From Arthrobacter sp. Leaf69 (lineage in GTDB: Bacteria > Actinomycetota > Actinomycetes > Actinomycetales > Micrococcaceae): a stretch of 64,000 nt of DNA. The position numbers and the translations under genes were made by a program. This document shows, one piece after another, positions 1-64,000 of the stretch. The stretch's first letter is position 1. Each line of letters opens with the position of its first letter. Under the pieces are notes generated by a model that was given only the letters and a program-made list of their open reading frames with translations, had not been told where the DNA came from and ran no database searches. The stretch lies in contig NZ_LMLR01000012.1 in assembly GCF_001422645.1 (NCBI RefSeq), forward strand, positions 286,451 to 350,450, written 5' to 3'.

Positions 1-678
<678 letters not shown>

Positions 679-684
679 TCAAAG

Positions 685-703
685 TTGAGCGAAGTGGACT
701 CAA
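685..703. promoter_or_regulatory. HAIR operator 2 (HspR site) at dnaK
   Basis: TTGAGC-N7-ACTCAA has one mismatch to a perfect HAIR element. It lies upstream of the putative -35. Paired HAIR sites at dnaK are known in other actinobacteria. Confidence 0.8.
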
Positions 704-821
704 CTATGAATTTCGGGCGTCACGGAGCGCTCTCGGAGAGGTATTCTTTCCCGGATTTCCGGGCATGGCAGGGCGGCAACGCCTGGGACGCCGCCCTGTT
801 CGCTGTGCGCGAAGCCCGCCG

Positions 822-1145
822 CTAGCGGTCGGTTCCGGCGGCCCCGGCAGTTCCGTAGTCGCCTTCGGGGTACTCCCCTTCTTCTGCGGCAGCCGGCGGT
901 GCGCCGGTGCCGCCCGCTGCGCCGTAGTCACCCTCGGGGTAGTCGCCCTCTTCTGCGCCGACGGCGGTGGTGCCGGCGGTGCCCGCCGCGCCGTAGTCGC
1001 CGGTGGGGTATTCGCCTTCCACGGCTTCTGCCGGATTCTTCCCGGCCGTGCCCGCCGTGCCGTAGTCTCCCTCGACATACTGGCCCTCGGCGGCGTCGAC
1101 GTCGGCTTCAGCCGCCTTGCGATCAAACTCGTTGTTTTCGGACAT
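822..1145 (-). CDS. Small acidic repeat protein, unknown function
   Basis: 107 aa, starting at MSENNEFDR after an AGGAAGGA ribosome site; the longer reading frame upstream lacks one. After a charged 20-residue head, the protein is four imperfect 23-residue repeats of the pattern EGxYxEGDYGxAGxAG followed by a short A/P/E spacer. It is rich in E, D, G, A and Y and has no signal peptide or membrane segment, so it is probably disordered or a repetitive soluble protein. I recognise no family with a known function. It is downstream of tetR on the same strand but has its own ribosome site. Confidence 0.75.
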   Translation of the reverse strand: MSENNEFDRKAAEADVDAAEGQYVEGDYGTAGTAGKNPAEAVEGEYPTGDYGAAGTAGTTAVGAEEGDYPEGDYGAAGGTGAPPAAAEEGEYPEGDYGTAGAAGTDR

Positions 1146-1260
1146 GTTTGGATCCTTCCTGGAAGCCTCGGCGCGCCCAGGCAGGCGCAGTGGCAGTCTA
1201 TCGAGCACCGGCGGGAGGCAACAGGGGGTGAGGAAAGCCCACCCGGGGCCACTTGGGGGC

Positions 1261-1299
1261 GGCTATTCCGGGCGGCTATTCCGTGCGGCTATTCCGTGC
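1261..1299. repeat. Three tandem 13-bp repeats across the tetR stop codon
   Basis: Three head-to-tail copies of GGCTATTCCGTGC (the first differs at one base). Each carries the complement of TAG, and because 13 is not a multiple of 3 the three stops fall in three different frames. The copy at 1287-1299 holds the stop used by the TetR gene. Confidence 0.9.
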
Positions 1300-2050
1300 G
1301 GCCTCCGGCCGGGTCCGCCGAGGGGCCAAGGCCTGCGAGGTCCGCCAGCGCGGCCAGATGGTGCGCGAAGAGCTCATCCGGAGCGGCGAAGGTGTCTGCG
1401 CCGTACTGACCGAACACCTCAAAGCTGATGGCACCGAACAGGGAAGTCCACACGAGTGCGCCACGCGCCAGCAGAATGTCAGGCACGGCCAGTCCCATAT
1501 CGCGGCGGATGCGCCCCAGGTCAGCGGCGAGCGGCGGCACGACGGCGGCCTGCCCGCCGCGCGCAGCCAGCCTGCCCGCGCGGTAGGCGCCGTCGAGGAG
1601 CGCCATCAATGCGTAAATGACCCGCGTGCCCGGTCCGGTTGTCCGCTCGGCCGGCGCCCGGTATCCAGGCACAGGGCTGCCGAAGAGGAGTCCGTAGCGG
1701 GCCGGTTCGCGCAGCGCCCAACGCCTCACTGCAACGCCGAGTGCGCTGAACCGGCCGGAAAAATCAGCCTCGGGGCGGGCTGCCACCGCGGCGTCCACTT
1801 CGTCGCCCAGCTCGTCGTAGGCATCAATGAGCAGCAGGGTCAGCAACTCTTCCCGGTTTTCCACGTAGCGGTAAATCGCCGAAGAGACGACGCCGAGGTC
1901 CCTGGCCACAGCCCGGAGCGACAGCGCGGCAGCCCCGTGCAGGGCCAGATGCTCCCGGCCGAGGCGGACAATGTCGTCGATGGTCCGGGCCCGGGCCCGC
2001 TCGCGGGGCGTGGGCGGCTTCCGGGACGGGGCGCTGGGGTTCTGTGGCAC
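1289..2050 (-). CDS. TetR-family repressor with WHG-type ligand domain
   Basis: 253 aa, GTG start. The N-terminal HTH spans about residues 22-70, with AARDLGVVSSAIYRYVENREE-like recognition-helix features. The C-terminal region resembles the WHG effector domain found in many actinobacterial TetR proteins. It is divergently transcribed from the NAD-epimerase gene, with three copies of an AGAGCA/TGCTCT motif between them. It probably represses itself and that gene. The start fits a leaderless transcript: a -10-like AAGGCT ends 6 nt before the GTG. Ligand unknown. Confidence 0.85.
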   Translation of the reverse strand: MPQNPSAPSRKPPTPRERARARTIDDIVRLGREHLALHGAAALSLRAVARDLGVVSSAIYRYVENREELLTLLLIDAYDELGDEVDAAVAARPEADFSGRFSALGVAVRRWALREPARYGLLFGSPVPGYRAPAERTTGPGTRVIYALMALLDGAYRAGRLAARGGQAAVVPPLAADLGRIRRDMGLAVPDILLARGALVWTSLFGAISFEVFGQYGADTFAAPDELFAHHLAALADLAGLGPSADPAGGRTE

Positions 2051-2056
2051 TGACCC

Positions 2057-2153
2057 AGCCTTTCACAAAACAGAGCAGTGTCAACAAATGTGAGCACTGC
2101 TCTTGACTTTCGCCAGCGGCGGTCGCATCCTGTAATCAGAGAGCACTGCTCTC
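2057..2153. promoter_or_regulatory. Divergent tetR/epimerase promoters with palindromic operators
   Basis: GAGAGCACTGCTCTC at 2139-2153 is a 15-bp perfect palindrome. GAGCACTGCTC at 2092-2102 is a second copy, and AGAGCAGTG at 2072-2080 is a partial third. For tetR, a -35 TTGACA (complement 2079-2084) and -10 AAGGCT (complement 2057-2062) flank the partial copy. For the epimerase, TTGACT at 2103-2108 and CATCCT at 2126-2131 lie between the two full palindromes. This is the expected layout for TetR autoregulation plus control of the neighbour. Confidence 0.75.
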
Positions 2154-2232
2154 AAGTCGCACGAGGGCATCCGGGGATGGCGAAGTCTGCCCGGCAGCCC
2201 TGCCGGCGCCCACCAGCGAAAGAGAGAATCCC

Positions 2233-3195
2233 GTGTCCCAGTTCGAATCCCCGGAAGCCCGGCCCTTGGGCCTGTTTGTTGTCACCGGAGCCGGGCCGGT
2301 GGGCTGGACGGTTGCCGAACAGCTCGCTGCGGCGGGCCGCCGGGTGCGGGTATTGACACGATCCGGCAAGGGGCCCGATCACCCGCTGATCGAGAAGCAG
2401 GCCGTGGACGTGTCGGACCCGGCACGGCTTGGCGGGCTGTTCCGCGGCGCCACGGCCGTGTTCCACTGCATCCATGGCTCGCAGTACAGCGCGAAGGTGT
2501 GGGCGGCGGAACTGCCCGGCGCCGAGCAGGCCGTCCTGGCCGCGGCCGGCGAGGCGGGCGCCGTCGTCGTCTTCCCGGAGAGCCTGTATTCGTACAGCGA
2601 GCCCGACCGGCCGATGACCGAAGAGGGTCCGCGCGAGGCACAGGGAGGAAAGCGCGGTGTCCGCACCGCACTCTTGAAGGCCCGGGCGGCGTCCGCAACG
2701 GACACTGTGAGCGTGGCCGCAGGCGATTTCTTCGGCCCCAGGGTCCGCAATGCGCATGCCGGCGAGCGCATGGTGAAACCGGTGCTGGCGGGCAAGTCCC
2801 TGATGGTGATCGGCAATGCGGGACTGCCGCACTCCTTCACGTACGTGCCGGATCTGGCCGCCGCCATGATCGTGGCCGCGCAGGACCGCACCCTGTGGAA
2901 CACGGTGTGGCACGCGCCGACCGGCCCCGCGCTGAGCCAGCGGGAGATCGCCGCGGCGTTCGCTGCGGCTGCGGGCGCCCGGGCGCCGCGTGTGTCCGCC
3001 GTCCCGGGCTGGGCGCTGCGTGCGATGGGCATGTTCTCCCCCGCAACGCGGGAACTGGCGGAGACCCTTTACCAGTTCGAGCGCCCGTTTGTGATGGATT
3101 CGCGGGCGAGCGAAGCCGCCCTGGGGTTGCAGCCCACCCCGCTCACGGAGGCAGCCGCCGCCACGGTTGCCTGGTGGGGGGACCAGGAACAATGA
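2233..3195 (+). CDS. NAD(P)-dependent epimerase/dehydratase (extended SDR-like)
   Basis: 320 aa, GTG start after an AAAGAGAGA purine tract. A Rossmann fold begins at residue 12, with the nucleotide-binding turn TGAGPVG. It lacks a clear YxxxK in the classical place (SYSEPDRP follows the ESLY segment), so the activity cannot be assigned; an atypical SDR or NmrA-like redox sensor is possible. The divergent TetR repressor and its operators suggest it is induced by a small molecule. Substrate unknown. Confidence 0.8.
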   Translation: MSQFESPEARPLGLFVVTGAGPVGWTVAEQLAAAGRRVRVLTRSGKGPDHPLIEKQAVDVSDPARLGGLFRGATAVFHCIHGSQYSAKVWAAELPGAEQAVLAAAGEAGAVVVFPESLYSYSEPDRPMTEEGPREAQGGKRGVRTALLKARAASATDTVSVAAGDFFGPRVRNAHAGERMVKPVLAGKSLMVIGNAGLPHSFTYVPDLAAAMIVAAQDRTLWNTVWHAPTGPALSQREIAAAFAAAAGARAPRVSAVPGWALRAMGMFSPATRELAETLYQFERPFVMDSRASEAALGLQPTPLTEAAAATVAWWGDQEQ

Positions 3196-3234
3196 CGACG
3201 GCTGCGGACTGCGTTCCGACGAGCGGCGTTCCGG

Positions 3235-5451
3235 CTAGCGGATGCCTGCCTCCGCGGTTTCCGGCGCGGCAGGCAGGGTGCGGGCGGCAGCATCCGCCTC
3301 GGGGCGTCCCAGCTTGCTGGGCCACCAGATCCGGGGGCCGATGTCGTAGGCCAGGGCCGGGACCAGCAGGGACCGGACCACAATGGTGTCCAGCAGGACC
3401 CCGAAGGCCACGATGAAGGCCAGTTGCACCAGGAACATGATGGGGATGACGCCCAGGGCCGCGAAGGTGGCCGCGAGCACCACACCGGCGGACGTGATCA
3501 CCCCGCCCGTGACGCCCAGGCCGCGCAGGATGCCGGGCCTGGTGCCGTGCTTCAGGGATTCCTCCCGGACCCGGCTCATCAGGAAGATGTTGTAGTCCAC
3601 CCCCAGCGCGACCAGGAAGACGAACCCGAAGAGGGGCACGGTGGCATCGGCGCCCGGGAACCCGAAAACGTTGTTGAACACGTAGGCGGAAACCCCCAGT
3701 GCGGCGCCGTAGGACAGGACCACCGAGGCGACCAGCAGGGCCGGTGCCAGCAAGGAACGCAGCAGGATCATAAGGATCACGAGGATGACCGCGAGGACCA
3801 CCGGGATGATGGTGACGAGGTCACGCTGGGCGGTGGTGTTCGTGTCCAGGGCAGTGGCGGTCACGCCGCCCACCAGCGCGCCGTCGTCGATCTTCTTGAG
3901 GCCCTCGCGGAGGGCCACCACGACGTTTTCCGCCTCGTTGGAGTCCGCGGCGAAGTTCAGCGTGGCGTTGATCAGGACCTTGCCGTCCCGCACCGCCGGT
4001 TCCGTGGGGGCCGCGGGAGCGCCGGGAGCAGCCGGCGCGCCGGTGATCGGCACGCCGCCGTCGGCCAGCAGGTAGGCGTCCCCGACGCCGTCGGTCGCCT
4101 TGGTCTGTTCCAGCACTTCCTGCGCCTTCGCTTCGTCGGCTACGATCACGGCGGGGCTGCCGGTGCCGGCGTCGAAGTGCCGGGCCAGGGCGTCCTGGCC
4201 GTCGACGGCGTTGGAGGCGGTGAGGATGACATCGGTCTGCGGGACGCCGTTGGCCTTGAGCTGCAGGACGCCGGCCGAGGCCACGAGGAGCAGCAGCACG
4301 GAGGCGATCCAGACGGTCCGGGGCCGGCGGGACACGAGGGAGCCGGTGGCGCGCCACAGGCCCTTCTGCCCCTCAAGGCCGGTGACAATTGCAGGCTCGC
4401 GTTCAGTCTCCGGGAGCAGTCTGGGGAGGAAGGGCCAGAACGCGGCGCGGCCCAAAAGTGCCAGCAGCGCCGGCAGCAGGGTGAGGGCGGCGAAGAGCGA
4501 GCAGAGGATGCCCGCGGCGGCTACCGGGCCGAGGGCCTTGTTGGAGTTGAGATCGGAGAACAGCAGGCAGAGGAGCGCGATGATGACCGTCGCGCCGGAA
4601 GCAACGATGGGTTCCCACGAATTTTTCCACGCCGTCAGTGCGGCGGCCGTGCGGTTGGTGCTGTGCGTCAGCGCCTCACGGAACCGGGACACGTAGAGCA
4701 GCGCGTAGTCCGTGGCGGCACCGATCACCAGGATGGACAGGATGCCCTGGCTCTGGCCGTTGAGCTGGATCCAGCCCAGTTTCGCCATGCCGAAGACCAG
4801 AAGGATGGCGGCGCACAGGGCGAAGACCGAGGTGAAGAGGACGACAATCGGCAGCAGCAACGAGCGGTAGACAATCAGCAGGATCACGAACACCGCACTG
4901 AGGGCCGCGAGCAACAGGATGCCGTCAATGCCGGCGAAGGCGCTGACGAGGTCCGCGGTCAGCCCGGCCGGGCCGGTCACGAAGGTCTGCATGCCCTCCG
5001 GGGCGGACGCCTGCACCTCGTCGCGGAGTTCCGCGACAACTTCCTTCACTTCGCCGGCCGCATCGATCGGGACGACGAACTGCACGGCTTTGCCATCCTC
5101 GGACGGGATGGGGCCGATGACAGTGCTGCCCGCATCCAACGCCTCAAGATTTCCCTTGAGGGCTGCCACCTCACCCAGCTGGGCCGGGGTGAAGGCAGTG
5201 TCGCTCTCGATGACAATGACGGCGGGGATCTCGTTGGTGTCCCGGAACTTGGCCTGCCAGTCCTGGGCCGCCGTGGCCTCGGCCCCTGCCGGGAGGAAGG
5301 ACGCCTGGTCGTTTGAGGAGACCTCTTCCAGCCGGCCGAAGGTGGGTCCGCCGATCCCGGCGATGGCAAGCCAGGTGATGACGAGCAGGACGGGAACCAG
5401 CCAGCGCAGCCAGAAGGGGACGCGGGCACCGGATCGTGGGGTCGTGTTCAT
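3235..5451 (-). CDS. MMPL/RND-family membrane transporter
   Basis: 738 aa. The start is the ATG preceded by AGAAGGAACC rather than the longer frame. Two repeated halves each have one TM helix, a large extracytoplasmic loop and a five-TM bundle. The conserved Asp-Tyr motifs are GAATDYALLY near residue 245 and GVDYNIFLM near 620. The second loop has a low-complexity A/P/G stretch. MMPL proteins use the proton gradient to export lipids, siderophores or drugs. The divergent MarR gene and a palindrome over its promoter suggest ligand-induced efflux. Substrate not predictable. Confidence 0.92.
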   Translation of the reverse strand: MNTTPRSGARVPFWLRWLVPVLLVITWLAIAGIGGPTFGRLEEVSSNDQASFLPAGAEATAAQDWQAKFRDTNEIPAVIVIESDTAFTPAQLGEVAALKGNLEALDAGSTVIGPIPSEDGKAVQFVVPIDAAGEVKEVVAELRDEVQASAPEGMQTFVTGPAGLTADLVSAFAGIDGILLLAALSAVFVILLIVYRSLLLPIVVLFTSVFALCAAILLVFGMAKLGWIQLNGQSQGILSILVIGAATDYALLYVSRFREALTHSTNRTAAALTAWKNSWEPIVASGATVIIALLCLLFSDLNSNKALGPVAAAGILCSLFAALTLLPALLALLGRAAFWPFLPRLLPETEREPAIVTGLEGQKGLWRATGSLVSRRPRTVWIASVLLLLVASAGVLQLKANGVPQTDVILTASNAVDGQDALARHFDAGTGSPAVIVADEAKAQEVLEQTKATDGVGDAYLLADGGVPITGAPAAPGAPAAPTEPAVRDGKVLINATLNFAADSNEAENVVVALREGLKKIDDGALVGGVTATALDTNTTAQRDLVTIIPVVLAVILVILMILLRSLLAPALLVASVVLSYGAALGVSAYVFNNVFGFPGADATVPLFGFVFLVALGVDYNIFLMSRVREESLKHGTRPGILRGLGVTGGVITSAGVVLAATFAALGVIPIMFLVQLAFIVAFGVLLDTIVVRSLLVPALAYDIGPRIWWPSKLGRPEADAAARTLPAAPETAEAGIR

Positions 5452-5493
5452 GGTTCCTTCTGGTGATTGCCTGGGAGGAGTAGAATTGAGTCC

Positions 5494-5521
5494 ATCATAG
5501 ACTATCTCCATGATGGAGATA
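5494..5521. promoter_or_regulatory. MMPL promoter -10 with 19-bp perfect palindrome
   Basis: TATCTCCAT-G-ATGGAGATA at 5503-5521 is a perfect palindrome. On the minus strand it lies directly upstream of a TATGAT -10 (complement 5494-5499), so it covers the spacer and -35 of the MMPL promoter. Two direct copies of GAGATAAAGGC follow at 5531-5541 and 5543-5553, sharing the GAGATA half-site. It is probably the operator of the adjacent MarR protein. Confidence 0.75.
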
Positions 5522-5688
5522 TAGAGCGCGGAGATAAAGGCAGAGATAAAGGCGTGGGGGTACTCGCGGATCCGATCTTAGGAACATCGCGGGCGCCCCC
5601 GGGTCCGATGCCCGGTGGCGCTGAAGTAAACTCCGGGAGGCGCAACCAACTGCGGCGACACAGGCGACAGGATAGAGGGAGGTGCACC

Positions 5689-6204
5689 GTGACAGTTGAT
5701 TCCTCGGGCCGCCCCGACGCGTCCGGGCCGCCGCCGCTGGTCCGGCTGCTGCAGGAGTTCAGCCTCGAAGCCAACCGCTACGTGGACTCCGCCGGCGGCC
5801 GCAACGACATGCACCGCACGGACCTCAACGCCCTGGCCGTGATCATGCAGCACACCGCGCGGAACCAGATCGTCACACCCGGGGTGCTCCGCAAGGAACT
5901 CCACCTCAGCTCCCCCGCCACGACGGCGCTGATCGACCGGCTGTATAAGTCCGGACACGTGGTCCGGGAACGGCTTGGCACGGACCGCCGCCAGGTCCAG
6001 CTACGGATGACCCCCAAGGCCTACCGCGACGGCGGCGCCATGTTCCTGCCGCTGGCCCGCCACATGGACGCCGCGATGGCCGAATTCACCCCGGAGGAGC
6101 TGGAGATTGCCACCCGGTTCATGGCGTCGATGATCGAGGCGACGGTCAGGGCCGGGCAGGAGGCGGCGCAGCAGACGGCACCGTCTCCAGCTGACCTGCC
6201 GTAA
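5689..6204 (+). CDS. MarR-family transcriptional regulator
   Basis: 171 aa. The GTG start is chosen for its GGGAGGTGCACC ribosome site; the frame stays open upstream to 5467 without one. The winged helix spans about residues 45-115, with the wing DRRQVQLRMTPKA. It is divergent from the MMPL exporter and likely represses it through the palindrome at 5503-5521. Its 3' end overlaps the convergent permease gene by 59 bp. Confidence 0.88.
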   Translation: MTVDSSGRPDASGPPPLVRLLQEFSLEANRYVDSAGGRNDMHRTDLNALAVIMQHTARNQIVTPGVLRKELHLSSPATTALIDRLYKSGHVVRERLGTDRRQVQLRMTPKAYRDGGAMFLPLARHMDAAMAEFTPEELEIATRFMASMIEATVRAGQEAAQQTAPSPADLP

Positions 6205-7540
6205 CTGCCGTCTTCGGGTGCCCCGCCCGCATTCCTCTCCGGCCCGCCCAGACCGCCGGCAGCCCCCTCCGGCCCGCCCAACCCGCCGGCCGGCCCACCC
6301 AGACAGCGGCCGCGGCCAGGCCCAGGGGGACCACGAGCGCCCAGCCGCTGAAGAGCAGCACGGCCAGCATCACAACGGCGGCCACAATAACGCCGTACCA
6401 GGCCGCCGTCCGGGCGGGCAGCAAACGGATCCCGGCCACCAGGCCAAACGCCGTCACGGCGGTGAAGCAGGCCGATGCCGCCCCGATCTGGAACTGCATG
6501 TTGCTCAGCCCGGCCGCGGCCGCCCCGAAGGACAGGAACGTCATCGCGGCCAGCAGCCCCAGGCTGGCTGCGGGCACCCGGCCCGGGCCAGTGCCCCGCG
6601 CGAGGGACCGCGGCAGCACGCCGTCGGACGCCAGGCTCGCCCCCAGCCGGCTGGCGCCGGCGACGAAGGTGTTGATCGGGCCGAAGGTCAGCACCGCGGC
6701 GGCGACGGCGGTCAGCGGGGCGGCGAGTCCGCCGAGTCCCTTTTCGAGCAGTTGCGCGATGGGCACGTCGCTGCCGGGGAGGGCCGGGCCCAGTACGGCG
6801 ACCGAGGCTGCGACGACGCCGATGTACACCACGCCGACCACAACCAGAGTGAGCCAGGTGGCCCGTTTGAGGTCCCGTTCCGGATTGCGAAATTCCCCGG
6901 CAAGGTGTGTGACCGCCTCCCAGCCGGCGAAGCAGAAGAAGAGCAGGCTGGCCACCCCGCCCACGGCCCAATAGCCGTGCGGCGCGAACGGCGTGAAGTT
7001 CTCGGCCCTGGCGAACGGCGCGGCGAGGGCGACCGCCAGCGCCAGCAGCCCGACCAGCAGCACCATCAGCACCAGTTGGATGCCGCTGGACATCCGGATC
7101 CCGACAGCGTTGCATCCGAACGCGGCGGCCAGCAGCAGCGCCGCGGCCAGCAACGCCGTCCCGCGCCCGCCGCCCAGGGCGTGGGCGATGTAGTTGCCGC
7201 CGATGACGGCTGTCGCGGGAGCGCCGAACGGAATGGCGAAGTAGAAAAGGTAGCCGGCCACGGCCGAGGCGCGGCGCCCGTAGGCACGGGTCACAAAGTG
7301 GGCGATTCCGCCGGCGTCGGGCTGCTGGCGGCTCATCTCCGCGAAGCTGAAGGCCACGGGGGTGCAGAACACGAGCAGCAGGGTCCAGGCCAGGAGCGAC
7401 GCCGGGCCGGCTTCCTTGGCGGCGATCGCCGGGAGGACCAGGATGCCGGAGCCCAGGATCGCCCCGACGTAGATACCGGTCGCCCGGAACAGGCCGAGCC
7501 CTGCCTGCTTGCTGCTGTTGATGTTCACTCCTCTAATCAT
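6146..7540 (-). CDS. APC-superfamily amino-acid permease (YjeH-like)
   Basis: 464 aa from the ATG at 7538-7540; a GTG four codons on is also possible. TM1 carries the unwound GAILGSGILVLP motif of the APC fold, and about 12 helices follow. The N-terminal half resembles YjeH-type methionine/branched-chain exporters, but export versus uptake cannot be read from sequence. The last 60 residues are an unusual low-complexity tail with repeated GRxGWAGRRG-like segments, encoded by imperfect GC-rich repeats at 6238-6304. It converges on the MarR gene and overlaps its end. Confidence 0.85.
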   Translation of the reverse strand: MIRGVNINSSKQAGLGLFRATGIYVGAILGSGILVLPAIAAKEAGPASLLAWTLLLVFCTPVAFSFAEMSRQQPDAGGIAHFVTRAYGRRASAVAGYLFYFAIPFGAPATAVIGGNYIAHALGGGRGTALLAAALLLAAAFGCNAVGIRMSSGIQLVLMVLLVGLLALAVALAAPFARAENFTPFAPHGYWAVGGVASLLFFCFAGWEAVTHLAGEFRNPERDLKRATWLTLVVVGVVYIGVVAASVAVLGPALPGSDVPIAQLLEKGLGGLAAPLTAVAAAVLTFGPINTFVAGASRLGASLASDGVLPRSLARGTGPGRVPAASLGLLAAMTFLSFGAAAAGLSNMQFQIGAASACFTAVTAFGLVAGIRLLPARTAAWYGVIVAAVVMLAVLLFSGWALVVPLGLAAAAVWVGRPAGWAGRRGLPAVWAGRRGMRAGHPKTAVTAGQLETVPSAAPPPARP

Positions 7541-7651
7541 CCGCACCACGGCCGCGGGCAGAAGCGGCAAAACAGACGGGCACGCATAAAATCCTGCCGT
7601 CTTCCGCCCGGCCGCTTCCCCCGCTTCCGCTGATTTGCCGGCGCGTGGCGG

Positions 7652-7657
7652 TAGCGT
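7652..7657 (+). promoter_or_regulatory. Leaderless -10 box of the methyltransferase gene
   Basis: TAGCGT ends 6 nt before the ATG at 7664 and no ribosome site is present, which implies transcription starts at or next to the start codon. Confidence 0.5.
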
Positions 7658-7663
7658 TTCATT

Positions 7664-8479
7664 ATGAGTGCGCAGCAGCCTGAAGATGTGTACAGCCACG
7701 GCCACCACGAGTCGGTGGTCCGCGCCCACGCCTCGCGGACGGCGGAGAACTCCGCGGCCTTCGTGGTCCCGCACCTCACGCCCGGAGTCTCGGTGCTCGA
7801 CGTCGGCTGTGGGCCGGGCAGCATCACGTGCGACTTCGCCGGACTCGTCTCCCCCGGGAAAGTCACCGGGCTGGACCGCTCGCCCGAGGTGATCAGCCAC
7901 GCTGCCGCCCTCGCAGCCGAGCGCGGCGTGCAGAACGTCGAGTTTGTCGCCGGCAACATCTACGACCTCGATTTCGACGACGAAACGTTCGACGTCGTGC
8001 ACGCCCACCAGGTGCTGCAGCACCTCACGGACCCGGTCGCCGCCCTCCGGGAAATGCGCCGCGTCGCCAAACCCGGCGGGATCGTGGCGGTGCGCGACGC
8101 CGATTTCCACGGCATGAGCTGGTACCCGGCCGTCCCCGAGCTGGATGAATGGATGGAGCTCTACCAGCGGATTGCCCGCCGCAACGGGGCCGAGCCCGAC
8201 GCCGGCCGCCGCCTGGTTTCCTGGGCGCAGTCCGCCGGGTTCACCGACGTCGCACCCTCCAGCAGCAACTGGCTGTACGCCACCGGCCAGCAGCGCCGCT
8301 GGCAGGCCCGGGTGTGGGGCGAACGGGTGCTGCACTCGGCCTTCGCGGACCAGGCGCTCGAGTACGGCTTCGCCAACGCCGCCGACCTGGCCCGGATTTC
8401 GGCCGGCTGGCACCGCTGGGGCTCCACGGACGACGGCTGGTTCCTGATCCCCAACGGCGAAGTCATCGCCCGGGCCTGA
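7664..8479 (+). CDS. Class I SAM-dependent methyltransferase (UbiE/Coq5-like)
   Basis: 271 aa. Motif I VLDVGCGPGS near residue 44 binds SAM; the acidic residue after strand 2 is in GLDRSPEV, and the post-I motif region is FDVVHAHQVLQHL. The family methylates small molecules, and the substrate is not deducible. It is divergent from the APC permease with 123 bp between. A TAGCGT -10 box just before the ATG suggests a leaderless mRNA. Confidence 0.9.
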   Translation: MSAQQPEDVYSHGHHESVVRAHASRTAENSAAFVVPHLTPGVSVLDVGCGPGSITCDFAGLVSPGKVTGLDRSPEVISHAAALAAERGVQNVEFVAGNIYDLDFDDETFDVVHAHQVLQHLTDPVAALREMRRVAKPGGIVAVRDADFHGMSWYPAVPELDEWMELYQRIARRNGAEPDAGRRLVSWAQSAGFTDVAPSSSNWLYATGQQRRWQARVWGERVLHSAFADQALEYGFANAADLARISAGWHRWGSTDDGWFLIPNGEVIARA

Positions 8480-8562
8480 ACTGCACCCCCACCAAGCCGG
8501 TGCCGCGCGGAATGTGACACGACTATGTCCCTCCTGCCGGAACCTCCTCCCGCCCGCGGCCG

Positions 8563-8568
8563 TAAACT
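8563..8568 (+). promoter_or_regulatory. Leaderless -10 box of the LysE gene
   Basis: TAAACT ends 6 nt before the GTG at 8575. There is no Shine-Dalgarno sequence between. Confidence 0.5.
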
Positions 8569-8574
8569 GGCTCC

Positions 8575-9198
8575 GTGCAACCCTCCCTTTGGCTGGCCCT
8601 GGCGGGCGCCGGCGTCTTGATCAGCTTCACGCCCGGCGCGGGCGCCATCAACACCATGAGCAACTCGCTGAACTCCGGTTTCCGGCGCGCCATCTGGGGA
8701 ATCCTGGGGCAGCAGGCGGCACTGATCGTGCACGTTGTGATCGTGGCCCTGGGTGTCGGCGTCCTGGTGGCCAGCTCGCCGGTCGCCTTCAACGCGATCC
8801 GCTACGCGGGCGCGGCCTACCTTGTCTACCTGGGCATCCAGCAGTTCCGGCACAAACCCGATCTGGACCAGGAGAAGGCGGCCGCGCTGCGCAATGAGCC
8901 AGGCCTCTCCATGTTCCGCCGCGGCCTGTGGGTCAACCTGCTGAACCCCAAGGCGATCGTGTTCTTCCTGGCCTTTATGCCCCAGTTCATCCGCCCGGAG
9001 GATCCGCTGCTGCCGCAGTACCTGGTCCTGTCAGCCACCGTGGTGGTCATCGACATCCTGGTGATGTGGTTCTTCTTCGCGGCCGCGGCCAAGTCCTTCC
9101 AGCGCTTCACGCACGATGCCCGCGGACAGCGGATCCTCAACAGGACATTCGGCGTGCTGTTTATGGCCGTCGGTGTGATGCTGGCCCTGATCCACTGA
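8575..9198 (+). CDS. LysE/RhtB-family amino-acid exporter
   Basis: 207 aa with five to six TM helices. The family motif near the N-terminus is FTPGAGAINTMSNS (LysE proteins have PGP at this place; here PGA), and NPKAIVFFLAFMPQF is the typical second signature. Members export basic amino acids, homoserine or threonine. The GTG start is probably leaderless. Close to, but separate from, the methyltransferase upstream. Confidence 0.9.
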   Translation: MQPSLWLALAGAGVLISFTPGAGAINTMSNSLNSGFRRAIWGILGQQAALIVHVVIVALGVGVLVASSPVAFNAIRYAGAAYLVYLGIQQFRHKPDLDQEKAAALRNEPGLSMFRRGLWVNLLNPKAIVFFLAFMPQFIRPEDPLLPQYLVLSATVVVIDILVMWFFFAAAAKSFQRFTHDARGQRILNRTFGVLFMAVGVMLALIH

Positions 9199-9234
9199 CG
9201 CCCCGGCCACAGCCCCCGCGTGACAGGTGCAGAA

Positions 9235-9255
9235 TACAAGTGTGACAAGCTTGTA
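9235..9255. promoter_or_regulatory. Inverted repeat before the tyrosine phosphatase gene
   Basis: TACAAG-N9-CTTGTA, overlapping the inner palindrome ACAAGCTTGT. It lies 38 bp before the phosphatase start, so it could be an operator. No assigned regulator is adjacent. Confidence 0.35.
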
Positions 9256-9292
9256 ATGTTCACGGTCCGGAAACTAGCCAAGGGGAAACCGC

Positions 9293-9910
9293 ATGATTCA
9301 TGATTGCACTATGACATCACCGCCGAGGACCCCACCGCCGAGGACCTCACCGCCGGACCAGTACCGGATCATCGCGGTCTGCACCGGCAACATCTGCCGG
9401 TCGCCGATGGCTGAACTGATGCTGGCGGAGGCAATGGCCGCCGCGGGCCTGGCCGGCGCCGTCGTGGATTCAGCCGGAACCACGGCTTACGAGGTGGGCC
9501 GGCCGATTGACCCGCGGGCCGCCCGCAAGCTCACCGCCCACAGCATCCCCTCGGACCAGCATGTGGCGCGCGAATGGCGGACGGATTGGTTCCACAGCCG
9601 CGACCTCATCCTCGCCCTGGACGTGGACCACTTCGGCTGGCTGCAGCAGGCGGCGCCGGACCGCGAGTCCCTGGCCAAGATCAGGATGTTGCGCAGCTTC
9701 GATCCCGCCGTCGCGGGCAAGGACCCCCTCGACCAGGGCATCGAAGACCCCTGGTACGGCGGCCACGCGGACTTCGACGTCACCTGGAACCTGATCCACG
9801 CGGCACTTCCCGGGATCGTGGCGCACGTCCAGGCCGAGCTCGCCGTGCTCCGGCGACCGGGCGGCAGTGATCAACCCAATGCAGGGCAGCCGGTACGCTC
9901 TATTTCATGA
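9293..9910 (+). CDS. Low-molecular-weight protein-tyrosine phosphatase
   Basis: 205 aa, ATG after AAGGGGAAACCGC. The catalytic P-loop C-x5-R is CTGNICRSPMAE near residue 33, and the general acid Asp is in EDPWYGG near 150. This is longer than the usual 155-165 aa because of a Pro-rich head and a C-terminal tail. The family dephosphorylates tyrosine on proteins or, in actinobacteria, can act in cell-envelope control. Its stop overlaps the next ATG (ATGA), so it may be coupled to the kinase-PabB gene, which also has its own -10 box. Confidence 0.92.
   Translation: MIHDCTMTSPPRTPPPRTSPPDQYRIIAVCTGNICRSPMAELMLAEAMAAAGLAGAVVDSAGTTAYEVGRPIDPRAARKLTAHSIPSDQHVAREWRTDWFHSRDLILALDVDHFGWLQQAAPDRESLAKIRMLRSFDPAVAGKDPLDQGIEDPWYGGHADFDVTWNLIHAALPGIVAHVQAELAVLRRPGGSDQPNAGQPVRSIS
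9894..9899 (+). promoter_or_regulatory. Leaderless -10 box of the kinase-pabB gene
   Basis: TACGCT ends 7 nt before the ATG at 9907, inside the end of the phosphatase gene. It would give an internal leaderless transcript. Confidence 0.4.
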
Positions 9911-11955
9911 GTCCTGCACCCGTCATCATCGCCATCGACGGACGATCCGGCGCAGGCAAGACCACCCTGGCGATCGAACTGGCGGCACGGCTCCGCGAGC
10001 ACCACAAGGTGTCCCTCTTTCACCTCGAGGACATCTACCCCGGCTGGAACGGGCTCGCGGCCGGCGTCGAACGCTACGCCTCGACGGTCCTGGCCCCGCT
10101 GCACCGCGGCGAGCCCGCCGAATGGGTCAGCTGGGACTGGAACGCGCATTACGACGGCGAGACCCGCACCACCCGGCCCGCCGAGATCGTCCTGGTGGAA
10201 GGCGTGGGTGCGGCCGCTGCGGCAGCCCGTCCCTACCTGTCCGCGGTCATCTGGGCCGATTCGCCCGAACACGACCGGCGCAGCAGGGCCCTGGCCCGGG
10301 ACGGCGACAGCTACGCACCGTACTGGGATGAGTGGGCCGCCCAGGAAGAGGAGTGGCTGGCCGTGGACGACGTTCCGGCCCAGGCCGATGTCCGCGTGCT
10401 CAACCTGGCCGACGGCGCCGCGCCGGCGGAAGTGCTCCAGGCCCTCCAGTACCTGCCGGCGCTGACCACGGTGATGCTCCCGGAACTCGCCGCCCGCCGC
10501 GGCCTGGAGCTCCGCGCCGAACGGATCACAGCCGCGCCGGACCCTGCCCGGCTGTTCGAGTCCCTCTACGGCCGCTCAGCCAACGCCGTCTGGCTCGACT
10601 CGTCCCTGCCGCCGGACGAAGGCGCCGCGGCGGAACGGAGCCGGTTCAGCATCCTGGCCGACGACGGCGGCCCGTTCGGCCAGTCGGTCCGGCACACTGC
10701 GGGCAGCACCCAGGTGACGGTCGGCAACGCCGCTGTCACGACGGAGGAGCCGTTCTTCCGGTGGCTCGACGGCGTCTGGGGCGGCCGCGCCGTCCGCGGC
10801 CCCGAGGGGTACCCCTGCGAGTTCACCCTGGGCTGGCTCGGCTACCTCGGCTACGAACTCAAACGCGAGACCGGCGGCAGCGACGTCACGGCCGAGTCCC
10901 CCGATGCCTGCCTGCTGTTCGCCGGGCGCGCCGTGGTGCTGGACCATGTGGAGCAGGCGGTCTGGCTGCTGGCGCTGGACACCCCCGACGCCGGGGACTG
11001 GCTCGGGGCCGCCCGGACCGCCGTCACCGGGGCATGCGGCGGCCTCGAACCGTCCGCCCCGCGCGCGGGCGCTGGCACTGGCACTGGCACTGCCCCGGCC
11101 TTCACCGCACGGGACTCGGAGGTCGCCTACAAGTCCAAAATCACTGAGGCCCAGTACCAGATCGCCGAAGGCAACACCTACGAGGTCTGCCTGACCACCG
11201 CCCTGACAGCAGAACTTCCGGCTTCCGCCCTGGACCCCCGGCAGGCCTACCTGGCGCTGCGCCGGAGGAATCCGGCCCCGTTCGCCAGCTATCTGCGCTT
11301 CGGGGACCTCACGGTGGCGAGCACCTCGCCCGAGCGGTTCCTGCGGATCGCGGCCGACGGCCGGATGCGCGCCGAGCCGATCAAGGGCACCCGGCACCGG
11401 GACGCGGACCCGGCGCGGGACGCGCTGCTGCGGCAGGAACTCGAATCCTCCCCGAAGGACCGGGCCGAGAACATCATGATCGTTGACCTGCTGCGCAATG
11501 ACCTCAGCCATTTCGCGGTGCCCGGCACGGTGTCGGTCAGCCGGCTCTGCGCGATCGAAAGTTACGCCACGGTCCACCAGATGGTGAGCACCATCGATGC
11601 CAGGCTCAGGCCCGGGATGCCGCGGGCCGAGGCCGTCGCGGCGTGCTTCCCCGCCGGCTCCATGACCGGCGCCCCCAAGGTCAGCACCATGGCCATCCTG
11701 GACCGGCTGGAGGGCGCGCCGCGGGGGGTCTACTCCGGCGCGATCGGCTATTTTTCGCTCAACGGCGCCACCGACCTGGCCGTGGCGATCCGCACCCTGG
11801 TGCTCGCGGAGCGGCCCGGCGGTGGCACCGGGCTCAGCCTCGGTGTGGGCGGGGCGATTACGGCCGATTCCTCGCCGCAGGACGAGTACGAGGAAATCCG
11901 GACCAAGGCCTTCGGGGTTCTCTCGGCGCTCGGCGCGGAGTTCCCGCCCGGCTGA
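9907..11955 (+). CDS. pabB: Uridine-kinase-like domain fused to aminodeoxychorismate synthase component I
   Basis: 682 aa, two domains. Residues 1-185 form a P-loop kinase-like domain with GRSGAGKTT at 11-19 and the Asp/Glu-rich LEDIYPGWNG, as in uridine kinases. From about 190 on it is PabB: EPIKGTRHR with Lys493 (the PIKGT motif that separates PabB from TrpE's PIAGT), NIMIVDLLRNDL and FPAGSMTGAPK. PabB makes 4-amino-4-deoxychorismate from chorismate for folate, normally with a PabA amidotransferase; none is seen here. A (CTGGCA)n microsatellite at 11066-11092 encodes a GTGTG linker. pabC lies 1.6 kb downstream. Confidence 0.9.
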   Translation: MSPAPVIIAIDGRSGAGKTTLAIELAARLREHHKVSLFHLEDIYPGWNGLAAGVERYASTVLAPLHRGEPAEWVSWDWNAHYDGETRTTRPAEIVLVEGVGAAAAAARPYLSAVIWADSPEHDRRSRALARDGDSYAPYWDEWAAQEEEWLAVDDVPAQADVRVLNLADGAAPAEVLQALQYLPALTTVMLPELAARRGLELRAERITAAPDPARLFESLYGRSANAVWLDSSLPPDEGAAAERSRFSILADDGGPFGQSVRHTAGSTQVTVGNAAVTTEEPFFRWLDGVWGGRAVRGPEGYPCEFTLGWLGYLGYELKRETGGSDVTAESPDACLLFAGRAVVLDHVEQAVWLLALDTPDAGDWLGAARTAVTGACGGLEPSAPRAGAGTGTGTAPAFTARDSEVAYKSKITEAQYQIAEGNTYEVCLTTALTAELPASALDPRQAYLALRRRNPAPFASYLRFGDLTVASTSPERFLRIAADGRMRAEPIKGTRHRDADPARDALLRQELESSPKDRAENIMIVDLLRNDLSHFAVPGTVSVSRLCAIESYATVHQMVSTIDARLRPGMPRAEAVAACFPAGSMTGAPKVSTMAILDRLEGAPRGVYSGAIGYFSLNGATDLAVAIRTLVLAERPGGGTGLSLGVGGAITADSSPQDEYEEIRTKAFGVLSALGAEFPPG

Positions 11956-11995
11956 CGGCAACCCCGTCACCCGGCTGACGCCGGTGCAGCTCGGG

Positions 11996-13471
11996 CTACT
12001 GCAGGGTGGCTGTCAGCCGGGCCACGTTGTCCACGTATTTGACACCCATGGGCCGTTTCATCCAGTCCTCGAGGGTCAGTTCCCGCGAAATGCCCCGGTA
12101 GGTGTCCTCCACGGCGCTGATCCGGCGCACGATGTCCTCGCCCAGGAGCATCACTGAGACCTCAAGGTTCAGCGAGAAGGAGCGCATGTCCATGTTGCTG
12201 GACCCCAGCACCGCCACGTCGTTATCGATGGTGAAGTGCTTGGCGTGCAGCACGAAAGGGGCCTTGTACAGGTAGATCCGCACGCCGGCTTCCAGGAGCG
12301 CCTCGTAGTACGACTGCTGGGCGTGGTGGACCAGGAACTGGTCACCTTTTTCCGAGACGAAGAGTTCGACGTCGACGCCGCGCTGCGCCGCCGTCGTCAC
12401 CGCGTACAGCAGCGAATCATCCGGGACGAAGTAGGGGCTGCAGATCGAGATCTTGTGCTGCGCCGAGTAGATCAGCGTGTTGAAAAGACGCAGGTTGTTT
12501 TCCGTGATGAAGCCGGGGCCGCTGGGCACCACCTGGGCCGTGATGTTGCCGGCGTGCAGTTCGGGACGATGCGCCAGCTGATCCTCGAGCGACTCGTCGG
12601 TCTCGCTGAGCCAGTCCGTGGCGAACACGACGTTGAGCGTGGTGACGATCGGCCCCCGCAAGCAGGCCATCAGCTCGACCCATTCGCGGCCCACCTTGCG
12701 GTGCCGCGGGTTGTTGTACGAGGGTTCGATCAGGTTCTGCGAACCGGTGAACGCCACCTCGCCGTCGATCACCATGATCTTGCGGTGGTTGCGCAGGTCC
12801 GGCCGGCGCCACTGCCCGTGCACGGGCCGCAGCGGCAGCATGGGACGCCAGCGAATCTTGCCGGCCTTGAGCCGGGCGATCAGCTTGCTGTAGCCCTGGA
12901 TGCGCAGGGTCCCCAGGTGGTCGAACAGGAGACGGACCTCGACGCCGCGTTCTGCGGCCTCTTCCATCGCCGTCAGCAGATCGTCCGTGACGTGGTCCGA
13001 GCTCAGGATGTAGAACTCGGCGTTGACGAAGGACTCGGCCTTACGGACTGCCGCCGCCATCGCCTTGATCGAGTCCGGGTACCCGGGGAGGAGCTCCACG
13101 TGGTTGCCGTCCACCATCGGCAGCGAGCCAAGGGTCTTGTTCAGTTCCGCCGCGGAGGCCACCCATTCCGGGCCGTCGTAGCGGCTTTCCAACATGGCCA
13201 GGTCGGCCGTGCCGGCGCGCACGCGGGTGTTCACTGCATCCTGCTGCGCCCGGCGCTTGCGGGAGAGGCGGAAATTGCCGAAGAGCAGGAACAGGACCAG
13301 GCCGAGGGCCGGGACGAAGAAGATGATCAGCAGCCAGGCCATGGCCGTGGTGGGGCGTCGGTTTCCCGGGATGATGCCGAGGGCCAGCACCCGGATGGCG
13401 AGGTCCACCACGGTCAGGATCATGATCACCCAGGACGGCAGCGTTTCCGCCAGCGAAAATGGCCACAGCAC
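11996..13471 (-). CDS. cls: Cardiolipin synthase (phospholipase D family)
   Basis: 491 aa. The GTG at 13469-13471 is chosen because GAGGGG sits 7 nt upstream; an in-frame TTG at 13528 has no such site. Two N-terminal TM helices are followed by two HKD catalytic motifs, HRKIMVIDGEVAFTGSQN near residue 228 and HAKHFTIDNDVAVLGSSN near 409. The enzyme condenses phosphatidylglycerol-type lipids to cardiolipin at the membrane. It lies opposite to pabB and pabC, separating them, and is probably monocistronic. Confidence 0.93.
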   Translation of the reverse strand: MLWPFSLAETLPSWVIMILTVVDLAIRVLALGIIPGNRRPTTAMAWLLIIFFVPALGLVLFLLFGNFRLSRKRRAQQDAVNTRVRAGTADLAMLESRYDGPEWVASAAELNKTLGSLPMVDGNHVELLPGYPDSIKAMAAAVRKAESFVNAEFYILSSDHVTDDLLTAMEEAAERGVEVRLLFDHLGTLRIQGYSKLIARLKAGKIRWRPMLPLRPVHGQWRRPDLRNHRKIMVIDGEVAFTGSQNLIEPSYNNPRHRKVGREWVELMACLRGPIVTTLNVVFATDWLSETDESLEDQLAHRPELHAGNITAQVVPSGPGFITENNLRLFNTLIYSAQHKISICSPYFVPDDSLLYAVTTAAQRGVDVELFVSEKGDQFLVHHAQQSYYEALLEAGVRIYLYKAPFVLHAKHFTIDNDVAVLGSSNMDMRSFSLNLEVSVMLLGEDIVRRISAVEDTYRGISRELTLEDWMKRPMGVKYVDNVARLTATLQ

Positions 13472-13552
13472 AGGCGAACCCCTCAAGCTCCAGACCCGCG
13501 GAACAGTTCCGGAACGGGCAACCGTCAAATCCTAACCCGTTGCCCGCCGCAC

Positions 13553-13558
13553 TAAGCT
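13553..13558 (+). promoter_or_regulatory. Leaderless -10 box of pabC
   Basis: TAAGCT ends 6 nt before the ATG at 13565, with no ribosome site between. Confidence 0.5.
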
Positions 13559-13564
13559 GAAGCC

Positions 13565-14521
13565 ATGACTTCTCCTGCCGCCGCTCCCTCCCCCGCCACG
13601 GTGCTGGTCTTCCTCGACCCCGCGTTCGAGGACGGCCGGCTGGCCGATGCGTCCAAGCCGCAGCTCATGGCGACGGACCAGGGCGCCACCCGCGGCGATG
13701 GTGTTTTCGAGTCGCTGCTGGCGGTGGGCGGGCACCCCCGCAAGCTCCAGGCACACCTGAACCGCCTGGCCGGGTCCGCCCGGCTCCTGGAGCTGGACAT
13801 CCCGGCGGAGGAGCCCTGGCGCCGCGCCATCACAACGGCCATCCGCGAATACCGCAGCCAGCACGTGCCGGGGTCCGTTGCTGACGACGAACTCGTGGTG
13901 AAGCTGCTGGTGACCCGCGGCGTCGAAGGATCCGCCATGCCCACCTGCTGGGTCCAGGCGTCCGCACCCGGCCCCGCCGGGCGTCGCCAGCGCGAGACCG
14001 GCGTCGACGTCATCCTGCTGGACCGCGGCTACGACAGCGAAGTGGGCGAGCGGGCGCCGTGGCTGCTCCTGGGTGCCAAGACCCTTTCCTATGCGGTCAA
14101 TATGGCGGCCCTGCGGTACGCGCATGCCCAGGGTGCGGACGATGTCATCTTCACGTCCGCGGACGGCCGGGTCCTGGAGGGTCCGACGTCGACCGTGCTG
14201 CTCGCGCACCTGGAGACCGTCGACGACGGCGCCGGCGGGGTCCGCACCATCCGGCGTCTCATCACCCCCCAGCTCGACAGCGGGATCCTGCCCGGCACCT
14301 CGCAGGGCGCCCTGTTCACCGCGGCCAAGGCCGCCGGCTGGGAGCTGGGCTACGGCCCGCTGGAACCCCACGACCTCTACGACGCCGACGCCGTCTGGCT
14401 GATCTCCAGCATCCGGCTGCTGGCGCCCGTCAACCACATTGACGGCAAGGAAATCGGCACCCCGGAGCTGCGCCGGCAGCTCACGGCAGAGCTCAACGCG
14501 CTCTACGCCACGATCCAGTAG
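13565..14521 (+). CDS. pabC: Aminodeoxychorismate lyase / class IV aminotransferase
   Basis: 318 aa fold-type IV PLP enzyme. The N-terminal DQGATRGDGVFESLL is typical, the PLP lysine is in LGAKTLSYAVNM near residue 177, and SADGRVLEGPTSTV matches the cofactor-binding loop. Together with the nearby PabB fusion, the likely role is release of pyruvate from aminodeoxychorismate to give p-aminobenzoate. A branched-chain or D-amino-acid aminotransferase is the alternative within this fold. The start is probably leaderless. Confidence 0.87.
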   Translation: MTSPAAAPSPATVLVFLDPAFEDGRLADASKPQLMATDQGATRGDGVFESLLAVGGHPRKLQAHLNRLAGSARLLELDIPAEEPWRRAITTAIREYRSQHVPGSVADDELVVKLLVTRGVEGSAMPTCWVQASAPGPAGRRQRETGVDVILLDRGYDSEVGERAPWLLLGAKTLSYAVNMAALRYAHAQGADDVIFTSADGRVLEGPTSTVLLAHLETVDDGAGGVRTIRRLITPQLDSGILPGTSQGALFTAAKAAGWELGYGPLEPHDLYDADAVWLISSIRLLAPVNHIDGKEIGTPELRRQLTAELNALYATIQ

Positions 14522-14536
14522 CCCAGCGGCATGCAG

Positions 14537-14593
14537 CGCGGGGTCAGCTGCGGCCCACCCGGGCGCCCCGGATGGGCGCGTGGTGACCCCGCG
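14537..14593. terminator. Bidirectional stem-loop between pabC and lipoprotein gene
   Basis: CGCGGGGTCA (14537-14546) pairs perfectly with TGACCCCGCG (14584-14593). A nested GCCCA/TGGGC stem sits in the loop. It lies between two converging genes. There is no T-run, as is common in high-GC actinobacteria. Confidence 0.6.
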
Positions 14594-14602
14594 TTCCGCG
14601 TG

Positions 14603-15355
14603 TCAGCCCTTGGCGAGGGCTTCGTCGACGAGACGGGCCAAGTCGACTGACGCATCCGCGGTGAGCCCGATCCCCGTTACGACGGCCGTGGCCGACAGCG
14701 TTCCCTTCAATCCCATGACCATGACTGTCGTCACGGCCTGCCCGGAGGGCAGCGTCTGAGTGGAGAGGGAGCTGAACGAGTTGTCCCCGGTTGTTTTCAC
14801 GTCCAGGACTTTCGTCGTGTTCGTGATTTTCTGGCCCTGGAACTCCAGCGTGAAGTTTGCACACTTCGTGCTGTTCGCCTCGGAGGCTTCGACATTGCTG
14901 CTTAGGAGCTCCGGGTCCGTGACCGCCACGAGGGTGAGCACCGTGATGGTTTCCTCCTTGGCCGATTCGGCGCCGCCGGCGGCGTAGGTGCTGCCCTCGG
15001 GAATCTGCGCGCTGCTGTCCGCAAGGGCGCCACATTCCGCCGGAGTGATCTTGGCGGCGTCCATCATCTCGCCGGCCGATTCGATGCCCTGGTCCAGTTC
15101 GCTTGCCGGAACGGCAGTCAGCGGCCGGCCTGCGGCGTCTTTCAGCCCGGCGATGATCGCGGCCAGCTCCTTTGCCGCGTACGCCTTCGGTGTGGGAGTC
15201 GGGGTGGGCGTCGGCGTGGCGGACGGCGATGCCGCCAGCGATTCCCCCGAAGCAGGCGAGGACGAGCCCCCGGCGGCTGAGGTTGTGCCGCAGCCGGCGA
15301 GCGCCAGCGTTGTCGCGAGAAGGAGCGCGGCCGGTGTGATGCTTCTTAGATTCAT
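14603..15355 (-). CDS. Putative lipoprotein, unknown function
   Basis: 250 aa. The type II signal peptide has lipobox LALAGC, so Cys about 22 would be lipidated. A Ser/Ala-rich stretch and a (TP)n linker follow, then a soluble domain of about 190 residues with no recognised family; it has a possible beta-rich second half (TITVLTLVAVTDPELL). Anchored on the outer face of the membrane. It lies 125 bp downstream of the exopolysaccharide-type operon on the same strand and could be transcribed with it. Confidence 0.8.
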   Translation of the reverse strand: MNLRSITPAALLLATTLALAGCGTTSAAGGSSSPASGESLAASPSATPTPTPTPTPKAYAAKELAAIIAGLKDAAGRPLTAVPASELDQGIESAGEMMDAAKITPAECGALADSSAQIPEGSTYAAGGAESAKEETITVLTLVAVTDPELLSSNVEASEANSTKCANFTLEFQGQKITNTTKVLDVKTTGDNSFSSLSTQTLPSGQAVTTVMVMGLKGTLSATAVVTGIGLTADASVDLARLVDEALAKG

Positions 15356-15480
15356 GGAGGTCCCCAGTTCCTGTGTGATGTGGTCATGCACCGCTCCCAG
15401 ACGCGATAGCCGAGAGCCTACGACATCAGACGCGGGTAGGGAAAGACAAACGCATGGCAACGACACGCCCGTCGGGCCGG

Positions 15481-16566
15481 CTAGGCCCACGCCGTCCGGA
15501 GCGCCTCCCAAGCGTCGTCGTCGAGCATGCTGGACGGCGTGACGGCGACGGCGGTCGCCCCGCCCGAGATGGACGCCGCCAGCGCGGCTGCCAGGTCCGC
15601 CGCGGAGATGCTGCCACCCGTCGCCCACATCCCCACCGAAATGACGAACTTGGGAGAGCGCTTCGCCATGGCCCGGGCCAGTTCGGCGGAGTATTCGGGC
15701 TCCTTGCCGTTGAGCCCGAAGTAGTTCCACACCACCAGCCGGTCCGCGGCCGAGGCCAGGAGGCCGTAGTCGTGACCGCTCTCCGTGCGGTCGCCCGCCG
15801 GATCGTCCCACGGAGCCCTGACGTCCATGTCCAGGGTGGCCCCGTTTTGGTGTGCGGCCGCCGCCGCCTTCGCCACCACGGAGGCCAGCGCCTCGGAACG
15901 CCACGTCGCGATGCTTGGATGCCCGACGTCGATGTCCCCGCTCGCCTGCCTCGGCCAGTCGGTGGCGCCGCTGGCCAGCATGTAGGAATCGCGGTCATCG
16001 CCCCCGTAGGTGTTGTTGTCGAACATCAGTTCGGTCAGGGCCACCGCGGCCGGCTGGTAGCGTTTGGTCACCTCGGCCACGAACTCCACCAGCCGCTCCC
16101 CGGCCGGACCGGTGGTGAGGGCGGTAACGCTGGCGAAGTCCGTGGACCGGGTGCCGTCGAAGTTGATGCCCGCCAGGCCGGGATTCGTGCTGATCCAGCC
16201 CGGGATCAGCAGGTCGACGGTTAAGGTGACCTTCCGCTTCCGGCCGTCGCTGCCGGTTCCGAGGGCCTTGATCGCCTCGGCGACGTGGTCCCGGCCCGGG
16301 ACGGCTTCCAATTCCGGGTAGGCGGCCCAGGGGAAAGCCGTCCAGTCCAGCCGTCCGACGCTGATGGTCACGCTGTTGGCGTTGACCTCGTCGAGCCTCT
16401 TGGCCAGGGCCGGCAGGGTGTGGGCGGCATCGACGACGGTTTCGTAACCGACGCCGACGGTCCGTTCCTCGGCTGGCGCCGCGACCGCACTCGACCCCTC
16501 CTGCGGCCCGGAACACGAGGTCACGGCGAGGGCCAGCACGGACAGGAGACCCACAGCCCGTCTCAA
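15481..16566 (-). CDS. Lipoprotein with putative TIM-barrel glycosidase-like domain
   Basis: 361 aa. A TTG start overlaps the stop of the glycosyltransferase (TTGA) and has GGAAG 7 nt upstream; GTG at 16554 is possible. Signal peptide GLLSVLALAVTSC gives a lipobox Cys. The rest reads as alternating strands and helices of a TIM barrel: VGVGYETVV, VTISVGRLDW, VTLTVDLLIP, AVALTELMFDNN, ATLDMDVRAPW, RLVVWNYFGL, KFVISVGMW, ATAVAVTPS. Acidic residues at strand ends (E/D in TELMFD and DMDVR) are candidate catalytic groups. By position it recalls the C-terminal hydrolase domain of PgaB. Family assignment is inference. Confidence 0.65.
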   Translation of the reverse strand: MRRAVGLLSVLALAVTSCSGPQEGSSAVAAPAEERTVGVGYETVVDAAHTLPALAKRLDEVNANSVTISVGRLDWTAFPWAAYPELEAVPGRDHVAEAIKALGTGSDGRKRKVTLTVDLLIPGWISTNPGLAGINFDGTRSTDFASVTALTTGPAGERLVEFVAEVTKRYQPAAVALTELMFDNNTYGGDDRDSYMLASGATDWPRQASGDIDVGHPSIATWRSEALASVVAKAAAAAHQNGATLDMDVRAPWDDPAGDRTESGHDYGLLASAADRLVVWNYFGLNGKEPEYSAELARAMAKRSPKFVISVGMWATGGSISAADLAAALAASISGGATAVAVTPSSMLDDDAWEALRTAWA

Positions 16567-17858
16567 GCCCGCGCTTCCGCGCGTGGCGCCGGGACAGTCA
16601 CGCTGACGATTCCGGTCCGGGTGAGCTTGTTCCAGCGGGCTTCCTTCCTGCGCAGCTCCTGGTTGAGGGCGGCGACCATGGTCAGGCTGGTGAACACGGA
16701 ATACAACGGGATCAGCGGCAGCACCCAGATGTGCCGCAGGTCTTTCCATGCCCGGTTCATGCCCAGGGCGCACACCGTCAGAACGAGCGTCACGATGATG
16801 CCGAGCCAGCCCAGGAACGCCCAGGCGTCGCCGCCGAGCGGGCTGTAGCCCAGAGCGAGGAGGAACGCCAGGTCAAGGAGGACCAGGATCTGGACCACTG
16901 GCAGGACCACCATGGTGATGGCGTTGAACAACAGGTAGGCGCCGAACCTGCCGTGCCGGAGATTGCCGATCATGCCCTTGTGGACGGCCATGGTCTGCAG
17001 CAGGCCGCGGGCCCACCGGACCCGCTGCCGCCACAGGGCCCGGATGGTCGACGGGGATTCGGCGTAGACCAGCGCCCGCGGCGTGAAGACCACGCGGTAG
17101 CCCGCCTTGTGTACCCGCCAGGTCAGCTCCAGATCCTCGCCCACGGTGTCTTCGCGGAACGGCCCGATTTCCTCCACAACCTTGCGCGGGAAAGCGCCAA
17201 TGTTGCCGGAGACGATGGGCAGGCATCCGATCACGGTCAGTGCGCGCCGGACCATGCCGGTGCCGACGTGGCTGATGAAGGCCAGCATCCGGGTCTGGGC
17301 CCGGTTCAGGTTCACCGGCCGGTCATCGCCGCAGACGGCCCCGGTACGCCCGTCCTCGAAGCCCTGGAGCATCTTCTCGACGGTGTACCGGGAAAAGATG
17401 CCGTCCGCGTCAACGAACATCAGGACATCGCCGGTCGCGTTGCGGATTCCCAGATTCAGGGCGGCTCCCTTGCCTGCGTTGGCCTGTGTCAGGACCCTGA
17501 TCCGCGCATCCCCGGCCGCGAGACCTGCCATCAACTCTGCCGTGTTGTCGGTTGAGCCGTCGTCCACCAGGATCACCTCGTACCGGTCATACCGGGTGAG
17601 CTGGATAGATCGGACGCAGTTCTCGATGACGGTTGCCTCGTTGTAGGCGGGCACGATGATTGACACGCTGGGCCATTCATCGTGCAGTGTGGGGGCTTCC
17701 CGCCGCCGCCGCATGGCGGCACGGACTTCAAACCAGACGGACAGCGGCAGCACCAGGAGTTTGACGAGCCCGAAGACCAGGATGGGCAGGCCCAGCGCGA
17801 GGAGCAGGAGCTGCGCCCCGGGGAGGGCTGCCGCGAAGGATGATTCAAACCAGGACAT
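16563..17858 (-). CDS. Processive glycosyltransferase family 2 (PgaC/IcaA-like)
   Basis: 431 aa. An N-terminal TM helix (about 15-40), then the GT-A catalytic domain with ILVDDGSTDNT (near 94), DxD in FVDADG (near 150), GED (near 240) and QRVRW (near 283), then three or four TM helices. The D, DxD, ED and QxxRW set marks processive enzymes such as poly-N-acetylglucosamine, hyaluronan or cellulose synthases. It probably polymerises a UDP-sugar and extrudes the chain. It overlaps the ATP-grasp gene by 14 bp and the lipoprotein gene by 4 bp. Confidence 0.92.
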   Translation of the reverse strand: MSWFESSFAAALPGAQLLLLALGLPILVFGLVKLLVLPLSVWFEVRAAMRRRREAPTLHDEWPSVSIIVPAYNEATVIENCVRSIQLTRYDRYEVILVDDGSTDNTAELMAGLAAGDARIRVLTQANAGKGAALNLGIRNATGDVLMFVDADGIFSRYTVEKMLQGFEDGRTGAVCGDDRPVNLNRAQTRMLAFISHVGTGMVRRALTVIGCLPIVSGNIGAFPRKVVEEIGPFREDTVGEDLELTWRVHKAGYRVVFTPRALVYAESPSTIRALWRQRVRWARGLLQTMAVHKGMIGNLRHGRFGAYLLFNAITMVVLPVVQILVLLDLAFLLALGYSPLGGDAWAFLGWLGIIVTLVLTVCALGMNRAWKDLRHIWVLPLIPLYSVFTSLTMVAALNQELRRKEARWNKLTRTGIVSVTVPAPRAEARA

Positions 17859-18789
17859 TGGCGTACGCTCCTGTGCTTTGCCGGAAGGATGCCGGGTTGA
17901 AGGCTGGAAGGGCGAAGGACGCCAGAACGGCGTCGAGCAGTTCCGGGGCCCGTGCGCTGTTCGCGCCGAACCGGGCGTTCACCTCCAGGACCACGGGGGT
18001 CCCGTCCGCGCGGCGGCGGACATCCACGTCCACCGGGCCGGTGAGGCCCAGTGCGCGGACGGCGGCAAGCGCCACATTGCCGACGTCGATCGCTTCGCCC
18101 GCGTCGGTCCGGCGGGTGGTGACGGCGTTCCCGATGTTGCCCTGCGCCAACTCCGTTTTCTCCACCACGACGACGAACGGTGCGGCGACGTTGTGCGCGG
18201 GCGTGCCGAACACCATGGGACCGTACTCGACGCCCGGGATGAACTCCTGGACGATCTGCCCGGCCGGGAGACGGTGCCAGTCCACCTCCGTGCTGCCGTC
18301 GATGACCGTCACGCCGCGCCCGCCTCGCGAGACGCGGGGCTTGACGACGATGGGTCCCCCCAGCGCGGCCATGGCCGCGTTTGCGTCGGCATAGTCGCCG
18401 GGCACCCCGAAGCGCGGCGCCGGGACTCCGGCCGAGTGCAGCTGCCAGGCGGTGAAGAGCTTGTCGTCGGCGAGCGCCACCGGCCCGGGATCCCCAATAA
18501 TCACGCGGACCTCCGCCCCGAACGCCGCCCGGTACGCCGCAAGCTGCGGGAGTTCCTCGCTGACGGTGGGGATGATCACGTTGATGCCCTCCTGCACCAC
18601 AATCCTGCGAAGCGCGGAAACCAGGTCCGGGTCTGAGGCGGGCGGGACGGGAACCACCGTGAGGCCCGCCCCGGCGGGAAGCTCGCGGATGTCGGTGCCG
18701 AGGACGGGAATGCCGCGGTCTTTCAGTTGGGCGGCGACGGCACGGCCCGCGGGCCCTCCCGCGCCGGTGACCAGGACGCGGGGCTTCAC
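17845..18789 (-). CDS. ATP-grasp enzyme (carbamoyl-phosphate-synthase-like)
   Basis: 314 aa, GTG start inside the GTGA overlap with the PIG-L stop. A Rossmann-like N-terminal domain has VLVTGAGGPAGRAVA. ATP-grasp follows, with GGPIVVKPRVSRGGRG (phosphate loop) near 150 and VVLEVNARFGANS near 280 for Mg binding. ATP-grasp enzymes couple ATP to joining a carboxylate to an amine or other nucleophile. In this operon it may decorate a sugar amine exposed by the deacetylase. That role is inference; no substrate can be named. Confidence 0.87.
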   Translation of the reverse strand: MKPRVLVTGAGGPAGRAVAAQLKDRGIPVLGTDIRELPAGAGLTVVPVPPASDPDLVSALRRIVVQEGINVIIPTVSEELPQLAAYRAAFGAEVRVIIGDPGPVALADDKLFTAWQLHSAGVPAPRFGVPGDYADANAAMAALGGPIVVKPRVSRGGRGVTVIDGSTEVDWHRLPAGQIVQEFIPGVEYGPMVFGTPAHNVAAPFVVVVEKTELAQGNIGNAVTTRRTDAGEAIDVGNVALAAVRALGLTGPVDVDVRRRADGTPVVLEVNARFGANSARAPELLDAVLASFALPAFNPASFRQSTGAYANVLV

Positions 18790-19691
18790 AGCTTCTCCAG
18801 TTCCGTGTTCAGGAGGCGGATGGGCTCATAGGCTTCTGCGACCCTGCGCCGGGCCTGCCCGCCGCGGAAGGAAGCAATGCCGCGGACACGCTCGGGGGTC
18901 ATATACGGCTTGGTGAGCTGGTCGCTGTGCATCTTGACCGCCTGGACCTTGGCATCCATGTAGTCGTCAATATCGACGAATACGCTCGGATTGAATTCGC
19001 GCGTTGCCGAGGGGCTCTCGTAGCAGAGGATGGAGTGGTGCTGGCGAGCTGCCCGCAGCGTGGCCTGGTGGACGGCCTGGTGGTCCTGGTGCTGGTCATG
19101 GTTGGAGTGCGTCAGGATGATGTCGGGGTTGTAGCGGGCGATCGCGGCCTCGATGACACCGACCATCTCCTGGCTGTGCCGGTTGAGTTCCGTGTCGGTG
19201 AAATTGTGGTGGGCCATCCCGGTGAGGCCCATGAACGCCGCGCCGCGCTGCGCATCCAGCGAACGTTCCAGGGCGTCCCCGCCGCGCTTGCCGTCGCTCA
19301 TGACGAGCCCCTGGACCTCGTGTCCGGAGTCCACGAATTTGGCCAGGGTCCCCCCGCAGGCCAGTTCAAGGTCATCCGGATGGGCGCCGATTGCCAGGAC
19401 ACGGCGGGGCTGGCGGGCCGGAACTCCCCCGGTGCGCAGGGCCGTCATGACCACACCCAGTGCCGCGAGGCCGCCGACGGTTGCGGTGAAGTTCGCGGTC
19501 CGCCAGAACGGCGTTGCCTCGAGGAGGAAGCATGCCAGATTCGTCACGAGCAGTGTGCCGCCCACACCGAGGGAAACCTGTCGCAGCAACTCGGGCCGGC
19601 GCAGCCGGCGATGGAACCAGGAGCGGCCGACGGCGGCAGCAACCAAGAATGTGATCAGGAAAACAATCATCAAGACATATATCGAGACCAT
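18786..19691 (-). CDS. Membrane-anchored PIG-L/LmbE-family N-deacetylase
   Basis: 301 aa from the ATG at 19689-19691 with GAAGGAA upstream. Three N-terminal TM segments (about 2-22, 37-57, 66-84) are followed by Arg-rich cytoplasmic-type loops; by positive-inside, the catalytic domain faces the cytosol. The zinc motif is AHPDDLELACGG near 103 and HQDHQAVH near 200. PIG-L enzymes deacetylate GlcNAc-containing lipids or metabolites. It is the first gene of a four-gene overlapping operon with an ATP-grasp enzyme, GT2 and lipoprotein. Confidence 0.9.
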   Translation of the reverse strand: MVSIYVLMIVFLITFLVAAAVGRSWFHRRLRRPELLRQVSLGVGGTLLVTNLACFLLEATPFWRTANFTATVGGLAALGVVMTALRTGGVPARQPRRVLAIGAHPDDLELACGGTLAKFVDSGHEVQGLVMSDGKRGGDALERSLDAQRGAAFMGLTGMAHHNFTDTELNRHSQEMVGVIEAAIARYNPDIILTHSNHDQHQDHQAVHQATLRAARQHHSILCYESPSATREFNPSVFVDIDDYMDAKVQAVKMHSDQLTKPYMTPERVRGIASFRGGQARRRVAEAYEPIRLLNTELEKL

Positions 19692-20016
19692 GAAATTCAA
19701 TTCCTTCGTAGAAGTACCGGCAGCCCTCAGCGCTGGACCGGGAATAGAGCGACAGAACGTCAGATAAGGCCGCGGGAAAGAGCCGGGCCTGGGTGCGGAA
19801 GGTGGACCATTCGTGGAGCAAGTCCAGGGCATCTCCGGCAGGACGCAGGACGGCAAACAGCGCAGCCGCAAATCGGCGGCACTTGCACGTCTGAGTGTTG
19901 ACCAGCGCTTATGTTGCACAGCGCGATTACCCCCCCGGCATGTTGCGTGGCATGTGAGACTTTCTGGAGACCTTGGACTTGCTCTTCAGTAAAGTCGAGT
20001 CGCCTATCAGTAGGCC

Positions 20017-20033
20017 CGAGTAGGCGTTACTCG
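20017..20033. repeat. Inverted repeat CGAGTA-N5-TACTCG
   Basis: Perfect 6-bp arms with a 5-bp gap, resembling a dimer-binding operator. TACTCG recurs at 20072-20077 and 20133-20138. Confidence 0.6.
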
Positions 20034-20064
20034 AAACTTTCTGGTTCTGAATTCAATACGTGGG

Positions 20065-20099
20065 CGGGTAGTACTCGCATTGATTAATTCGACTACCCG
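20065..20099. repeat. Inverted repeat CGGGTAGT / ACTACCCG
   Basis: Eight-bp perfect arms (20065-20072 and 20092-20099) around a 19-nt A/T-rich loop. It could form a stem in a leader RNA or act as a terminator or operator. It has no T-run. Confidence 0.55.
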
Positions 20100-20202
20100 G
20101 AGCGCGCTATTCCTGCCGTAATTCCCTGCGATTACTCGTCGCGGGCTGCTCCGGAGAGATGGATGTGGTTTTCGGCCAGCCAGACAGGATTGAAGGCCTT
20201 GC

Positions 20203-21153
20203 TCACGTAGTTGCTTCCGGCGTCGGGGCTATGGCCACCACCACCGAGCCGTGCGGTGCTGCGAGTGCCACGCGGAGTGCGGCGGCCACCGCGAGTCCGG
20301 AGGACGGGCCCAGGGACAGGCCCTCCGCGTCCAGCAGCCGGTGTGCGGTGGTGTACACCTCGTCGTTGGGGATGCGCAGGAAACGGTCCACCGCGGCGCG
20401 GTCAAAGACCTTGGGCCAGTCGGCTTCGGGCCAGGTGTTCCCCACCCCGTCCACCAGGATCGGTCCCGCATGCCCGCCGCTGTACACCGAGCCGAAGGGA
20501 TCGGCCGCGATGACTTCCACCTGTCCGGCCGATCGTTCCTTGAGGAAGCGGCCGGTGCCGCTGATGGTCCCGCCGGTGCCGACTCCGGCCACGAAGTGCG
20601 TGACCGTGCCGCCGGTCTGCGCCCAGATCTCCGGCGCCGTGGCGTCGTAGTGGGCCTGCGGGTTGGCCGGGTTGTCGAACTGCAGCGGCCGCCACGCACC
20701 GGGCGTCTCCGCGGTAATCCGCGCGGCCACCGACCTCGCGTTTTCCGGCGATCCGGACGGCGCATCCCAGTCCGTCACCACCACGCGGGCGCCGTAGCGG
20801 TGCAGGGCCGCGAGCTTCTCGGCGGAAATCGAGTCGCCCGTCACCACCACCACCGGGTGCCCGGTCAGCGCCCCGATCAGGGCCAGCCCGATTCCGGTGT
20901 TCCCGGAGGTGCTCTCCACGATTGTGGCGCCGGGCTGCAGTGCGCCGCTGCGCTCGGCGGCCCGGATCATACTCAGGGCCGTCCGGTCCTTGATCGACCC
21001 GCCCGGGTTGTCCGATTCGAGTTTGACGTAGACCGCGCTGGCCAGGCCGCCGGCGACGGCCCTCAGCCGCACCAACGGGGTGTTCCCCACCTGGGCCAGG
21101 ACGGCGTCCGCATCATTGGGCAGCAGTTCCGCTACCGTGTGCTTCCCCGTCAT
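20203..21153 (-). CDS. Cysteine synthase family (PLP, O-acetylserine sulfhydrylase-like)
   Basis: 316 aa, ATG with GGGGAGGAGAGACGCC upstream. The PLP lysine is in DNPGGSIKDR near residue 51. STSGNTGIGLA binds the substrate carboxylate, and GVGTGGTISGTGR binds the cofactor phosphate. It replaces the acetyl group of O-acetylserine (or a related beta-substituent) with sulfide or another nucleophile. It overlaps the HAL-like gene by 41 bp, so it is translated from the same mRNA as the LLM monooxygenase and HAL-like protein. A dedicated role in that pathway, rather than housekeeping CysK, is inferred. Confidence 0.88.
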   Translation of the reverse strand: MTGKHTVAELLPNDADAVLAQVGNTPLVRLRAVAGGLASAVYVKLESDNPGGSIKDRTALSMIRAAERSGALQPGATIVESTSGNTGIGLALIGALTGHPVVVVTGDSISAEKLAALHRYGARVVVTDWDAPSGSPENARSVAARITAETPGAWRPLQFDNPANPQAHYDATAPEIWAQTGGTVTHFVAGVGTGGTISGTGRFLKERSAGQVEVIAADPFGSVYSGGHAGPILVDGVGNTWPEADWPKVFDRAAVDRFLRIPNDEVYTTAHRLLDAEGLSLGPSSGLAVAAALRVALAAPHGSVVVAIAPTPEATT

Positions 21154-22762
21154 GGCGTCTCTCCTCCCCGGCAGCTGGTTCCGCGAGCGCCGAACGCAGA
21201 GCGCCGCGCGCCGCGTCCAGCAGTTCCGACGCCGGCAGGCCGCTGTCCGCGCCGTGGGCCAGGACCCTGGCCAGGCGAGCCTGGACCGCACCGGTCCCAG
21301 CCCCGAGCGGACGCGTCGCCGGCTCCACCGCGCCGTCACCCGCGGCGCCGCCGCCCCCCGCACCCGCCCGGGACAGCAGGTAGGCCGCGGTCAGCGCCTC
21401 GATGGTGAAGAGCTTCTCGGCCGCCTCCGCCGAGCGTTCCAGCTGCTGCAGGGCCAACGGCGCCAGGGTGGAATGGTCCTCCACGTCGGCGGACAGGGTG
21501 GGCGCCCCCAGCGTGGCCGGCGCCGCGAGGGTCTTCAGCTCGGCCAGCAGCCCGGCGGCCGAGTACCACAGCAGACCCGGCAGTTGCTCGCGTTCCAGGG
21601 CCGTTCCGTCCCTCGCCGCGGCAAGGTGCTGCTGACGGATCCGGCGCTGCGGCGGATAGAGCTTGGCGATCCGGCGTTCGCTGCTGATGCCGAGGTGGGC
21701 CAGGCCCACCCGGAGGGCCTCAAAAGCCAGGGCCAGCTGCATGGGCTGGAAGTTCCCGCCGGACACCATCCGCCCCGAGGCCAGGTCGGTCAACGGATTG
21801 TCGCCTTGTCCGTTGAGTTCCACTTCGAGGGCTTCCTCGAGCGCGCTGAGCTGCCAGCGGTAGGCGCCATGGGTCTGCGGCGCGGCCCGGAAGGACAGGG
21901 CGTCCTGCACCGAGACGTCACGGCCGTCCTGCTCCAGCCATCCGCCGCGAACCAGCCGGCGGACGTTGCCGGCGGACACGGCCTGGCCGTCGACGGCCTT
22001 GGCCGCCTGCACGGCCGCGGAGAAGGGGCTGAGGTTCCCGCCGCCGTCGTACCGCGCGGTGGCCTCCAGGGAGAGCGCCAGCGCGGTGTCTGCCAGGTCC
22101 GCCAGGCCCAGGAGACGCCCCAGCAGGAGCGCACCCACGCCGATCGAGTAGGAGTTGGCGCTGACGAGCGCCAGGGCCTCCCCCGGCGCCAGGGTCAGCG
22201 GCTCCAGTCCGGCGGCGGCGAGCGCCTGGCCGCCGGGGACGGGCGGCCCGTCCGGAGAGAGAACCCGCCCCTCGCCGATGGCGACGGCGGCGACGGCGGC
22301 GAGCTGGGTCAGGTCCGAGGATCCCACGGAGCCGTCGCGCGGAATGGCGGGAAGCACGCCGCGATTGAGCAGCCGGGCGTAGAAGCGGGCCGTCTCGGGG
22401 CGCACCCCCGAGCCTCCGCGGCTGAAGCCGATCAGCCGGGCGAGGACTGTGGCGCGCGCTTCGGCGGCGTCCAGCATCCCTCCGACGCCGCTGTCGTGGT
22501 AGCGGACCACCTGGACCTGGTAGGCGAGGATCGATTCCTCGGCCACGGCAGTGTCGCGGCCGGACCCCAGCAACGTATTGAGGCCATACACCTTGTGGCC
22601 GGACTCGATGGCCCGCTGGACCACTTCCCGCGAGCGGCCCAGCACTTCGAGGGCCTGTTCGCTCAGGACCACAAGGACCGAAGGGTCCGCGGCAGCCGCT
22701 GCGACCTCCCGGGCGTGCAGCCGGGCCGTGCCGATGAGGAAGGTTGCTGCCGCGGCGTGCAT
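21113..22762 (-). CDS. HAL/PAL-family protein with degenerate MIO motif
   Basis: 549 aa, matching the length of histidine ammonia-lyases. Family landmarks are VYGLNT near residue 60, GSVG near 145, QDALSFR (HAL QDPYSLR), NPLTD, SGGNFQP and VEDHS. The Ala-Ser-Gly triad that forms the MIO electrophile is altered: GSVGASGDL of HAL reads GSVGSSDL, one residue short. The PYS tyrosine is also lost. An intact MIO is therefore unlikely and classical ammonia-lyase activity is doubtful. It sits 4 bp after the LLM monooxygenase and overlaps the cysteine synthase. Function unknown. Confidence 0.85.
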   Translation of the reverse strand: MHAAAATFLIGTARLHAREVAAAAADPSVLVVLSEQALEVLGRSREVVQRAIESGHKVYGLNTLLGSGRDTAVAEESILAYQVQVVRYHDSGVGGMLDAAEARATVLARLIGFSRGGSGVRPETARFYARLLNRGVLPAIPRDGSVGSSDLTQLAAVAAVAIGEGRVLSPDGPPVPGGQALAAAGLEPLTLAPGEALALVSANSYSIGVGALLLGRLLGLADLADTALALSLEATARYDGGGNLSPFSAAVQAAKAVDGQAVSAGNVRRLVRGGWLEQDGRDVSVQDALSFRAAPQTHGAYRWQLSALEEALEVELNGQGDNPLTDLASGRMVSGGNFQPMQLALAFEALRVGLAHLGISSERRIAKLYPPQRRIRQQHLAAARDGTALEREQLPGLLWYSAAGLLAELKTLAAPATLGAPTLSADVEDHSTLAPLALQQLERSAEAAEKLFTIEALTAAYLLSRAGAGGGGAAGDGAVEPATRPLGAGTGAVQARLARVLAHGADSGLPASELLDAARGALRSALAEPAAGEERRHDGEAHGSGTAAQ

Positions 22763-22766
22763 GGCG

Positions 22767-24101
22767 CTAGAAGTCCAGCAGGTTCCGGCGGAACCCGCCG
22801 TCGCCGTAGCCGGTCCGCAACAGCCCGCGGCGGCGCAGCACGGGGGTCAGCCGGTCCAGGACGCCGTGGACGGTCACGGGATCCACGAACCCGGAGAAGA
22901 GGAAGCCGTCGCCGCCCACCTGAGCTCCGGTGTCCTCGAGGTAGTCCGCGATCTCCTCGGCGGTGCCGATGATGCTGTCCCCGGCGCCGCCGCTGCGGGC
23001 CTGGAGGAGCTGGCGCAGTGTGGAGCCCGGCGGCCCGGCCTTGGTGAAGTGGTCGAGGGTGCCCTGGTTGCTGTTGGTGTGGAGTTCCGGCAACGGGGCG
23101 TCCAGGTCGAACTTTTTGAAGTCGATGACGGAGAGATAGGAGATGGAGTTGAGCTGGCTGTCGATGTCCCGCTGTGTGAGTTCCCTGCGCCGGGCCCTCA
23201 GGTCCTCCGCTTCCGCCCGCGTGCCCACCACCGTGGGTTTGAGGACAAACAGCACCTTAACGTCGTCGGGGTTCCGGCCTGCGGCGGCGGCTTCCGCCCG
23301 GATGGAGTTCCGGTACGCCGTCATCCCGTCCGCTCCCCGTGCCAGCGCAATCGCGACGTCGGCGTTGCCCCCGGCGAAGGCCTTGCCCCGCGGGGAGGCG
23401 CCCGCCTGCACCAGCACGGGTTCCTCCGGCAGCGGTGCGGTGTTCAGCGGCCCGCGGACCTTGAAGAACTCGCCGTCGTAGTTGATCGGGTGGACCTTAG
23501 TGTGGTCCGCGAAAACGCCGTCTTCGGTGTCCTCACGGATCGCGTCCGGTTCCCAGCTGCGCCAGAGCCGCCGCACCACGTCCACGAATTCCTCGGCCTT
23601 CTCATAGCGCCGGTCGTGTTCGATTTGCTGGTCAAGGCCGTAGTTCTGCGCGGCGAGGTCGCTGCCGGAGGTCACCACGTTCCAACCCAGCTGCTGGTGG
23701 GAGAAGTGCTGCAGCGTGGCAAGCAGCCGCGCCGCGGTGAACGGCGGGTAGAAGGAGGCGCTGATGGTCGGCACGATGCCCAGATGCCTCGTGGCGCAGA
23801 ACAGGTACGGCACGAGGGCCAGCGGATCGTGTTTCGGCGCGAAGGACGCCTGGGCCAGGGAAACTTCCGCGCTCCCGCCGTAGGTGTCCGGGACGGTGAG
23901 GGAATCCTCGATGATGAACAGGTCCAGCCCGGAGCGTTCAAAGGCCCGCACCGCGTCCTGGTACAGCGCCGGCTTCTTCCAGTCGTAGCCGATCCCGTAA
24001 CCGGGGGTACCCCAGCCCTGCACACCGAAGCCGTGGCCCACGAACCAGCCGAAATGCAGCATGGGGCTGGCTGTAGGGGCATCCGACGCGTTCACGGCCA
24101 C
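22767..24101 (-). CDS. LLM-class flavin-dependent monooxygenase (NtaA/SnaA/DszA-like)
   Basis: 444 aa, GTG start. It is an F420/FMN-dependent bacterial-luciferase-type barrel of the NtaA/SnaA/DszA branch, with HFGWFVGHG at the N-terminus, SSxQ-like SFYPPFTAARLLATLQHFS, GWNVVTSGS and PVLVQAGASPRGKAFA. These two-component enzymes use FMNH2 from a separate reductase to oxidise C-N or C-S bonds; many scavenge sulfur from organosulfur compounds. It is first in an operon with the HAL-like protein and cysteine synthase, divergent from the SAM-IV/metZ operon. Substrate unknown. Confidence 0.88.
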   Translation of the reverse strand: MAVNASDAPTASPMLHFGWFVGHGFGVQGWGTPGYGIGYDWKKPALYQDAVRAFERSGLDLFIIEDSLTVPDTYGGSAEVSLAQASFAPKHDPLALVPYLFCATRHLGIVPTISASFYPPFTAARLLATLQHFSHQQLGWNVVTSGSDLAAQNYGLDQQIEHDRRYEKAEEFVDVVRRLWRSWEPDAIREDTEDGVFADHTKVHPINYDGEFFKVRGPLNTAPLPEEPVLVQAGASPRGKAFAGGNADVAIALARGADGMTAYRNSIRAEAAAAGRNPDDVKVLFVLKPTVVGTRAEAEDLRARRRELTQRDIDSQLNSISYLSVIDFKKFDLDAPLPELHTNSNQGTLDHFTKAGPPGSTLRQLLQARSGGAGDSIIGTAEEIADYLEDTGAQVGGDGFLFSGFVDPVTVHGVLDRLTPVLRRRGLLRTGYGDGGFRRNLLDF

Positions 24102-24245
24102 CTGATTTCATCCGGGGTTAGGGGACTGCATCTCCCGTCATTATCCTCCCGGGAGCGCCGATTGGGTCCCTGCGGTCCGGCGGATTCCGTTACTTAACAT
24201 GACGTGCGCGGCGGTGCCTGCCGGCGTCGCGGGTGTTACGTTTTT

Positions 24246-24333
24246 GGTGAGTAATGAGAACCGGCGCCAAGCCCTGACTGGCCGGTCGGCAACCCTCCCT
24301 TTCGCGGCGGGGTGCCTCAGGTGAATACTCGGC
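24246..24333 (+). ncRNA. SAM-IV riboswitch
   Basis: The sequence matches the SAM-IV aptamer layout seen upstream of actinobacterial methionine genes: a closing stem GAGTA (24249-24253) with TACTC (24326-24330), CAAGCCCTG, GCCGGTCGGCAACCCTCC, then GCGGCGGGGTGCC. A TACGTT -10 at 24237-24242 would start the RNA right at the aptamer. It precedes DUF1737, rhodanese and metZ, so high SAM should switch them off. Assigned from memory of the consensus; no covariance model was run. Confidence 0.85.
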
Positions 24334-24377
24334 ACATCGAAAATTCGAGCTGCAAGCGTGAAAGAAGGAGATCCGTC

Positions 24378-24686
24378 GTGCCTGACGCGTCCGCCCCCGC
24401 TGTCCCCGATACAGCACCCACCAAAGCCCCCGCCGTCCCCGGCGCCGCCGAAGAGAAACTGGCCTACCGCCTGTTTACCGGCCCCGATGACCGGGCCTTC
24501 TGCGAGCGGGTCTCGGCCGCCCTCGCCGAGGGTTATGTGCTGCACGGGAACCCGTCCGCCACGTACAACGGCATCAACGTCATCGCGGCCCAAGCCGTGG
24601 TGCTGCCGGCCGCGGTTGCCAGCGCCGATGCCGCCGTCGCCAATGCCGTGGATGACCTTGAGTTCGACGGCGAGGGCCACGCGTGA
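24378..24686 (+). CDS. DUF1737-domain protein
   Basis: 102 aa, GTG start after AAGGAGATCCGTC. An A/P-rich head of about 30 residues precedes a DUF1737-like domain (YRLFTGPDDRAFCERVSAAL, EGYVLHGNP and AQAVVLP). The biochemical function of DUF1737 is unknown. It is the first gene under the SAM-IV riboswitch and overlaps the rhodanese gene by 4 bp, which ties it to methionine or sulfur metabolism. Confidence 0.85.
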   Translation: MPDASAPAVPDTAPTKAPAVPGAAEEKLAYRLFTGPDDRAFCERVSAALAEGYVLHGNPSATYNGINVIAAQAVVLPAAVASADAAVANAVDDLEFDGEGHA

Positions 24687-25102
24687 GCTACGCCGGGGAC
24701 CTCAACCCGCAGGAAGCCTGGGCCAAGCTGGAGGACGGCGCCATCCTGGTGGACGTCCGCACCGAAGGCGAATGGGCCCACATCGGCATCCCGGACACCG
24801 CAGCTGCCGGCACCAGGCCGAACGCTCCGCTCTTCATCCAGTGGAACCTTGCCGGCGGCCTCCCCAATGCGCGGTTCATCGAGCAGCTGAAACAGCAGAC
24901 CCCCGACGGCGAAGGCACCGAGCTGGTTTTCCTGTGCCGTTCCGGCGCCCGGTCCATCGCCGCCGCGATCGCCGCGACGGACGCCGGCTTCACGTCCTAC
25001 AACGTCCTGGAGGGCTTCGAGGGCGAGCCGGACCGCCACGGTGACCGCATTGTCAACGGCTGGAAGAACCGCGGCCTGCCCACCAACCCCGGAAGGCACT
25101 AA
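24683..25102 (+). CDS. Single-domain rhodanese sulfurtransferase
   Basis: 139 aa, GTG in a GTGA overlap. The rhodanese fold has DVRTEGEW and the active-site loop CRSGAR near residue 93, whose Cys would carry a persulfide. It is placed directly between DUF1737 and metZ, ending one base before the metZ start. A likely role is handing sulfane sulfur or sulfide to MetZ; this is inferred from context. Confidence 0.92.
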   Translation: MSYAGDLNPQEAWAKLEDGAILVDVRTEGEWAHIGIPDTAAAGTRPNAPLFIQWNLAGGLPNARFIEQLKQQTPDGEGTELVFLCRSGARSIAAAIAATDAGFTSYNVLEGFEGEPDRHGDRIVNGWKNRGLPTNPGRH

Positions 25103-26311
25103 GTGACCTTCAACCCTGATGCCGCCGGCTGGAGCGCCGACACCCAGGCCGTCCGCGGCGGACTCGACCGCACCGGCTTCCAGGAAACGTCCGAGCCGGT
25201 CTTCCTGAACTCCGGCTTCGTCTACGAATCCGCAGCCGCCGCGGAGCGCGCCTTCACCGGCGAGGACGAGCGCTTCGTTTACTCCCGCTACGGCAACCCC
25301 TCGGTGGCCACGTTCCAGGAACGGCTCCGGCTGCTCGAAGGCACGGAGGCCTGCTTCGCCACCGCCTCGGGCATGTCCGCCGTCTTCACCGCCCTCGGCG
25401 CCCTCCTGGCCGCCGGCGACCGTGTTGTCGCGGCCCGCTCGCTGTTCGGCTCGTGCTTCGTGATCCTCAACGAGATCCTTCCCCGCTGGGGCGTGGAGAC
25501 GGTGTTTGTGGACGGCCCGGACCTGGAGCAGTGGCGCTCTGCGCTGTCGGAACCCACGACGGCGGTGTTCTTCGAGTCGCCGTCGAATCCGATGCAGGAA
25601 ATCGTGGACATCGCCGCCGTCAGCGAACTGGCGCACGCCGCCGGGGCAACGGTCGTCGTCGACAACGTCTTTGCCACCCCACTGCTGCAGCGCTGCGGGG
25701 AGCTCGGCGCGGACGTGGTGGTCTACTCAGGCACCAAGCACATCGACGGCCAAGGCCGTGTGCTCGGCGGCGCGATCCTGGGCACCAAGGAATTCATCGA
25801 CGGCCCGGTCAAGCAGCTCATGCGCCACACCGGCCCGGCACTCTCAGCGTTCAACGCGTGGGTGCTGACCAAGGGCCTGGAGACGATGGCCCTGCGCGTC
25901 AACCATTCCTCCGCCTCCGCGCTGCGGCTGGCGGAATGGCTCGAGGAGCAGCCCGCGATCGGCTGGGTCAAGTACCCGCTGCTGCCGTCCCATCCGCAGT
26001 ACGGACTGGCCGCACGGCAGATGAAGGCCGGCGGGACCGTGCTGACCTTCGAGCTCGCCCCGTCCGCCGGACGTTCGGCGAAGGAGGCCGCGTTCGCGCT
26101 GCTGGATGACCTGCGGATCATCGATATCTCCAACAACCTGGGCGATTCGAAGTCCCTCATCACTCATCCCGCCACCACAACACACCGCGCCATGGGGCCC
26201 GAGGGCCGCGCGGCGATCGGGCTCAGCGACGGTGTAGTGCGACTCTCCGTGGGACTCGAGGACATCGAGGACCTGATCCGCGACCTGGGCCAGGCGCTCA
26301 AGCAGGTCTAG
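25103..26311 (+). CDS. metZ: O-succinylhomoserine sulfhydrylase
   Basis: 402 aa PLP enzyme of the Cys/Met metabolism family, with GTG immediately after the rhodanese stop. The PLP lysine is in [12 protein letters not shown] near residue 215, and [16 protein letters not shown] and [15 protein letters not shown] are typical of MetZ. It makes homocysteine from an acylated homoserine and sulfide in the cytosol. It is the last gene of the riboswitch operon; rhodanese-metZ pairing supports direct sulfhydrylation. The end overlaps the convergent ligase gene by 4 bp. Confidence 0.93.
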
Positions 26312-27492
26312 CCCCGGCTGGCCCCGCCCAGCGACGAATCCTGGTCAGCCTCCACGGCCGCGCTTCCCTCCGTGGTCACCTCGACGGCGCGTTCGACGAC
26401 GGCGGCCAACCCACCCGCGTGGAACGGCTCCCGCTGCAGCTGCGAACCCGTTCCTTCCGCCAGGATCCGGCTGACGCCCTCGCGGACCAGGTCCAGCTCG
26501 CCCTGCTCCGCCAGCACGGGGGCCACGAAGTCCACCAGGGCATGGACCACGTCGGCGGCCGGGGCCGGGGTAAAGGTGCCGAAGTCCAGCAGTTCCCCGC
26601 GCAGACCGCAGTTGCTGGCCTGCCAGGCGGCCATCCGCAGCAGCAGCGTCGGCACGGGGGCGGGATCGACGCCGTCGTTCCATTCGCGGGACGCCGACTC
26701 GACGAGCGCGCGGACCAGCACGGCGATCAGCGCCGCGTCCTCCGCCCGCAGGCAGACGTCGGCGACGCGGATCTCCACGGTGGGATGGTGCCGGGCCAGC
26801 CGGGCGTCGAAGTAGACCATCCCCTCGTCCATCAGGACGCCGCTTTCCACGAGCCGGGTCACCAGCCGCCGGTAGACGGGCAGGCTGCCAAAGATCATGG
26901 TGGGACCGGACCCGGGCCAGCGGTTCCAGGCCTGCGTCCGGTAGCTTTCAAATCCTGTCTCGGCACCGTTCCAGTACGGGGAGTTCGCGCTGAGGGCTAT
27001 CAGCACGGCCAGCTTGTCCCGGATCCGGTCCATGACGGCCACGCCTTCCTCCGGGGACTCCACCAGGGTGTGGACGTGGAGGCCGCAGGTCAGCTGGTTC
27101 CGGACCGTGAGCCCGAAGCGCTGCTGCATGGTCATGTATCGCTTGTTCGGCGTCAGGTGTGTGGCGGCGCCCTGGGGAGAAGTGGCCAGGGCCGCGACGC
27201 GGCCGCCGTGTGCGCGGGCGGCGCGGTCCGCCCGCGCCCGGCCCTGCCTGAGCTGCCGGAGCAGTTCAGGGTAGTCCAGGCATGGCCGCGTCTGGGTTTC
27301 AATTTGCTCGAGCTTGAGCTCGTAACTGAAGTCGGCGCCGCCGTCGTGGACGGGTTGCTGCCCTGGGACAACAAGGGCAGCGTCCTGCTTCGGCGGCACC
27401 AGGCCGGGCAGCATGACGTCGGCGAGGGCAAGCAGCATCCCTGTTTCGGGATCCACTATGAGCAGTTCTTCTTCCACGCCGAAGGTGCGCAT
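26308..27492 (-). CDS. Carboxylate-amine ligase, YbdK/GCS2 family
   Basis: 394 aa. The N-terminus [15 protein letters not shown] is the family signature (Glu residues bind Mg-ATP), with LTCGLHVHT near 145 and ANSPYWNG near 175. It resembles glutamate-cysteine ligase type 2 and could make gamma-glutamyl compounds. Actinobacteria of this group use mycothiol, so glutathione synthesis should not be assumed. Convergent with metZ. Confidence 0.9.
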
Positions 27493-27591
27493 GACTCTAT
27501 TGTGCGGCAGGATCCGCCGAAACGCCCGGGGTCATTTGGCCCGGGCGCGTGCGGACTGGCGCCTGGCTGTTATCCAGCGCACTCAGCGCAT

Positions 27592-29115
27592 TCAGTCTTG
27601 GAAATACTCGATCTTCGCGCCGATGGTGTTGAGCCGCTCGGCCAGGTCCTCGTAGCCGCGCTCGATCACGTAAATATTGCGCAGTTCCGACACGCCCCGG
27701 GCGGCGAGCATCGCCAGCAGCAGGCAAGCGGCGGGGCGAAGGGCCGGCGGGCAGCCGACCTCGGCCGCACGCCATTTTGTGGGTCCGTTGACGTAGATCC
27801 GATGCGGGTCCAGCAGCTGCACCCGGGCGCCGAGTTTGTTCAGCTCGGTGAGATAGATCGCGCGGTTGTCGTAGACCCAGTCGTGGATCATGGTCTGGCC
27901 CTCGGCATTGGCGGCGATGACGGCGAAGAAGGGCAGATTGTCGATGTTCAGCCCGGGGAAGGGCATGGGGTGGATTTTGTCCTCCGGGGCGCGCAGCGCG
28001 GAGGGCTTGGTGGTGACGTCCACCAGCCGGGTGCGCCCGTTGCGGGCCAAGTACTCGCCGGACACTTCGAGCCGCTGGCCCATCTGTTCCAGCGTCGCAA
28101 GTTCGATCTCCATGAATTCGATCGGGACGCGGCGGATGGTGACTTCCGAGTCCGTGACGATCCCGGCGGTGATCAGGCTCATCGCCTCGATCGGGTCCTC
28201 GGACGGGAAGTACTCGATGTCGGCGTCGACCGCGGGGCGGCCGGTGATCTTCAGGGTGGTGGTTCCCACACCCTGGATCTCGACGCCGAGCATCTGCAGG
28301 TAGAAACAGAGGTCCTGCACCATGTAGTTGGGGCTGGCGTTGCGGATGATCGTGGTGCCGCTGCGGTGGGCGGCGGCCATGATGGCGTTTTCGGTGACGG
28401 TGTCGCCACGTTCGCTGAGCACAAACGAGCGGTCGTGCCCGTCCGACGGCGGTGCCTTCACAGCGTAGTAGCCGGACTTCGCGTCGACACTGAGGCCGAA
28501 CTGGCGCAGCGCCTGCATGTGCGGCTGCACGGTGCGGGTGCCGAGGTCGCAGCCACCGGCGTAGGGCAGCCGGTACTCGCTGGATTCGTCCAGGAGCGGG
28601 CCCAGCAGCATGATGACGCTGCGGGTCCTGCGGGCGGCCTCGACATCCATCGAGTCCAGGTCCAGCACGGCGGGGCGGCGGATCTGCAGGTCGTTGGCGT
28701 TGAGCCAGGTGCACTCGACGCCGATGCTGGTCAGCACCTCGACGATCCTGTTGACTTCTTCGATCCGGGCGAGCCGCCGCAGGGTGGTGGTGCCGCGGTT
28801 GATCAGGCTGGCGCACAGCAGGGCGACGCCGGCGTTCTTGCTGCTGTTCACGTCGACGGCGCCGGAGAGGGTGCGGCCGCCCTCGACCCGGAGGTGCGTC
28901 ATGGCGGGCCGTCCCACATTGACGATGCTCCGGCCGAAAATGGACTCCAGCCGCTGGATCATTTTCAGGCTCAGGTTCTGCTTGCCTTGTTCCATGCGGG
29001 CGATGGCGCTTTGGCTGGTTCCCAGCTCGGCAGCGAGCTGCCCCTGGGTCCAGCCTTTCTGGCCGCGGGCGTCGCGGAGCAGGGCGCCGACGTGTTCAGC
29101 AGTCTCTTGAGTCAT
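27592..29115 (-). CDS. XRE-type HTH domain fused to a MurA-like enolpyruvyl transferase
   Basis: 507 aa. Residues 8-60 are an XRE/Cro HTH (KGWTQGQLAAELGTSQSAI, ARMEQGKQNLS). From about 72 on it is a full EPSP-synthase-fold domain of the MurA type: NSSKNAGVALL (Lys-Asn pair binding the substrates) and GGCDLGTRTVQPH, which keeps the Cys of the catalytic loop. MurA transfers enolpyruvate to UDP-GlcNAc, the first step of peptidoglycan synthesis. The fused DNA-binding domain suggests a paralogue that senses UDP-GlcNAc, or an enzyme-regulator. A palindrome over its own promoter fits autoregulation. Confidence 0.92.
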   Translation of the reverse strand: MTQETAEHVGALLRDARGQKGWTQGQLAAELGTSQSAIARMEQGKQNLSLKMIQRLESIFGRSIVNVGRPAMTHLRVEGGRTLSGAVDVNSSKNAGVALLCASLINRGTTTLRRLARIEEVNRIVEVLTSIGVECTWLNANDLQIRRPAVLDLDSMDVEAARRTRSVIMLLGPLLDESSEYRLPYAGGCDLGTRTVQPHMQALRQFGLSVDAKSGYYAVKAPPSDGHDRSFVLSERGDTVTENAIMAAAHRSGTTIIRNASPNYMVQDLCFYLQMLGVEIQGVGTTTLKITGRPAVDADIEYFPSEDPIEAMSLITAGIVTDSEVTIRRVPIEFMEIELATLEQMGQRLEVSGEYLARNGRTRLVDVTTKPSALRAPEDKIHPMPFPGLNIDNLPFFAVIAANAEGQTMIHDWVYDNRAIYLTELNKLGARVQLLDPHRIYVNGPTKWRAAEVGCPPALRPAACLLLAMLAARGVSELRNIYVIERGYEDLAERLNTIGAKIEYFQD

Positions 29116-29121
29116 CCCAAG

Positions 29122-29138
29122 AAAATATCACGCATGAT
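29122..29138 (-). promoter_or_regulatory. Leaderless promoter of the HTH-MurA gene with overlapping palindrome
   Basis: A -10 box TATTTT (complement 29122-29127) ends 6 nt before the ATG. ATCA-CGCA-TGAT at 29127-29138 is a small inverted repeat touching it. It is a candidate operator for the gene's own HTH domain. Confidence 0.5.
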
Positions 29139-29211
29139 TTATTAACCCCCCGCATTTCCGCCGGAATGCCGTTAATCTCACAGCCATACCCGCACCGTGC
29201 GATAACGATCG

Positions 29212-30015
29212 CTACTGCCGCGAGAGGAAGACCATGTTCCAGGTCCCCGCCGCCAGGGCAGCGGCGACCGCGGCACCGGCTATCAGCAGCCCGCCCAGGA
29301 ACACCCACACGTCCAGGCCGCTGAAGACCGACTTCCGGGCCCACGTGCGGGCATCCCCGCCGAAGCCGCGAGCTTCCATGGTGACTGCCAGCCGGGAAGC
29401 GCGCCGTACGGCCTGCACCAGCAGCCCGAAGCTCTGCCCCAGGGTGGCCCGCAGCCGCTGCAGCGGGTTCCCGTGGGAACCCACGCCGCGGGCGCGCCGG
29501 GCCATGCCGATGGTCTGCCACTCCTCGGCCATCAGTCCCACCAGCCGCATCGCGGCCAGCGTCCCCAGGACAAAGCGGTGCGGAAGCTTCGCCTTCTGCG
29601 CGAGGGCGTCGGCCAAGTCCGTGGGATCCGTGCAGCTCATCAGCAGCACGGCCGGCAGCGCGATGGCCAGGCCGCGGAGCATAAAGCCGAGCCCGAGTTC
29701 CAGGGAACCCTCGCTGATGGACCAGATCCTGGCGTCGAACAGGATGGCCCCGCCGTCCGGGGCCAGGATCGTCGTGCTCCAGCCGCCCAGCGCCGCGGCC
29801 AGGATCAGTGGCCAGCCGCGCTGCCAGAGCAGTCTGACTGTCAGTCCGGCCAGCGGAAGAAGCGCCAGCTCGAAGGCGAGCGCCACGGAGGCGGACACCC
29901 AGTCGATGGACAACGCCAGCACCATCGTGATGAGCATAACGGCGGCGAATTTCGCCAGCGGGTTGGCGCGGGTCAGGACGGCAGTGTTGCCGCGGAGCGT
30001 CAGTTCCTGCCTCAT
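29212..30015 (-). CDS. ykoC: ECF transporter T component (YkoC-like)
   Basis: 267 aa, five or so TM helices. The coupling motifs at the cytoplasmic side, ARRARGVG near residue 170 and MEARGFGG near 215, match the two Ala-Arg-Gly signatures of EcfT proteins that grip the ATPases. It overlaps the ATPase gene by 4 bp (ATGA). It is the last gene of the TPP-riboswitch operon. Confidence 0.9.
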   Translation of the reverse strand: MRQELTLRGNTAVLTRANPLAKFAAVMLITMVLALSIDWVSASVALAFELALLPLAGLTVRLLWQRGWPLILAAALGGWSTTILAPDGGAILFDARIWSISEGSLELGLGFMLRGLAIALPAVLLMSCTDPTDLADALAQKAKLPHRFVLGTLAAMRLVGLMAEEWQTIGMARRARGVGSHGNPLQRLRATLGQSFGLLVQAVRRASRLAVTMEARGFGGDARTWARKSVFSGLDVWVFLGGLLIAGAAVAAALAAGTWNMVFLSRQ

Positions 30016-31643
30016 GGTGCTTTGACCTTGCCACGTTCCGGGAGTTCCCGGCCCCGGTGTCCCGGGGCGCGGAGGCTCAGCTCGGTGCCGCCCAGGACCT
30101 CGCTGAATTCGGCGTCGTGCGTCACCGACACGACGGCGGTGCCGTCGTCGAGGAGTTCCGAGAGGAAGGAGGCAAGCTCTGCCCAGGTGCTGGCGTCCTG
30201 GCCGAACGTGGGTTCGTCCAGGACCAGCACCCGGGGATGGGCGGCGAGGACGGTGGCCACGGACAGCCGCCGCTTTTCCCCGCCGGAAAGGGTATAGGGA
30301 TTGGCATCGACCAGCTCCGTCAGCCGGAGCCGCTCCAGCAGTTCGTCGACGCGATCCCCGCCGCGGCCCAGATGCCGGGGGCCGAACATCAGCTCGTCCA
30401 GCACGCGTCCGGTGACGAACTGGTGCTCGGGTTCCTGGAAGACGGTGCCGATCCTGGCGATCAGCTGCTGCGCCTTCCACCGGTACGGATCGATTCCGGC
30501 GCCCGCACTCAGTTCCAGGGTGGCGGACACCCTGCCGGAGACCGGCGCGAGCAGGCCGGCGAGGGTCAACGCGAAGGTGGACTTCCCCGAACCGTTGGGG
30601 CCCGTGATGGTCAGCGCCTCTCCGGCGCGGACCCGGGCCGTGATGCCGGCCTGGACGGGCTCCGGCGGCACGGGACGGAAGCCTCCGCGGAGACCGGCCC
30701 GCCGCGGCCGTTCCCGCGAGACGGCCAGACCCTCCGCGGCGAGCAGCAGCTGCCCGGCGGGGCCTGCAGCGGAAGCAGGGCCGGCGGACCGGGCGCCGCG
30801 CACCCGGGTGGCCGGCACGTAGCCGGGCACCCAGACGCCGGCCGCGGTGAGCATGTCCCGTGCCTGCGCCAGGACCTGGTCCGGCGGCCCGTCGATCAGC
30901 ACGGCGGAGTCCGTGGCGGATCCCGGCTGCAGCACCACGATCCGGTCCACAAGGTCTTTCCAGACCGCGACCCGGTGCTCCACCACCACCAGGGTGGCCC
31001 CGGTCTTCTCCAGGCAGCGGCCGACGGCGTCCCGGACCTCCAGGACGCCGGCGGGGTCCAGGTTGGCCGTGGGCTCGTCGAGCAGAATCAGCCCGGGCCG
31101 CATCGCGAGGATGCCGGCGAGGGCCAGCCGCTGCTTCTGGCCGCCGGAGAGCGCCGACGTCGGGTGGTCCAGCGGCAGCTGTCCCAGCCCGACGTCGTCG
31201 AGCGCTTCGGCCACGCGGGACCAGATCTCCGCCGGGGGAACGGACAGGTTTTCCGCGCCGAACGCGACGTCGTCGCCCAGGCGCGAGAGCACCACCTGGG
31301 TCTCCGGGTCCTGCTGCACCAGCCCGGAACGTCCGCGCCGGGACCGGGGCGGGGCGCCGTCGATCAGCAGGCTGCCGGTCTCGTCCGCGTCCTCGGCACT
31401 GCCGCCGGGAGCAAGGTCACCGCCGCCCGCGGAGCTGTCACCGAGCACCCCGGCCAGGGCGTGGAGGAGCGTGGACTTGCCGGCGCCCGAAGGTCCCAGC
31501 AGCAGCACACGCTCCCCGGGCCGGATGTCCAGGTCCAGTCCGCTCACGGCGGGCCGGGGCCGGCCGGCGTGCCGCCAGCCCCAGCCGCGTGCGGTGACCG
31601 CGGCCGGGCGGACGCTGCTGGCGGACGTGTTGAAGGCAGGCAT
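30012..31643 (-). CDS. ykoD: ECF transporter double ATPase (YkoD-like)
   Basis: 543 aa with two ABC domains in one chain. Domain 1: Walker A GPSGAGKST near residue 55, LSGGQKQR, LILLDEPTANLD. Domain 2: GPNGSGKST near 350, LSGGEKRR, VLVLDEPTFGQD. This is the fused EcfA1-EcfA2 form. It powers vitamin uptake with the S and T subunits on either side. The junction with the S component gene is a shared base. Confidence 0.93.
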   Translation of the reverse strand: MPAFNTSASSVRPAAVTARGWGWRHAGRPRPAVSGLDLDIRPGERVLLLGPSGAGKSTLLHALAGVLGDSSAGGGDLAPGGSAEDADETGSLLIDGAPPRSRRGRSGLVQQDPETQVVLSRLGDDVAFGAENLSVPPAEIWSRVAEALDDVGLGQLPLDHPTSALSGGQKQRLALAGILAMRPGLILLDEPTANLDPAGVLEVRDAVGRCLEKTGATLVVVEHRVAVWKDLVDRIVVLQPGSATDSAVLIDGPPDQVLAQARDMLTAAGVWVPGYVPATRVRGARSAGPASAAGPAGQLLLAAEGLAVSRERPRRAGLRGGFRPVPPEPVQAGITARVRAGEALTITGPNGSGKSTFALTLAGLLAPVSGRVSATLELSAGAGIDPYRWKAQQLIARIGTVFQEPEHQFVTGRVLDELMFGPRHLGRGGDRVDELLERLRLTELVDANPYTLSGGEKRRLSVATVLAAHPRVLVLDEPTFGQDASTWAELASFLSELLDDGTAVVSVTHDAEFSEVLGGTELSLRAPGHRGRELPERGKVKAP

Positions 31644-32287
31644 CAGGAGAAGACGGGCTCCGTGGCCGCCTTGCGGGAGGCGAAGGAACTCAGCACGCCG
31701 GTCCTGGCCAGGCCCCGGTTGGCGAGCCAGGACAGCCCGCCGGCGATCACGGCGCCGGAGATCGCAGTGAAGATGATGTACGCCAGCTTGTCGCCGCCGG
31801 CGTAGGCGATGTTCCAGCCCCAGGGCATAAACGAATCGTTCAAGCCGCAGAACAGGCCCGCGCCGGCTCCGGCCAACAGGGATACGGGCAGGTTGAACTT
31901 CTTGTACAGGAACGCGGCGAAGACCAGTTCGGCGCCCAGGCCCTGCAGAATGCCGGAGATGAGCACCGTGGTGCCGTACTGCGAGCCCATGATCAGCTCG
32001 CCGGTGGCCGCTACGGCTTCGCAGAAGAGCGCGGCACCCGGCTTGCGGATGATGAGCATGCCCAGCACCGCCGGGATCATCCAGCCGCCGGCGTACAGCC
32101 CGGTGAGCGGCGGGTAGAGCGCATTGACGGGAGCGGAAATCAGGTTGGCGCCCTGGGACCAGGCCCAGAAGATCACGCCGCCGGCCACCGCGATCAACGC
32201 GGCCACCACAATGTCCACCACACGCCAGTTGTAGCTGAGTTGGGTGCGGGCCTGCCGGGCAGCAGACGCAGCAGATGTATCAGTCAT
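31643..32287 (-). CDS. ykoE: ECF transporter S component, thiamine/HMP type (YkoE family)
   Basis: 214 aa, ATG with AGGAGGAC upstream, five to six TM helices. WRVVDIVVAALIAVAGGVIF, PGAALFCEAVAATGELIMGS and CGLNDSFMPWGWN are characteristic of YkoE. The upstream TPP riboswitch supports thiamine or its pyrimidine moiety as the substrate. First gene of ykoEDC. Confidence 0.92.
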   Translation of the reverse strand: MTDTSAASAARQARTQLSYNWRVVDIVVAALIAVAGGVIFWAWSQGANLISAPVNALYPPLTGLYAGGWMIPAVLGMLIIRKPGAALFCEAVAATGELIMGSQYGTTVLISGILQGLGAELVFAAFLYKKFNLPVSLLAGAGAGLFCGLNDSFMPWGWNIAYAGGDKLAYIIFTAISGAVIAGGLSWLANRGLARTGVLSSFASRKAATEPVFS

Positions 32288-32692
32288 GTCGTCCTCCTGA
32301 GGAACAGGAGGGGAGAGTGCCCGCCGGCCGCGGCTTCCGCCGCCGCTCCGGGCACTCTGAGAACTCGACTCCCTTGCGCCGGTACTAACCGGATCAGGTT
32401 CGAGGGTCTGCGGCTGTCCGCACTCTCAGCGCCCACCTGTGGTTCCCCCGGATTTCTCCGGTGATGCCCGACGGCGGCGCTCCCCTGTCGTATCTAAATG
32501 TCGCCCTTATGGGCGTGGCCCAGTTTACACCCGTGGGACCGTGATCTCCGGGGCCCGGCCGTCACAATCCGGCGGTGCCGGCGCCGGTGACCTCCGGAGG
32601 CCTTGCTTGGTAGAGTCGGCAACGCAGGGAAAACGCCGGAGGCCGCCGCGTGCCGGCCGCCCGGCGGCGGCCACTAACGGAAGCTGAATGAC
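32288..32692. other. 405-bp intergenic region between ykoE and UPF0303 gene
   Basis: Holds the TPP riboswitch (minus strand) at 32367-32488. The remainder, 32489-32692, has no supportable gene; it contains the promoters of the two divergent units, which I cannot place exactly. Confidence 0.7.
32367..32488 (-). ncRNA. TPP riboswitch (THI element)
   Basis: On the minus strand: AGGGGAGCGCC, then GCGCTGAGAGTGCGG, ACCCTCGAACCTGATCCGG and AGTACCGGCGCAAGGGAG in the canonical THI-box order. The CTGAGA and ACCTGATC cores that bind TPP are intact. An extra P3-type hairpin (CCGGAGAAATCCGG) is inserted, a normal variation. It lies 80 bp upstream of ykoE and should turn the transporter off at high TPP. 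Confidence 0.95.
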
Positions 32693-33259
32693 TTGACCAC
32701 TTCACCGGCGTCTTCCCCGGACTTCGATCCGGACTCCCCCGAACCGCAGCCGCACGGATCCCTGGCGGCGCTGATCGGCCGCATCCTGGCCGAAATGGAC
32801 GAGCTGCAGTTCCTGTCGTTCAGTAAGGACGACGCCCTGGATCTGGGGCTCCGCCTGGTTGAACTCGGCAGGCAGCGCTCCCACCCGATCGCCATCGACA
32901 TCACCAAGGGTGAACAGGTGCTCTTCCACGCGGCGCTGGAGGGCGCCACACCGGACAATGAACGCTGGATCAGGGCCAAGCAGCGCACGGCCGTGCGGTA
33001 CGAGGTCCCGTCCCTGCTGGTGGGACTCCGGGCCCGGGCCGCCGGACGGCGGATAGAGGACAACGCCTGGTTCGACGAGAAGGAGTTTGCCGCCCACGGC
33101 GGCGCCTTCCCCATCTACGTGCGCGGAACCGGGATGGTCGCCACCGTCACGGTGTCGGGGCTGCCGCAGAAAGCCGACCATGAGCTGGTGGTCGAGGCTC
33201 TGTCGGACATTCTCGGTGGTCCCGCGTCCCTGGCTGGACCGCCGGTCAAGGACCGCTAG
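32693..33259 (+). CDS. UPF0303 / heme-degrading-domain (HbpS-like) protein
   Basis: 188 aa, TTG start with GGAAG upstream; the nearby ATG at 32688 is out of frame and stops at once. After a D/S/P-rich head, the domain carries the UPF0303 signature LRLVELGRQRSHPIAIDIT and GGAFPIYVRGTGMVATVTVSG. Related proteins bind haem or act as chaperone-like co-factors; the function here is unknown. Confidence 0.85.
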   Translation: MTTSPASSPDFDPDSPEPQPHGSLAALIGRILAEMDELQFLSFSKDDALDLGLRLVELGRQRSHPIAIDITKGEQVLFHAALEGATPDNERWIRAKQRTAVRYEVPSLLVGLRARAAGRRIEDNAWFDEKEFAAHGGAFPIYVRGTGMVATVTVSGLPQKADHELVVEALSDILGGPASLAGPPVKDR

Positions 33260-33300
33260 GCTAGGGGAAGCCCTGTTTCCGCCCGCAAGGAGTCCGAAGA

Positions 33301-33564
33301 ATGAACCTCTTCATCAAACTGTTCGGCGCCGGCATCAGCCTGCTTGCCGGCTACGTCGGCACCAAGCTCGTTGACACCATCTGGGAGAAGTCCACGGGCA
33401 GCAAGCCGCCCAAGGGCGACGACGAGGACGTTCCCACCACGCTGCACTCGGCCCTGACCTTCGCGCTGATCTCAGCGTCCGTCAGCGCCATCATCCAGGT
33501 CCTCGCGAACCGCGGCACCCAGCGCGCGATCACGCGTTACGCCAAAACCCAGGATTTGGTTTAG
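33301..33564 (+). CDS. DUF4235 small membrane protein
   Basis: 87 aa, ATG with AAGGAG nearby. There are two hydrophobic segments (about 5-25 and 50-68) around a charged loop (KPPKGDDED). Matches DUF4235, an actinobacterial family of unknown role. The stop codon lies in the first copy of a 27-bp tandem repeat. Confidence 0.87.
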   Translation: MNLFIKLFGAGISLLAGYVGTKLVDTIWEKSTGSKPPKGDDEDVPTTLHSALTFALISASVSAIIQVLANRGTQRAITRYAKTQDLV

Positions 33565-33631
33565 GCGCATCGTCTAAGGCGTTTGGTTTAGGCGCATCGT
33601 CTAAGGCGTTTGGTTTAGGCGCATCGTTTAG
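33555..33631. repeat. 27-bp tandem repeat, 2.7 copies
   Basis: Identical 27-bp units at 33555-33581 and 33582-33608, plus a partial third from 33609. Each unit starts TTTGGTTTAGGCGCATCGT and holds the near-palindrome TTAGGCG-CAT-CGTCTAA. The first copy includes the end of the DUF4235 gene; the array fills the whole gap to the convergent mnhG gene. Confidence 0.9.
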
Positions 33632-33634
33632 CTA

Positions 33635-34051
33635 CTACCGCCCGTCGGTGGTGGCGCCGCCGTCGTCATCGCTGAATCCGCTTTTTCCCGCCGCTTGCTG
33701 CACCACGGCTTCCAGTTCGTCGGCGCTGAGCAGCTCCGGGTGCAAGTGCTTGGTGCGGTAACCGGCCCGGCCCACCATGTGCGCCGATACGGGCACTGTC
33801 AGCAACTGGAAGATCCAGGCCACCACCAGCACAGGCCAGACCCACCAGGTGCGCATTTGAAGGCCCAGCGCGAAGAGCAGCAGGAACAGACCCAGCACCT
33901 GCGGTTTGGTGGCTGCGTGCATGCGTGTCATGAGGTCCGGAAAGCGCAGCAGCCCCACGGCCGCGGCGAGGGACATCAGCGCCCCGACCACCATAAAGAC
34001 CGCCGAGACGGCGTCGATCACGGTATCGCCGGAGAACGTCTCAGGATCCAC
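33635..34051 (-). CDS. mnhG: Na+/H+ antiporter subunit G
   Basis: 138 aa, GTG start, three TM helices typical of MrpG (VGALMSLAAAVGLLRFPDLM, TRMHAATKPQVLG). The charged C-terminal tail of about 45 residues is longer than in many homologues. Overlaps mnhF by 11 bp. Last gene of the operon. Confidence 0.93.
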   Translation of the reverse strand: MDPETFSGDTVIDAVSAVFMVVGALMSLAAAVGLLRFPDLMTRMHAATKPQVLGLFLLLFALGLQMRTWWVWPVLVVAWIFQLLTVPVSAHMVGRAGYRTKHLHPELLSADELEAVVQQAAGKSGFSDDDGGATTDGR

Positions 34052-34319
34052 GGGGCTTCTCCCTTCGGTCGGCGACGAACCGGGCCACCGTCACGGAGCC
34101 GACAAATCCGATCAGGGACACCGCCACCAACAGCATGAGATTGTTCAGGTGCCGGTTCACGGCCATGTCGATGCACAACGCCGCGCCCACGATCGCCAGC
34201 AGCACGTCCGACGCGAGCACCCGGTCCAACAGTGAGGGGCCCCTCGCGATCCGGATAATCGCTCCTCCGGCGGCCAGGGACAGCACCACGGCGGTCACGG
34301 TCAGGACAAGCTGCATCAT
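34041..34319 (-). CDS. mnhF: Na+/H+ antiporter subunit F
   Basis: 92 aa, three TM helices with the MrpF signature RIARGPSLLDRVLASDVL. Overlaps both neighbours (4 bp with mnhE, 11 bp with mnhG). A membrane subunit required for assembly of the antiporter. Confidence 0.93.
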   Translation of the reverse strand: MMQLVLTVTAVVLSLAAGGAIIRIARGPSLLDRVLASDVLLAIVGAALCIDMAVNRHLNNLMLLVAVSLIGFVGSVTVARFVADRREKPRGS

Positions 34320-34861
34320 GAGTCCAGCTCCTGGTTGAGTGCGGACAGTTCGGCTTTGGTACCCATGATCCTGATCAACCCGGCCTCCGTGTTGCGGACG
34401 TCTTTTCGCAGTTGCGCGGCGTCCTCGGCGTTGCGGACATTGATGCCGTGAACGTAAAGCGTGGACGTGGAGCGGTCCACCTCCACCACCAGCGACCCGG
34501 GGATCAGCGCGGTCACGTGTCCCGTGGCGGTGACCAGGAGGTCGGAGTGGCTCCGCAACGGGACGGCGACGACGGCGCTGATCACCTTAGGGCCTTTGGC
34601 CACCGCCAGGAACAGGACCTGGAAGCTCGCTGCCACGACCTTGGCCAGGAAATGCAGGCCGAAAGGGACGGCGCGCAGCAGGTTGAAGCGCCCGCCGAGT
34701 TCCACCGGGGGGAGGTAGAACAGACGGGCCACCAGCACCGCGATGAGCGCACCGAAGAGCAGGTTACCCGGACTGAAGTTCTGCCACAGGGCGGCCCACA
34801 CAATCACGAGCCACACCAGCAACGGAAGTTCCTGGCGCAGGGATATGCGTTTCCGGCTCAT
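34316..34861 (-). CDS. mnhE: Na+/H+ antiporter subunit E
   Basis: 181 aa. Two or three N-terminal TM helices and a cytoplasmic domain with LITPGSLVVEVD-like LIPGSLVVEVDRSTSTLYVHGI, typical of MrpE. Overlaps mnhD and mnhF by 4 bp each. Confidence 0.93.
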   Translation of the reverse strand: MSRKRISLRQELPLLVWLVIVWAALWQNFSPGNLLFGALIAVLVARLFYLPPVELGGRFNLLRAVPFGLHFLAKVVAASFQVLFLAVAKGPKVISAVVAVPLRSHSDLLVTATGHVTALIPGSLVVEVDRSTSTLYVHGINVRNAEDAAQLRKDVRNTEAGLIRIMGTKAELSALNQELDS

Positions 34862-36504
34862 TTGCGCTCCTGCCCGCCGGCCGGCTGGTCACCGGCGGGG
34901 TCCGGCCCCGGTCCCGGCTGGGACAGCGCCGGAACCGGCGCGTCATCACCGAGGACGGCGTGGATATACGAGGTGCGGTCCAGCATAACGAGGGCGGACT
35001 GGTCCGCCACCCGGAACAGCGGCCCGGCAAAGACCGTCAGCCCGACGCCGAAGATGACCAGGCCCAGGGTGGAACCCACCATGGTCCGCGGCAGGAGGGT
35101 GACGTTGGCCTTTCCAGCCCTGTCGCCCGTGGCCGACTCCGCGGGATCGGCCAGCAGCACCGGGTCGGGGTGTTCGGCGTCCTCGGGCTTGCGCCAGAAG
35201 GCACGGTTCCAAACCCTCGCGATCGCCAGCAGGGTCAGCAGGCTGGTCAGCACACCGCCGATCACCAGGGCATAGGCCAGCGGGGTGCCCAGCTGGACGC
35301 CGGCCTGCAGCAGGCCGAGTTTACCCAGGAAGCCGGAGAACGGCGGGATCCCGGCCAGATTCATGGCCGGGACGAAGAACAGCACAGCCAGCACCGGTGA
35401 CAGCTTGGCAAGACCCGCGACACGGTCCATGGAGGAACTGCCGCCGCGTCGTTCGATCAGGCCCGTCACCAGGAACAGGCTGGTCTGGATGGTGATGTGG
35501 TGGGCCACGTAGAACACCGCGGCGCCCAGCCCGGCCACCGAGGACATCGCCAGGCCGAACACCATGTAGCCGATGTGGCTGACCAGGGTAAAGGACAGGA
35601 GACGCTTGATGTCGCTCTGGGCCAAGGCACCCAGGATCCCCACCACCATGGTCAGCAGGGCCGCGACCATCAGCGGCGTATTGAAGGTGTCACCCGGGAA
35701 CAACAGCGTTTCGGTCCGGACCATGGCGTACACGCCCACCTTGGTCAGCAGACCGGCGAACACGGCCGTGACCGGGGCCGGCGCCGTCGGGTAGGAGTCC
35801 GGCAGCCAGAAGGACAGCGGGAACACGGCGGCCTTGATCCCAAAAGCCACGAGCAGCATGACGTGCAGCAGGTTCCGCGTGCCCGGGTCCAGCTCGGCGA
35901 GCTTGAGGGCGAGGTCGGCCATGTTGATCGTTCCGGTGGCCCCGTAGACCATGGCGATCGCAATCAGGAAAAGCACGGAGGACACCACCGAGACCACCAC
36001 GTAAGTCACACCGGCGCGGATCCGCGGACCCGTCCCGCCGAGTGTCATCAGCACGTAGCTCGCCGTCAGGAGGATTTCGAAGCCCACATAAAGGTTGAAC
36101 AGGTCCCCGGAGAGGAAGGCGTTGGACACGCCGGCCACCAGGATCAGGTAAGTGGGGTGGAAGATCGAGACCGGTGCGTCCTGGTCGCCGTCGGCCATGC
36201 CCTGCCCGGTGGCGTAGATCAGCACGGCGAGGCTCACCGAGGAGGACACCACCAGCATCAGTGAGGAGAACTGGTCCACCACCATGACGATGCCCCAGGG
36301 CGGGAGCCAGCCGCCGATGTTGACCGCGGAAGTGCCGCCGTCCCAGACGGAGGCCAGCAGCCAGCATTCGAGCAGCAGCGTCAGGGACAGGACCACGATG
36401 CTCACGGTCCGTTGTGCCTTCGAGTGCCTGATCAGCAGGAAAGTCAGGGCGGCGCCGAGGATGGGAAGGAGGACGGCGAGCGGGGCGAAACTGGCAATGT
36501 TCAT
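34858..36504 (-). CDS. mnhD: Na+/H+ antiporter subunit D
   Basis: 548 aa, NuoL/M/N-type proton-translocating subunit with about 14 TM helices. Key features are the lysine/glutamate-bearing region LFNLYVGFEILLTASY, FGIKAAVFPLSFWLPDSYP and LLSFTLVSHIGYM. An acidic/Pro C-terminal tail of about 50 residues follows. Overlaps mnhC and mnhE. Confidence 0.95.
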   Translation of the reverse strand: MNIASFAPLAVLLPILGAALTFLLIRHSKAQRTVSIVVLSLTLLLECWLLASVWDGGTSAVNIGGWLPPWGIVMVVDQFSSLMLVVSSSVSLAVLIYATGQGMADGDQDAPVSIFHPTYLILVAGVSNAFLSGDLFNLYVGFEILLTASYVLMTLGGTGPRIRAGVTYVVVSVVSSVLFLIAIAMVYGATGTINMADLALKLAELDPGTRNLLHVMLLVAFGIKAAVFPLSFWLPDSYPTAPAPVTAVFAGLLTKVGVYAMVRTETLLFPGDTFNTPLMVAALLTMVVGILGALAQSDIKRLLSFTLVSHIGYMVFGLAMSSVAGLGAAVFYVAHHITIQTSLFLVTGLIERRGGSSSMDRVAGLAKLSPVLAVLFFVPAMNLAGIPPFSGFLGKLGLLQAGVQLGTPLAYALVIGGVLTSLLTLLAIARVWNRAFWRKPEDAEHPDPVLLADPAESATGDRAGKANVTLLPRTMVGSTLGLVIFGVGLTVFAGPLFRVADQSALVMLDRTSYIHAVLGDDAPVPALSQPGPGPDPAGDQPAGGQERK

Positions 36505-37079
36505 TGTCCGCCTCCTTCCTTGTTCGGTGGTGTGATGTTGAGGGAACCGGGTTGCTCTTCCGAGGCGGCTTTCTTGGCGTCGAGCTTGCGGTCGGCAACC
36601 TTGACCGTGGCGTCGGCGCCGTCGGGGGCGTCGGAGACCGACTGGCCGTCCGAACCGATCATCGTCAACGGGAATTCGGAAGTTTCCACGGGGATCACGG
36701 AGTCGTCCTCGACGTCGAAGCTGGGGGTCTTGGCGACGCGCCGGTCCTCGGCGTCATCCTGGATCTCATCCTCGCGGGCCAGCACCCAGGTGCGGTAGAT
36801 AATGCCGAGCATAAACGCCGTGACGGCGAACGAGATCACGATCGACGTGAGGATCAGGGCCTGCGGCAGCGGATCGTTGTACTCGCCCGGAGCGGTGTCC
36901 TTGCTGAACAGCGGCGCCAGGCCCGCGTAGCCGCCCGTCGTGAGGATCAGCAGGTTGGTGGCGTTGGTCAGCATCATCAGGCCCAGCAGGACCCGGGTGA
37001 GGCTGCGTTCCAGGATGAGGTAGATGCCGCAGGCATACAGAGCCCCCATGACCGTCAGCAAGGTCAGGTTGACGCTCAT
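36501..37079 (-). CDS. mnhC: Na+/H+ antiporter subunit C
   Basis: 192 aa. An NuoK-like core with three TM helices (about 1-105; GIYLILERSLTRVLLGLMML) plus an extra 80-residue acidic, soluble tail. Most MrpC proteins are about 115 aa, so the tail is notable. Overlaps both neighbours by 4 bp. Confidence 0.93.
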   Translation of the reverse strand: MSVNLTLLTVMGALYACGIYLILERSLTRVLLGLMMLTNATNLLILTTGGYAGLAPLFSKDTAPGEYNDPLPQALILTSIVISFAVTAFMLGIIYRTWVLAREDEIQDDAEDRRVAKTPSFDVEDDSVIPVETSEFPLTMIGSDGQSVSDAPDGADATVKVADRKLDAKKAASEEQPGSLNITPPNKEGGGQ

Positions 37080-40000
37080 GCTTTCCCCTTGGCTGTGGTT
37101 TCGGCCGGGATTTCGCCGGCTTCCTGGTCTTCGGACGGTTCCCCTGGATGTTCGTCGAAGTGCTCCTCGAAGTGCTCGTCGATCTCGGCGCCCAGGCTGC
37201 GCAGCACATCCAGTGCCAGCCCGACGACGACGATGTACACGCCGATGTCGAAGATGGTGGAGGTGACGAACTTGACGTCGCCAAAGACCGGCAGCCAGAA
37301 CTCAAGGATCGCGGACTGGAACACCTGGCCGCCCAGCAGCAGCGGCGCGACGCCGGAGGCCGCCGCGGTGGCGAGGCCGATGCCCAGCAGCGCGCCGGCA
37401 CTGACCGGGGTGGCTTCGCGCAGCTCGAACCGGCCGCCGGCCAGGTAGCGGATGGTGAGGGCCAGACCGGCGGTGAGACCGCCGGCAAAGCCTCCGCCGG
37501 GGAGATTGTGGCCGGCCAGGAGGAGGTAGATCGAGAAGACGATCAGCGAGTGGAAGATCAGCCGGGTGACCACCTCGAAGATGATCGACCGGCGTTCCGG
37601 CGCCAGGGTCCGTCCCGCGACTAGCCACGCATCGCGGGTGGAGGCGGCGAACCGGCGGCTCATGGCCAGCGCGGCGTCGTCGCGGGTGTTGCCGCGGCCG
37701 GGGCCGCGGGGCTTCCGGCGCCCGACAGTACCCTCGGCGACGCTCGACGACGCCGGGCTCCGGTCACCCCGGCCCCGGACGAAGATGAGGCTGGCCACGC
37801 CGGTGGCTGCCAGGGCCAGGACGGCGATCTCGCCGAAGGTGTCCCAGGCCCGGATATCCACGAGGGTGACGTTGACGATGTTCAGTCCGCCGCCGCCCTC
37901 GTACGCCAGCTGCGGGAATTCGAGCGAGACGGGCGCGGCCACGCGGGCGCCCAAGGCGTAGATGGCGGCGAACACCATCGTGATGCCGAAGGCCGCCCCG
38001 ATGATGACGCGGACCACCCGGTAGCGTCCGCCCGTGCGGTCCCGCAGCTCTGCGGGAAGGCTGCGCATGGCTAGGACAAACGCCACCAGGATGATCGTTT
38101 CCACCAGCATCTGGGTCAGCGCGAGGTCCGGGGCGCCCTGCAGCGCGAACATCAACGCGATCCCGTAGCCGGTGACGGACACCATGAGGACAGCCAGGAA
38201 GCGCTTGTTGGCCCGAACGGCGGCGAGCGCGCCGATCACGATTCCGGCGCCCACCACGATCTGCAGCGGGGCGTTGGGGTCGATGAAGTAGAGGTCTCCG
38301 GGCAACGGCTTGTTGGCCAGCAGCAGGGCGGTGAGCGGCAGGGCGAACGCCACGGTCAGGATCACGGACAGGTAGAAGTACAGTGAACCGCGCTGGGTCC
38401 GTCCGGTGATCCAGACCGCCACGTCGTCGAGGGCGCCGATGGTGAGCTGGTAGGTGCGGTCGCCGTCGATCCATCCCGGAACCAGGCCCTGCAGCCGGGC
38501 GACGGAGTCGCGGCCGTAGAACATGACGAGGCCGAGCGCGAAGGTGATGGCGGTCAGCCCCAGGGCTGGGGTCACGCCGTGCCACAGCGCCAGGTGTCCG
38601 GCGGCGGCCGCCGGGTCCTCGCCCTCCGGCACGAACAGTGCCGCGTACGGCTGGATCCAGCCGTCCACCGGGGCCGGCCAGAGGCCGTAGACGATGGTCA
38701 GCAGGCTCAGGATGGCGGGGGCGGCCAGGAAGGCGGGCTTGATCGGCTTGAAAGGGGTCGGCTCGACGCCGGGCTTGACCGCGAAGGCGCCCCACATGAA
38801 CCGTGCGCTGTAGGCGAACGTCAGGATGGACCCCAGGACCACGCCGATCAGGATGACCGGCCCCCACAGGCCGGCTGCGGGGTCGGAGGCGTAGTGGACA
38901 AAGGCTTCGAAGACCGATTCCTTCGCGACGAAGCCGGCCAAGGGCGGGATGCCGGCCATCGAGGCGGCGCCGATCGCGGCCACGATCGCGAGGGCGCGAG
39001 AGGACCTGAACACGCCGGAGAGCTTGCGGATGTCGCGGGTTCCGGCCTGGTGGTCAATGATGCCCACCACCAGGAAGAGGGTGGCCTTGAAGAGCCCGTG
39101 CGCCAGGAGCAGGGCGAGGCCGGCGAGGGCAGCGTCAGGTGTGCCGAGGCCCACCACCATGGTCAGGAAGCCGAGCTGGCTGACCGTGCCGTAGGCCAGG
39201 ATGAGTTTGATATCCGTCTGCCGCAGCGCCCGGTAGCCGCCGACCAGCATCGTCGCGAGGCCGAGGCCGAGCACCACCGGCAGCCAGTACGGCGTTTCCG
39301 CGAATCCGGGGGCCAGCCGCGCCACGAGGTAGATGCCGGCTTTGACCATGGCCGCAGCGTGCAGGTAGGCGCTCACCGGGGTGGGGGCGGCCATGGCACC
39401 GGGCAGCCAGAAGTGGAAGGGGACCAGCGCCGATTTTGTGATCGCGCCTACCAGGATGAGAACGACGGCGGCGGCCACGGCCCCGGCGGCGGGCCCGGCG
39501 ACGAGGGCGGGCGCCTGTTCGAGGATGGCGGAGAGCCGGTAGGTCCCGGCGTTGAAGCCCAGGACGATCAGGCCCACCAGCATGGTCAGGCCGCCGGCGG
39601 TGGTCACGATGAGGGCCTGCAGCGCGGAGCGGCGTGCCGAGAGCCTGGTCCGGGCGTAGCCGATCAGCAGGTAGGACAGGACCGTGGTCAGTTCCCAGAA
39701 GATGAACATCAGGAGCAGGTCATCGGCCGTCACCAGGCCGAACATGGCCCCCGCGAAGGCCAGCAGCTGGGCACCAAATCCGCCGAGGTAGTCGTCCTTG
39801 TCCTTGAAATACCGGGCGCAGTAGACGAGGACCAGCGCACCCACGCCGAGGACCAGCAAGGACATGACCCAAGCCAGGGGGTCCATCCGGAAGGCGAGCT
39901 CAATCTTCAGCTCGGGGATCCACGGCAGGACTTCGGACACGCCGGTTGCAGCGCCGGAATAGACCGCGCCGTGCTGGAGGAGCAGCCAGACGAACGAACC

Positions 40001-40105
40001 GGCGGGCACCGCGGCGAGGGCGAAAAACGAATTCCGGCCGAATTTCCGAAAGAGAAACGGCGCCACAGCAGCCACCGCAAAGTGCACGGCAAGGACTGTG
40101 ATCAC
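37076..40105 (-). CDS. mnhA: Na+/H+ antiporter fused subunits A and B
   Basis: 1009 aa. The GTG at 40103-40105 follows GGAGATACCA; the frame continues to 40162 without a site. The N-terminal NuoL-like MrpA has FWELTTVLSYLLIGY, HFWLPGAMAAPTPVSAYLH and LAYGTVSQLGFL. The MrpA extension is followed by the MrpB domain (HSLIVFSIYLLLAGHNLPGGGFAGGL, too long to be part of A). A and B are fused in several actinobacteria. First gene of the mnhACDEFG operon, exchanging Na+ for H+ for pH and salt tolerance. Confidence 0.95.
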   Translation of the reverse strand: MITVLAVHFAVAAVAPFLFRKFGRNSFFALAAVPAGSFVWLLLQHGAVYSGAATGVSEVLPWIPELKIELAFRMDPLAWVMSLLVLGVGALVLVYCARYFKDKDDYLGGFGAQLLAFAGAMFGLVTADDLLLMFIFWELTTVLSYLLIGYARTRLSARRSALQALIVTTAGGLTMLVGLIVLGFNAGTYRLSAILEQAPALVAGPAAGAVAAAVVLILVGAITKSALVPFHFWLPGAMAAPTPVSAYLHAAAMVKAGIYLVARLAPGFAETPYWLPVVLGLGLATMLVGGYRALRQTDIKLILAYGTVSQLGFLTMVVGLGTPDAALAGLALLLAHGLFKATLFLVVGIIDHQAGTRDIRKLSGVFRSSRALAIVAAIGAASMAGIPPLAGFVAKESVFEAFVHYASDPAAGLWGPVILIGVVLGSILTFAYSARFMWGAFAVKPGVEPTPFKPIKPAFLAAPAILSLLTIVYGLWPAPVDGWIQPYAALFVPEGEDPAAAAGHLALWHGVTPALGLTAITFALGLVMFYGRDSVARLQGLVPGWIDGDRTYQLTIGALDDVAVWITGRTQRGSLYFYLSVILTVAFALPLTALLLANKPLPGDLYFIDPNAPLQIVVGAGIVIGALAAVRANKRFLAVLMVSVTGYGIALMFALQGAPDLALTQMLVETIILVAFVLAMRSLPAELRDRTGGRYRVVRVIIGAAFGITMVFAAIYALGARVAAPVSLEFPQLAYEGGGGLNIVNVTLVDIRAWDTFGEIAVLALAATGVASLIFVRGRGDRSPASSSVAEGTVGRRKPRGPGRGNTRDDAALAMSRRFAASTRDAWLVAGRTLAPERRSIIFEVVTRLIFHSLIVFSIYLLLAGHNLPGGGFAGGLTAGLALTIRYLAGGRFELREATPVSAGALLGIGLATAAASGVAPLLLGGQVFQSAILEFWLPVFGDVKFVTSTIFDIGVYIVVVGLALDVLRSLGAEIDEHFEEHFDEHPGEPSEDQEAGEIPAETTAKGKA

Positions 40106-40259
40106 TGGTATCTCCGCAACGTCAGGAATTCGATTGTCAAAAAGTTGGAGCAGGCGGGGCATTCGTTAGGTTCAGTCCGGACAGTTTACCAAGCGTGGAC
40201 AAATTCTTTTCGCACGGTTTCTTTTCGCACGGTGCGCCGGGCAGTGCGCCCGCTGCGGA

Positions 40260-40265
40260 TAATAT
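40260..40265 (+). promoter_or_regulatory. Leaderless -10 box of the UMF1 transporter gene
   Basis: TAATAT ends 7 nt before the ATG at 40273. It supports this start over the in-frame ATG at 40195. Confidence 0.55.
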
Positions 40266-40272
40266 TCGAGCT

Positions 40273-41676
40273 ATGAACTCAGCCGCTGCCCCCGAGGCCA
40301 CGCATCCCGCCTCGGAACTGGAGTCCGGGAGCCAGGCCTCCCATAAGGGCCGCATCCTCGCCTGGGCGGCCTGGGACTGGGGCTCGGCGGCCTTCAACGC
40401 GGTCATGACCACCTTCGTCTTCACCGTGTACCTCACCTCCAATGCCTTCGGCGGTGAGGACCAGGCCTCCGCCGTGCTGGGCGGCGCACTCGCCATCGCG
40501 GGAGCCGCCGTCGCCCTGCTGGCACCCGTCACCGGGCAGCGTTCCGATACCGGCGGGCACCGGAAGCTCTGGTTGGGAGTCAACACCGCGGCCGTCGCGC
40601 TCCTGACCGCGCTGTGTTTCTTCGTGTTCCCGCGGCCGGAGTTCCTGCTGCTCGGGGTGACGCTGATTGCGCTGGCGAATGTGTTCTTCGAGTTTGCCGG
40701 CGTGAATTACAACGCCATGCTCACCCAGATCTCCACCCCGCAGAACATCGGCAAAGTCAGCGGCTTCGGCTGGGGCATGGGCTACCTCGGCGGCATCGTG
40801 GCGCTGCTGGCCGTGCTCCAGCTCTTTGTCCAGCCCAGCTTCGAGTGGTTCGGCGCCTCGACGGCGGACGGCCTGAACATCCGGCTCGTCGCGGTGTTCT
40901 CGGCCCTGTGGTTCTTTATCTTCGCGTTGCCCGTCATGTTCGCCGTTCCGGAGCTCCCCAGGTCCAAGCAGGGCGCCGGCCTGGGGTTCCTGGCCTCCTA
41001 CGGCCTGCTGGTGCGGCGGATCAAGGCGATCTACCGGACCAGCCCGCACACCATCTACTTCCTGCTCGCCAGTGCCGTCTTCCGGGACGGGCTGGCGGCG
41101 GTATTCACGTTCGGCGGCATCATCGCCGCGGGCACGTTCGGCTTTGAACTCAAGGACGTTATCTTCTTCGCAATCTTCGGGAACGTCGTGGCCGCGGCGG
41201 GCGCCGTCCTGGGCGGCTTCCTCGACGACCGGATCGGGCCGAAGGCGGTGATCACCGGTTCGCTGATCGGTCTGCTGGTCGCCGGCACCGCGATCCTGGT
41301 CCTCGGCAACGACAACCATTCCTTCTTGGGCATGGAGTGGGCCGGCACCACCACTTTCTGGATCTTCGGTTTGTTCCTGTGCCTCTTCGTGGGGCCCGCG
41401 CAGTCCTCCTCGCGGGCTTACCTGGCCCGGCTAGCGCCGGCAGGCGAGTCCGGCGAGCTGTTTGGTCTCTATGCCACCACCGGCCGGGCCGTCAGCTTCC
41501 TCGCCCCGGCCCTCTTTACGCTGTGCATCGCCATTGCCGCCCCTCTGGTGGAACCCGGCGAGGCGCAGCGCTGGGGCATCCTGGGCATCATGGCGGTACT
41601 GCTCGTCGGACTGCTGCTGCTCCTCCCGGTGAAGGCTCCGGACAAGACGGAAATCGCCGTCGTCCCCGCTGTCTGA
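40273..41676 (+). CDS. MFS transporter, UMF1 (Atg22-like) family
   Basis: 467 aa, 12 TM helices. AWAAWDWGSAAFNAVMTTFVF at the first helix and ANVFFEFAGVNYNAMLTQIS are hallmarks of UMF1 proteins, with PAQSSSRAYLARLAP late in the protein. The yeast homologue Atg22 exports amino acids from the vacuole; bacterial substrates are unknown. Divergent from the Mrp operon. Confidence 0.9.
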   Translation: MNSAAAPEATHPASELESGSQASHKGRILAWAAWDWGSAAFNAVMTTFVFTVYLTSNAFGGEDQASAVLGGALAIAGAAVALLAPVTGQRSDTGGHRKLWLGVNTAAVALLTALCFFVFPRPEFLLLGVTLIALANVFFEFAGVNYNAMLTQISTPQNIGKVSGFGWGMGYLGGIVALLAVLQLFVQPSFEWFGASTADGLNIRLVAVFSALWFFIFALPVMFAVPELPRSKQGAGLGFLASYGLLVRRIKAIYRTSPHTIYFLLASAVFRDGLAAVFTFGGIIAAGTFGFELKDVIFFAIFGNVVAAAGAVLGGFLDDRIGPKAVITGSLIGLLVAGTAILVLGNDNHSFLGMEWAGTTTFWIFGLFLCLFVGPAQSSSRAYLARLAPAGESGELFGLYATTGRAVSFLAPALFTLCIAIAAPLVEPGEAQRWGILGIMAVLLVGLLLLLPVKAPDKTEIAVVPAV

Positions 41677-41703
41677 GGCCGCCCGAAAAGTCGCGCGGCG
41701 CAC

Positions 41704-41709
41704 TAGGCT
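41704..41709 (+). promoter_or_regulatory. Leaderless -10 box of the khtT-like gene
   Basis: TAGGCT ends 6 nt before the ATG at 41716. The intervening GGGGGA could act as a weak ribosome site if the transcript starts earlier. Confidence 0.45.
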
Positions 41710-41715
41710 GGGGGA

Positions 41716-42198
41716 ATGAACGTGGATGAAACAGACCTCCCGGGACTGGGCCGGCGCAAGGACTTCATGACCGCCTCCGGGCGGCGGATCGGCGTCGTGG
41801 AATACCGCGAAGGCCAAACCGAACTGATCGTCTCCGCCTGGGACGACCCGGACACCTGCCAGGCGTCCATCCCGCTGACCGCCGATGAGGCCGCCGCGCT
41901 GGGAAACCTGCTGGGCGGCCAGCGGCTGGCCATGCAGCTCTCCGAAGCCCACCGCGAGGTACCCGGGATCGTCACCCGGCAGTTCTCCATCGCCGCCGGC
42001 TCTCCGTTCCAGAACCAACCGATGGGCAAGGCCGCTATCCGGACCCGCAGCGGCGCCTCGATCGTCGCCATCATGCGTGAGGGCGAGGTGCTCCCTTCCC
42101 CGGGACCCGATGTCGTCCTCCACCCCGGTGATCTCCTCGTTGCGGTAGGAACGCAAGAAGGTCTCGATACGGCGGCCGGCATCCTGCGCAACGGCTGA
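41716..42198 (+). CDS. K+/H+ antiporter regulatory subunit (TrkA-C domain, KhtT-like)
   Basis: 160 aa. The N-terminal half is a KhtT-type domain; residues about 85-155 form a TrkA-C (RCK-C) domain (AIRTRSGASIVAIMREGEVLP, LHPGDLLVAVGTQEGL). In Bacillus, KhtT gates the antiporter KhtU. Here the antiporter gene begins 4 bp downstream, so they form an operon. Confidence 0.9.
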   Translation: MNVDETDLPGLGRRKDFMTASGRRIGVVEYREGQTELIVSAWDDPDTCQASIPLTADEAAALGNLLGGQRLAMQLSEAHREVPGIVTRQFSIAAGSPFQNQPMGKAAIRTRSGASIVAIMREGEVLPSPGPDVVLHPGDLLVAVGTQEGLDTAAGILRNG

Positions 42199-42202
42199 CG
42201 GC

Positions 42203-43399
42203 ATGGATCCGCTCGCACTGACCCTGATTGAACTCGGGGCCGTCGTCTTTTGCCTCGGCATGCTGGCGAGGCTGGCCGGGCGGATCGGCATGTCCCCCAT
42301 CCCGCTGTACCTCCTCGGTGGCCTGTTTTTCGGAGCCGGCGGCGTCATCAAGCTCGAAGGTATGCACGAGTTTGCACATCTCTCCAGCGAAATCGGCGTC
42401 ATCCTCCTCCTACTTATGCTCGGATTGGAATATACGGCCGCCGAGCTGGTCACGGGGCTCCGGCGCTCGTGGCAGGCGGGTGTCTTGGACCTCGTCCTCA
42501 ACTTCCTGCCGGGGGCCATCCTCGCGGTGCTGCTGGGCTGGGGCGTCGTGGGGGCAATGGTGATGGGCGGCGTCACGTATATATCGTCGTCGGGCATCGC
42601 GGCCAAGGTCATCACGGACCTGGGCCGGATCGGCAACCGCGAGACACCCGTGGTGCTCTCGATCCTCGTGTTCGAGGACCTGGCCATGGCCATTTACCTG
42701 CCGATCCTGACGGCCACCCTGGCCGGGGTCAGCTTCGCCGTGGGGCTGCAGACCGTGGGGATCTCACTCGCGGTGGTCACCGTTGTCCTGCTGGTGGCGC
42801 TGCGGCACGGGCACCACGTGTCCAAGGCCGTCCACAGTGAGAACTCAGAGGTGTTCCTCCTCAACCTCCTGGGAGCCGCGCTGCTGGTGGCCGGTCTGGC
42901 CGCCGCCATGCAGGTGTCCGCCGCAGTGGGCGCGTTTATGCTCGGAATCGCCATTTCGGGGGCCACCGCGCATAACGCCACAAGGATCCTGGAGCCGCTG
43001 CGGGACCTCTTCGCTGCAATCTTTTTTGTGGTCTTCGGACTCAACACGGACCCCTCCACCATCCCGCCCGTGCTCGGCTGGGCCGTCCTGTTGGCCCTCG
43101 CAACGGCGACCACCAAGATGCTCACCGGGATCTGGGCGGCTAAGCGCGCCGGGATCGGTGTGCCGGGCCGCTTCCGCGCCGGCGCCGCACTCATCGCCCG
43201 CGGCGAGTTCTCGATCGTCATTGCCGGACTCGCCGTGGCCTCCGGCGTGGTGCCCGCGGAACTCGCGGCCATGGCGACCGCCTATGTGCTGATTATGGCC
43301 GTGACAGGCCCGCTCGCCGCCAAGTACGTGGAGCCGATTGTGGCGATGCTGCGCCGCCCGGCGAAGCCGCCTGCGGTGCGGACTGCGGACGGGATCTGA
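42203..43399 (+). CDS. Monovalent cation:proton antiporter, CPA2 family (KhtU-like)
   Basis: 398 aa, 12-13 TM helices, no C-terminal RCK domain; the separate upstream protein supplies it. LGGLFFGAGGVIKL, LLLLMLGLEYTAAELVTG and GVTYISSSGIAAKVITDLGR match Kef/KhtU-type antiporters. It should extrude K+ (or Na+) in exchange for H+ under regulation by the TrkA-C partner. Follows the Mrp and UMF1 genes, giving a local cation-homeostasis block. Confidence 0.92.
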   Translation: MDPLALTLIELGAVVFCLGMLARLAGRIGMSPIPLYLLGGLFFGAGGVIKLEGMHEFAHLSSEIGVILLLLMLGLEYTAAELVTGLRRSWQAGVLDLVLNFLPGAILAVLLGWGVVGAMVMGGVTYISSSGIAAKVITDLGRIGNRETPVVLSILVFEDLAMAIYLPILTATLAGVSFAVGLQTVGISLAVVTVVLLVALRHGHHVSKAVHSENSEVFLLNLLGAALLVAGLAAAMQVSAAVGAFMLGIAISGATAHNATRILEPLRDLFAAIFFVVFGLNTDPSTIPPVLGWAVLLALATATTKMLTGIWAAKRAGIGVPGRFRAGAALIARGEFSIVIAGLAVASGVVPAELAAMATAYVLIMAVTGPLAAKYVEPIVAMLRRPAKPPAVRTADGI

Positions 43400-43455
43400 C
43401 CCCGCCGTCAGGCCGCACCAGCGCGGCGCACCGGCGCGGCGCGGCAGCGCGTGGG

Positions 43456-44031
43456 TCAGATGTCCGTGCGGTGGAAGTTCAAGTGGCTGCGGCTGGCCGT
43501 CGGACCGCGCTGGCCCTGGTAGCGGTTGCCGTATTCGCCCGAGCCGTAGGGGTGTTCGGCGGCCGAGGTAAGCCGGAAGAAGCACAGCTGGCCGATTTTC
43601 ATACCCGGCCACAGTTTGATCGGCAGCGTAGCCATGTTGGACAGCTCCAGGGTGACATGGCCGGAGAAGCCCGGATCGATGAATCCCGCGGTGGAGTGCG
43701 TGAGCAGGCCCAGCCGGCCCAGCGAAGACTTACCTTCGAGCCGGGCAGCGATATCGTCCGGGAGTGTCACGGTCTCGTAGGTGGAGCCCAGGACGAACTC
43801 CCCGGGGTGGAGGATAAAAGGTTCGCCGGCCTCGACTTCCACCAGGCGCGTCAGCTCGGGCTGGTCCTCGGCCGGGTCGATGTGGGCGTACTTGTGGTTG
43901 TCGAAGAGACGGAAGAACTTGTCGATCCGGACGTCCACCGACGATGGCTGAACCATGGCGGGGTCGAACGGCTCCAGAACGATCCGTTGGGAGTCTATTT
44001 CGGCACGAATGTCGCGGTCGGAGATCAGCAC
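43456..44031 (-). CDS. dcd: dCTP deaminase
   Basis: 191 aa, GTG start giving the conserved [39 protein letters not shown] (catalytic loop) and [21 protein letters not shown] (with the catalytic Glu of the TLELSN segment) are all present. Converts dCTP to dUTP; some actinobacterial enzymes also hydrolyse dUTP to dUMP. A TAATTT -10 box ends 7 nt before the GTG, so the mRNA is probably leaderless. Confidence 0.96.
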
Positions 44032-44038
44032 AGTCTCA

Positions 44039-44044
44039 AAATTA
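44039..44044 (-). promoter_or_regulatory. Leaderless -10 box of dcd
   Basis: TAATTT on the minus strand (complement AAATTA), 7 nt before the GTG at 44031. Confidence 0.5.
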
Positions 44045-44081
44045 CCGTACGCACTGGGAAGAGATGTGCGCGGCACCAGTG

Positions 44082-44525
44082 TTACGGCGCTGCCTGTTCT
44101 TCCAGCACCGACTTGAGCTGTTCCAACTGGCAGACTTCGGCCTTCATCCGCCGGCGGAAGGGGGACTTCAGCCGGGCCAGGATTCCCCGGGGCTCGCATT
44201 CGAGGGCAAAGCGGACGCGGGTGTTGCCGCCTTCCGTGCTCAGGTAGTAGCCGCCGTGGGTGCGCTCCGGCCCGGTCAGGGCCCGGTACTGGATTTCCGC
44301 CCCGGGTCGCGCCTCGGTGATCTGGAATTCTCCGCAGACGGCGCGTCCGCCGGGGCCCGCGATTGTCTGCCGGTAGACGGCGCCCTTGGTTCCGGCAGCG
44401 CCGGCTTCAAGTTCAATGCTGCGGACACCGGCACGCCAGCTGGGCAGGTTGCGGGCGTCGAGCAGGAAGTCATACACGCTCATGGCATCCCGTTGGATGA
44501 CGACGTCGTACTCTGCAATTGCCAC
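44082..44525 (-). CDS. SRPBCC-family (polyketide cyclase/START-like) protein
   Basis: 147 aa, GTG start with AAGGA upstream. Strands and the C-terminal helix of the SRPBCC fold are visible ([33 protein letters not shown]). A hydrophobic pocket for a small ligand is likely, but the function is unknown. Upstream of dcd by 50 bp. Confidence 0.82.
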
Positions 44526-44605
44526 GAAAATCCTTGTTCGGCGGACAGCTGATGGGCGTAGCCCGCTTCCCCTGAACTGCAGCTAACCCCTTCAGGATAG
44601 ACAGC

Positions 44606-44640
44606 AAGGCCCGCCCCACGCGGCTGCGGGGACGGGCCTT
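44606..44640. terminator. Stem-loop terminator downstream of the aromatic-acid MFS gene
   Basis: AAGGCCCGCCCC (44606-44617) pairs with GGGG-a-CGGGCCTT (44628-44640), one bulged A, short loop. It separates the aromatic island from the SRPBCC/dcd genes. T-rich flank only on the plus side. Confidence 0.65.
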
Positions 44641-44698
44641 TATCGAAGAGTTATGGGACTCCCCGGACTGTGTACGGTTCCGGAACTACGTCGGGCGG

Positions 44699-46009
44699 CT
44701 ATTTGTCGGTGAGCTTCGGCACCGAGAACACCACAATGGCGCCGATGACAGCGAAGGCCGCGAACATGTAGAAGTTCAGCTGCCAGCCGAAGGCCATGCC
44801 GGCAATCAGCCCGCCGATCAGCGGTCCGCAGATGGCGCCGATGCGTCCAATGCCAAGGGACCAGCTCAGGGCTGTGGCGCTCAGGGATTGCGGGTAGTGG
44901 GTGGCGCAGTAGCCGCCCACCAGGATCTGGGTTCCCACGGAGCCGAGGCCGGCGAAGGCGACGATCACGAGCAGCATGGCCAGCGGCAGCTGGAGGCTGA
45001 GCATGAGGATGGCCACGAAGGCCAGCAGGAAGGATGCCGTCACCACCTTGCGGATGCCGATCTTGTCCGCCAGCACGGAGGCGCTGATGGAGCCGACGAT
45101 CGCGCCCGCGTTGAGGACCAGCAGGAACGTCAGGGCATCCCCGAGCTGGAAACCGGCCTGGCGCATGATCTGCGGGAGCCAGGTGTTCAGCCCGTAGACC
45201 AGCAGCAGCCCGCAGAAGTTTGCGAGTGCGAACAGGATCGTGGAACGGACCCACTTGCGAGTGAACAGGGTCTTCATGGCGGATTTGGGCGCTTCGGCGC
45301 CGGTCTTGACGTCCTCGGCGGTGACGATGTCCGAGTAGACGAGGCCGTAGCGGTCCGCGGTGGCTTTGGCTTCTTCAATGCGCTGCTTGCGGGCCAGGTA
45401 TGCCACCGATTCGGGGAGGAGCTTCCAGGCGATAGGGAGCAGGGTGACCAGCGGCAGGGCGCCGATGGCGTACATCCAGCGGAAGTCGATGTGCTGCAGG
45501 AGGTTGATGGCGAGCAGCGACGCGCCCACGCCGCCCACCGAGTACCCGCTGAACATCACGGCGTTGGCGATCTGGCGGCGCTCCTTGCGGGCGTATTCGA
45601 CCGTCAGCGCAATGCAGGTCGGCACGATGCCGCCCAGGCCGAGGCCGGTCAGGAAGCGCAGAAAGCCGAAGACCTCGGCGGACGGCGCGAAGGCCGTCAG
45701 CAGCATGCACGTGGAGAACCACGCGATGCAGGCAAGCATGATGCGGCGGCGGCCCAGTTTGTCGGTCAGGATGCCGACGGAGAGCGTGCCGATCAGCATC
45801 CCGACCAGGGCGAGGCTGCCGATCAGGCCTGCCTGCCCGGGGGTGACGCCCCAGTCCTGGAACTTCAGGATGGTGGGGACGGTGGAGCCGTAGACCACCA
45901 GGTCGTAGCCATCAAAAACTATGGCCACGAAGCACAGGATGAGGACCGCGTGGCCCTTCCAGCGAGGTGCGGCCTCGTTGCGCAACTCAGTCGACATTGA
46001 CTGCGTCAT
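44699..46009 (-). CDS. MFS aromatic-acid:H+ symporter (AAHS family)
   Basis: 436 aa, 12 TM helices. The signature DGYDLVVYGSTVPTIL in TM1 (Asp and Tyr needed in PcaK-type transporters) and GILTDKLGRRR between TM2 and TM3 define AAHS. It likely imports an aromatic acid with protons to feed the catabolic genes upstream. Separated by 138 bp with an inverted repeat from the ThDP enzyme gene. Confidence 0.93.
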   Translation of the reverse strand: MTQSMSTELRNEAAPRWKGHAVLILCFVAIVFDGYDLVVYGSTVPTILKFQDWGVTPGQAGLIGSLALVGMLIGTLSVGILTDKLGRRRIMLACIAWFSTCMLLTAFAPSAEVFGFLRFLTGLGLGGIVPTCIALTVEYARKERRQIANAVMFSGYSVGGVGASLLAINLLQHIDFRWMYAIGALPLVTLLPIAWKLLPESVAYLARKQRIEEAKATADRYGLVYSDIVTAEDVKTGAEAPKSAMKTLFTRKWVRSTILFALANFCGLLLVYGLNTWLPQIMRQAGFQLGDALTFLLVLNAGAIVGSISASVLADKIGIRKVVTASFLLAFVAILMLSLQLPLAMLLVIVAFAGLGSVGTQILVGGYCATHYPQSLSATALSWSLGIGRIGAICGPLIGGLIAGMAFGWQLNFYMFAAFAVIGAIVVFSVPKLTDK

Positions 46010-46109
46010 GGATGTACCTCTCGTTGAGATGTCATGGGAATGTGTGGTAGCTCACATGCTGTGCCCACTGTGTCACGCTTTGATTCCGACAGTAAACAAA
46101 TCAGCATAT

Positions 46110-46126
46110 ATCGTTTGTGTAACGAT
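46110..46126. promoter_or_regulatory. Inverted repeat ATCGTT-N5-AACGAT before the MFS gene
   Basis: Perfect 6-bp arms, 5-bp gap, in an A/T-rich patch 100 bp upstream of the MFS start. It looks like an IclR- or MarR-type operator, but no such regulator is in the island. Confidence 0.55.
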
Positions 46127-46147
46127 CGTCAGCCAGTAATGGGACCG

Positions 46148-47896
46148 TCAGTGGCCCTTGAACGCCTCGGCGAGCCACCAGGCGCCGCCGTCGGAGGCGA
46201 TCTTGGCATCGATGACCAGCGGACGGGAGGGACGCGCTCCCACCCAGGCACGGACGTCCTCAAGATCGGCCACGCCGCGCACCGTCACGGCGTCCGCACC
46301 GAAGCCCCGGGCGATCGCGGCGATGTTCGTGTCCGGGAACGTGACAGTGCCGAGATCGACGGCGGAGCCGCCGTCGTGCGCGGCGCCGAAGTGGTGGACT
46401 TCCGCGCCGTAGCCGGCGTCGTTGTAGATGATGCAGACAAGTGGCAGGCCCAGCCGGACCGCGGTCTCCAGTTCGCTGATGCCCATCAGGAATCCGCCGT
46501 CCCCGGCGCCCAGCACCGGCAAGCGGTCCGGCCGGGCCAGCGCGGCCCCGATCGCTGTGGACAGCCCCAGCCCGATCGACTGGAAGGCCTGAGTGAAACA
46601 GAAGCCGAACTCATCCGGGACCTTCAGATAGGTGCTGGGATAGCCCATGAAGTTGCCGGAGTCGATCGAGACGATCCGTTCCGCAGGCAGGATCGCGTCC
46701 AGTTCGCGGCTCAGCACGCGGGGGTCGATCCGTCCACCGCCGGAGAGGTCCGGCGTTTCGACGTCGTTCCAGCGCGAGCGTTCCGCGATGGCCGCGGCGT
46801 TCCGCGGGGTGCGGTACCGCTCGGCCGGGTCGGGCTGCAGCGTCCGCAGCTCCGCGAGGACATCCGCGGCGGTCAGCGCGGCATCCCCGACCACCCCCAG
46901 GTCGACGTGCCGGTTGGCGCCGAGAGCGGAATCCTCGACGTCGACCTGCACCACGGCCGTCCCGTCCGAGATGAGGTGGCCGTGCCGCATGGTCCACATA
47001 TTCAAGGCACAGCCCCAACCAACAATCAGGTCGGCGCCCTGGATCAGCTCGGCGCTGAGCGGTGAGGAGAATCCGCCGGAGATCCCGAGACTGAAGTCCT
47101 CGTCATGGAACAGCCCGTTGGCCACTGCGGACGTGGCCACCAGCGCACCGGCGTGGGCGGCCAGCTCCAGCAGTTCTTCCCGGGCCGTCCGCGCCCCGCG
47201 GCCCGCCACAAAGACCGGGCGTTCCGCGGCGTTGATCAGGTGCGCCAGGCGCCGGACGCTGGTGGCCGCGGGGCGGACCGGCTGGGCGTCGGCGACTGCT
47301 GCGGGGTGCGCGGCCAGCGCCTGCCCCGGTGCCGGTGCGGACTGGACGTCGAGGGGCAGGTTGAGCACCACGGTGCGGCGTTCGTTCCGCGCCGTGCGGA
47401 ACGCCCGCAGGGTGTCCGCGACGGCGGTGGCCGGGGAGTGGATGCGCTCGCTCACGGCTCCGACGCTCCGGGCGAGGGCGTCCTGGTCGATTTTGAAGTT
47501 GGAACGGACCGCGGAGGCCTGGGTGTCGGCGGTCAGCACGATCAGCGGCGTGCGGCTCTTGGCGGCTTCCCCGATCCCGGTGACGGCGTTGCTCAGCCCG
47601 CAGCCCTGGTGGGTGCTGACCACCCCCACCCGGCCCGACATCCGGGCGTAGGCGTCGGCCATTGTGGCGGCGCCGCCTTCGTGCCGGGCTGCGGTGAACG
47701 GCACCCCGGCCTCGCGGAGGGCGTTGGTGACCTCGAAGTTGCCGCTGCCGACCACGCCAAAGACGTGCCCGACGCCGAGCCCCGCCAGGGTCCGGCCAAC
47801 GAGCTGTGCGACGGTCCCGGCCACCTGCTGGACCGTGCCGGAGGACTCCCGGGGCGCCTCCACGGCGCCGGGGGAAACGTATGAAGCTACTACCAT
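46148..47896 (-). CDS. ThDP-dependent decarboxylase/synthase family protein
   Basis: 582 aa, ATG with GGAAGGTAAGTCC upstream. The three domains of the acetolactate synthase/benzoylformate decarboxylase family are present. The ThDP-activating Glu is in ARHEGGAATMADAYAR, and the ThDP/Mg motif is GAGDGGFLMGISELE to YNDAGYG. It keeps both motifs, so it should be active on a 2-oxo acid or similar. Between the aromatic MFS and a divergent thioesterase, it plausibly acts on a product of ring degradation. Specific substrate unknown. Confidence 0.87.
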   Translation of the reverse strand: MVVASYVSPGAVEAPRESSGTVQQVAGTVAQLVGRTLAGLGVGHVFGVVGSGNFEVTNALREAGVPFTAARHEGGAATMADAYARMSGRVGVVSTHQGCGLSNAVTGIGEAAKSRTPLIVLTADTQASAVRSNFKIDQDALARSVGAVSERIHSPATAVADTLRAFRTARNERRTVVLNLPLDVQSAPAPGQALAAHPAAVADAQPVRPAATSVRRLAHLINAAERPVFVAGRGARTAREELLELAAHAGALVATSAVANGLFHDEDFSLGISGGFSSPLSAELIQGADLIVGWGCALNMWTMRHGHLISDGTAVVQVDVEDSALGANRHVDLGVVGDAALTAADVLAELRTLQPDPAERYRTPRNAAAIAERSRWNDVETPDLSGGGRIDPRVLSRELDAILPAERIVSIDSGNFMGYPSTYLKVPDEFGFCFTQAFQSIGLGLSTAIGAALARPDRLPVLGAGDGGFLMGISELETAVRLGLPLVCIIYNDAGYGAEVHHFGAAHDGGSAVDLGTVTFPDTNIAAIARGFGADAVTVRGVADLEDVRAWVGARPSRPLVIDAKIASDGGAWWLAEAFKGH

Positions 47897-47951
47897 GGAC
47901 TTACCTTCCATTGAGTAATGCACCGGTTGGGTACTGCACTGTTGACTGACT

Positions 47952-48011
47952 GCAAAGTTGCTGACGGCCCTGTTGCTGCTTGCCCTGTTGCTGACTGCTC
48001 TGTGCTGAATT
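47952..48011. repeat. 15-bp imperfect tandem repeats, four copies
   Basis: Units at 47952, 47967, 47982 and 47997, consensus GCCCTGTTGCTGACT; the middle two share CCCTGTTGCTG exactly. They lie in the divergent promoter region between the ThDP enzyme and the thioesterase. An open frame through them encodes 5-residue repeats but has no ribosome site. Confidence 0.75.
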
Positions 48012-48037
48012 GCTCTTCGAACTTCCAGGCGGCTTCC

Positions 48038-48487
48038 ATGAACTCCACCCAGTCCCTCCCCCGCGCTGCTGCGACGGCAACCCTGGTCCGGACCATTGAA
48101 TGGGTGGATACGGATGCCGCGGGGCACCAGCACAATTCGGCGGTGCTCCGCTTGGTCGAGGCCTGCGAGGCCAAGCTGTTCCGGGACCTGGAGCTGCCGG
48201 AGTATTTCCCGTTGGCGCCGCGGGTTCGCCACGAGCTCAACTACCGGGCGAAGTTGTACTTCGGCCAGCAGGTCACCACCACCGTAGTGGTGGAGAAAAT
48301 CGGCCGCACGTCCATGACGTTCAGCTTTGAAGTGTGGGGCGAGGAGTTCCGGGGCGAACCCCGCGTCCTCGCCGCCCACGGATCGTTCGTCACGGCCCAT
48401 GTGGCACAGGGCGGAACGGCGGCCACCCCGTGGCCGGCGGAATTTACGGCCAAAGTCACCGCCCGCGGGGGTTCCAGCCAGGACTGA
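48038..48487 (+). CDS. Hotdog-fold acyl-CoA thioesterase (4HBT-like)
   Basis: 149 aa from the ATG at 48038; an in-frame ATG at 47918 would add 40 repeat-encoded residues and is judged less likely. The DTDAAGHQHNSAVLRLVEACE segment has the Asp/His/Asn-Glu layout of 4-hydroxybenzoyl-CoA-type thioesterases. It would release an aryl acid such as gentisate from its CoA ester. Divergent from the ThDP enzyme and convergent with the aryl-CoA hydroxylase. Confidence 0.83.
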   Translation: MNSTQSLPRAAATATLVRTIEWVDTDAAGHQHNSAVLRLVEACEAKLFRDLELPEYFPLAPRVRHELNYRAKLYFGQQVTTTVVVEKIGRTSMTFSFEVWGEEFRGEPRVLAAHGSFVTAHVAQGGTAATPWPAEFTAKVTARGGSSQD

Positions 48488-48498
48488 GCCGCCGGGGA

Positions 48499-48536
48499 CG
48501 CTGCCCGGCACCGCCCCGTTGAGGCGCCGGGCAGCG
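48499..48536. terminator. Stem-loop between converging thioesterase and hydroxylase genes
   Basis: CGCTGCCCGGC (48499-48509) pairs perfectly with GCCGGGCAGCG (48526-48536) around a 16-nt loop. GTTCTCC follows on the plus strand. Probably bidirectional. Confidence 0.65.
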
Positions 48537-48562
48537 GTTCTCCAGCCGGTTCTCCCGGCCGC

Positions 48563-50944
48563 CTATACCGACGCCGGCACTTTCGCCGGCGTCCAGCGCA
48601 GGTGGGTGGGCAGCTCGGCGGTCTCCGGCTCCCGCACGAGCGCCAGCCGGGGCCGGACCGCGTCGGTGCGGGCCGCCGGCGGCTTCCGGCTGCCGGCCCG
48701 GAACTGCTGCGGCCAGTCGGCGCCGGGCCCGCGGTAGTCCTGCTCGATCGCCGCATGCAGGGTCCACTGCGGATCAAACAGGTGCGTGCGGCCAAGGGCG
48801 CAGAGGTCCGCGCGGCCCGCCAGCAGGATCGAGTTGACGTCGTCGTAGGAGGACACGGCCCCGACGGCGATCACCGCCACGCCTGCCTTGTGGGCCACCT
48901 CCTGCCGGATGCGGTCCGCGAACGGGGTCTGGTAGCTGCGGCCGTAGGCGGGTTTCTCCTCCTTGACCACCTGGCCGGAGGAGACGTCCACGCCGTCGGC
49001 GCCGTGCTCCACGAACGCCCGGGCGATCGCGACGGCGTCGTGCTCGTCGTTGCCGCCGGGGGCCCAGTCCGTCGCCGAAAGCCTGACGGTGAGCGGCTTG
49101 TCAGCGGGCCACGCGGCGCGGACGGCGTCGAACACCTCCAGCGGGTAACGCAGCCGGTTCTCGAGCGATCCGCCGTATTCGTCGCCGCGCCGGTTGGCCA
49201 GCGGCGAGAGGAATGAGGAGAGCAGGTAGCCGTGTGCGCAGTGCAGCTCCAGCAGGTCGAAACCCGCGGCGGCCGCACGCACGGTCGCGGCTACGAACTC
49301 GTCCCGGACCTGGTCCATTTCGGCGCGGCTGATTTCGCGCGGCGCCGGGCTGTCCGGGCCGTAGGGGACGGCCGAGGGGCCCACCGGCTCCCAGCCGCCC
49401 TCGGGGAGCGGCTCGTCGATGCCTTCCCACATGAGTTTGGTGGAGCCTTTCCGGCCGGAGTGCCCCAGCTGGGCGCCGATCGCCGCCGTCGAACGGCTGT
49501 GCACGAAGTCGACGATCTCTCGCCAGCTCTCCTGCTGGGCCTCGGTGTAGAGGCCGCTACAGCCCGGCGTGATGCGCCCGGTCTCCGATACGCAGACCAT
49601 TTCGGTCATCACCAGGCCGGCGCCGCCAAGGGCCTTGCTCCCCAGGTGGACCAGGTGGAAGTTGCCCGGGACGCCGTCGGTGGCGGAGTACATGTCCATC
49701 GGTGAGACGACGATCCGGTTCTTCAGTTCCAGCCCGCCGATCCGGTACGGCTGGAACATGGCCGGGGCGCTGCCCACAATGCCCTGCGTGTGGGCGAATT
49801 CCTCATCCACCCGGGCGGCGAACTCGGGGTCGCGCAGTTTGAGGTTGTCGTACGTGATCCGGCGGCTCCGGGTGAGCAGGTTGAAGCAGAACTGCACCGG
49901 GTTCTGGTCCTTGTACATGCCGATGTTCTCGAACCATTCCAGCGACGCCTGCGCGGCGCGCTGGGTGGATTCGACCACCGGCCGGCGCTCCGTTTCGTAC
50001 GCCTCCAGGGCGGCCTCAAGCTCGGAGTGCTCGTGTAGGCAGGCCGCCAGCGCGAGGGAGTCCTCCATGGCCAGCTTGGTGCCGGACCCGATGGAGAAGT
50101 GCGCCGTGTGGGCAGCGTCGCCGAGGAGCACGATGTTGCCGTGCCGCCAGGACTCGTTGCGGACCGTGGTGAAGTTGATCCACTTGGAGTTGTTGACCAG
50201 GACCTCGTGGCCCTCGAGCTCCTCGGCGAAAATTGTGCGGATGGCGTCCACGGCCGCCTCGTCGCTTTCTCCGGGCCGGAACGGCTGGTGCTCGGTAGCG
50301 TCGAAGCCGGCGTTGCGCCAGACGTCCTCGTGCATTTCGACGATGAAGGTGCTGCCCTCGTCCGAGTAAGGGTAGCCGTGGATCTGCATCACGCCGTGCT
50401 CGGTGTCCTTGACGAAGAACTTGAATGCCTCGAAGACGAGGTCGGTGCCGAGCCACATGTACTTGGACTTGCGGACGTCCAGGCTGGGCCGGAAGACCTC
50501 GGCGAAGCGGGAGCGGACGGCGGAGTTCAGGCCGTCCGCAGCGAGCACCAGGTCGTAGTCCCGGCTGAGTTCCTCGACGTCGGGCGCCAGCGTGCTGAAC
50601 CGCAGGTCGACACCGAGTTCGGCGCAGCGCCGCTGCAGCAGCTCGAGCAGCTCCTTGCGGCTCATGGCGGCGAAGCCCTGGCCGCCGACGGTGTGCTGCT
50701 GGCCCTGGAAGTGGATGTCGATGTCGGTCCAGCGGGCGAAGCGCTCGGACATGTACTCGGCGATCACGGTGTCCGCGTTGCCGATTCCGCCGAGGGTCTC
50801 GTCGCTGAAGACGACGCCGAAGCCGAAGGTGTCGCTCGCGGCGTTGCGTTCCCAGACCGTGACATCGTGGTTCGGGTCCAGCTGCTTCATGAGTGCGGCG
50901 AAGTACAGTCCGCCCGGACCGCCGCCGATGATTGCAATTTTCAT
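48563..50944 (-). CDS. Bifunctional aryl-CoA monooxygenase / OYE-type reductase
   Basis: 793 aa, ATG after AGAGGCACCAC. Residues 1-385: single-component FAD monooxygenase (IGGGPGGLYFA at 5-15, DGLNSAVR, GDAAHTAHFSIGSG). Residues 400-790: Old Yellow Enzyme domain (IVVSPMDMYSATDG, HCAHGYLLSSFLSP, NRRGDEYGGSLENR). This is the two-domain layout of 2-aminobenzoyl-CoA monooxygenase/reductase and of salicylyl-CoA 5-hydroxylase-type proteins. It hydroxylates, and for aminobenzoyl-CoA also reduces, an ortho-substituted benzoyl-CoA. Directly follows the CoA ligase gene. Confidence 0.9.
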   Translation of the reverse strand: MKIAIIGGGPGGLYFAALMKQLDPNHDVTVWERNAASDTFGFGVVFSDETLGGIGNADTVIAEYMSERFARWTDIDIHFQGQQHTVGGQGFAAMSRKELLELLQRRCAELGVDLRFSTLAPDVEELSRDYDLVLAADGLNSAVRSRFAEVFRPSLDVRKSKYMWLGTDLVFEAFKFFVKDTEHGVMQIHGYPYSDEGSTFIVEMHEDVWRNAGFDATEHQPFRPGESDEAAVDAIRTIFAEELEGHEVLVNNSKWINFTTVRNESWRHGNIVLLGDAAHTAHFSIGSGTKLAMEDSLALAACLHEHSELEAALEAYETERRPVVESTQRAAQASLEWFENIGMYKDQNPVQFCFNLLTRSRRITYDNLKLRDPEFAARVDEEFAHTQGIVGSAPAMFQPYRIGGLELKNRIVVSPMDMYSATDGVPGNFHLVHLGSKALGGAGLVMTEMVCVSETGRITPGCSGLYTEAQQESWREIVDFVHSRSTAAIGAQLGHSGRKGSTKLMWEGIDEPLPEGGWEPVGPSAVPYGPDSPAPREISRAEMDQVRDEFVAATVRAAAAGFDLLELHCAHGYLLSSFLSPLANRRGDEYGGSLENRLRYPLEVFDAVRAAWPADKPLTVRLSATDWAPGGNDEHDAVAIARAFVEHGADGVDVSSGQVVKEEKPAYGRSYQTPFADRIRQEVAHKAGVAVIAVGAVSSYDDVNSILLAGRADLCALGRTHLFDPQWTLHAAIEQDYRGPGADWPQQFRAGSRKPPAARTDAVRPRLALVREPETAELPTHLRWTPAKVPASV

Positions 50945-50954
50945 GTGGTGCCTC

Positions 50955-52604
50955 TCAAACGTTCTGGTGTTCGGGGGCGGCGGTGTCAGCGGCCAGCTGT
51001 TCACGCAGCCGGAAGTGCTGGAGTTTGCCGCTGGGGTTGCGGGGCAGGCCGTCAACAAAGTTCACCTGGCGCGGGTACTTGTACGGGGCGATGGCCTGCT
51101 TGACGAAGTCCTGGATTTCCTTGCGCTTCGCGTCATCGGCCTCGACGCCCTCGCGCAGCACGATGAAGGCGCAGACTACGCTGCCGCGCTCCGGGTCGGG
51201 CCGGCCCACCACGGCGTTCTCCATCACGTCCGGGTGCTGGTCAATGGCCGCTTCGACCTCCGGGGCGCCGATGTTGTAGCCGGAGGACACGATCATGTTG
51301 TCGGAGCGTGCCTGGTAGTAGAAGTAGCCGTCGTCGTCCCGGCTGAAGGTGTCTCCGGTGACGTTCCAGCCGTTGACGACGTAGTCCTCCTGGCGGGAGT
51401 CGTTGAGATAGCGGCAGCCGGTGGGGCCGATGACTGCGAGGCGTCCGACGGCGTTCGGGCCGAGTTCCCGGCCGTCCTCGTCCAGGATGGTGGCCCGGTA
51501 ACCGGGGACGGCCGTTCCGGTGGCACCGGCGCGGATATCGTCCCCTGCCGCGGAGATGAAGACGTGCAGCATTTCGGTGGCGCCGATGCCGTTGACCAGC
51601 TTCAGCCCGGTGCGTTCATGGACGGCGCGCCAGGTTTCGGCCGGCAGGTGCTCGCCGGCCGAGACGGCGGTGCGGAGGCTGGCGAGGAGCCCCTCGGCGC
51701 CTTCCTTGAGGATGGCCTTGTAGGCGGTCGGGGCGGTGAACAGGATGGTGGCCTGCGCCGCGTGCACGGCCTGCGCCAGCTCCAGCGGGGTGGCGCGTTC
51801 GGTCAGCAGCGCGGCGGCGCCGAAGCGCAGCGGGAAAACCACCAGGCCGCCCAGTCCGAAGGTGAAGGCCAGCGGCGGGGAGCCCGCGAAGACGTCGTCC
51901 GGCGTCGGCGCCAGGACGTGCCGGGCGAAGGTGTCCGCGTTGGCGAGGATGTCCCGGTGGAAGTGCATGGTGATCTTCGGCGTCCCGGTGGTGCCCGACG
52001 TCGGGCCCAGCAGCGCGACGTCGTCCGCCGCCGTCGCGACGTCGGTGAATTCGCCGCTCTTGGCGGCGCAGCGGGCGTCGAGGTCCGTGCCGGTGCTGCC
52101 CCCCATGGCCAGCACCGGCACGTCGTTTCCGGCGGCCTCGGCCAGATCATCGAGGAACCTGCTGTCGCACAGGGCGGCGGCCGGCCGGGTCAGTTCCAGC
52201 AGGGTCCGGATCTCGTTGCCGCGCAGGGCCGGCATGATGGTGACCGCCACCGCGCCGGCCTTGAGCACCCCGAGCCAGGCCGCGACGAGCCACGGGTTGT
52301 TCGGCGAGCGCAGCATGACGCGGTTCCCGGGGACGATCCCGAAGTCCTCGACAAGGACCTGGGCCACCTGGTTGGCGCGGCGCTGCAGTTCCCCGTAGCT
52401 CCAGGAACCGCCGTCGGGGGTGAGCAGGGCCGGGCGGTCGGCACCGAAACTGCGGACGGCGTCGTCAATCAGCGCGGTGGCGGCGTTGAGCTGCTGCGGG
52501 TACTGCAGTTCCGGGAGGGTGAACTCCAGCGCGGGCCACTGCTCCGCCGGGGGCAGATTGTCACGTGCAAAGGTGTCCCGGTGCGCCGAGGGCGTCAGTT
52601 CCAT
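50955..52604 (-). CDS. Aryl-CoA ligase (2-aminobenzoate/benzoate-CoA ligase family)
   Basis: 549 aa AMP-forming ligase. P-loop GPTSGTTGTPK near residue 172, GNIGATE-like VNGIGATEMLH near 335, VNGWNVTGD, and the C-terminal lysine in PRNPSGKLQHFRLR. The N-terminus DTFARDNLPPAEQWP recalls 2-aminobenzoate-CoA ligases. It activates an aromatic acid to its CoA ester for the hydroxylase 10 bp downstream. Anthranilate is my first guess and salicylate the second; the binding pocket was not modelled. Confidence 0.87.
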   Translation of the reverse strand: MELTPSAHRDTFARDNLPPAEQWPALEFTLPELQYPQQLNAATALIDDAVRSFGADRPALLTPDGGSWSYGELQRRANQVAQVLVEDFGIVPGNRVMLRSPNNPWLVAAWLGVLKAGAVAVTIMPALRGNEIRTLLELTRPAAALCDSRFLDDLAEAAGNDVPVLAMGGSTGTDLDARCAAKSGEFTDVATAADDVALLGPTSGTTGTPKITMHFHRDILANADTFARHVLAPTPDDVFAGSPPLAFTFGLGGLVVFPLRFGAAALLTERATPLELAQAVHAAQATILFTAPTAYKAILKEGAEGLLASLRTAVSAGEHLPAETWRAVHERTGLKLVNGIGATEMLHVFISAAGDDIRAGATGTAVPGYRATILDEDGRELGPNAVGRLAVIGPTGCRYLNDSRQEDYVVNGWNVTGDTFSRDDDGYFYYQARSDNMIVSSGYNIGAPEVEAAIDQHPDVMENAVVGRPDPERGSVVCAFIVLREGVEADDAKRKEIQDFVKQAIAPYKYPRQVNFVDGLPRNPSGKLQHFRLREQLAADTAAPEHQNV

Positions 52605-52689
52605 TGCAGACCTTTCATATCGTCATTGATAAGAGGGGAAGGGCTCATCGATTGCTCCGAACGGCCGTTTTGGCGGTCCGAAAGGGCAG

Positions 52690-53562
52690 CTACGGAGCAG
52701 TCGACATCCGGATCATGCCTTCCTGCACCACGGTGGCGAGGAGCCGGCCCTGCCGGTCGTAGAAGTGTCCTTGCGCCAGGCCGCGGCTGGCCTGGGCGGA
52801 AACGGCTTCCTGCACGTAGAGCAGCCAGTCGTCCACCCGGCCTTCACGGTGGAACCACATGGCGTGGTCCAGGCTGGCCGTAACCAGGCCCGGGTCGCCC
52901 CAGGCGTAGCCGTGCACCCGGAGCACCGGTTCCAGGATGGTGTAGTCACAGACGTAGGCCAGGGCGGCTCGCTGCAGGTCCGGGTCATCCGGCAGCTGGT
53001 CGAACGCCTTCACCCAGACGGCCTGGTGCGGCACCTGCTCCCCCTCGACGCTGAGGTAGACGGCCCCCGGAACGTGCCGCATGTCGAAGCTGCGGCCGCC
53101 GGACCAGTAGGCCGCGGCGTCGCCTTCGACGCCGTCGAGCACGTCGGCCGAGGACGGCAGCGACTCCGGATCCGGGATCCCGGCCGGCATGGCACGGGCG
53201 AATTCCTCGCCTGCCTCCTCCGCGTGGAAGGAGGCCATGGCCACGTAGACGGTCCTGCCGCCCTGGTAGGCGCGGACCTGCCGAGTGGAGTAGCCACGTC
53301 CGTCGCGGAGGCGTTCCACCTCGTAGCGGACCTCCGCGCCGATATCCGCGGGCCGCATGAAGTAACTGTGCATCGAGTGCAGCGAGCGGTCGTCCCCCAC
53401 CGAGCGCATCGCCGCGGCGGCGGCCTGGGCCACCATGTCCCCGCCGTACGCCTTGGGCCACGGCACGTACTGTGTGGTGGCGGTGTAGGCCTCGTCGAGG
53501 AAGTCCGGCTCCACCGGCGTCAGTTCGAGGGCGGACAGGAGGATTTCCGAAGTGGGATTCAT
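52690..53562 (-). CDS. Acyl-CoA thioesterase II (TesB-like)
   Basis: 290 aa double-hotdog protein. QATRY-like ATTQYVPWPKAYGGDMVAQA at the first hotdog, SMHSYFMRPADIGAEVRYEVE, and SLDHAMWFHREGRVDDWLLY in the second are typical of TesB. Hydrolyses acyl-CoA, freeing CoA if intermediates accumulate. Overlaps the cupin gene by 4 bp, so translated in the same unit. Confidence 0.9.
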   Translation of the reverse strand: MNPTSEILLSALELTPVEPDFLDEAYTATTQYVPWPKAYGGDMVAQAAAAAMRSVGDDRSLHSMHSYFMRPADIGAEVRYEVERLRDGRGYSTRQVRAYQGGRTVYVAMASFHAEEAGEEFARAMPAGIPDPESLPSSADVLDGVEGDAAAYWSGGRSFDMRHVPGAVYLSVEGEQVPHQAVWVKAFDQLPDDPDLQRAALAYVCDYTILEPVLRVHGYAWGDPGLVTASLDHAMWFHREGRVDDWLLYVQEAVSAQASRGLAQGHFYDRQGRLLATVVQEGMIRMSTAP

Positions 53563-53996
53563 ACCCGGCGGTACCCTTCGAGGGTGGAGTCGTCGACGTC
53601 GTCGAGGTTCACCACGATGTTCTCCGGGGTGCGTGCGGTGAGCCAGACGAGTTCCTCAGTGACGCTCATGTTCGCTTCGACGTGCGGCATATACGGCGGG
53701 ACGAAGACCCAGTCGCCCTCGGTCATGTCGATGAATTCCTTGTAGTCTTCGCCGAAGTAGATCCGGCCGTGGCCGCGGAGCACGTAACCGCCGGTCTCGG
53801 CTTCGCCGTGGTGGTGCGGGAAGGAGCGGTAGCCGGGTTCGTTGCTGACCTGGCCGTACCAAATCTTTGTAGCAGGAGTGTGCTGCGTGCTGACGCCGGA
53901 GATCCGGACGGCCCCGCCGGACTGGCCGGTGTCGCGGTGCTCGGCGCCCTTGCGGGTCACGACGGGGACAACATGTTCGGTGATCTGTTCTGTCAT
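53559..53996 (-). CDS. Single-domain cupin protein
   Basis: 145 aa. The cupin motif 1 HHHGEAETGGYVLRGHG supplies His and Glu metal ligands, and PPYMPHVEANMS is motif 2. Far smaller than bicupin gentisate dioxygenases (about 340 aa), so it is a possible ring-cleavage enzyme or metal-dependent isomerase but not a standard one. Between FAH and TesB genes in the aryl-CoA operon. Confidence 0.85.
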   Translation of the reverse strand: MTEQITEHVVPVVTRKGAEHRDTGQSGGAVRISGVSTQHTPATKIWYGQVSNEPGYRSFPHHHGEAETGGYVLRGHGRIYFGEDYKEFIDMTEGDWVFVPPYMPHVEANMSVTEELVWLTARTPENIVVNLDDVDDSTLEGYRRV

Positions 53997-54042
53997 GGTG
54001 ATACCTCTCTGTATGGCGGGTCTGTTTGGTGGCTTGCTGGGA

Positions 54043-54915
54043 TTAGAGACGGACCGTGTTGGTGAGGGTGCCGATGCCCTCGACTTCGGTGGTGACGACG
54101 TCGCCGTCGTGCAGGAAGCGCGGCGGGTTGGCCCCCATGCCCACGCCGCCGGGGGTGCCGGTGAGGACCACGTCGCCGGGGCTCAGCCGGGTGAAGGTGG
54201 AGATGTAGGACAGTAGCGCGGCCGCGGTAAAGACGAGGGTCTTGGTGTTGCCGTTCTGGACCTCTTCGCCGTTGACCAGGCAGCGGACCCGGACGCCGGC
54301 TTCGGGGTCGCATTCGTCCGGGGTCACCAGCACGGGACCCAGCGGGGTGGTGCGGTCGAAGGCCTTGCCCTGGAACCACTGCAGGGTGCGGCTCTGCCAG
54401 TCGCGCAGGGAGATGTCGTTCGCCACGGTGTAGCCGGCGATCGCGGCGGCGGCCTCCTCCGGCGACGCATTCTTGAGCGGGGCTCCGACGACGACCGCCA
54501 GTTCGGCTTCCCAGTCAACCTTGGCGCCGTGCCCTGCGGCGTCGATGACCTCGCCGTCGCCGATCAGCGTGTCCGCGTACTTGGCGAACAGGGTGGGATA
54601 TTCCGGCACCTCCCGGCCCATTTCCGCGATGTGGTCCGCGTAGTTCAGGCCGCAGCAGATGACCTTGGACGGGCGCGGCAGCACGGTGGCGAACCGGGCG
54701 TCATGTGCGGGAATGGAGCCGCCCGGGACGCCGTCGGAAGTTTCCGCGGCGGCAACGGCCGCAGCTGCCTGCTCCCGCCAGCCGGCGCTTCCCAGCAGTT
54801 CACTGAGGTCGCGTGCGGGCAGGAGCACAAAACGCTCCCCGGACTGGACGGCGGCGCGGGTGACGGGGCCACCGCTGGCGTCGCGGGCTGCCGTAATGAC
54901 GGTCGCAAGGCGCAT
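54043..54915 (-). CDS. Fumarylacetoacetate-hydrolase family protein
   Basis: 290 aa. A short N-terminal domain then the FAH fold: CGLNYADHIAEMG, DWEAELAVVVG (metal-binding Glu residues), NDISLRDWQ and GTPGGVGMG. The family hydrolyses or decarboxylates 2,4-dioxo acids such as fumarylpyruvate or oxalocrotonate, the usual last steps after ring cleavage. First gene of the minus-strand operon FAH-cupin-TesB-ligase-hydroxylase. Confidence 0.92.
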   Translation of the reverse strand: MRLATVITAARDASGGPVTRAAVQSGERFVLLPARDLSELLGSAGWREQAAAAVAAAETSDGVPGGSIPAHDARFATVLPRPSKVICCGLNYADHIAEMGREVPEYPTLFAKYADTLIGDGEVIDAAGHGAKVDWEAELAVVVGAPLKNASPEEAAAAIAGYTVANDISLRDWQSRTLQWFQGKAFDRTTPLGPVLVTPDECDPEAGVRVRCLVNGEEVQNGNTKTLVFTAAALLSYISTFTRLSPGDVVLTGTPGGVGMGANPPRFLHDGDVVTTEVEGIGTLTNTVRL

Positions 54916-54999
54916 GATTCTTCACTTCCGGTTCGACGGCGGAACCGGCCCCATTGCCGATTCCGGTGACGTGCAAACTATGCCATCCCCCGAGAGGGT

Positions 55000-55009
55000 A
55001 TGTCGACAT
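55000..55009. promoter_or_regulatory. Palindrome ATGTCGACAT in the FAH/ridA divergent promoter
   Basis: A 10-bp perfect palindrome in the 229-bp gap between the two divergent transcription units. It could be a repressor site, but it does not match a PaaX operator I know. Confidence 0.35.
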
Positions 55010-55144
55010 TTTTACGGTCGTCACATATGCTCAAGTTAACACGGATTCACCAGTTTGGGTAGACCGGCAGATGTGCCGGATCCGCCCGTTCGCAGTTCCA
55101 ACCCTTGGATTTCCACAGCACCGCCGACTCAATGAGGAGCCACC

Positions 55145-55546
55145 ATGAACCACAAGGTCATCAACCCCGCAGCGCTGGCCAAGCCCTCCGGCTTCGCCCA
55201 CGGCATCGCGGCCGGCAACACCGTGTACCTGGGCGGCCAGACGGCCATGGACAGCAACGGGGACATTGTTCCCGGCGGCATCGTGGAGCAGTTCCGCCAG
55301 TGTTTCTCCAACGTCCTCACCACCCTGGCCGAAGCCGGAGGCATGCCCTCTGACCTGGTCAACGTCACCATTTATCTCACCGACGTCGAGGACTACCAGA
55401 AAAACGGCCGCGAAATCGGACGGATCTGGCGCGAGATGGCAGGCACCGACTATCCCGCGATGGCCGGCGTCGGCGTGACGCGGCTATGGCAGGCCGAGGC
55501 GCTGATCGAGATCCAGGCCATCGCCGTCGTGTCTGGCCAGGGCTAA
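55145..55546 (+). CDS. RidA/YjgF-family enamine/imine deaminase
   Basis: 133 aa with GAGGAGCC upstream. VYLGGQTAMDSNGDIVPGG, VNVTIYLTDVEDYQ and the C-terminal EALIEIQAIAVV match RidA. The family deaminates reactive enamines; 2-aminomuconate deaminases of amino-aromatic pathways belong here. Divergent from FAH and convergent with PaaX, it would suit an amino-substituted aromatic substrate. Confidence 0.9.
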   Translation: MNHKVINPAALAKPSGFAHGIAAGNTVYLGGQTAMDSNGDIVPGGIVEQFRQCFSNVLTTLAEAGGMPSDLVNVTIYLTDVEDYQKNGREIGRIWREMAGTDYPAMAGVGVTRLWQAEALIEIQAIAVVSGQG

Positions 55547-55561
55547 GCGGGAGCGTTAACG

Positions 55562-56566
55562 CTACGCAGTTCCGGAACTGCCCGTGGCCCCCAGCAGCCG
55601 CTCGGCATGCTGGCGGGCCGGGCCGTTCAGGAGACGGTGGAGTTCCGCGAAAATCCGCTCCGCGGTCAGCCCGTGCCAGCCCGGCGGCAGGAACTCCTCC
55701 GGAAGGCCCGGGTCCAGATACGGCAGCCGGCGCCACTGGGTGAGCAACTGGACGTAGTCCGCGAAGGCGGACCGGTCGGCGTCGGGCCCCGGCGCCGGTG
55801 CGCCCGGTGATTCCCAGCGGTCCAGCACGGGAGCGAAGCGTTCGATGAATTCCGCGTAGAGGGATTCCAAAGCCGGCAGGTCCCACCAGCGGGAAACCTT
55901 GTCCTTGACGTCCCCGGCGGTCAGGTGCTCGGCCTTGAAGAACTCCACGTATTCCGTCAGTCCTGCCCGCTCGAGCTGGTGGCTGATGTCCTCGTAGGTG
56001 TTGCCCGGGGCAATCCAGAGCCCGGGCGTCACGGAGCCGAAGCCCATCCGCGTCAGCGTGCTCCGCAGCTGGTGGCGGAGGTGGCGCTGGGATTCCGGGA
56101 CGGAGAAGGCGATGAGGAGCCACCGGTCGGCCGCCGTCGCCCGACGCGGCGAAAAGATGCGGCGGTCGCCCTCCTGGAAGACATCCTCCAGGTTGGGGGC
56201 CAGCCGGTAGGCGGCCACGCCGCCCTGCCTCACACTTTCCAGCACTCCGCGGCGCTTGAGCCGGGACACGGAGGACCGCACTCCGGAAGACTCGACGCCG
56301 AGATCGTCCAGCATGGAAATCAGCGCCGAGACGGGCAGTGCGCCGCCGTTGGGCCGCCCGTAGAGGCCGTAGATCGTAACGATGAGCTGCTGGTGCCGAG
56401 GGGTCGGCCGGGGAACGGCGGATTCGCCTGCGGGGTCGGCGGCCAATCCGGCATCCGTTTCGGCGTCCAGCGGCAGCACGGGGTCGGCGTCCAGCGGCAG
56501 CACGGGGTCGGCGTCCAGCGGCAGCACGGGGTCGGCGTCCAGCGGCAGCGCGGGGTCTTTTACCAC
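55562..56566 (-). CDS. PaaX-family transcriptional repressor with N-terminal repeat
   Basis: 334 aa, GTG with GGGAAGG 6 nt upstream. Residues 8-40 are four copies of an 8-residue unit PLDADPVL encoded by a 24-bp tandem repeat. The PaaX winged helix starts near residue 58 (QQLIVTIYGLYGR, VRSSVSRLKRRGVLES), followed by the C-terminal domain. PaaX repressors respond to aryl-CoA thioesters, which fits the neighbouring aryl-CoA pathway. The palindrome AGCGTTAACGCT spans its stop (55551-55562). Confidence 0.9.
   Translation of the reverse strand: MVKDPALPLDADPVLPLDADPVLPLDADPVLPLDAETDAGLAADPAGESAVPRPTPRHQQLIVTIYGLYGRPNGGALPVSALISMLDDLGVESSGVRSSVSRLKRRGVLESVRQGGVAAYRLAPNLEDVFQEGDRRIFSPRRATAADRWLLIAFSVPESQRHLRHQLRSTLTRMGFGSVTPGLWIAPGNTYEDISHQLERAGLTEYVEFFKAEHLTAGDVKDKVSRWWDLPALESLYAEFIERFAPVLDRWESPGAPAPGPDADRSAFADYVQLLTQWRRLPYLDPGLPEEFLPPGWHGLTAERIFAELHRLLNGPARQHAERLLGATGSSGTA
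56462..56557. repeat. 24-bp in-frame tandem repeat, four copies, in the PaaX gene
   Basis: Copies at 56462, 56486, 56510 and 56534; the first three are identical and the last differs at one base. Near-identity implies recent slippage. Copy-number change would keep the frame and alter only the N-terminal acidic arm. Confidence 0.95.
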
Positions 56567-56892
56567 CGTCGGCCTTCCCTCGGGAGAACAGTCATGGATC
56601 TAGGCTATAGAGGTCCGGGCGCCGCGACGGCCATGACGCTCCGCTGGTGACGCATGCAGGGTCCGGCGAAGCCGCGGCCATCTCGTACGGTCAAGGCCCC
56701 GCTGCGGGCCACCCCGCCCGTTCGCCACATATGGCCGCTCAGCCGGGCGGCTTAACGGCCATATGTGGCAAACCGTGCAGTGCGCGGCCCACGATTTCCG
56801 CCGCGCGACCTGTTCGGAGAACGCCCGCGGCTGGGGTAAGGTAAATCTCGTTGTTCCAAGGGACCAGGCCCAGCATTCTGGCCAGTCCCACT
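56567..56892. other. 326-bp intergenic region between PaaX gene and tRNA-Gly
   Basis: No supportable gene. Contains the large palindrome at 56724-56769; 56770-56892 leads to the tRNA. Confidence 0.7.
56724..56769. repeat. Large perfect palindrome (14-bp arms) with nested hairpin
   Basis: GCCACATATGGCCG (56724-56737) and CGGCCATATGTGGC (56756-56769) are perfect complements. The 18-nt loop holds a second stem AGCCG-GG-CGGCT (56741-56752). No T-run follows, so it is not a standard terminator. Confidence 0.9.
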
Positions 56893-56966
56893 GCGGCTGT
56901 AGCTCAATGGTAGAGCGCTAGCTTCCCAAGCTTGATACGCGGGTTCGATTCCCGTCAGCCGCTCCA
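56893..56966 (+). tRNA. tRNA-Gly (anticodon CCC)
   Basis: 74 nt including an encoded CCA. Acceptor GCGGCTG pairs with CAGCCGC (56956-56962), D-arm GCTC/GAGC, anticodon loop TTCCCAA, T-loop TTCGATT, discriminator T, then CCA at 56964-56966. The anticodon stem CTAGC/GCTTG has one U-U mismatch; all other features are normal. Confidence 0.95.
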
Positions 56967-57099
56967 ACTCCCCTGCAAAACCTCGCCGTGCAGATCCCAC
57001 CCTGCAGAACGCCGTCCGGCGGACGTCCCAGAAGCCGTTAGGTCGCTACCTGTATCGTTCGAAGTCAGGAACCTCTTCGGTTCCGCTACAGGAGCGATC

Positions 57100-57249
57100 A
57101 TGGCTGACAAGTCCCCCCGTCAAGCAGCATCCAAGAAATCCGGCAAGTCCATCAAGGAAAAGCGCGCCGATAAGAGGAGCGCCGCAGCGCCGCCCAGCTC
57201 CCTGGAAAAGGCCACCAGCTCCAAGCCTGCGAGTCCCAAAAAGAAGTGA
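57100..57249 (+). CDS. Small basic Lys-rich protein (MADKSPR type)
   Basis: 49 aa, ATG with AGGAG upstream. Sixteen or so Lys/Arg and few hydrophobic residues, so probably disordered and possibly nucleic-acid binding. Begins MADKSPRQ and ends PKKK; similar small proteins are common in Micrococcaceae. Its TGA overlaps the GTG of the next gene, so the two are coupled. Confidence 0.82.
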   Translation: MADKSPRQAASKKSGKSIKEKRADKRSAAAPPSSLEKATSSKPASPKKK

Positions 57250-58406
57250 GCGGCACCTTGAACCTTCTCACCCTGGGAGTCCTTGCCAGCACGCGGAAGC
57301 CTGACGAGCGGCGCCTCCCGATCCACCCCCTCCACCTTGACCGCATCGCCCCGGAACTCCGGCAGCAGATGCTCCTGGAGGAGGGCTACGGCGAGCGTTT
57401 CGGCGTCTCGGACGCCCAACTGGCACCGCTCGTGGCGCGCATCGTCCCCCGCACGCAGCTGCTGGCCGAGGCCGACGTCGTTCTCCTGCCCAAACCGCAA
57501 CCCGAAGACCTCGCCGAACTGCGGGACGGGCAGGTCCTCTGGGGCTGGCCGCACTGCGTCCAGGACCGGGCCATCACCCAGCTGGCGATCGACAAGAAGC
57601 TCACCCTCATCGCCTTCGAAGCGATGAACCACTGGGCCAGCGACGGCGGCTTCGGCCTGCACGTGTTCCACAAGAACAACGAGCTGGCCGGCTACTGCTC
57701 GGTCCTGCACGCCCTGGCGTTGACCGGTTCCACTGGCGACTACGGCCGGCGCCTGAGCGCCGTCGTGATCGGCTTCGGGGCAACTGCCCGCGGCGCGGTG
57801 ACCGCGCTCAACGCCCACGGCATCCACGACGTCCAGGTGCTGACCAACCGCGGCGTCGCCGCGGTGGGCTCCCCCATCCACTCGGTACGCATCGCGCAGT
57901 TCGACCACGCCGACAAAGCGCCGTTCCTCAGCGAGGTCATCACCGAGCGCGGCCGTGTGCCGCTCGCGCCGTTCCTCGCCGAGCGCGACATCGTGGTCAA
58001 TTGCACCCTGCAGGACCCGAACGCGCCGCTGACGTACCTGCGCACCGAGGACCTGGACGCGTTCCGTCCCGGCAGCCTGATTGTGGATGTCTCCTGCGAC
58101 GAGGGCATGGGCTTCAGCTGGGCGAAAACCACCACGTTCGCGGAGCCGATGTTCAAGGTCGGGGACCACATCGATTACTACGCAGTGGACCACAGCCCGT
58201 CCTACCTGTGGAACTCGTCCAGCTGGGAGATCAGCGAAGCGCTGCTGCCGTTCCTGGAAACCGTAATCACCGGCCCCAAGGCCTGGACCGCGAACGAGAC
58301 CGTCCGCCGCGCGATCGAAATCCGCGACGGCGTGGTCCTCAACCCGGATGTGCTGCAGTTCCAGCAGCGGGGAGCGGAGTACCCGCACCTGACGCTGACG
58401 GACTAA
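57246..58406 (+). CDS. N5-(carboxyethyl)ornithine synthase-like dehydrogenase
   Basis: 386 aa, GTG in a GTGA overlap. Resembles the alanine-dehydrogenase/PNT fold: N-terminal RKPDERRLPIHPLHL, Rossmann AVVIGFGATARGAVTAL near residue 178, and VDVSCDEGMGFSWAKTTTF. The reductive coupling of pyruvate with ornithine is the reaction of the named family member from Lactococcus. Here only the family is certain. Ends at a strong convergent hairpin. Confidence 0.82.
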   Translation: MSGTLNLLTLGVLASTRKPDERRLPIHPLHLDRIAPELRQQMLLEEGYGERFGVSDAQLAPLVARIVPRTQLLAEADVVLLPKPQPEDLAELRDGQVLWGWPHCVQDRAITQLAIDKKLTLIAFEAMNHWASDGGFGLHVFHKNNELAGYCSVLHALALTGSTGDYGRRLSAVVIGFGATARGAVTALNAHGIHDVQVLTNRGVAAVGSPIHSVRIAQFDHADKAPFLSEVITERGRVPLAPFLAERDIVVNCTLQDPNAPLTYLRTEDLDAFRPGSLIVDVSCDEGMGFSWAKTTTFAEPMFKVGDHIDYYAVDHSPSYLWNSSSWEISEALLPFLETVITGPKAWTANETVRRAIEIRDGVVLNPDVLQFQQRGAEYPHLTLTD

Positions 58407-58455
58407 CGCCCGGTTTCCGGGTTGCGGCACCTCTTTGGGTTTTCCGCGACGAATG

Positions 58456-58493
58456 AGGACAGCCGCGGCGTGGATCCACGCAGCGGCTGTCCT
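58456..58493. terminator. Strong bidirectional hairpin between converging genes
   Basis: AGGACAGCCGC (58456-58466) pairs with GCGGCTGTCCT (58483-58493), and the top GCGTG-GATC-CACGC continues the stem. TATTTCG follows on the plus strand. Separates the dehydrogenase gene from the MFS gene. Confidence 0.8.
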
Positions 58494-58533
58494 ATTTCGC
58501 TGCAGAATTCGGTGCGGAAACCGGCGCCGAAGG

Positions 58534-59907
58534 CTATGGCGTGGCAGCCGCCCCCGGCCGGCCCTGGTTCCGGACAATCTTCAGCAGCCTGCGCCGGTCT
58601 TTCAGGTCCACCTTGAGCATCAGCTGGTCCTTGCGTGCCAGCACGACGGCGACCGTCGCCGCTGCAAGCGCCGGCACCCCGCCGGAGACCAGGATGGCCG
58701 TGTGCGGATCAACGTGCTCGGCCAGCCAGCCGATCATCGGGCCGCCGATGGCCTGCCCGCCGATCAGCACCATGATGTACAGGCTCATCACGCGTCCGCG
58801 GATGGCCATGTTGGAGCTGATCTGCACCAGCTGGTTGGCCGCGGTCAGGAACATGAGGCACCAGAACCCGGCCAGCACCATCGCCACCCCGAACCACAGC
58901 ATGGAGTGCGCCAGCGAGGCCAGGCACAGCATGAGCCCGTACATGCCGGCCCCCAGCATCACCGAGCGCAAGCGCAGTTCGCGCCGTCGGGCGGACGTGA
59001 TCGCCCCGGCCAGCGCCCCGAGGGCCACGAGGGCGTTCAGCAGGCCGTAGCCGCCGGCGCCGGCGTCGTACACGCGGTCCGCGAAGGCGGCCAGCAGCAC
59101 CGGCAGGCTCATCGCGAACACCGCGACAAACCCGGCCATCAGCCAGGGCCAGTAGATGGTGGGCTTGCTCAGGGCGTAATTCAGCCCTTCCCGCAGCATG
59201 CCCTTGCGTTTGGGCGCCGGGGCGCTGATATGCAGCTGGTCCTTCCGCAGCGTGAGCAGCATCGCGACGGTGGAGCAGCAGGCGACGGCGTTGGCTGCGA
59301 ATGCCCAGCCGGCGCCCACAGCCGTGAGCAGCAGCCCGGCGAGCGCCGGACCGATCAGGCCGCCAAGCTGGAACGTTGTGGAGTTCACGCTGATGGCGTT
59401 CCGGAGGTAGGCCGGCCCCACGAGCTCGTTGACGAAGACCTGGCGGGCGGGCTGGTCCAGCACCGTGACCAGGCCCAGGGCCAGGGCGATCACGTAGACG
59501 TGCCAGACCTCGATCCGCTGGGTGAGCGCCAGCACCGCGAGGATGGCCGCCAGCACCGCGGCCGCTGACTGGCACAGCAGCAGGATCTTGCGCTTCGCAA
59601 AACGGTCCGCCATCATGCCTCCCCACGGGCCAAGGATCAGCGAGGGTAGGAACTGCAGTGCCACCGTAATCCCGACGGCGGTGACGGAACCGGAGAGCTG
59701 GAGCACCAGCCAGTCCTGGGCAATCCGCTGCATCCAGAGGGCGATGACGGCAATGAAGTGCCCGATCGCGAAGATTCGGAAATTGCGGACTTTCAGCGAA
59801 ATGAAGGTGTGCCGCCACGGCAGCGGCTCATTAACGACGGCGAGTGGGGCGGTGCTGGTGTCCGGCAACGCAATGACGTTGGCCTCTAAGGGCGGAGGGG
59901 GTGCCAC
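58534..59907 (-). CDS. MFS exporter (EntS-like, MFS_3)
   Basis: 457 aa, GTG start with GAGGA upstream, 12 TM helices. SGSVTAVGITVALQFLPSLILG and WGGMMADRFAKRKILLLCQ, with FVNELVGPAYLRNAISVNS, are typical of the EntS/MFS_3 branch, which exports siderophores and drugs. Divergent from a LysR gene, probably its regulator. Confidence 0.9.
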   Translation of the reverse strand: MAPPPPLEANVIALPDTSTAPLAVVNEPLPWRHTFISLKVRNFRIFAIGHFIAVIALWMQRIAQDWLVLQLSGSVTAVGITVALQFLPSLILGPWGGMMADRFAKRKILLLCQSAAAVLAAILAVLALTQRIEVWHVYVIALALGLVTVLDQPARQVFVNELVGPAYLRNAISVNSTTFQLGGLIGPALAGLLLTAVGAGWAFAANAVACCSTVAMLLTLRKDQLHISAPAPKRKGMLREGLNYALSKPTIYWPWLMAGFVAVFAMSLPVLLAAFADRVYDAGAGGYGLLNALVALGALAGAITSARRRELRLRSVMLGAGMYGLMLCLASLAHSMLWFGVAMVLAGFWCLMFLTAANQLVQISSNMAIRGRVMSLYIMVLIGGQAIGGPMIGWLAEHVDPHTAILVSGGVPALAAATVAVVLARKDQLMLKVDLKDRRRLLKIVRNQGRPGAAATP

Positions 59908-59996
59908 GGGAAAGTCCTCAAGGGGGCGGGTGAGTGGGATGCCTTAACGCTAGGCTGGCCGCAGCGGATTATGGAAGATTATTCACCGCATAACTA

Positions 59997-60015
59997 GCAT
60001 TACGGAACGCAATGC
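59997..60015. promoter_or_regulatory. LysR-type operator candidate
   Basis: GCATT-N9-AATGC, containing ATT-N9-AAT (the T-N11-A LysR pattern). In the MFS/LysR divergent promoter, 32 bp before the LysR start. Confidence 0.6.
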
Positions 60016-60046
60016 GGCGAGAGTTCGCCGCAGGTCAGGAGCCCGC

Positions 60047-60901
60047 ATGTTCGAACCGGCACAGCTGCGATCCTTCCTGGCAGTGGCCGAAACGCTGAGC
60101 TTCACCAAGGCCGCCGAACGCCTTGGCCTCGCGCAGCCGACGGTCAGCCAGCATGTGCGCAAGCTCGAGACCGCCGCGAAGCGGGTCCTGGTGGCCCGGG
60201 ACACCCGGGATGTGCGCCTGACCGACAACGGGGACGCCATGGCCGGCTTCGCCCGCAGCATCCTGTCCGCCCACGATGCCGCCTCCCGCTACTTCTCCGG
60301 ATCAGCCATGCGCGGCCGGTTGCGCTTCGGCACGGCGGACGACCTTGCTATCACGGGCCTGCCGAGGATCCTGCGGGAGTTCCGGCAGGTCTACCCGCAG
60401 ATCAACCTGGAACTGACCGTGGGCCAGAGCGACCAGCTCTACAAGCGGCTCAACGCCGGCCAGCTGGACCTCGTTTTCGTCAAGTGGGTGGCCGGGGCCA
60501 AAGACGGCACGGTGGTGCAGCAGGACTCCTTCGCCTGGGTGGGCCTGGAGCAGACCTCGCTGGACCCGGCCGAGCCCGTGCCGCTGATTGCCTACCCCTC
60601 CCCCAGCCTGAGCCGGAAGCTGGCCATCGACGCCCTCGAATCCGCTGGCCGGACCTGGCGCATCACCTGCACCACGCGGCAGATCAGCGGCGTGCTGGCC
60701 GCGGTCCGGGCCGGCATCGGAGTGGCGGTTATGCCGTCCTCACTGGTGCCGGAGGACCTGAAGATCATCACCCGGCGTTTCGAGCTGCCACCGGTGGGCG
60801 ACGTCGATTTCACCCTGATCCGCAACCCGCTGGCCAATACCGAGGTGATCGAGGCCCTGACCCAGACGATCGCGGGCCGGACCCTCAAACGCCCCGCGTG
60901 A
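60047..60901 (+). CDS. LysR-family transcriptional regulator
   Basis: 284 aa, ATG with CAGGAGCCCGC upstream. The N-terminal HTH is QLRSFLAVAETLSFTKAAERLGLAQPTVSQ in consensus (residues 4-33), followed by the linker helix and a substrate-binding domain from about residue 90 (LRFGTADDLAITGLPRIL). Likely regulates the divergent MFS exporter and itself. Confidence 0.92.
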   Translation: MFEPAQLRSFLAVAETLSFTKAAERLGLAQPTVSQHVRKLETAAKRVLVARDTRDVRLTDNGDAMAGFARSILSAHDAASRYFSGSAMRGRLRFGTADDLAITGLPRILREFRQVYPQINLELTVGQSDQLYKRLNAGQLDLVFVKWVAGAKDGTVVQQDSFAWVGLEQTSLDPAEPVPLIAYPSPSLSRKLAIDALESAGRTWRITCTTRQISGVLAAVRAGIGVAVMPSSLVPEDLKIITRRFELPPVGDVDFTLIRNPLANTEVIEALTQTIAGRTLKRPA

Positions 60902-61136
60902 AGGGCCGGCGGACGTCGCTTCAGCGGGACGGCGGTCCCCCGGGACCTGCGTACCCGGCGATGTACCTACTCGGATTGCGTACTTACGCATACCATTGAT
61001 CCACTCGGATTCCTGACATATCCTTGAGGGTGTTGAAGGTCAAGCAGAGGCCTATGACAACGATTCGAGTAACGGACGCTGTCCTGTGTGTCTGCCGTGC
61101 GGCGGCCCTCCGGAAGGCGTTCGGGATAGGCCGACA

Positions 61137-61496
61137 ATGACGCCAGCCATAAACCGACCCCACACTCCCCCAACATCGACAGCCCGCAGCCTTAAGCCCG
61201 TGGGCACGTTCACCCAGGCCGTACACCGCGGCACTGCCGCCAAACACCCCAGCCTCGGACGCCTTGACCCGCATCCCACCACCCTGGTTGAGGCCGAGTA
61301 TGTCGGCAGCCCGTATTGCGAGCGCTGCGGGACCGACGAGTTCATCTACCTTGAGACTTTTGTCCCTGCGACCCATCACAGGGACGGTTCCATCAACAAA
61401 CTGGGCGAAGTCACGTACTTCTGCTCCGGTTGCGACGACTTCTCCGCGCACGCGGTGCCCGCCTCGTGGGTTCCGCCCGGCTGGTATTTCGGCTGA
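61137..61496 (+). CDS. Small zinc-ribbon protein, unknown function
   Basis: 119 aa; ATG preceded by GGGATAGGCCGAC. A basic, probably flexible N-terminal half is followed by a C-terminal zinc ribbon formed by YCERCG and FCSGCDD, 36 residues apart. No family with known function recognised. The opposite-strand frame here lacks any such motif and is rejected. Followed by a strong hairpin. Confidence 0.72.
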   Translation: MTPAINRPHTPPTSTARSLKPVGTFTQAVHRGTAAKHPSLGRLDPHPTTLVEAEYVGSPYCERCGTDEFIYLETFVPATHHRDGSINKLGEVTYFCSGCDDFSAHAVPASWVPPGWYFG

Positions 61497-61542
61497 GCCG
61501 CGGGCGGCGAGCTCCCGCAGGCGACGAGCTCCCAAAGACAAC

Positions 61543-61581
61543 GAGCCGGGCGGCCACCATTGGAGGGTGGCCGCCCGGCTC
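61543..61581. terminator. Perfect 16-bp hairpin between zinc-ribbon gene and putA
   Basis: GAGCCGGGCGGCCACC (61543-61558) pairs with GGTGGCCGCCCGGCTC (61566-61581) around ATTGGAG. GATTGTGTCT follows. Bidirectional terminator for the converging genes. Confidence 0.88.
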
Positions 61582-61623
61582 GATTGTGTCTCCCCGTGAG
61601 GAGTCAGAACAGCGGGGCGTGTC

Positions 61624-64000
61624 CTAGATCAGGCCGTTCGAGATGAAGTTGGGCGTCCCAAAGCGGTGCGCCGTGATGCTGATGGCCTGCTCGTGCAGGA
61701 ACGGCAGCAGCTCAACGCGTCCGGCTTCGGTGACCGGGTGGAAATAGATCGCCAGGTCGGGACGTCCGCCGGTCGCCTCGGCCAGTGCCTTGGCGTTGCC
61801 GCCGATGAGCCGGATCCGTGAAGTGGCGAGCTTGGCCCCCCCGGCGAGCCTGCCCGCGGAGGCCAGCCAGTCGGCGTCGTTCTCCACGATGGGATCGATG
61901 CCGAGGCCGGAGAGTACGGTGCGCAGCCGGGCGGGGAGCTCGACGGCGGTGGACACGGTCAGCGCGGAGCCTGCCAGGACACCGGCGGAGACCGTGCGGA
62001 CCAAACGGGCGAGGGGCTCGCCCTCGGAAAGCCGCACCGTGACGGGAAGCGCGCGGTAGCGGAAGACGTTCCGTTCGGCGCTCAGCCCGGAGACGTCTTT
62101 GGCCGTGCCGAATTCCTCACCCCAGGCGAGGGCGTCGGACGCCAGGGCACGCTCCAGCGATTCCAGCTCGACGGCGTCCAGGAAGTCCCGGGCCGCCTGT
62201 TCGATCCGGCGGACACCCGCGTGCGCCGGGGCCCCGGCCGCGGTGCTGGGAGCGCTGACCCATTCGCTGAGCCCGACGAGGTAGTTGGGTCCGCCGGCCT
62301 TGGTGCCGGCCCCGACAGCGGATTTCTTCCAGCCGCCGAAGGGCTGGCGCTGCACGATGGCGCCGGTGATGCCGCGGTTGACGTACAGGTTGCCGGCCTG
62401 GACGGTGTCCAGCCAGAGGCCCACTTCCACCGGGTTCAGCGAGTGCAGCCCGGAAGTGAGTCCGTACTCGATCTGGTTCTGGATGGCGATGGCCTCCTCA
62501 AGGGTTTCCGCGGTCATCACACCCAGGACGGGGCCGAAGAACTCGGTGAGGTGGAAGTAGGAACCGCGGCGGACGCCGGAGCGGACGCCCGGGCTCCAGA
62601 GCTTGCCCGTGCCGTCCAGCTTCCGGGGCTCGACGGCCCAGCTTTCGCCTTCGCCCAGGGTGGTGAGTGCGTTGAGGAGTTTGCCGTTGGCGGGTTCGAT
62701 GATCGGACCCATCTGGCTCGCGGGATCCTCGGGGTAGCCCACCTTGAGCGAGGTGACGGCATCGATCAGCTGGTTGTGGAAGCGCCTGGACGTGGCGACT
62801 GATCCCACCAGGATCACCAGGGAGGCCGCGGAGCACTTCTGCCCGGCGTGGCCGAACGCGGAGTACGCCACGTCCTTGGCTGCGAGGTCAAGGTCGGCGC
62901 TCGGGGTGACGATGATGGCGTTCTTGCCGCTGGTCTCGGCCAGCAATGGCAGGTCCTGGCGGAAGGAACGGAACAGTTCCGCGGTCTCGTAGCCGCCGGT
63001 GAGGATGACGCGGTCCACCGCGGGGTGGGAGATCAGCTGCCGGCCCAGCTCACGCTCGCCCAGCTGGACCATGGTGAGCACGTCGCGCGGGACGCCGGCT
63101 TCCCAGAGCGCTTCGATCATCACGGCACCGCTGCGCCGCGCCTGCTTGGCGGGCTTGATGACGACGGCGGACCCGGCGGCGAGGGCCGCGAGCGTGGAGC
63201 CGGCGGGGATGGCCACCGGGAAGTTCCACGGCGGCGTCACCACGGTGAGCTTCGCGGGGACGAACGTGGCGCCGTCGACGACGTCGAGCTTGCGGGCCGC
63301 TTCGGCGTAGTAGTGCGCGAAGTCGACTGCCTCGCTGACTTCCGGGTCGCCCTGGTCGATGGTCTTGCCGGTTTCGCTGGCCATGACCTCGAGGAGGTCG
63401 GCGCGGCGGGCCTCCAGGACGTCGCCGGCGCGGTGCAGGATCGCCGCACGCTCGTCACCGGAGAGTGCGCCCCAGTCCTTGCCCTTCTCGAGGGCCGTGT
63501 CGATGACCGCGTTGAGGGTCGCCTCGTCGTTGATCATGGCGGCCTCGACGGCGGCGTTGCCGAGGGTGGAGGAGGGGACCCGCTCCAGGATGGCACGTCC
63601 CCAGTCGCGGTTGGCCGGCAGCGAGGGGTCGGTGTCCGGTGTGTTCTCGAAGGAATCGTGCGGCATCGGCTCGGCCGGAAGGCTGCGGTTCTGCCGGCGG
63701 TTGGGCGGCGGGACCTCGTCGTCGAGCTTGGCGAGCGAGGCGAGGAAGCGCTGCTTCTCACGGTCGAAGAGGGCTTCGTTTTCGCTGAGCTCGAAAACCG
63801 CGGACATGAAGTTGTCCTGGCTGGCGCCTTCCTCGAGCCGGCGGATCAGGTAGGCGATCGCGACGTCGAACTCGGCAGGGTGGACCACCGGGGTGTAGAG
63901 CAGCAGCGAGCCGACATCCTTCTTGACGGCTTCGGCCTGGCCCTGGGCCATGCCGAGCAGCATCTCGAATTCGATACTCTGCTGTGCGGTATCCGCAATG
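61624..64000 (-). CDS. putA: Proline dehydrogenase / P5C dehydrogenase (PutA), C-terminal part
   Basis: At least 792 codons; the 5' end lies beyond the window. The last part of the FAD proline-dehydrogenase domain is seen at the right edge (IEFEMLLGMAQGQ, LIRRLEEGASQDNF). The aldehyde-dehydrogenase domain follows, with WNFPVAIPAGS, AETSGKNAII (general base Glu) and the catalytic Cys in GHAGQKCSAAS. A further 200-residue C-terminal domain is present. Oxidises proline to glutamate in two steps. No DNA-binding domain can be judged from this part. Confidence 0.96.
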   Translation of the reverse strand, partial: IADTAQQSIEFEMLLGMAQGQAEAVKKDVGSLLLYTPVVHPAEFDVAIAYLIRRLEEGASQDNFMSAVFELSENEALFDREKQRFLASLAKLDDEVPPPNRRQNRSLPAEPMPHDSFENTPDTDPSLPANRDWGRAILERVPSSTLGNAAVEAAMINDEATLNAVIDTALEKGKDWGALSGDERAAILHRAGDVLEARRADLLEVMASETGKTIDQGDPEVSEAVDFAHYYAEAARKLDVVDGATFVPAKLTVVTPPWNFPVAIPAGSTLAALAAGSAVVIKPAKQARRSGAVMIEALWEAGVPRDVLTMVQLGERELGRQLISHPAVDRVILTGGYETAELFRSFRQDLPLLAETSGKNAIIVTPSADLDLAAKDVAYSAFGHAGQKCSAASLVILVGSVATSRRFHNQLIDAVTSLKVGYPEDPASQMGPIIEPANGKLLNALTTLGEGESWAVEPRKLDGTGKLWSPGVRSGVRRGSYFHLTEFFGPVLGVMTAETLEEAIAIQNQIEYGLTSGLHSLNPVEVGLWLDTVQAGNLYVNRGITGAIVQRQPFGGWKKSAVGAGTKAGGPNYLVGLSEWVSAPSTAAGAPAHAGVRRIEQAARDFLDAVELESLERALASDALAWGEEFGTAKDVSGLSAERNVFRYRALPVTVRLSEGEPLARLVRTVSAGVLAGSALTVSTAVELPARLRTVLSGLGIDPIVENDADWLASAGRLAGGAKLATSRIRLIGGNAKALAEATGGRPDLAIYFHPVTEAGRVELLPFLHEQAISITAHRFGTPNFISNGLI

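Follow-up and report, generated by a model that had tools for sequence, protein, structure and literature searches.

Four successively overlapping minus-strand genes in the 64,000-nucleotide stretch of Arthrobacter sp. Leaf69 DNA that was analyzed (hereafter, the window) encode, in order, a membrane PIG-L deacetylase, an ATP-grasp ligase, a PgaC-like GT2 synthase, and a lipoprotein. We estimate at about 0.5 the probability that they form a self-contained surface-glycan system that is synthase dependent, deacetylates in the cytosol, and caps the amine by means of the ATP-grasp enzyme. On this reading, the GT2 would most likely polymerize a HexNAc-type sugar and pass it through the membrane, and the PIG-L enzyme would take N-acetyl groups off the precursor or nascent chain on the cytosolic side, not outside as a CE4 enzyme does. 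The ATP-grasp ligase would most likely join a carboxylic acid, for example an amino acid, onto the freed amine. In some relatives the deacetylase is a response regulator encoded beside a sensor kinase gene, and there phosphorylation would act as a switch on deacetylation.

More tentatively, such operons may represent an unrecognized, patchily distributed actinobacterial class of surface glycans, in which cytosolic deacetylation and an ATP-grasp amide link formed before or during polymerization would yield an N-aminoacyl-hexosamine polymer, with one branch gated by phosphorylation. In the PNAG-type systems considered here, deacetylation takes place outside the membrane. If our reading is true, editing the amine within the cell would alter the way in which polymer charge is determined, and polymers could arise with acyl groups that these PNAG-type machines do not add. 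A receiver-fused deacetylase would, moreover, couple matrix chemistry to a sensor kinase without an intervening transcription step. Since this compact operon occurs in soil bacteria, each of these steps is open to testing.

Layout of the operon

An earlier note on this DNA had described four genes overlapping by 4 to 14 bp in one operon, and all four were recovered on the minus strand (Table 1), with overlaps of 4 bp (PIG-L/ATP-grasp), 14 bp (ATP-grasp/GT2), and 4 bp (GT2/lipoprotein). The last value follows from a TTG start read at 16566-16564 that overlaps the GT2 stop; this start is not certain and was chosen because the orthologues in loci L005 and L006 begin with ATG in a like 4-bp overlap. 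Residue numbers for the lipoprotein follow its structural model, which is six residues longer than the TTG reading and is counted from 16584. No Rfam family matched around the operon (region 9000-24000) at E ≤ 0.5. Recent import of the cassette was also considered, and none was visible by composition, G+C lying no more than 0.032 from that of the flanks in 19/19 loci.

Table 1 Features of the operon, with coordinates in the window
Feature	Position	Strand	Basis
PIG-L family de-N-acetylase (301 aa) with N-terminal TM helices and a catalytic domain predicted to be cytosolic	18786..19691	-	PF02585, hydropathy
HPDD motif of PIG-L site, residues 104-107	19371..19382	-	Invariant in 17/17; position checked
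ATP-grasp ligase, N-terminal Rossmann-like part, 314 aa	17845..18789	-	PF02655
GT2 membrane synthase, 431 aa, PgaC/IcaA-like, below equivalog cut-off	16563..17858	-	PF00535, TIGR03937
QRVRW (QxxRW) motif of GT2	17013..17027	-	Invariant in 20/20; position checked
Lipoprotein, (beta/alpha)8 barrel, 361 aa from TTG	15481..16566	-	Lipobox, AlphaFold2 model
Lipoprotein Glu185 (model numbering), end of barrel strand 4, candidate catalytic acid	16030..16032	-	Invariant in 25/25 aligned lipoproteins; position checked
Lipoprotein Asp254 (model numbering), strand 5, second candidate catalytic carboxylate	15823..15825	-	Asp in 24/25, Glu in 1/25; position checked
Upstream intergenic region, presumed promoter of the operon	19692..20202	.	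Promoter role inferred

A PIG-L deacetylase with a predicted cytosolic site

The deacetylase matched PF02585 at 91.4 bits (cut-off, 28.2), and H104, D106, D107, and H204 were invariant in the 17 aligned homologues; we take the HPDD motif to bind metal, as in MshB/BshB-type enzymes. Three TM helices had been ascribed to this protein. A simple hydropathy scan found three in all 8 aligned TM-type homologues that are more distant, and in the window protein two helices over the cut-off and a third below it. Basic residues were present in the loop after TM1 in these 8 homologues and in a stretch after TM3 in 7 of them (the exception being L041), and the catalytic part is therefore predicted to be cytosolic, as had been proposed.

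That prediction gained support from relatives of a different build. In seven loci (L040, L042, and L126-L130), the PIG-L domain is joined to a response-regulator receiver and a sensor-kinase gene adjoins the fusion, beside the other genes of the cassette, an association that is new here. Pfam confirmed the receiver, PIG-L, and kinase domains in L040, L042, and L127; the fusions in L126, L128, L129, and L130 were identified by tblastn and alignment, with a partial kinase match in L129 and L130. No segment exceeded the TM cut-off in the hydropathy scan of any of the seven receiver-type PIG-Ls, which supports cytosolic deacetylation, and the proximity of the fusion to a sensor kinase suggests that deacetylation is under signal control.

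The ATP-grasp ligase and its partners

The ATP-grasp protein (PF02655, 52.7 bits; cut-off, 23.2) contains the lysine/glycine loop KPRVSRGGRG, including K150, and a C-terminal E-x-N (LEVNARFGANS), and we assume the ATP/Mg role of K150 and of this motif. Its nearest solved chain by profile was 2pn1 (E = 2.2e-17), and the functions of its nearest solved relatives varied. The AlphaFold model was poor (pLDDT 45.7) and was left out of fold searching.

An unlikely alternative is that the polymer is cationic and uncapped. The glucosamines made by PIG-L would then keep their free amines, as those of partly deacetylated PNAG do, and the role of the ATP-grasp enzyme would be another, say, to decorate a lipid or prepare a precursor. 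According to excerpts of PMC5933820, deacetylated units are the ones recognized for cleavage in the PNAG system, which would suit a polymer of this sort, as would the presence of an ATP-grasp gene without partners in 2 of the 26 genomes of the ATP-grasp-first survey, so that the enzyme may have another role. The placement of the gene argues against this alternative: in the TM-type core loci examined it is flanked by PIG-L and GT2, except in L028 (a single ATP-grasp upstream of two PIG-L/GT2/lipoprotein copies), and it adjoins GT2 in the receiver-type loci. The same triad also occurs in a divergent gene set: 5 of 11 newly examined loci have a divergent ATP-grasp/GT2 pair next to a PIG-L or receiver-PIG-L gene, the 11 being mostly strong matches picked among 34 listed places, of which 9 more had been examined earlier.

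Loss of the partner genes provided a further argument against an uncapped polymer. In L064 and L065, the loci are without PIG-L and barrel. Their ATP-grasp proteins are 77-78% identical to that of the window, and the lysine is replaced in both (T, R), as is the Glu in E-x-N (T, D); the accompanying GT2 has RRVRS instead of QxxRW or is truncated. Joint decay of adjacent genes may also follow a partial deletion without a common pathway. The third ATP-grasp/GT2 pair, L066, has lost other residues; it resembles the standalone paralogue present in L006-L009 and is not necessarily a decayed cassette.

A processive-type GT2

D, DxD, ED, and QxxRW motifs are read as marks of processive GT2 synthases. 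The full set attributed to this GT2 (PF00535, 125.5 bits; cut-off, 23.3) was found, as DDG, DAD, GED, and QRVRW, and Q278, R279, R281, and W282 were invariant in all 20 aligned sequences, including E. coli PgaC. Together with a hydrophobic segment at the N-terminus and three at the C-terminus, these motifs fit a processive-type synthase, as far as sequence features indicate. The best NCBIfam model was PgaC/IcaA (TIGR03937), at 204 bits versus 111.6 for the next; it matched each of the 20 aligned GT2s, and the window protein reached about half of its equivalog cut-off (422.3 bits).

We regard as rather unlikely a pathway that ends in a glycolipid and has no polymer, in which the GT2 adds one or a few HexNAc to a lipid, PIG-L deacetylates the product as happens during GPI-anchor synthesis, and an amino acid is attached by the ATP-grasp enzyme. 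In its favor, the substrates of PIG-L enzymes include small and lipid-linked ones, the one in the window is membrane bound, and its GT2 weakly matched the model of HpnI, a GT2 of glycolipid synthesis (35.6 bits). The PgaC/IcaA result, and QxxRW in combination with the C-terminal membrane segments, point instead to a polymer. The receiver-type PIG-Ls, with no predicted TM helix, weigh in the same direction, and an outer barrel hydrolase would have no obvious job on a glycolipid.

The lipoprotein barrel

The lipoprotein has a lipobox (AVTSC), and Pfam searches found no known family in the window protein. It had been read as a TIM barrel like the C-terminal hydrolase half of PgaB. An AlphaFold2 model built on 8 close sequences is a (beta/alpha)8 barrel (pLDDT 70.2, pTM 0.74), in keeping with a glycosidase-like fold, with the C-terminal domain of E. 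coli PgaB (4p7l) as the top structural match (Z 23.2, rmsd 3.3, 292 aligned). Cwp19 (5oq3) was tied with it at Z 23.1 and GH42 was close, the spread in Z among the three being about 1 or less, and the best three Foldseek matches were GH42 beta-galactosidases; the fold therefore does not single out PgaB. Sequence did not place the barrel in GH153. GHL13 (GH153, PF14883) had no match in the barrel's own genome and was absent among the families matched by the 19 lipoprotein members at E ≤ 1, and comparison with a profile built from 5 PgaB domains gave no significant match (probability, 0.3%). Weak matches were to GHL10 in 3 of the 19 members (best E, 1e-4) and to GHL6 in 2; the other 16 had no GHL10 match at E ≤ 1, as far as HMMER filters report.

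Half of the 18 polar residues invariant in the 19 lipoproteins (n = 9) sit in C-terminal strand-end windows that were set by the analyst and hold 24 of all 153 polar residues (permutation p about 1e-4). E185 and Asp254 are candidate catalytic residues. In B. bronchiseptica PgaB, the catalytic Asp after strand 4 is D474 (excerpts of PMC5933820); E185 was paired with the HDD of PgaB by eye only.

The barrel could have a different task, as a factor for polymer binding or release or as a cutter of another glycan, e.g., peptidoglycan, and not of the operon's own product. We judge this highly unlikely. Its equal likeness to Cwp19, the weak GHL10 and GHL6 matches, and the existence of cores without a barrel are all compatible with such a task. 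An invariant Glu and a near-invariant Asp at strand ends are, however, as in glycosidases, and the gene follows GT2 in 18 of 19 lipoprotein-first loci. Across nine representatives, moreover, lipoprotein distances followed those of GT2 (r = 0.82) and ATP-grasp (r = 0.89), with a value of 0.59 for PIG-L; the correlation between PIG-L and ATP-grasp distances was modest (r = 0.48). A hydrolase acting on the operon's own polymer is the reading we prefer.

Distribution of the cassette

Co-occurrence in related genomes had been proposed as a check on the set, and all four functions were found together in 18 of the 19 lipoprotein-first loci. An intact lipoprotein gene stands alone in L024. L013 (G086) and L005 are one and the same place on a contig, counted once among the loci, and L030, a broken lipoprotein copy, and L031, a 65-residue match at 29%, were dropped or read down. 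The lipoprotein match in L088 (28%, E = 8e-4) was rejected as weak and had no profile support.

The 26 ATP-grasp-first genomes had GT2 adjoining in 21 and PIG-L in 18, and comprised 11 with four functions, 7 with a three-gene core, 3 with an ATP-grasp/GT2 pair, 2 with ATP-grasp alone, and 3 (L093-L095) with a weaker ATP-grasp homologue (35-37%) without partners, which were kept as misses. The control profile behind these counts was made mostly from cassette members, and absences are soft, profile searches having scored the best 5 or best 7 candidates per genome; for the barrel-less and pair-only genomes, close reading covered the locus. The three reading frames were open along the matched stretches in all 7 core-only loci. 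Because these 7 genomes have no barrel in the locus, we define the core as PIG-L/ATP-grasp/GT2, and the barrel, grouped with these three in the earlier note, falls outside.

The cassette recurs at about 35-60% identity in differing genomic surroundings and extends to other families of the order, and the arrangement is therefore beyond chance. It is barely credible that the genes are unrelated neighbors held together by chance or shared ancestry. Gene order is common to close Arthrobacter relatives, which leaves the 7 named loci little independent weight; the wider recurrence contradicts this explanation.

Comparison with known systems

The operon resembles PgaABCD/IcaADBC in its best GT2 model, its catalytic motifs, its deacetylase-plus-synthase logic, and the first structural match of its barrel. 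In PNAG systems the deacetylase is an extracytoplasmic CE4 domain, whereas here it is a PIG-L enzyme with a predicted cytosolic site, and Pfam found no CE4 match in the four operon proteins. Further differences are the added ATP-grasp enzyme and a barrel that forms a lipoprotein of its own and shows no similarity to GHL13 in sequence; excerpts of PMC7112194 describe the hydrolase domain as exclusive to Gram-negative pga operons. We found no PgaA- or PgaD/IcaD-like gene in the four-gene set, though small membrane proteins, when divergent, are easily missed. The idea of a rewired PgaBC-type system is partly supported; by sequence the operon is not pga/ica (204 versus 422.3 bits for the synthase, and no GHL13).

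Titles and abstract openings in the open-licence literature yielded no earlier description of the four-gene set. Streptomyces MatAB, according to excerpts of PMC5972031, is likewise actinobacterial, has a GT2 domain with PgaC as top match, and makes an aggregation polymer; MatB differs in that its GT2 is joined to an extracellular CE4 domain, and those excerpts do not mention PIG-L, ATP-grasp, or a barrel. Compared with Cwp19 and GHL10-type barrels, the operon's barrel differs in its synthase-operon context. BshB and diacetylchitobiose deacetylase, solved relatives found by profile, belong to the same PIG-L family; the window enzyme scored 88 bits against the BshB1 model (cut-off, 182.5), and its kind differs from both in having N-terminal membrane helices or a receiver domain.

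An overlapping operon and its predicted pathway

The four cassette genes form an operon in which each gene overlaps the next, as the earlier note had described. The lipoprotein start was read as TTG because the lipoproteins of two homologous loci (L005 and L006) begin at the matching place. Pfam placed PIG-L, ATP-grasp, and GT2 each above its cut-off and returned zero matches for the lipoprotein, which is 75 to 91% identical to those of named Arthrobacter relatives; the window is assigned to that genus on this basis. The top NCBIfam model for the GT2 was PgaC/IcaA (204 bits versus a cut-off of 422.3). HPDD and HQDH motifs were found in the PIG-L, a lysine-glycine loop and E-x-N in the ATP-grasp, and DDG, DAD, GED, and QRVRW in the GT2, the full motif set that had been claimed for it; we take these motifs to be those expected for active enzymes. 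A second predicted lipoprotein, lacking any Pfam match at E ≤ 0.001, lies just downstream.

Cassette genes and the adjacent lipoprotein gene (window coordinates)
Gene	Position	Strand	Remark
PIG-L	19691-18786	-	first of four
ATP-grasp	18789-17845	-	4 bp overlap with PIG-L
GT2	17858-16563	-	14 bp overlap with ATP-grasp
Barrel lipoprotein	16566 (TTG) to 15481	-	4 bp overlap with GT2
Second lipoprotein	14603-15355	-	

The most economical reading of these sequences is that the GT2 would be a polymer synthase, the PIG-L would generate an amine in the cytosol, the ATP-grasp would be a ligase consuming that amine, and the barrel would act outside, trimming or releasing the product. In its synthase, deacetylase, and hydrolase this scheme follows PNAG systems, but in the ligase and the membrane side it departs from them. 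Actinobacterial PNAG synthesis by MatAB is described as relying on an extracellular CE4 domain (PMC5972031), one survey reports that the hydrolase domain is confined to pga operons of Gram-negative bacteria (PMC7112194), and the ATP-grasp gene of another sugar operon has been tabulated as an amino acyl ligase (PMC4000134). Of the rewired PgaBC-type system proposed earlier, the gene set itself is confirmed and the interpretation as a whole is partly supported.

Distribution of the cassette and its core

Searches starting from the lipoprotein recovered an intact copy at 19 distinct loci (the window, L005-L011, L024-L029, L039-L042, and L071, which sits on a named Arthrobacter megaplasmid). PIG-L, ATP-grasp, and GT2 share the locus in 18 of the 19, bearing out the predicted conserved neighborhood of the four families; in L024, the exception, the lipoprotein stands alone. 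In L028 the PIG-L/GT2/lipoprotein set is duplicated, with a single ATP-grasp. Few genomes carry the lipoprotein: 10 of 295 in the family (including two with only a fragment or broken copy), 7 of 396 in the order, and, among 396 in the phylum, its own genome only. In L030 a copy at 7.1-7.8 kb is broken up by stop codons, and tblastn across the 15-kb locus found none of the other cassette genes.

ATP-grasp profile searches (E ≤ 1e-40) matched 14/295 family and 17/396 order genomes, 26 distinct genomes overall. This control is not entirely independent, because 16 of the 19 profile rows came from cassette members (the other three being paralogues from L006, L007, and L009). All four functions were found in 11 of the 26, and PIG-L/ATP-grasp/GT2 without a barrel at the locus in seven (L067, L069, and L088-L092), with frames open across the matched stretches. 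Among the rest, three (L064-L066) pair ATP-grasp with GT2 alone, two (L068 and L070) have ATP-grasp by itself, and three (L093-L095) contain a weaker homologue that lacks partners. The barrel-less loci indicate that PIG-L/ATP-grasp/GT2 is the core and the barrel an addition in many, not all, lineages.

The lone ATP-grasp of L068 and L070 is flanked by an ECF sigma gene and a PEP carboxylase-like gene, a position occupied in L025 by a full cassette. A large ECF sigma factor gene is upstream of the cassette or remnant in L025, L028, L068, L070, and L088-L090 (Pfam identified Sigma70_r2 and zf-HC2 in four of these, L025, L028, L068, and L088; the others were recognized by sequence start only). 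Directly upstream of the core in L088-L090 is a surface-protein gene whose Big_8 domain passes the Pfam threshold in two loci (L088 and L089) and narrowly misses it in L090; its collagen-binding domain exceeded the cut-off only in L088. At roughly 10.4-11.5 kb in L006-L009 there is a further ATP-grasp gene, a standalone paralogue that shares 56-58% identity with the window's; in the three aligned (L006, L007, and L009) the E-x-N residues are gone (GVCAT).

PIG-L and barrel are absent from L064 and L065, whose ATP-grasps, 77-78% identical to that of the window, have T or R for the lysine and T or D for the Glu of E-x-N; their GT2 reads RRVRS at QxxRW or is truncated. Such erosion is expected if the genes serve one pathway, but general decay after deletion would look alike. 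In the L066 ATP-grasp (60% identical), G and C replace the E and N of E-x-N, as they do in the standalone paralogue of L006-L009, from which it may descend; the L066 GT2 has lost QxxRW (RRVAR). For nine representative loci, the distances obtained with one gene tracked those obtained with another (r between 0.48 and 0.89, with a Mantel p of roughly 0.03 or lower), a pattern that shared ancestry alone can produce.

Receiver fusions and the side of the membrane

In L040 and L042 a response-regulator receiver fused to PIG-L, adjoined by a PAS-HisKA-HATPase kinase gene, takes the place of the TM-type PIG-L (the form that has N-terminal membrane helices). This signal-linked branch was unexpected. 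Strong receiver-PIG-L matches were found in 18/101 and 9/24 genomes of two families searched, five of the nine matching in the PIG-L part only. Eleven loci were newly examined among the 34 places listed. Five (L126-L130) have the same arrangement with ATP-grasp, GT2, and lipoprotein; the kinase match is partial in L129 and L130, and the Pfam domain calls among these five are for L127. Another five (L131-L134 and L136) show a parallel gene set, with divergent ATP-grasp (31-35%) and GT2 (32-39%) genes beside the receiver-PIG-L, of which only PIG-L was recognized in L136. This divergent, second type of ATP-grasp matches ATPgrasp_Ter in L133 and L136, and the set includes a kinase match in L131-L133 and a confirmed PHP-domain gene in L136. 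L135 has the kinase alone.

Twelve of 13 aligned proteins have the phospho-acceptor Asp. The exception is L136, whose aligned portion does not extend to the site and for which no receiver domain was reported at E ≤ 0.01. Receivers are phosphorylated in the cytosol, so the PIG-L domain of the fusions should be cytosolic. None of the seven cassette-linked receiver-PIG-Ls had a transmembrane segment over the cut-off of 1.6, although L129 and L130 were near it at 1.57. Together with the charge pattern of the membrane-helix form, the fusions support cytosolic deacetylation for the whole group, in agreement with the predicted orientation of the PIG-L catalytic part.

Fold and candidate active site of the lipoprotein

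PDB sequence searches with the single lipoprotein or a 15-row profile gave nothing meaningful. The AlphaFold2 model (eight close sequences as input; pLDDT 70.2, pTM 0.74) has eight strands alternating with helices, and several loops of low confidence. Many glycosidase barrels were among the Foldseek matches, GH42 beta-galactosidases taking ranks 1-3 and the Bordetella PgaB domain rank 5. With a second structural aligner, the top match was the C-terminal domain of E. coli PgaB (Z 23.2, rmsd 3.3, 292 aligned), with Cwp19 tied (Z 23.1) and GH42 close (22.2). The model fits the suggested TIM barrel, but the fold does not single out PgaB. A profile built from five PgaB domains showed no significant similarity to the lipoprotein. 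Weak Pfam matches among the 19 members were to GHL10 (3/19) and GHL6 (2/19).

The invariant polar residues cluster around the mouth of the barrel: nine of the 18 lie in analyst-set windows at C-terminal strand ends, which contain 24 of the 153 polar residues overall (p of about 1e-4). E185, R78, D124, D197, and R229 are invariant in 25 aligned lipoproteins; at position 254, 24 of them carry Asp and one carries Glu. D474 of B. bronchiseptica PgaB, named in one report as the most probable catalytic residue (PMC5933820) and in another as corresponding to E. coli D466 (PMC13366581), occupies a strand end that, paired by eye, would match that of E185 in the model.
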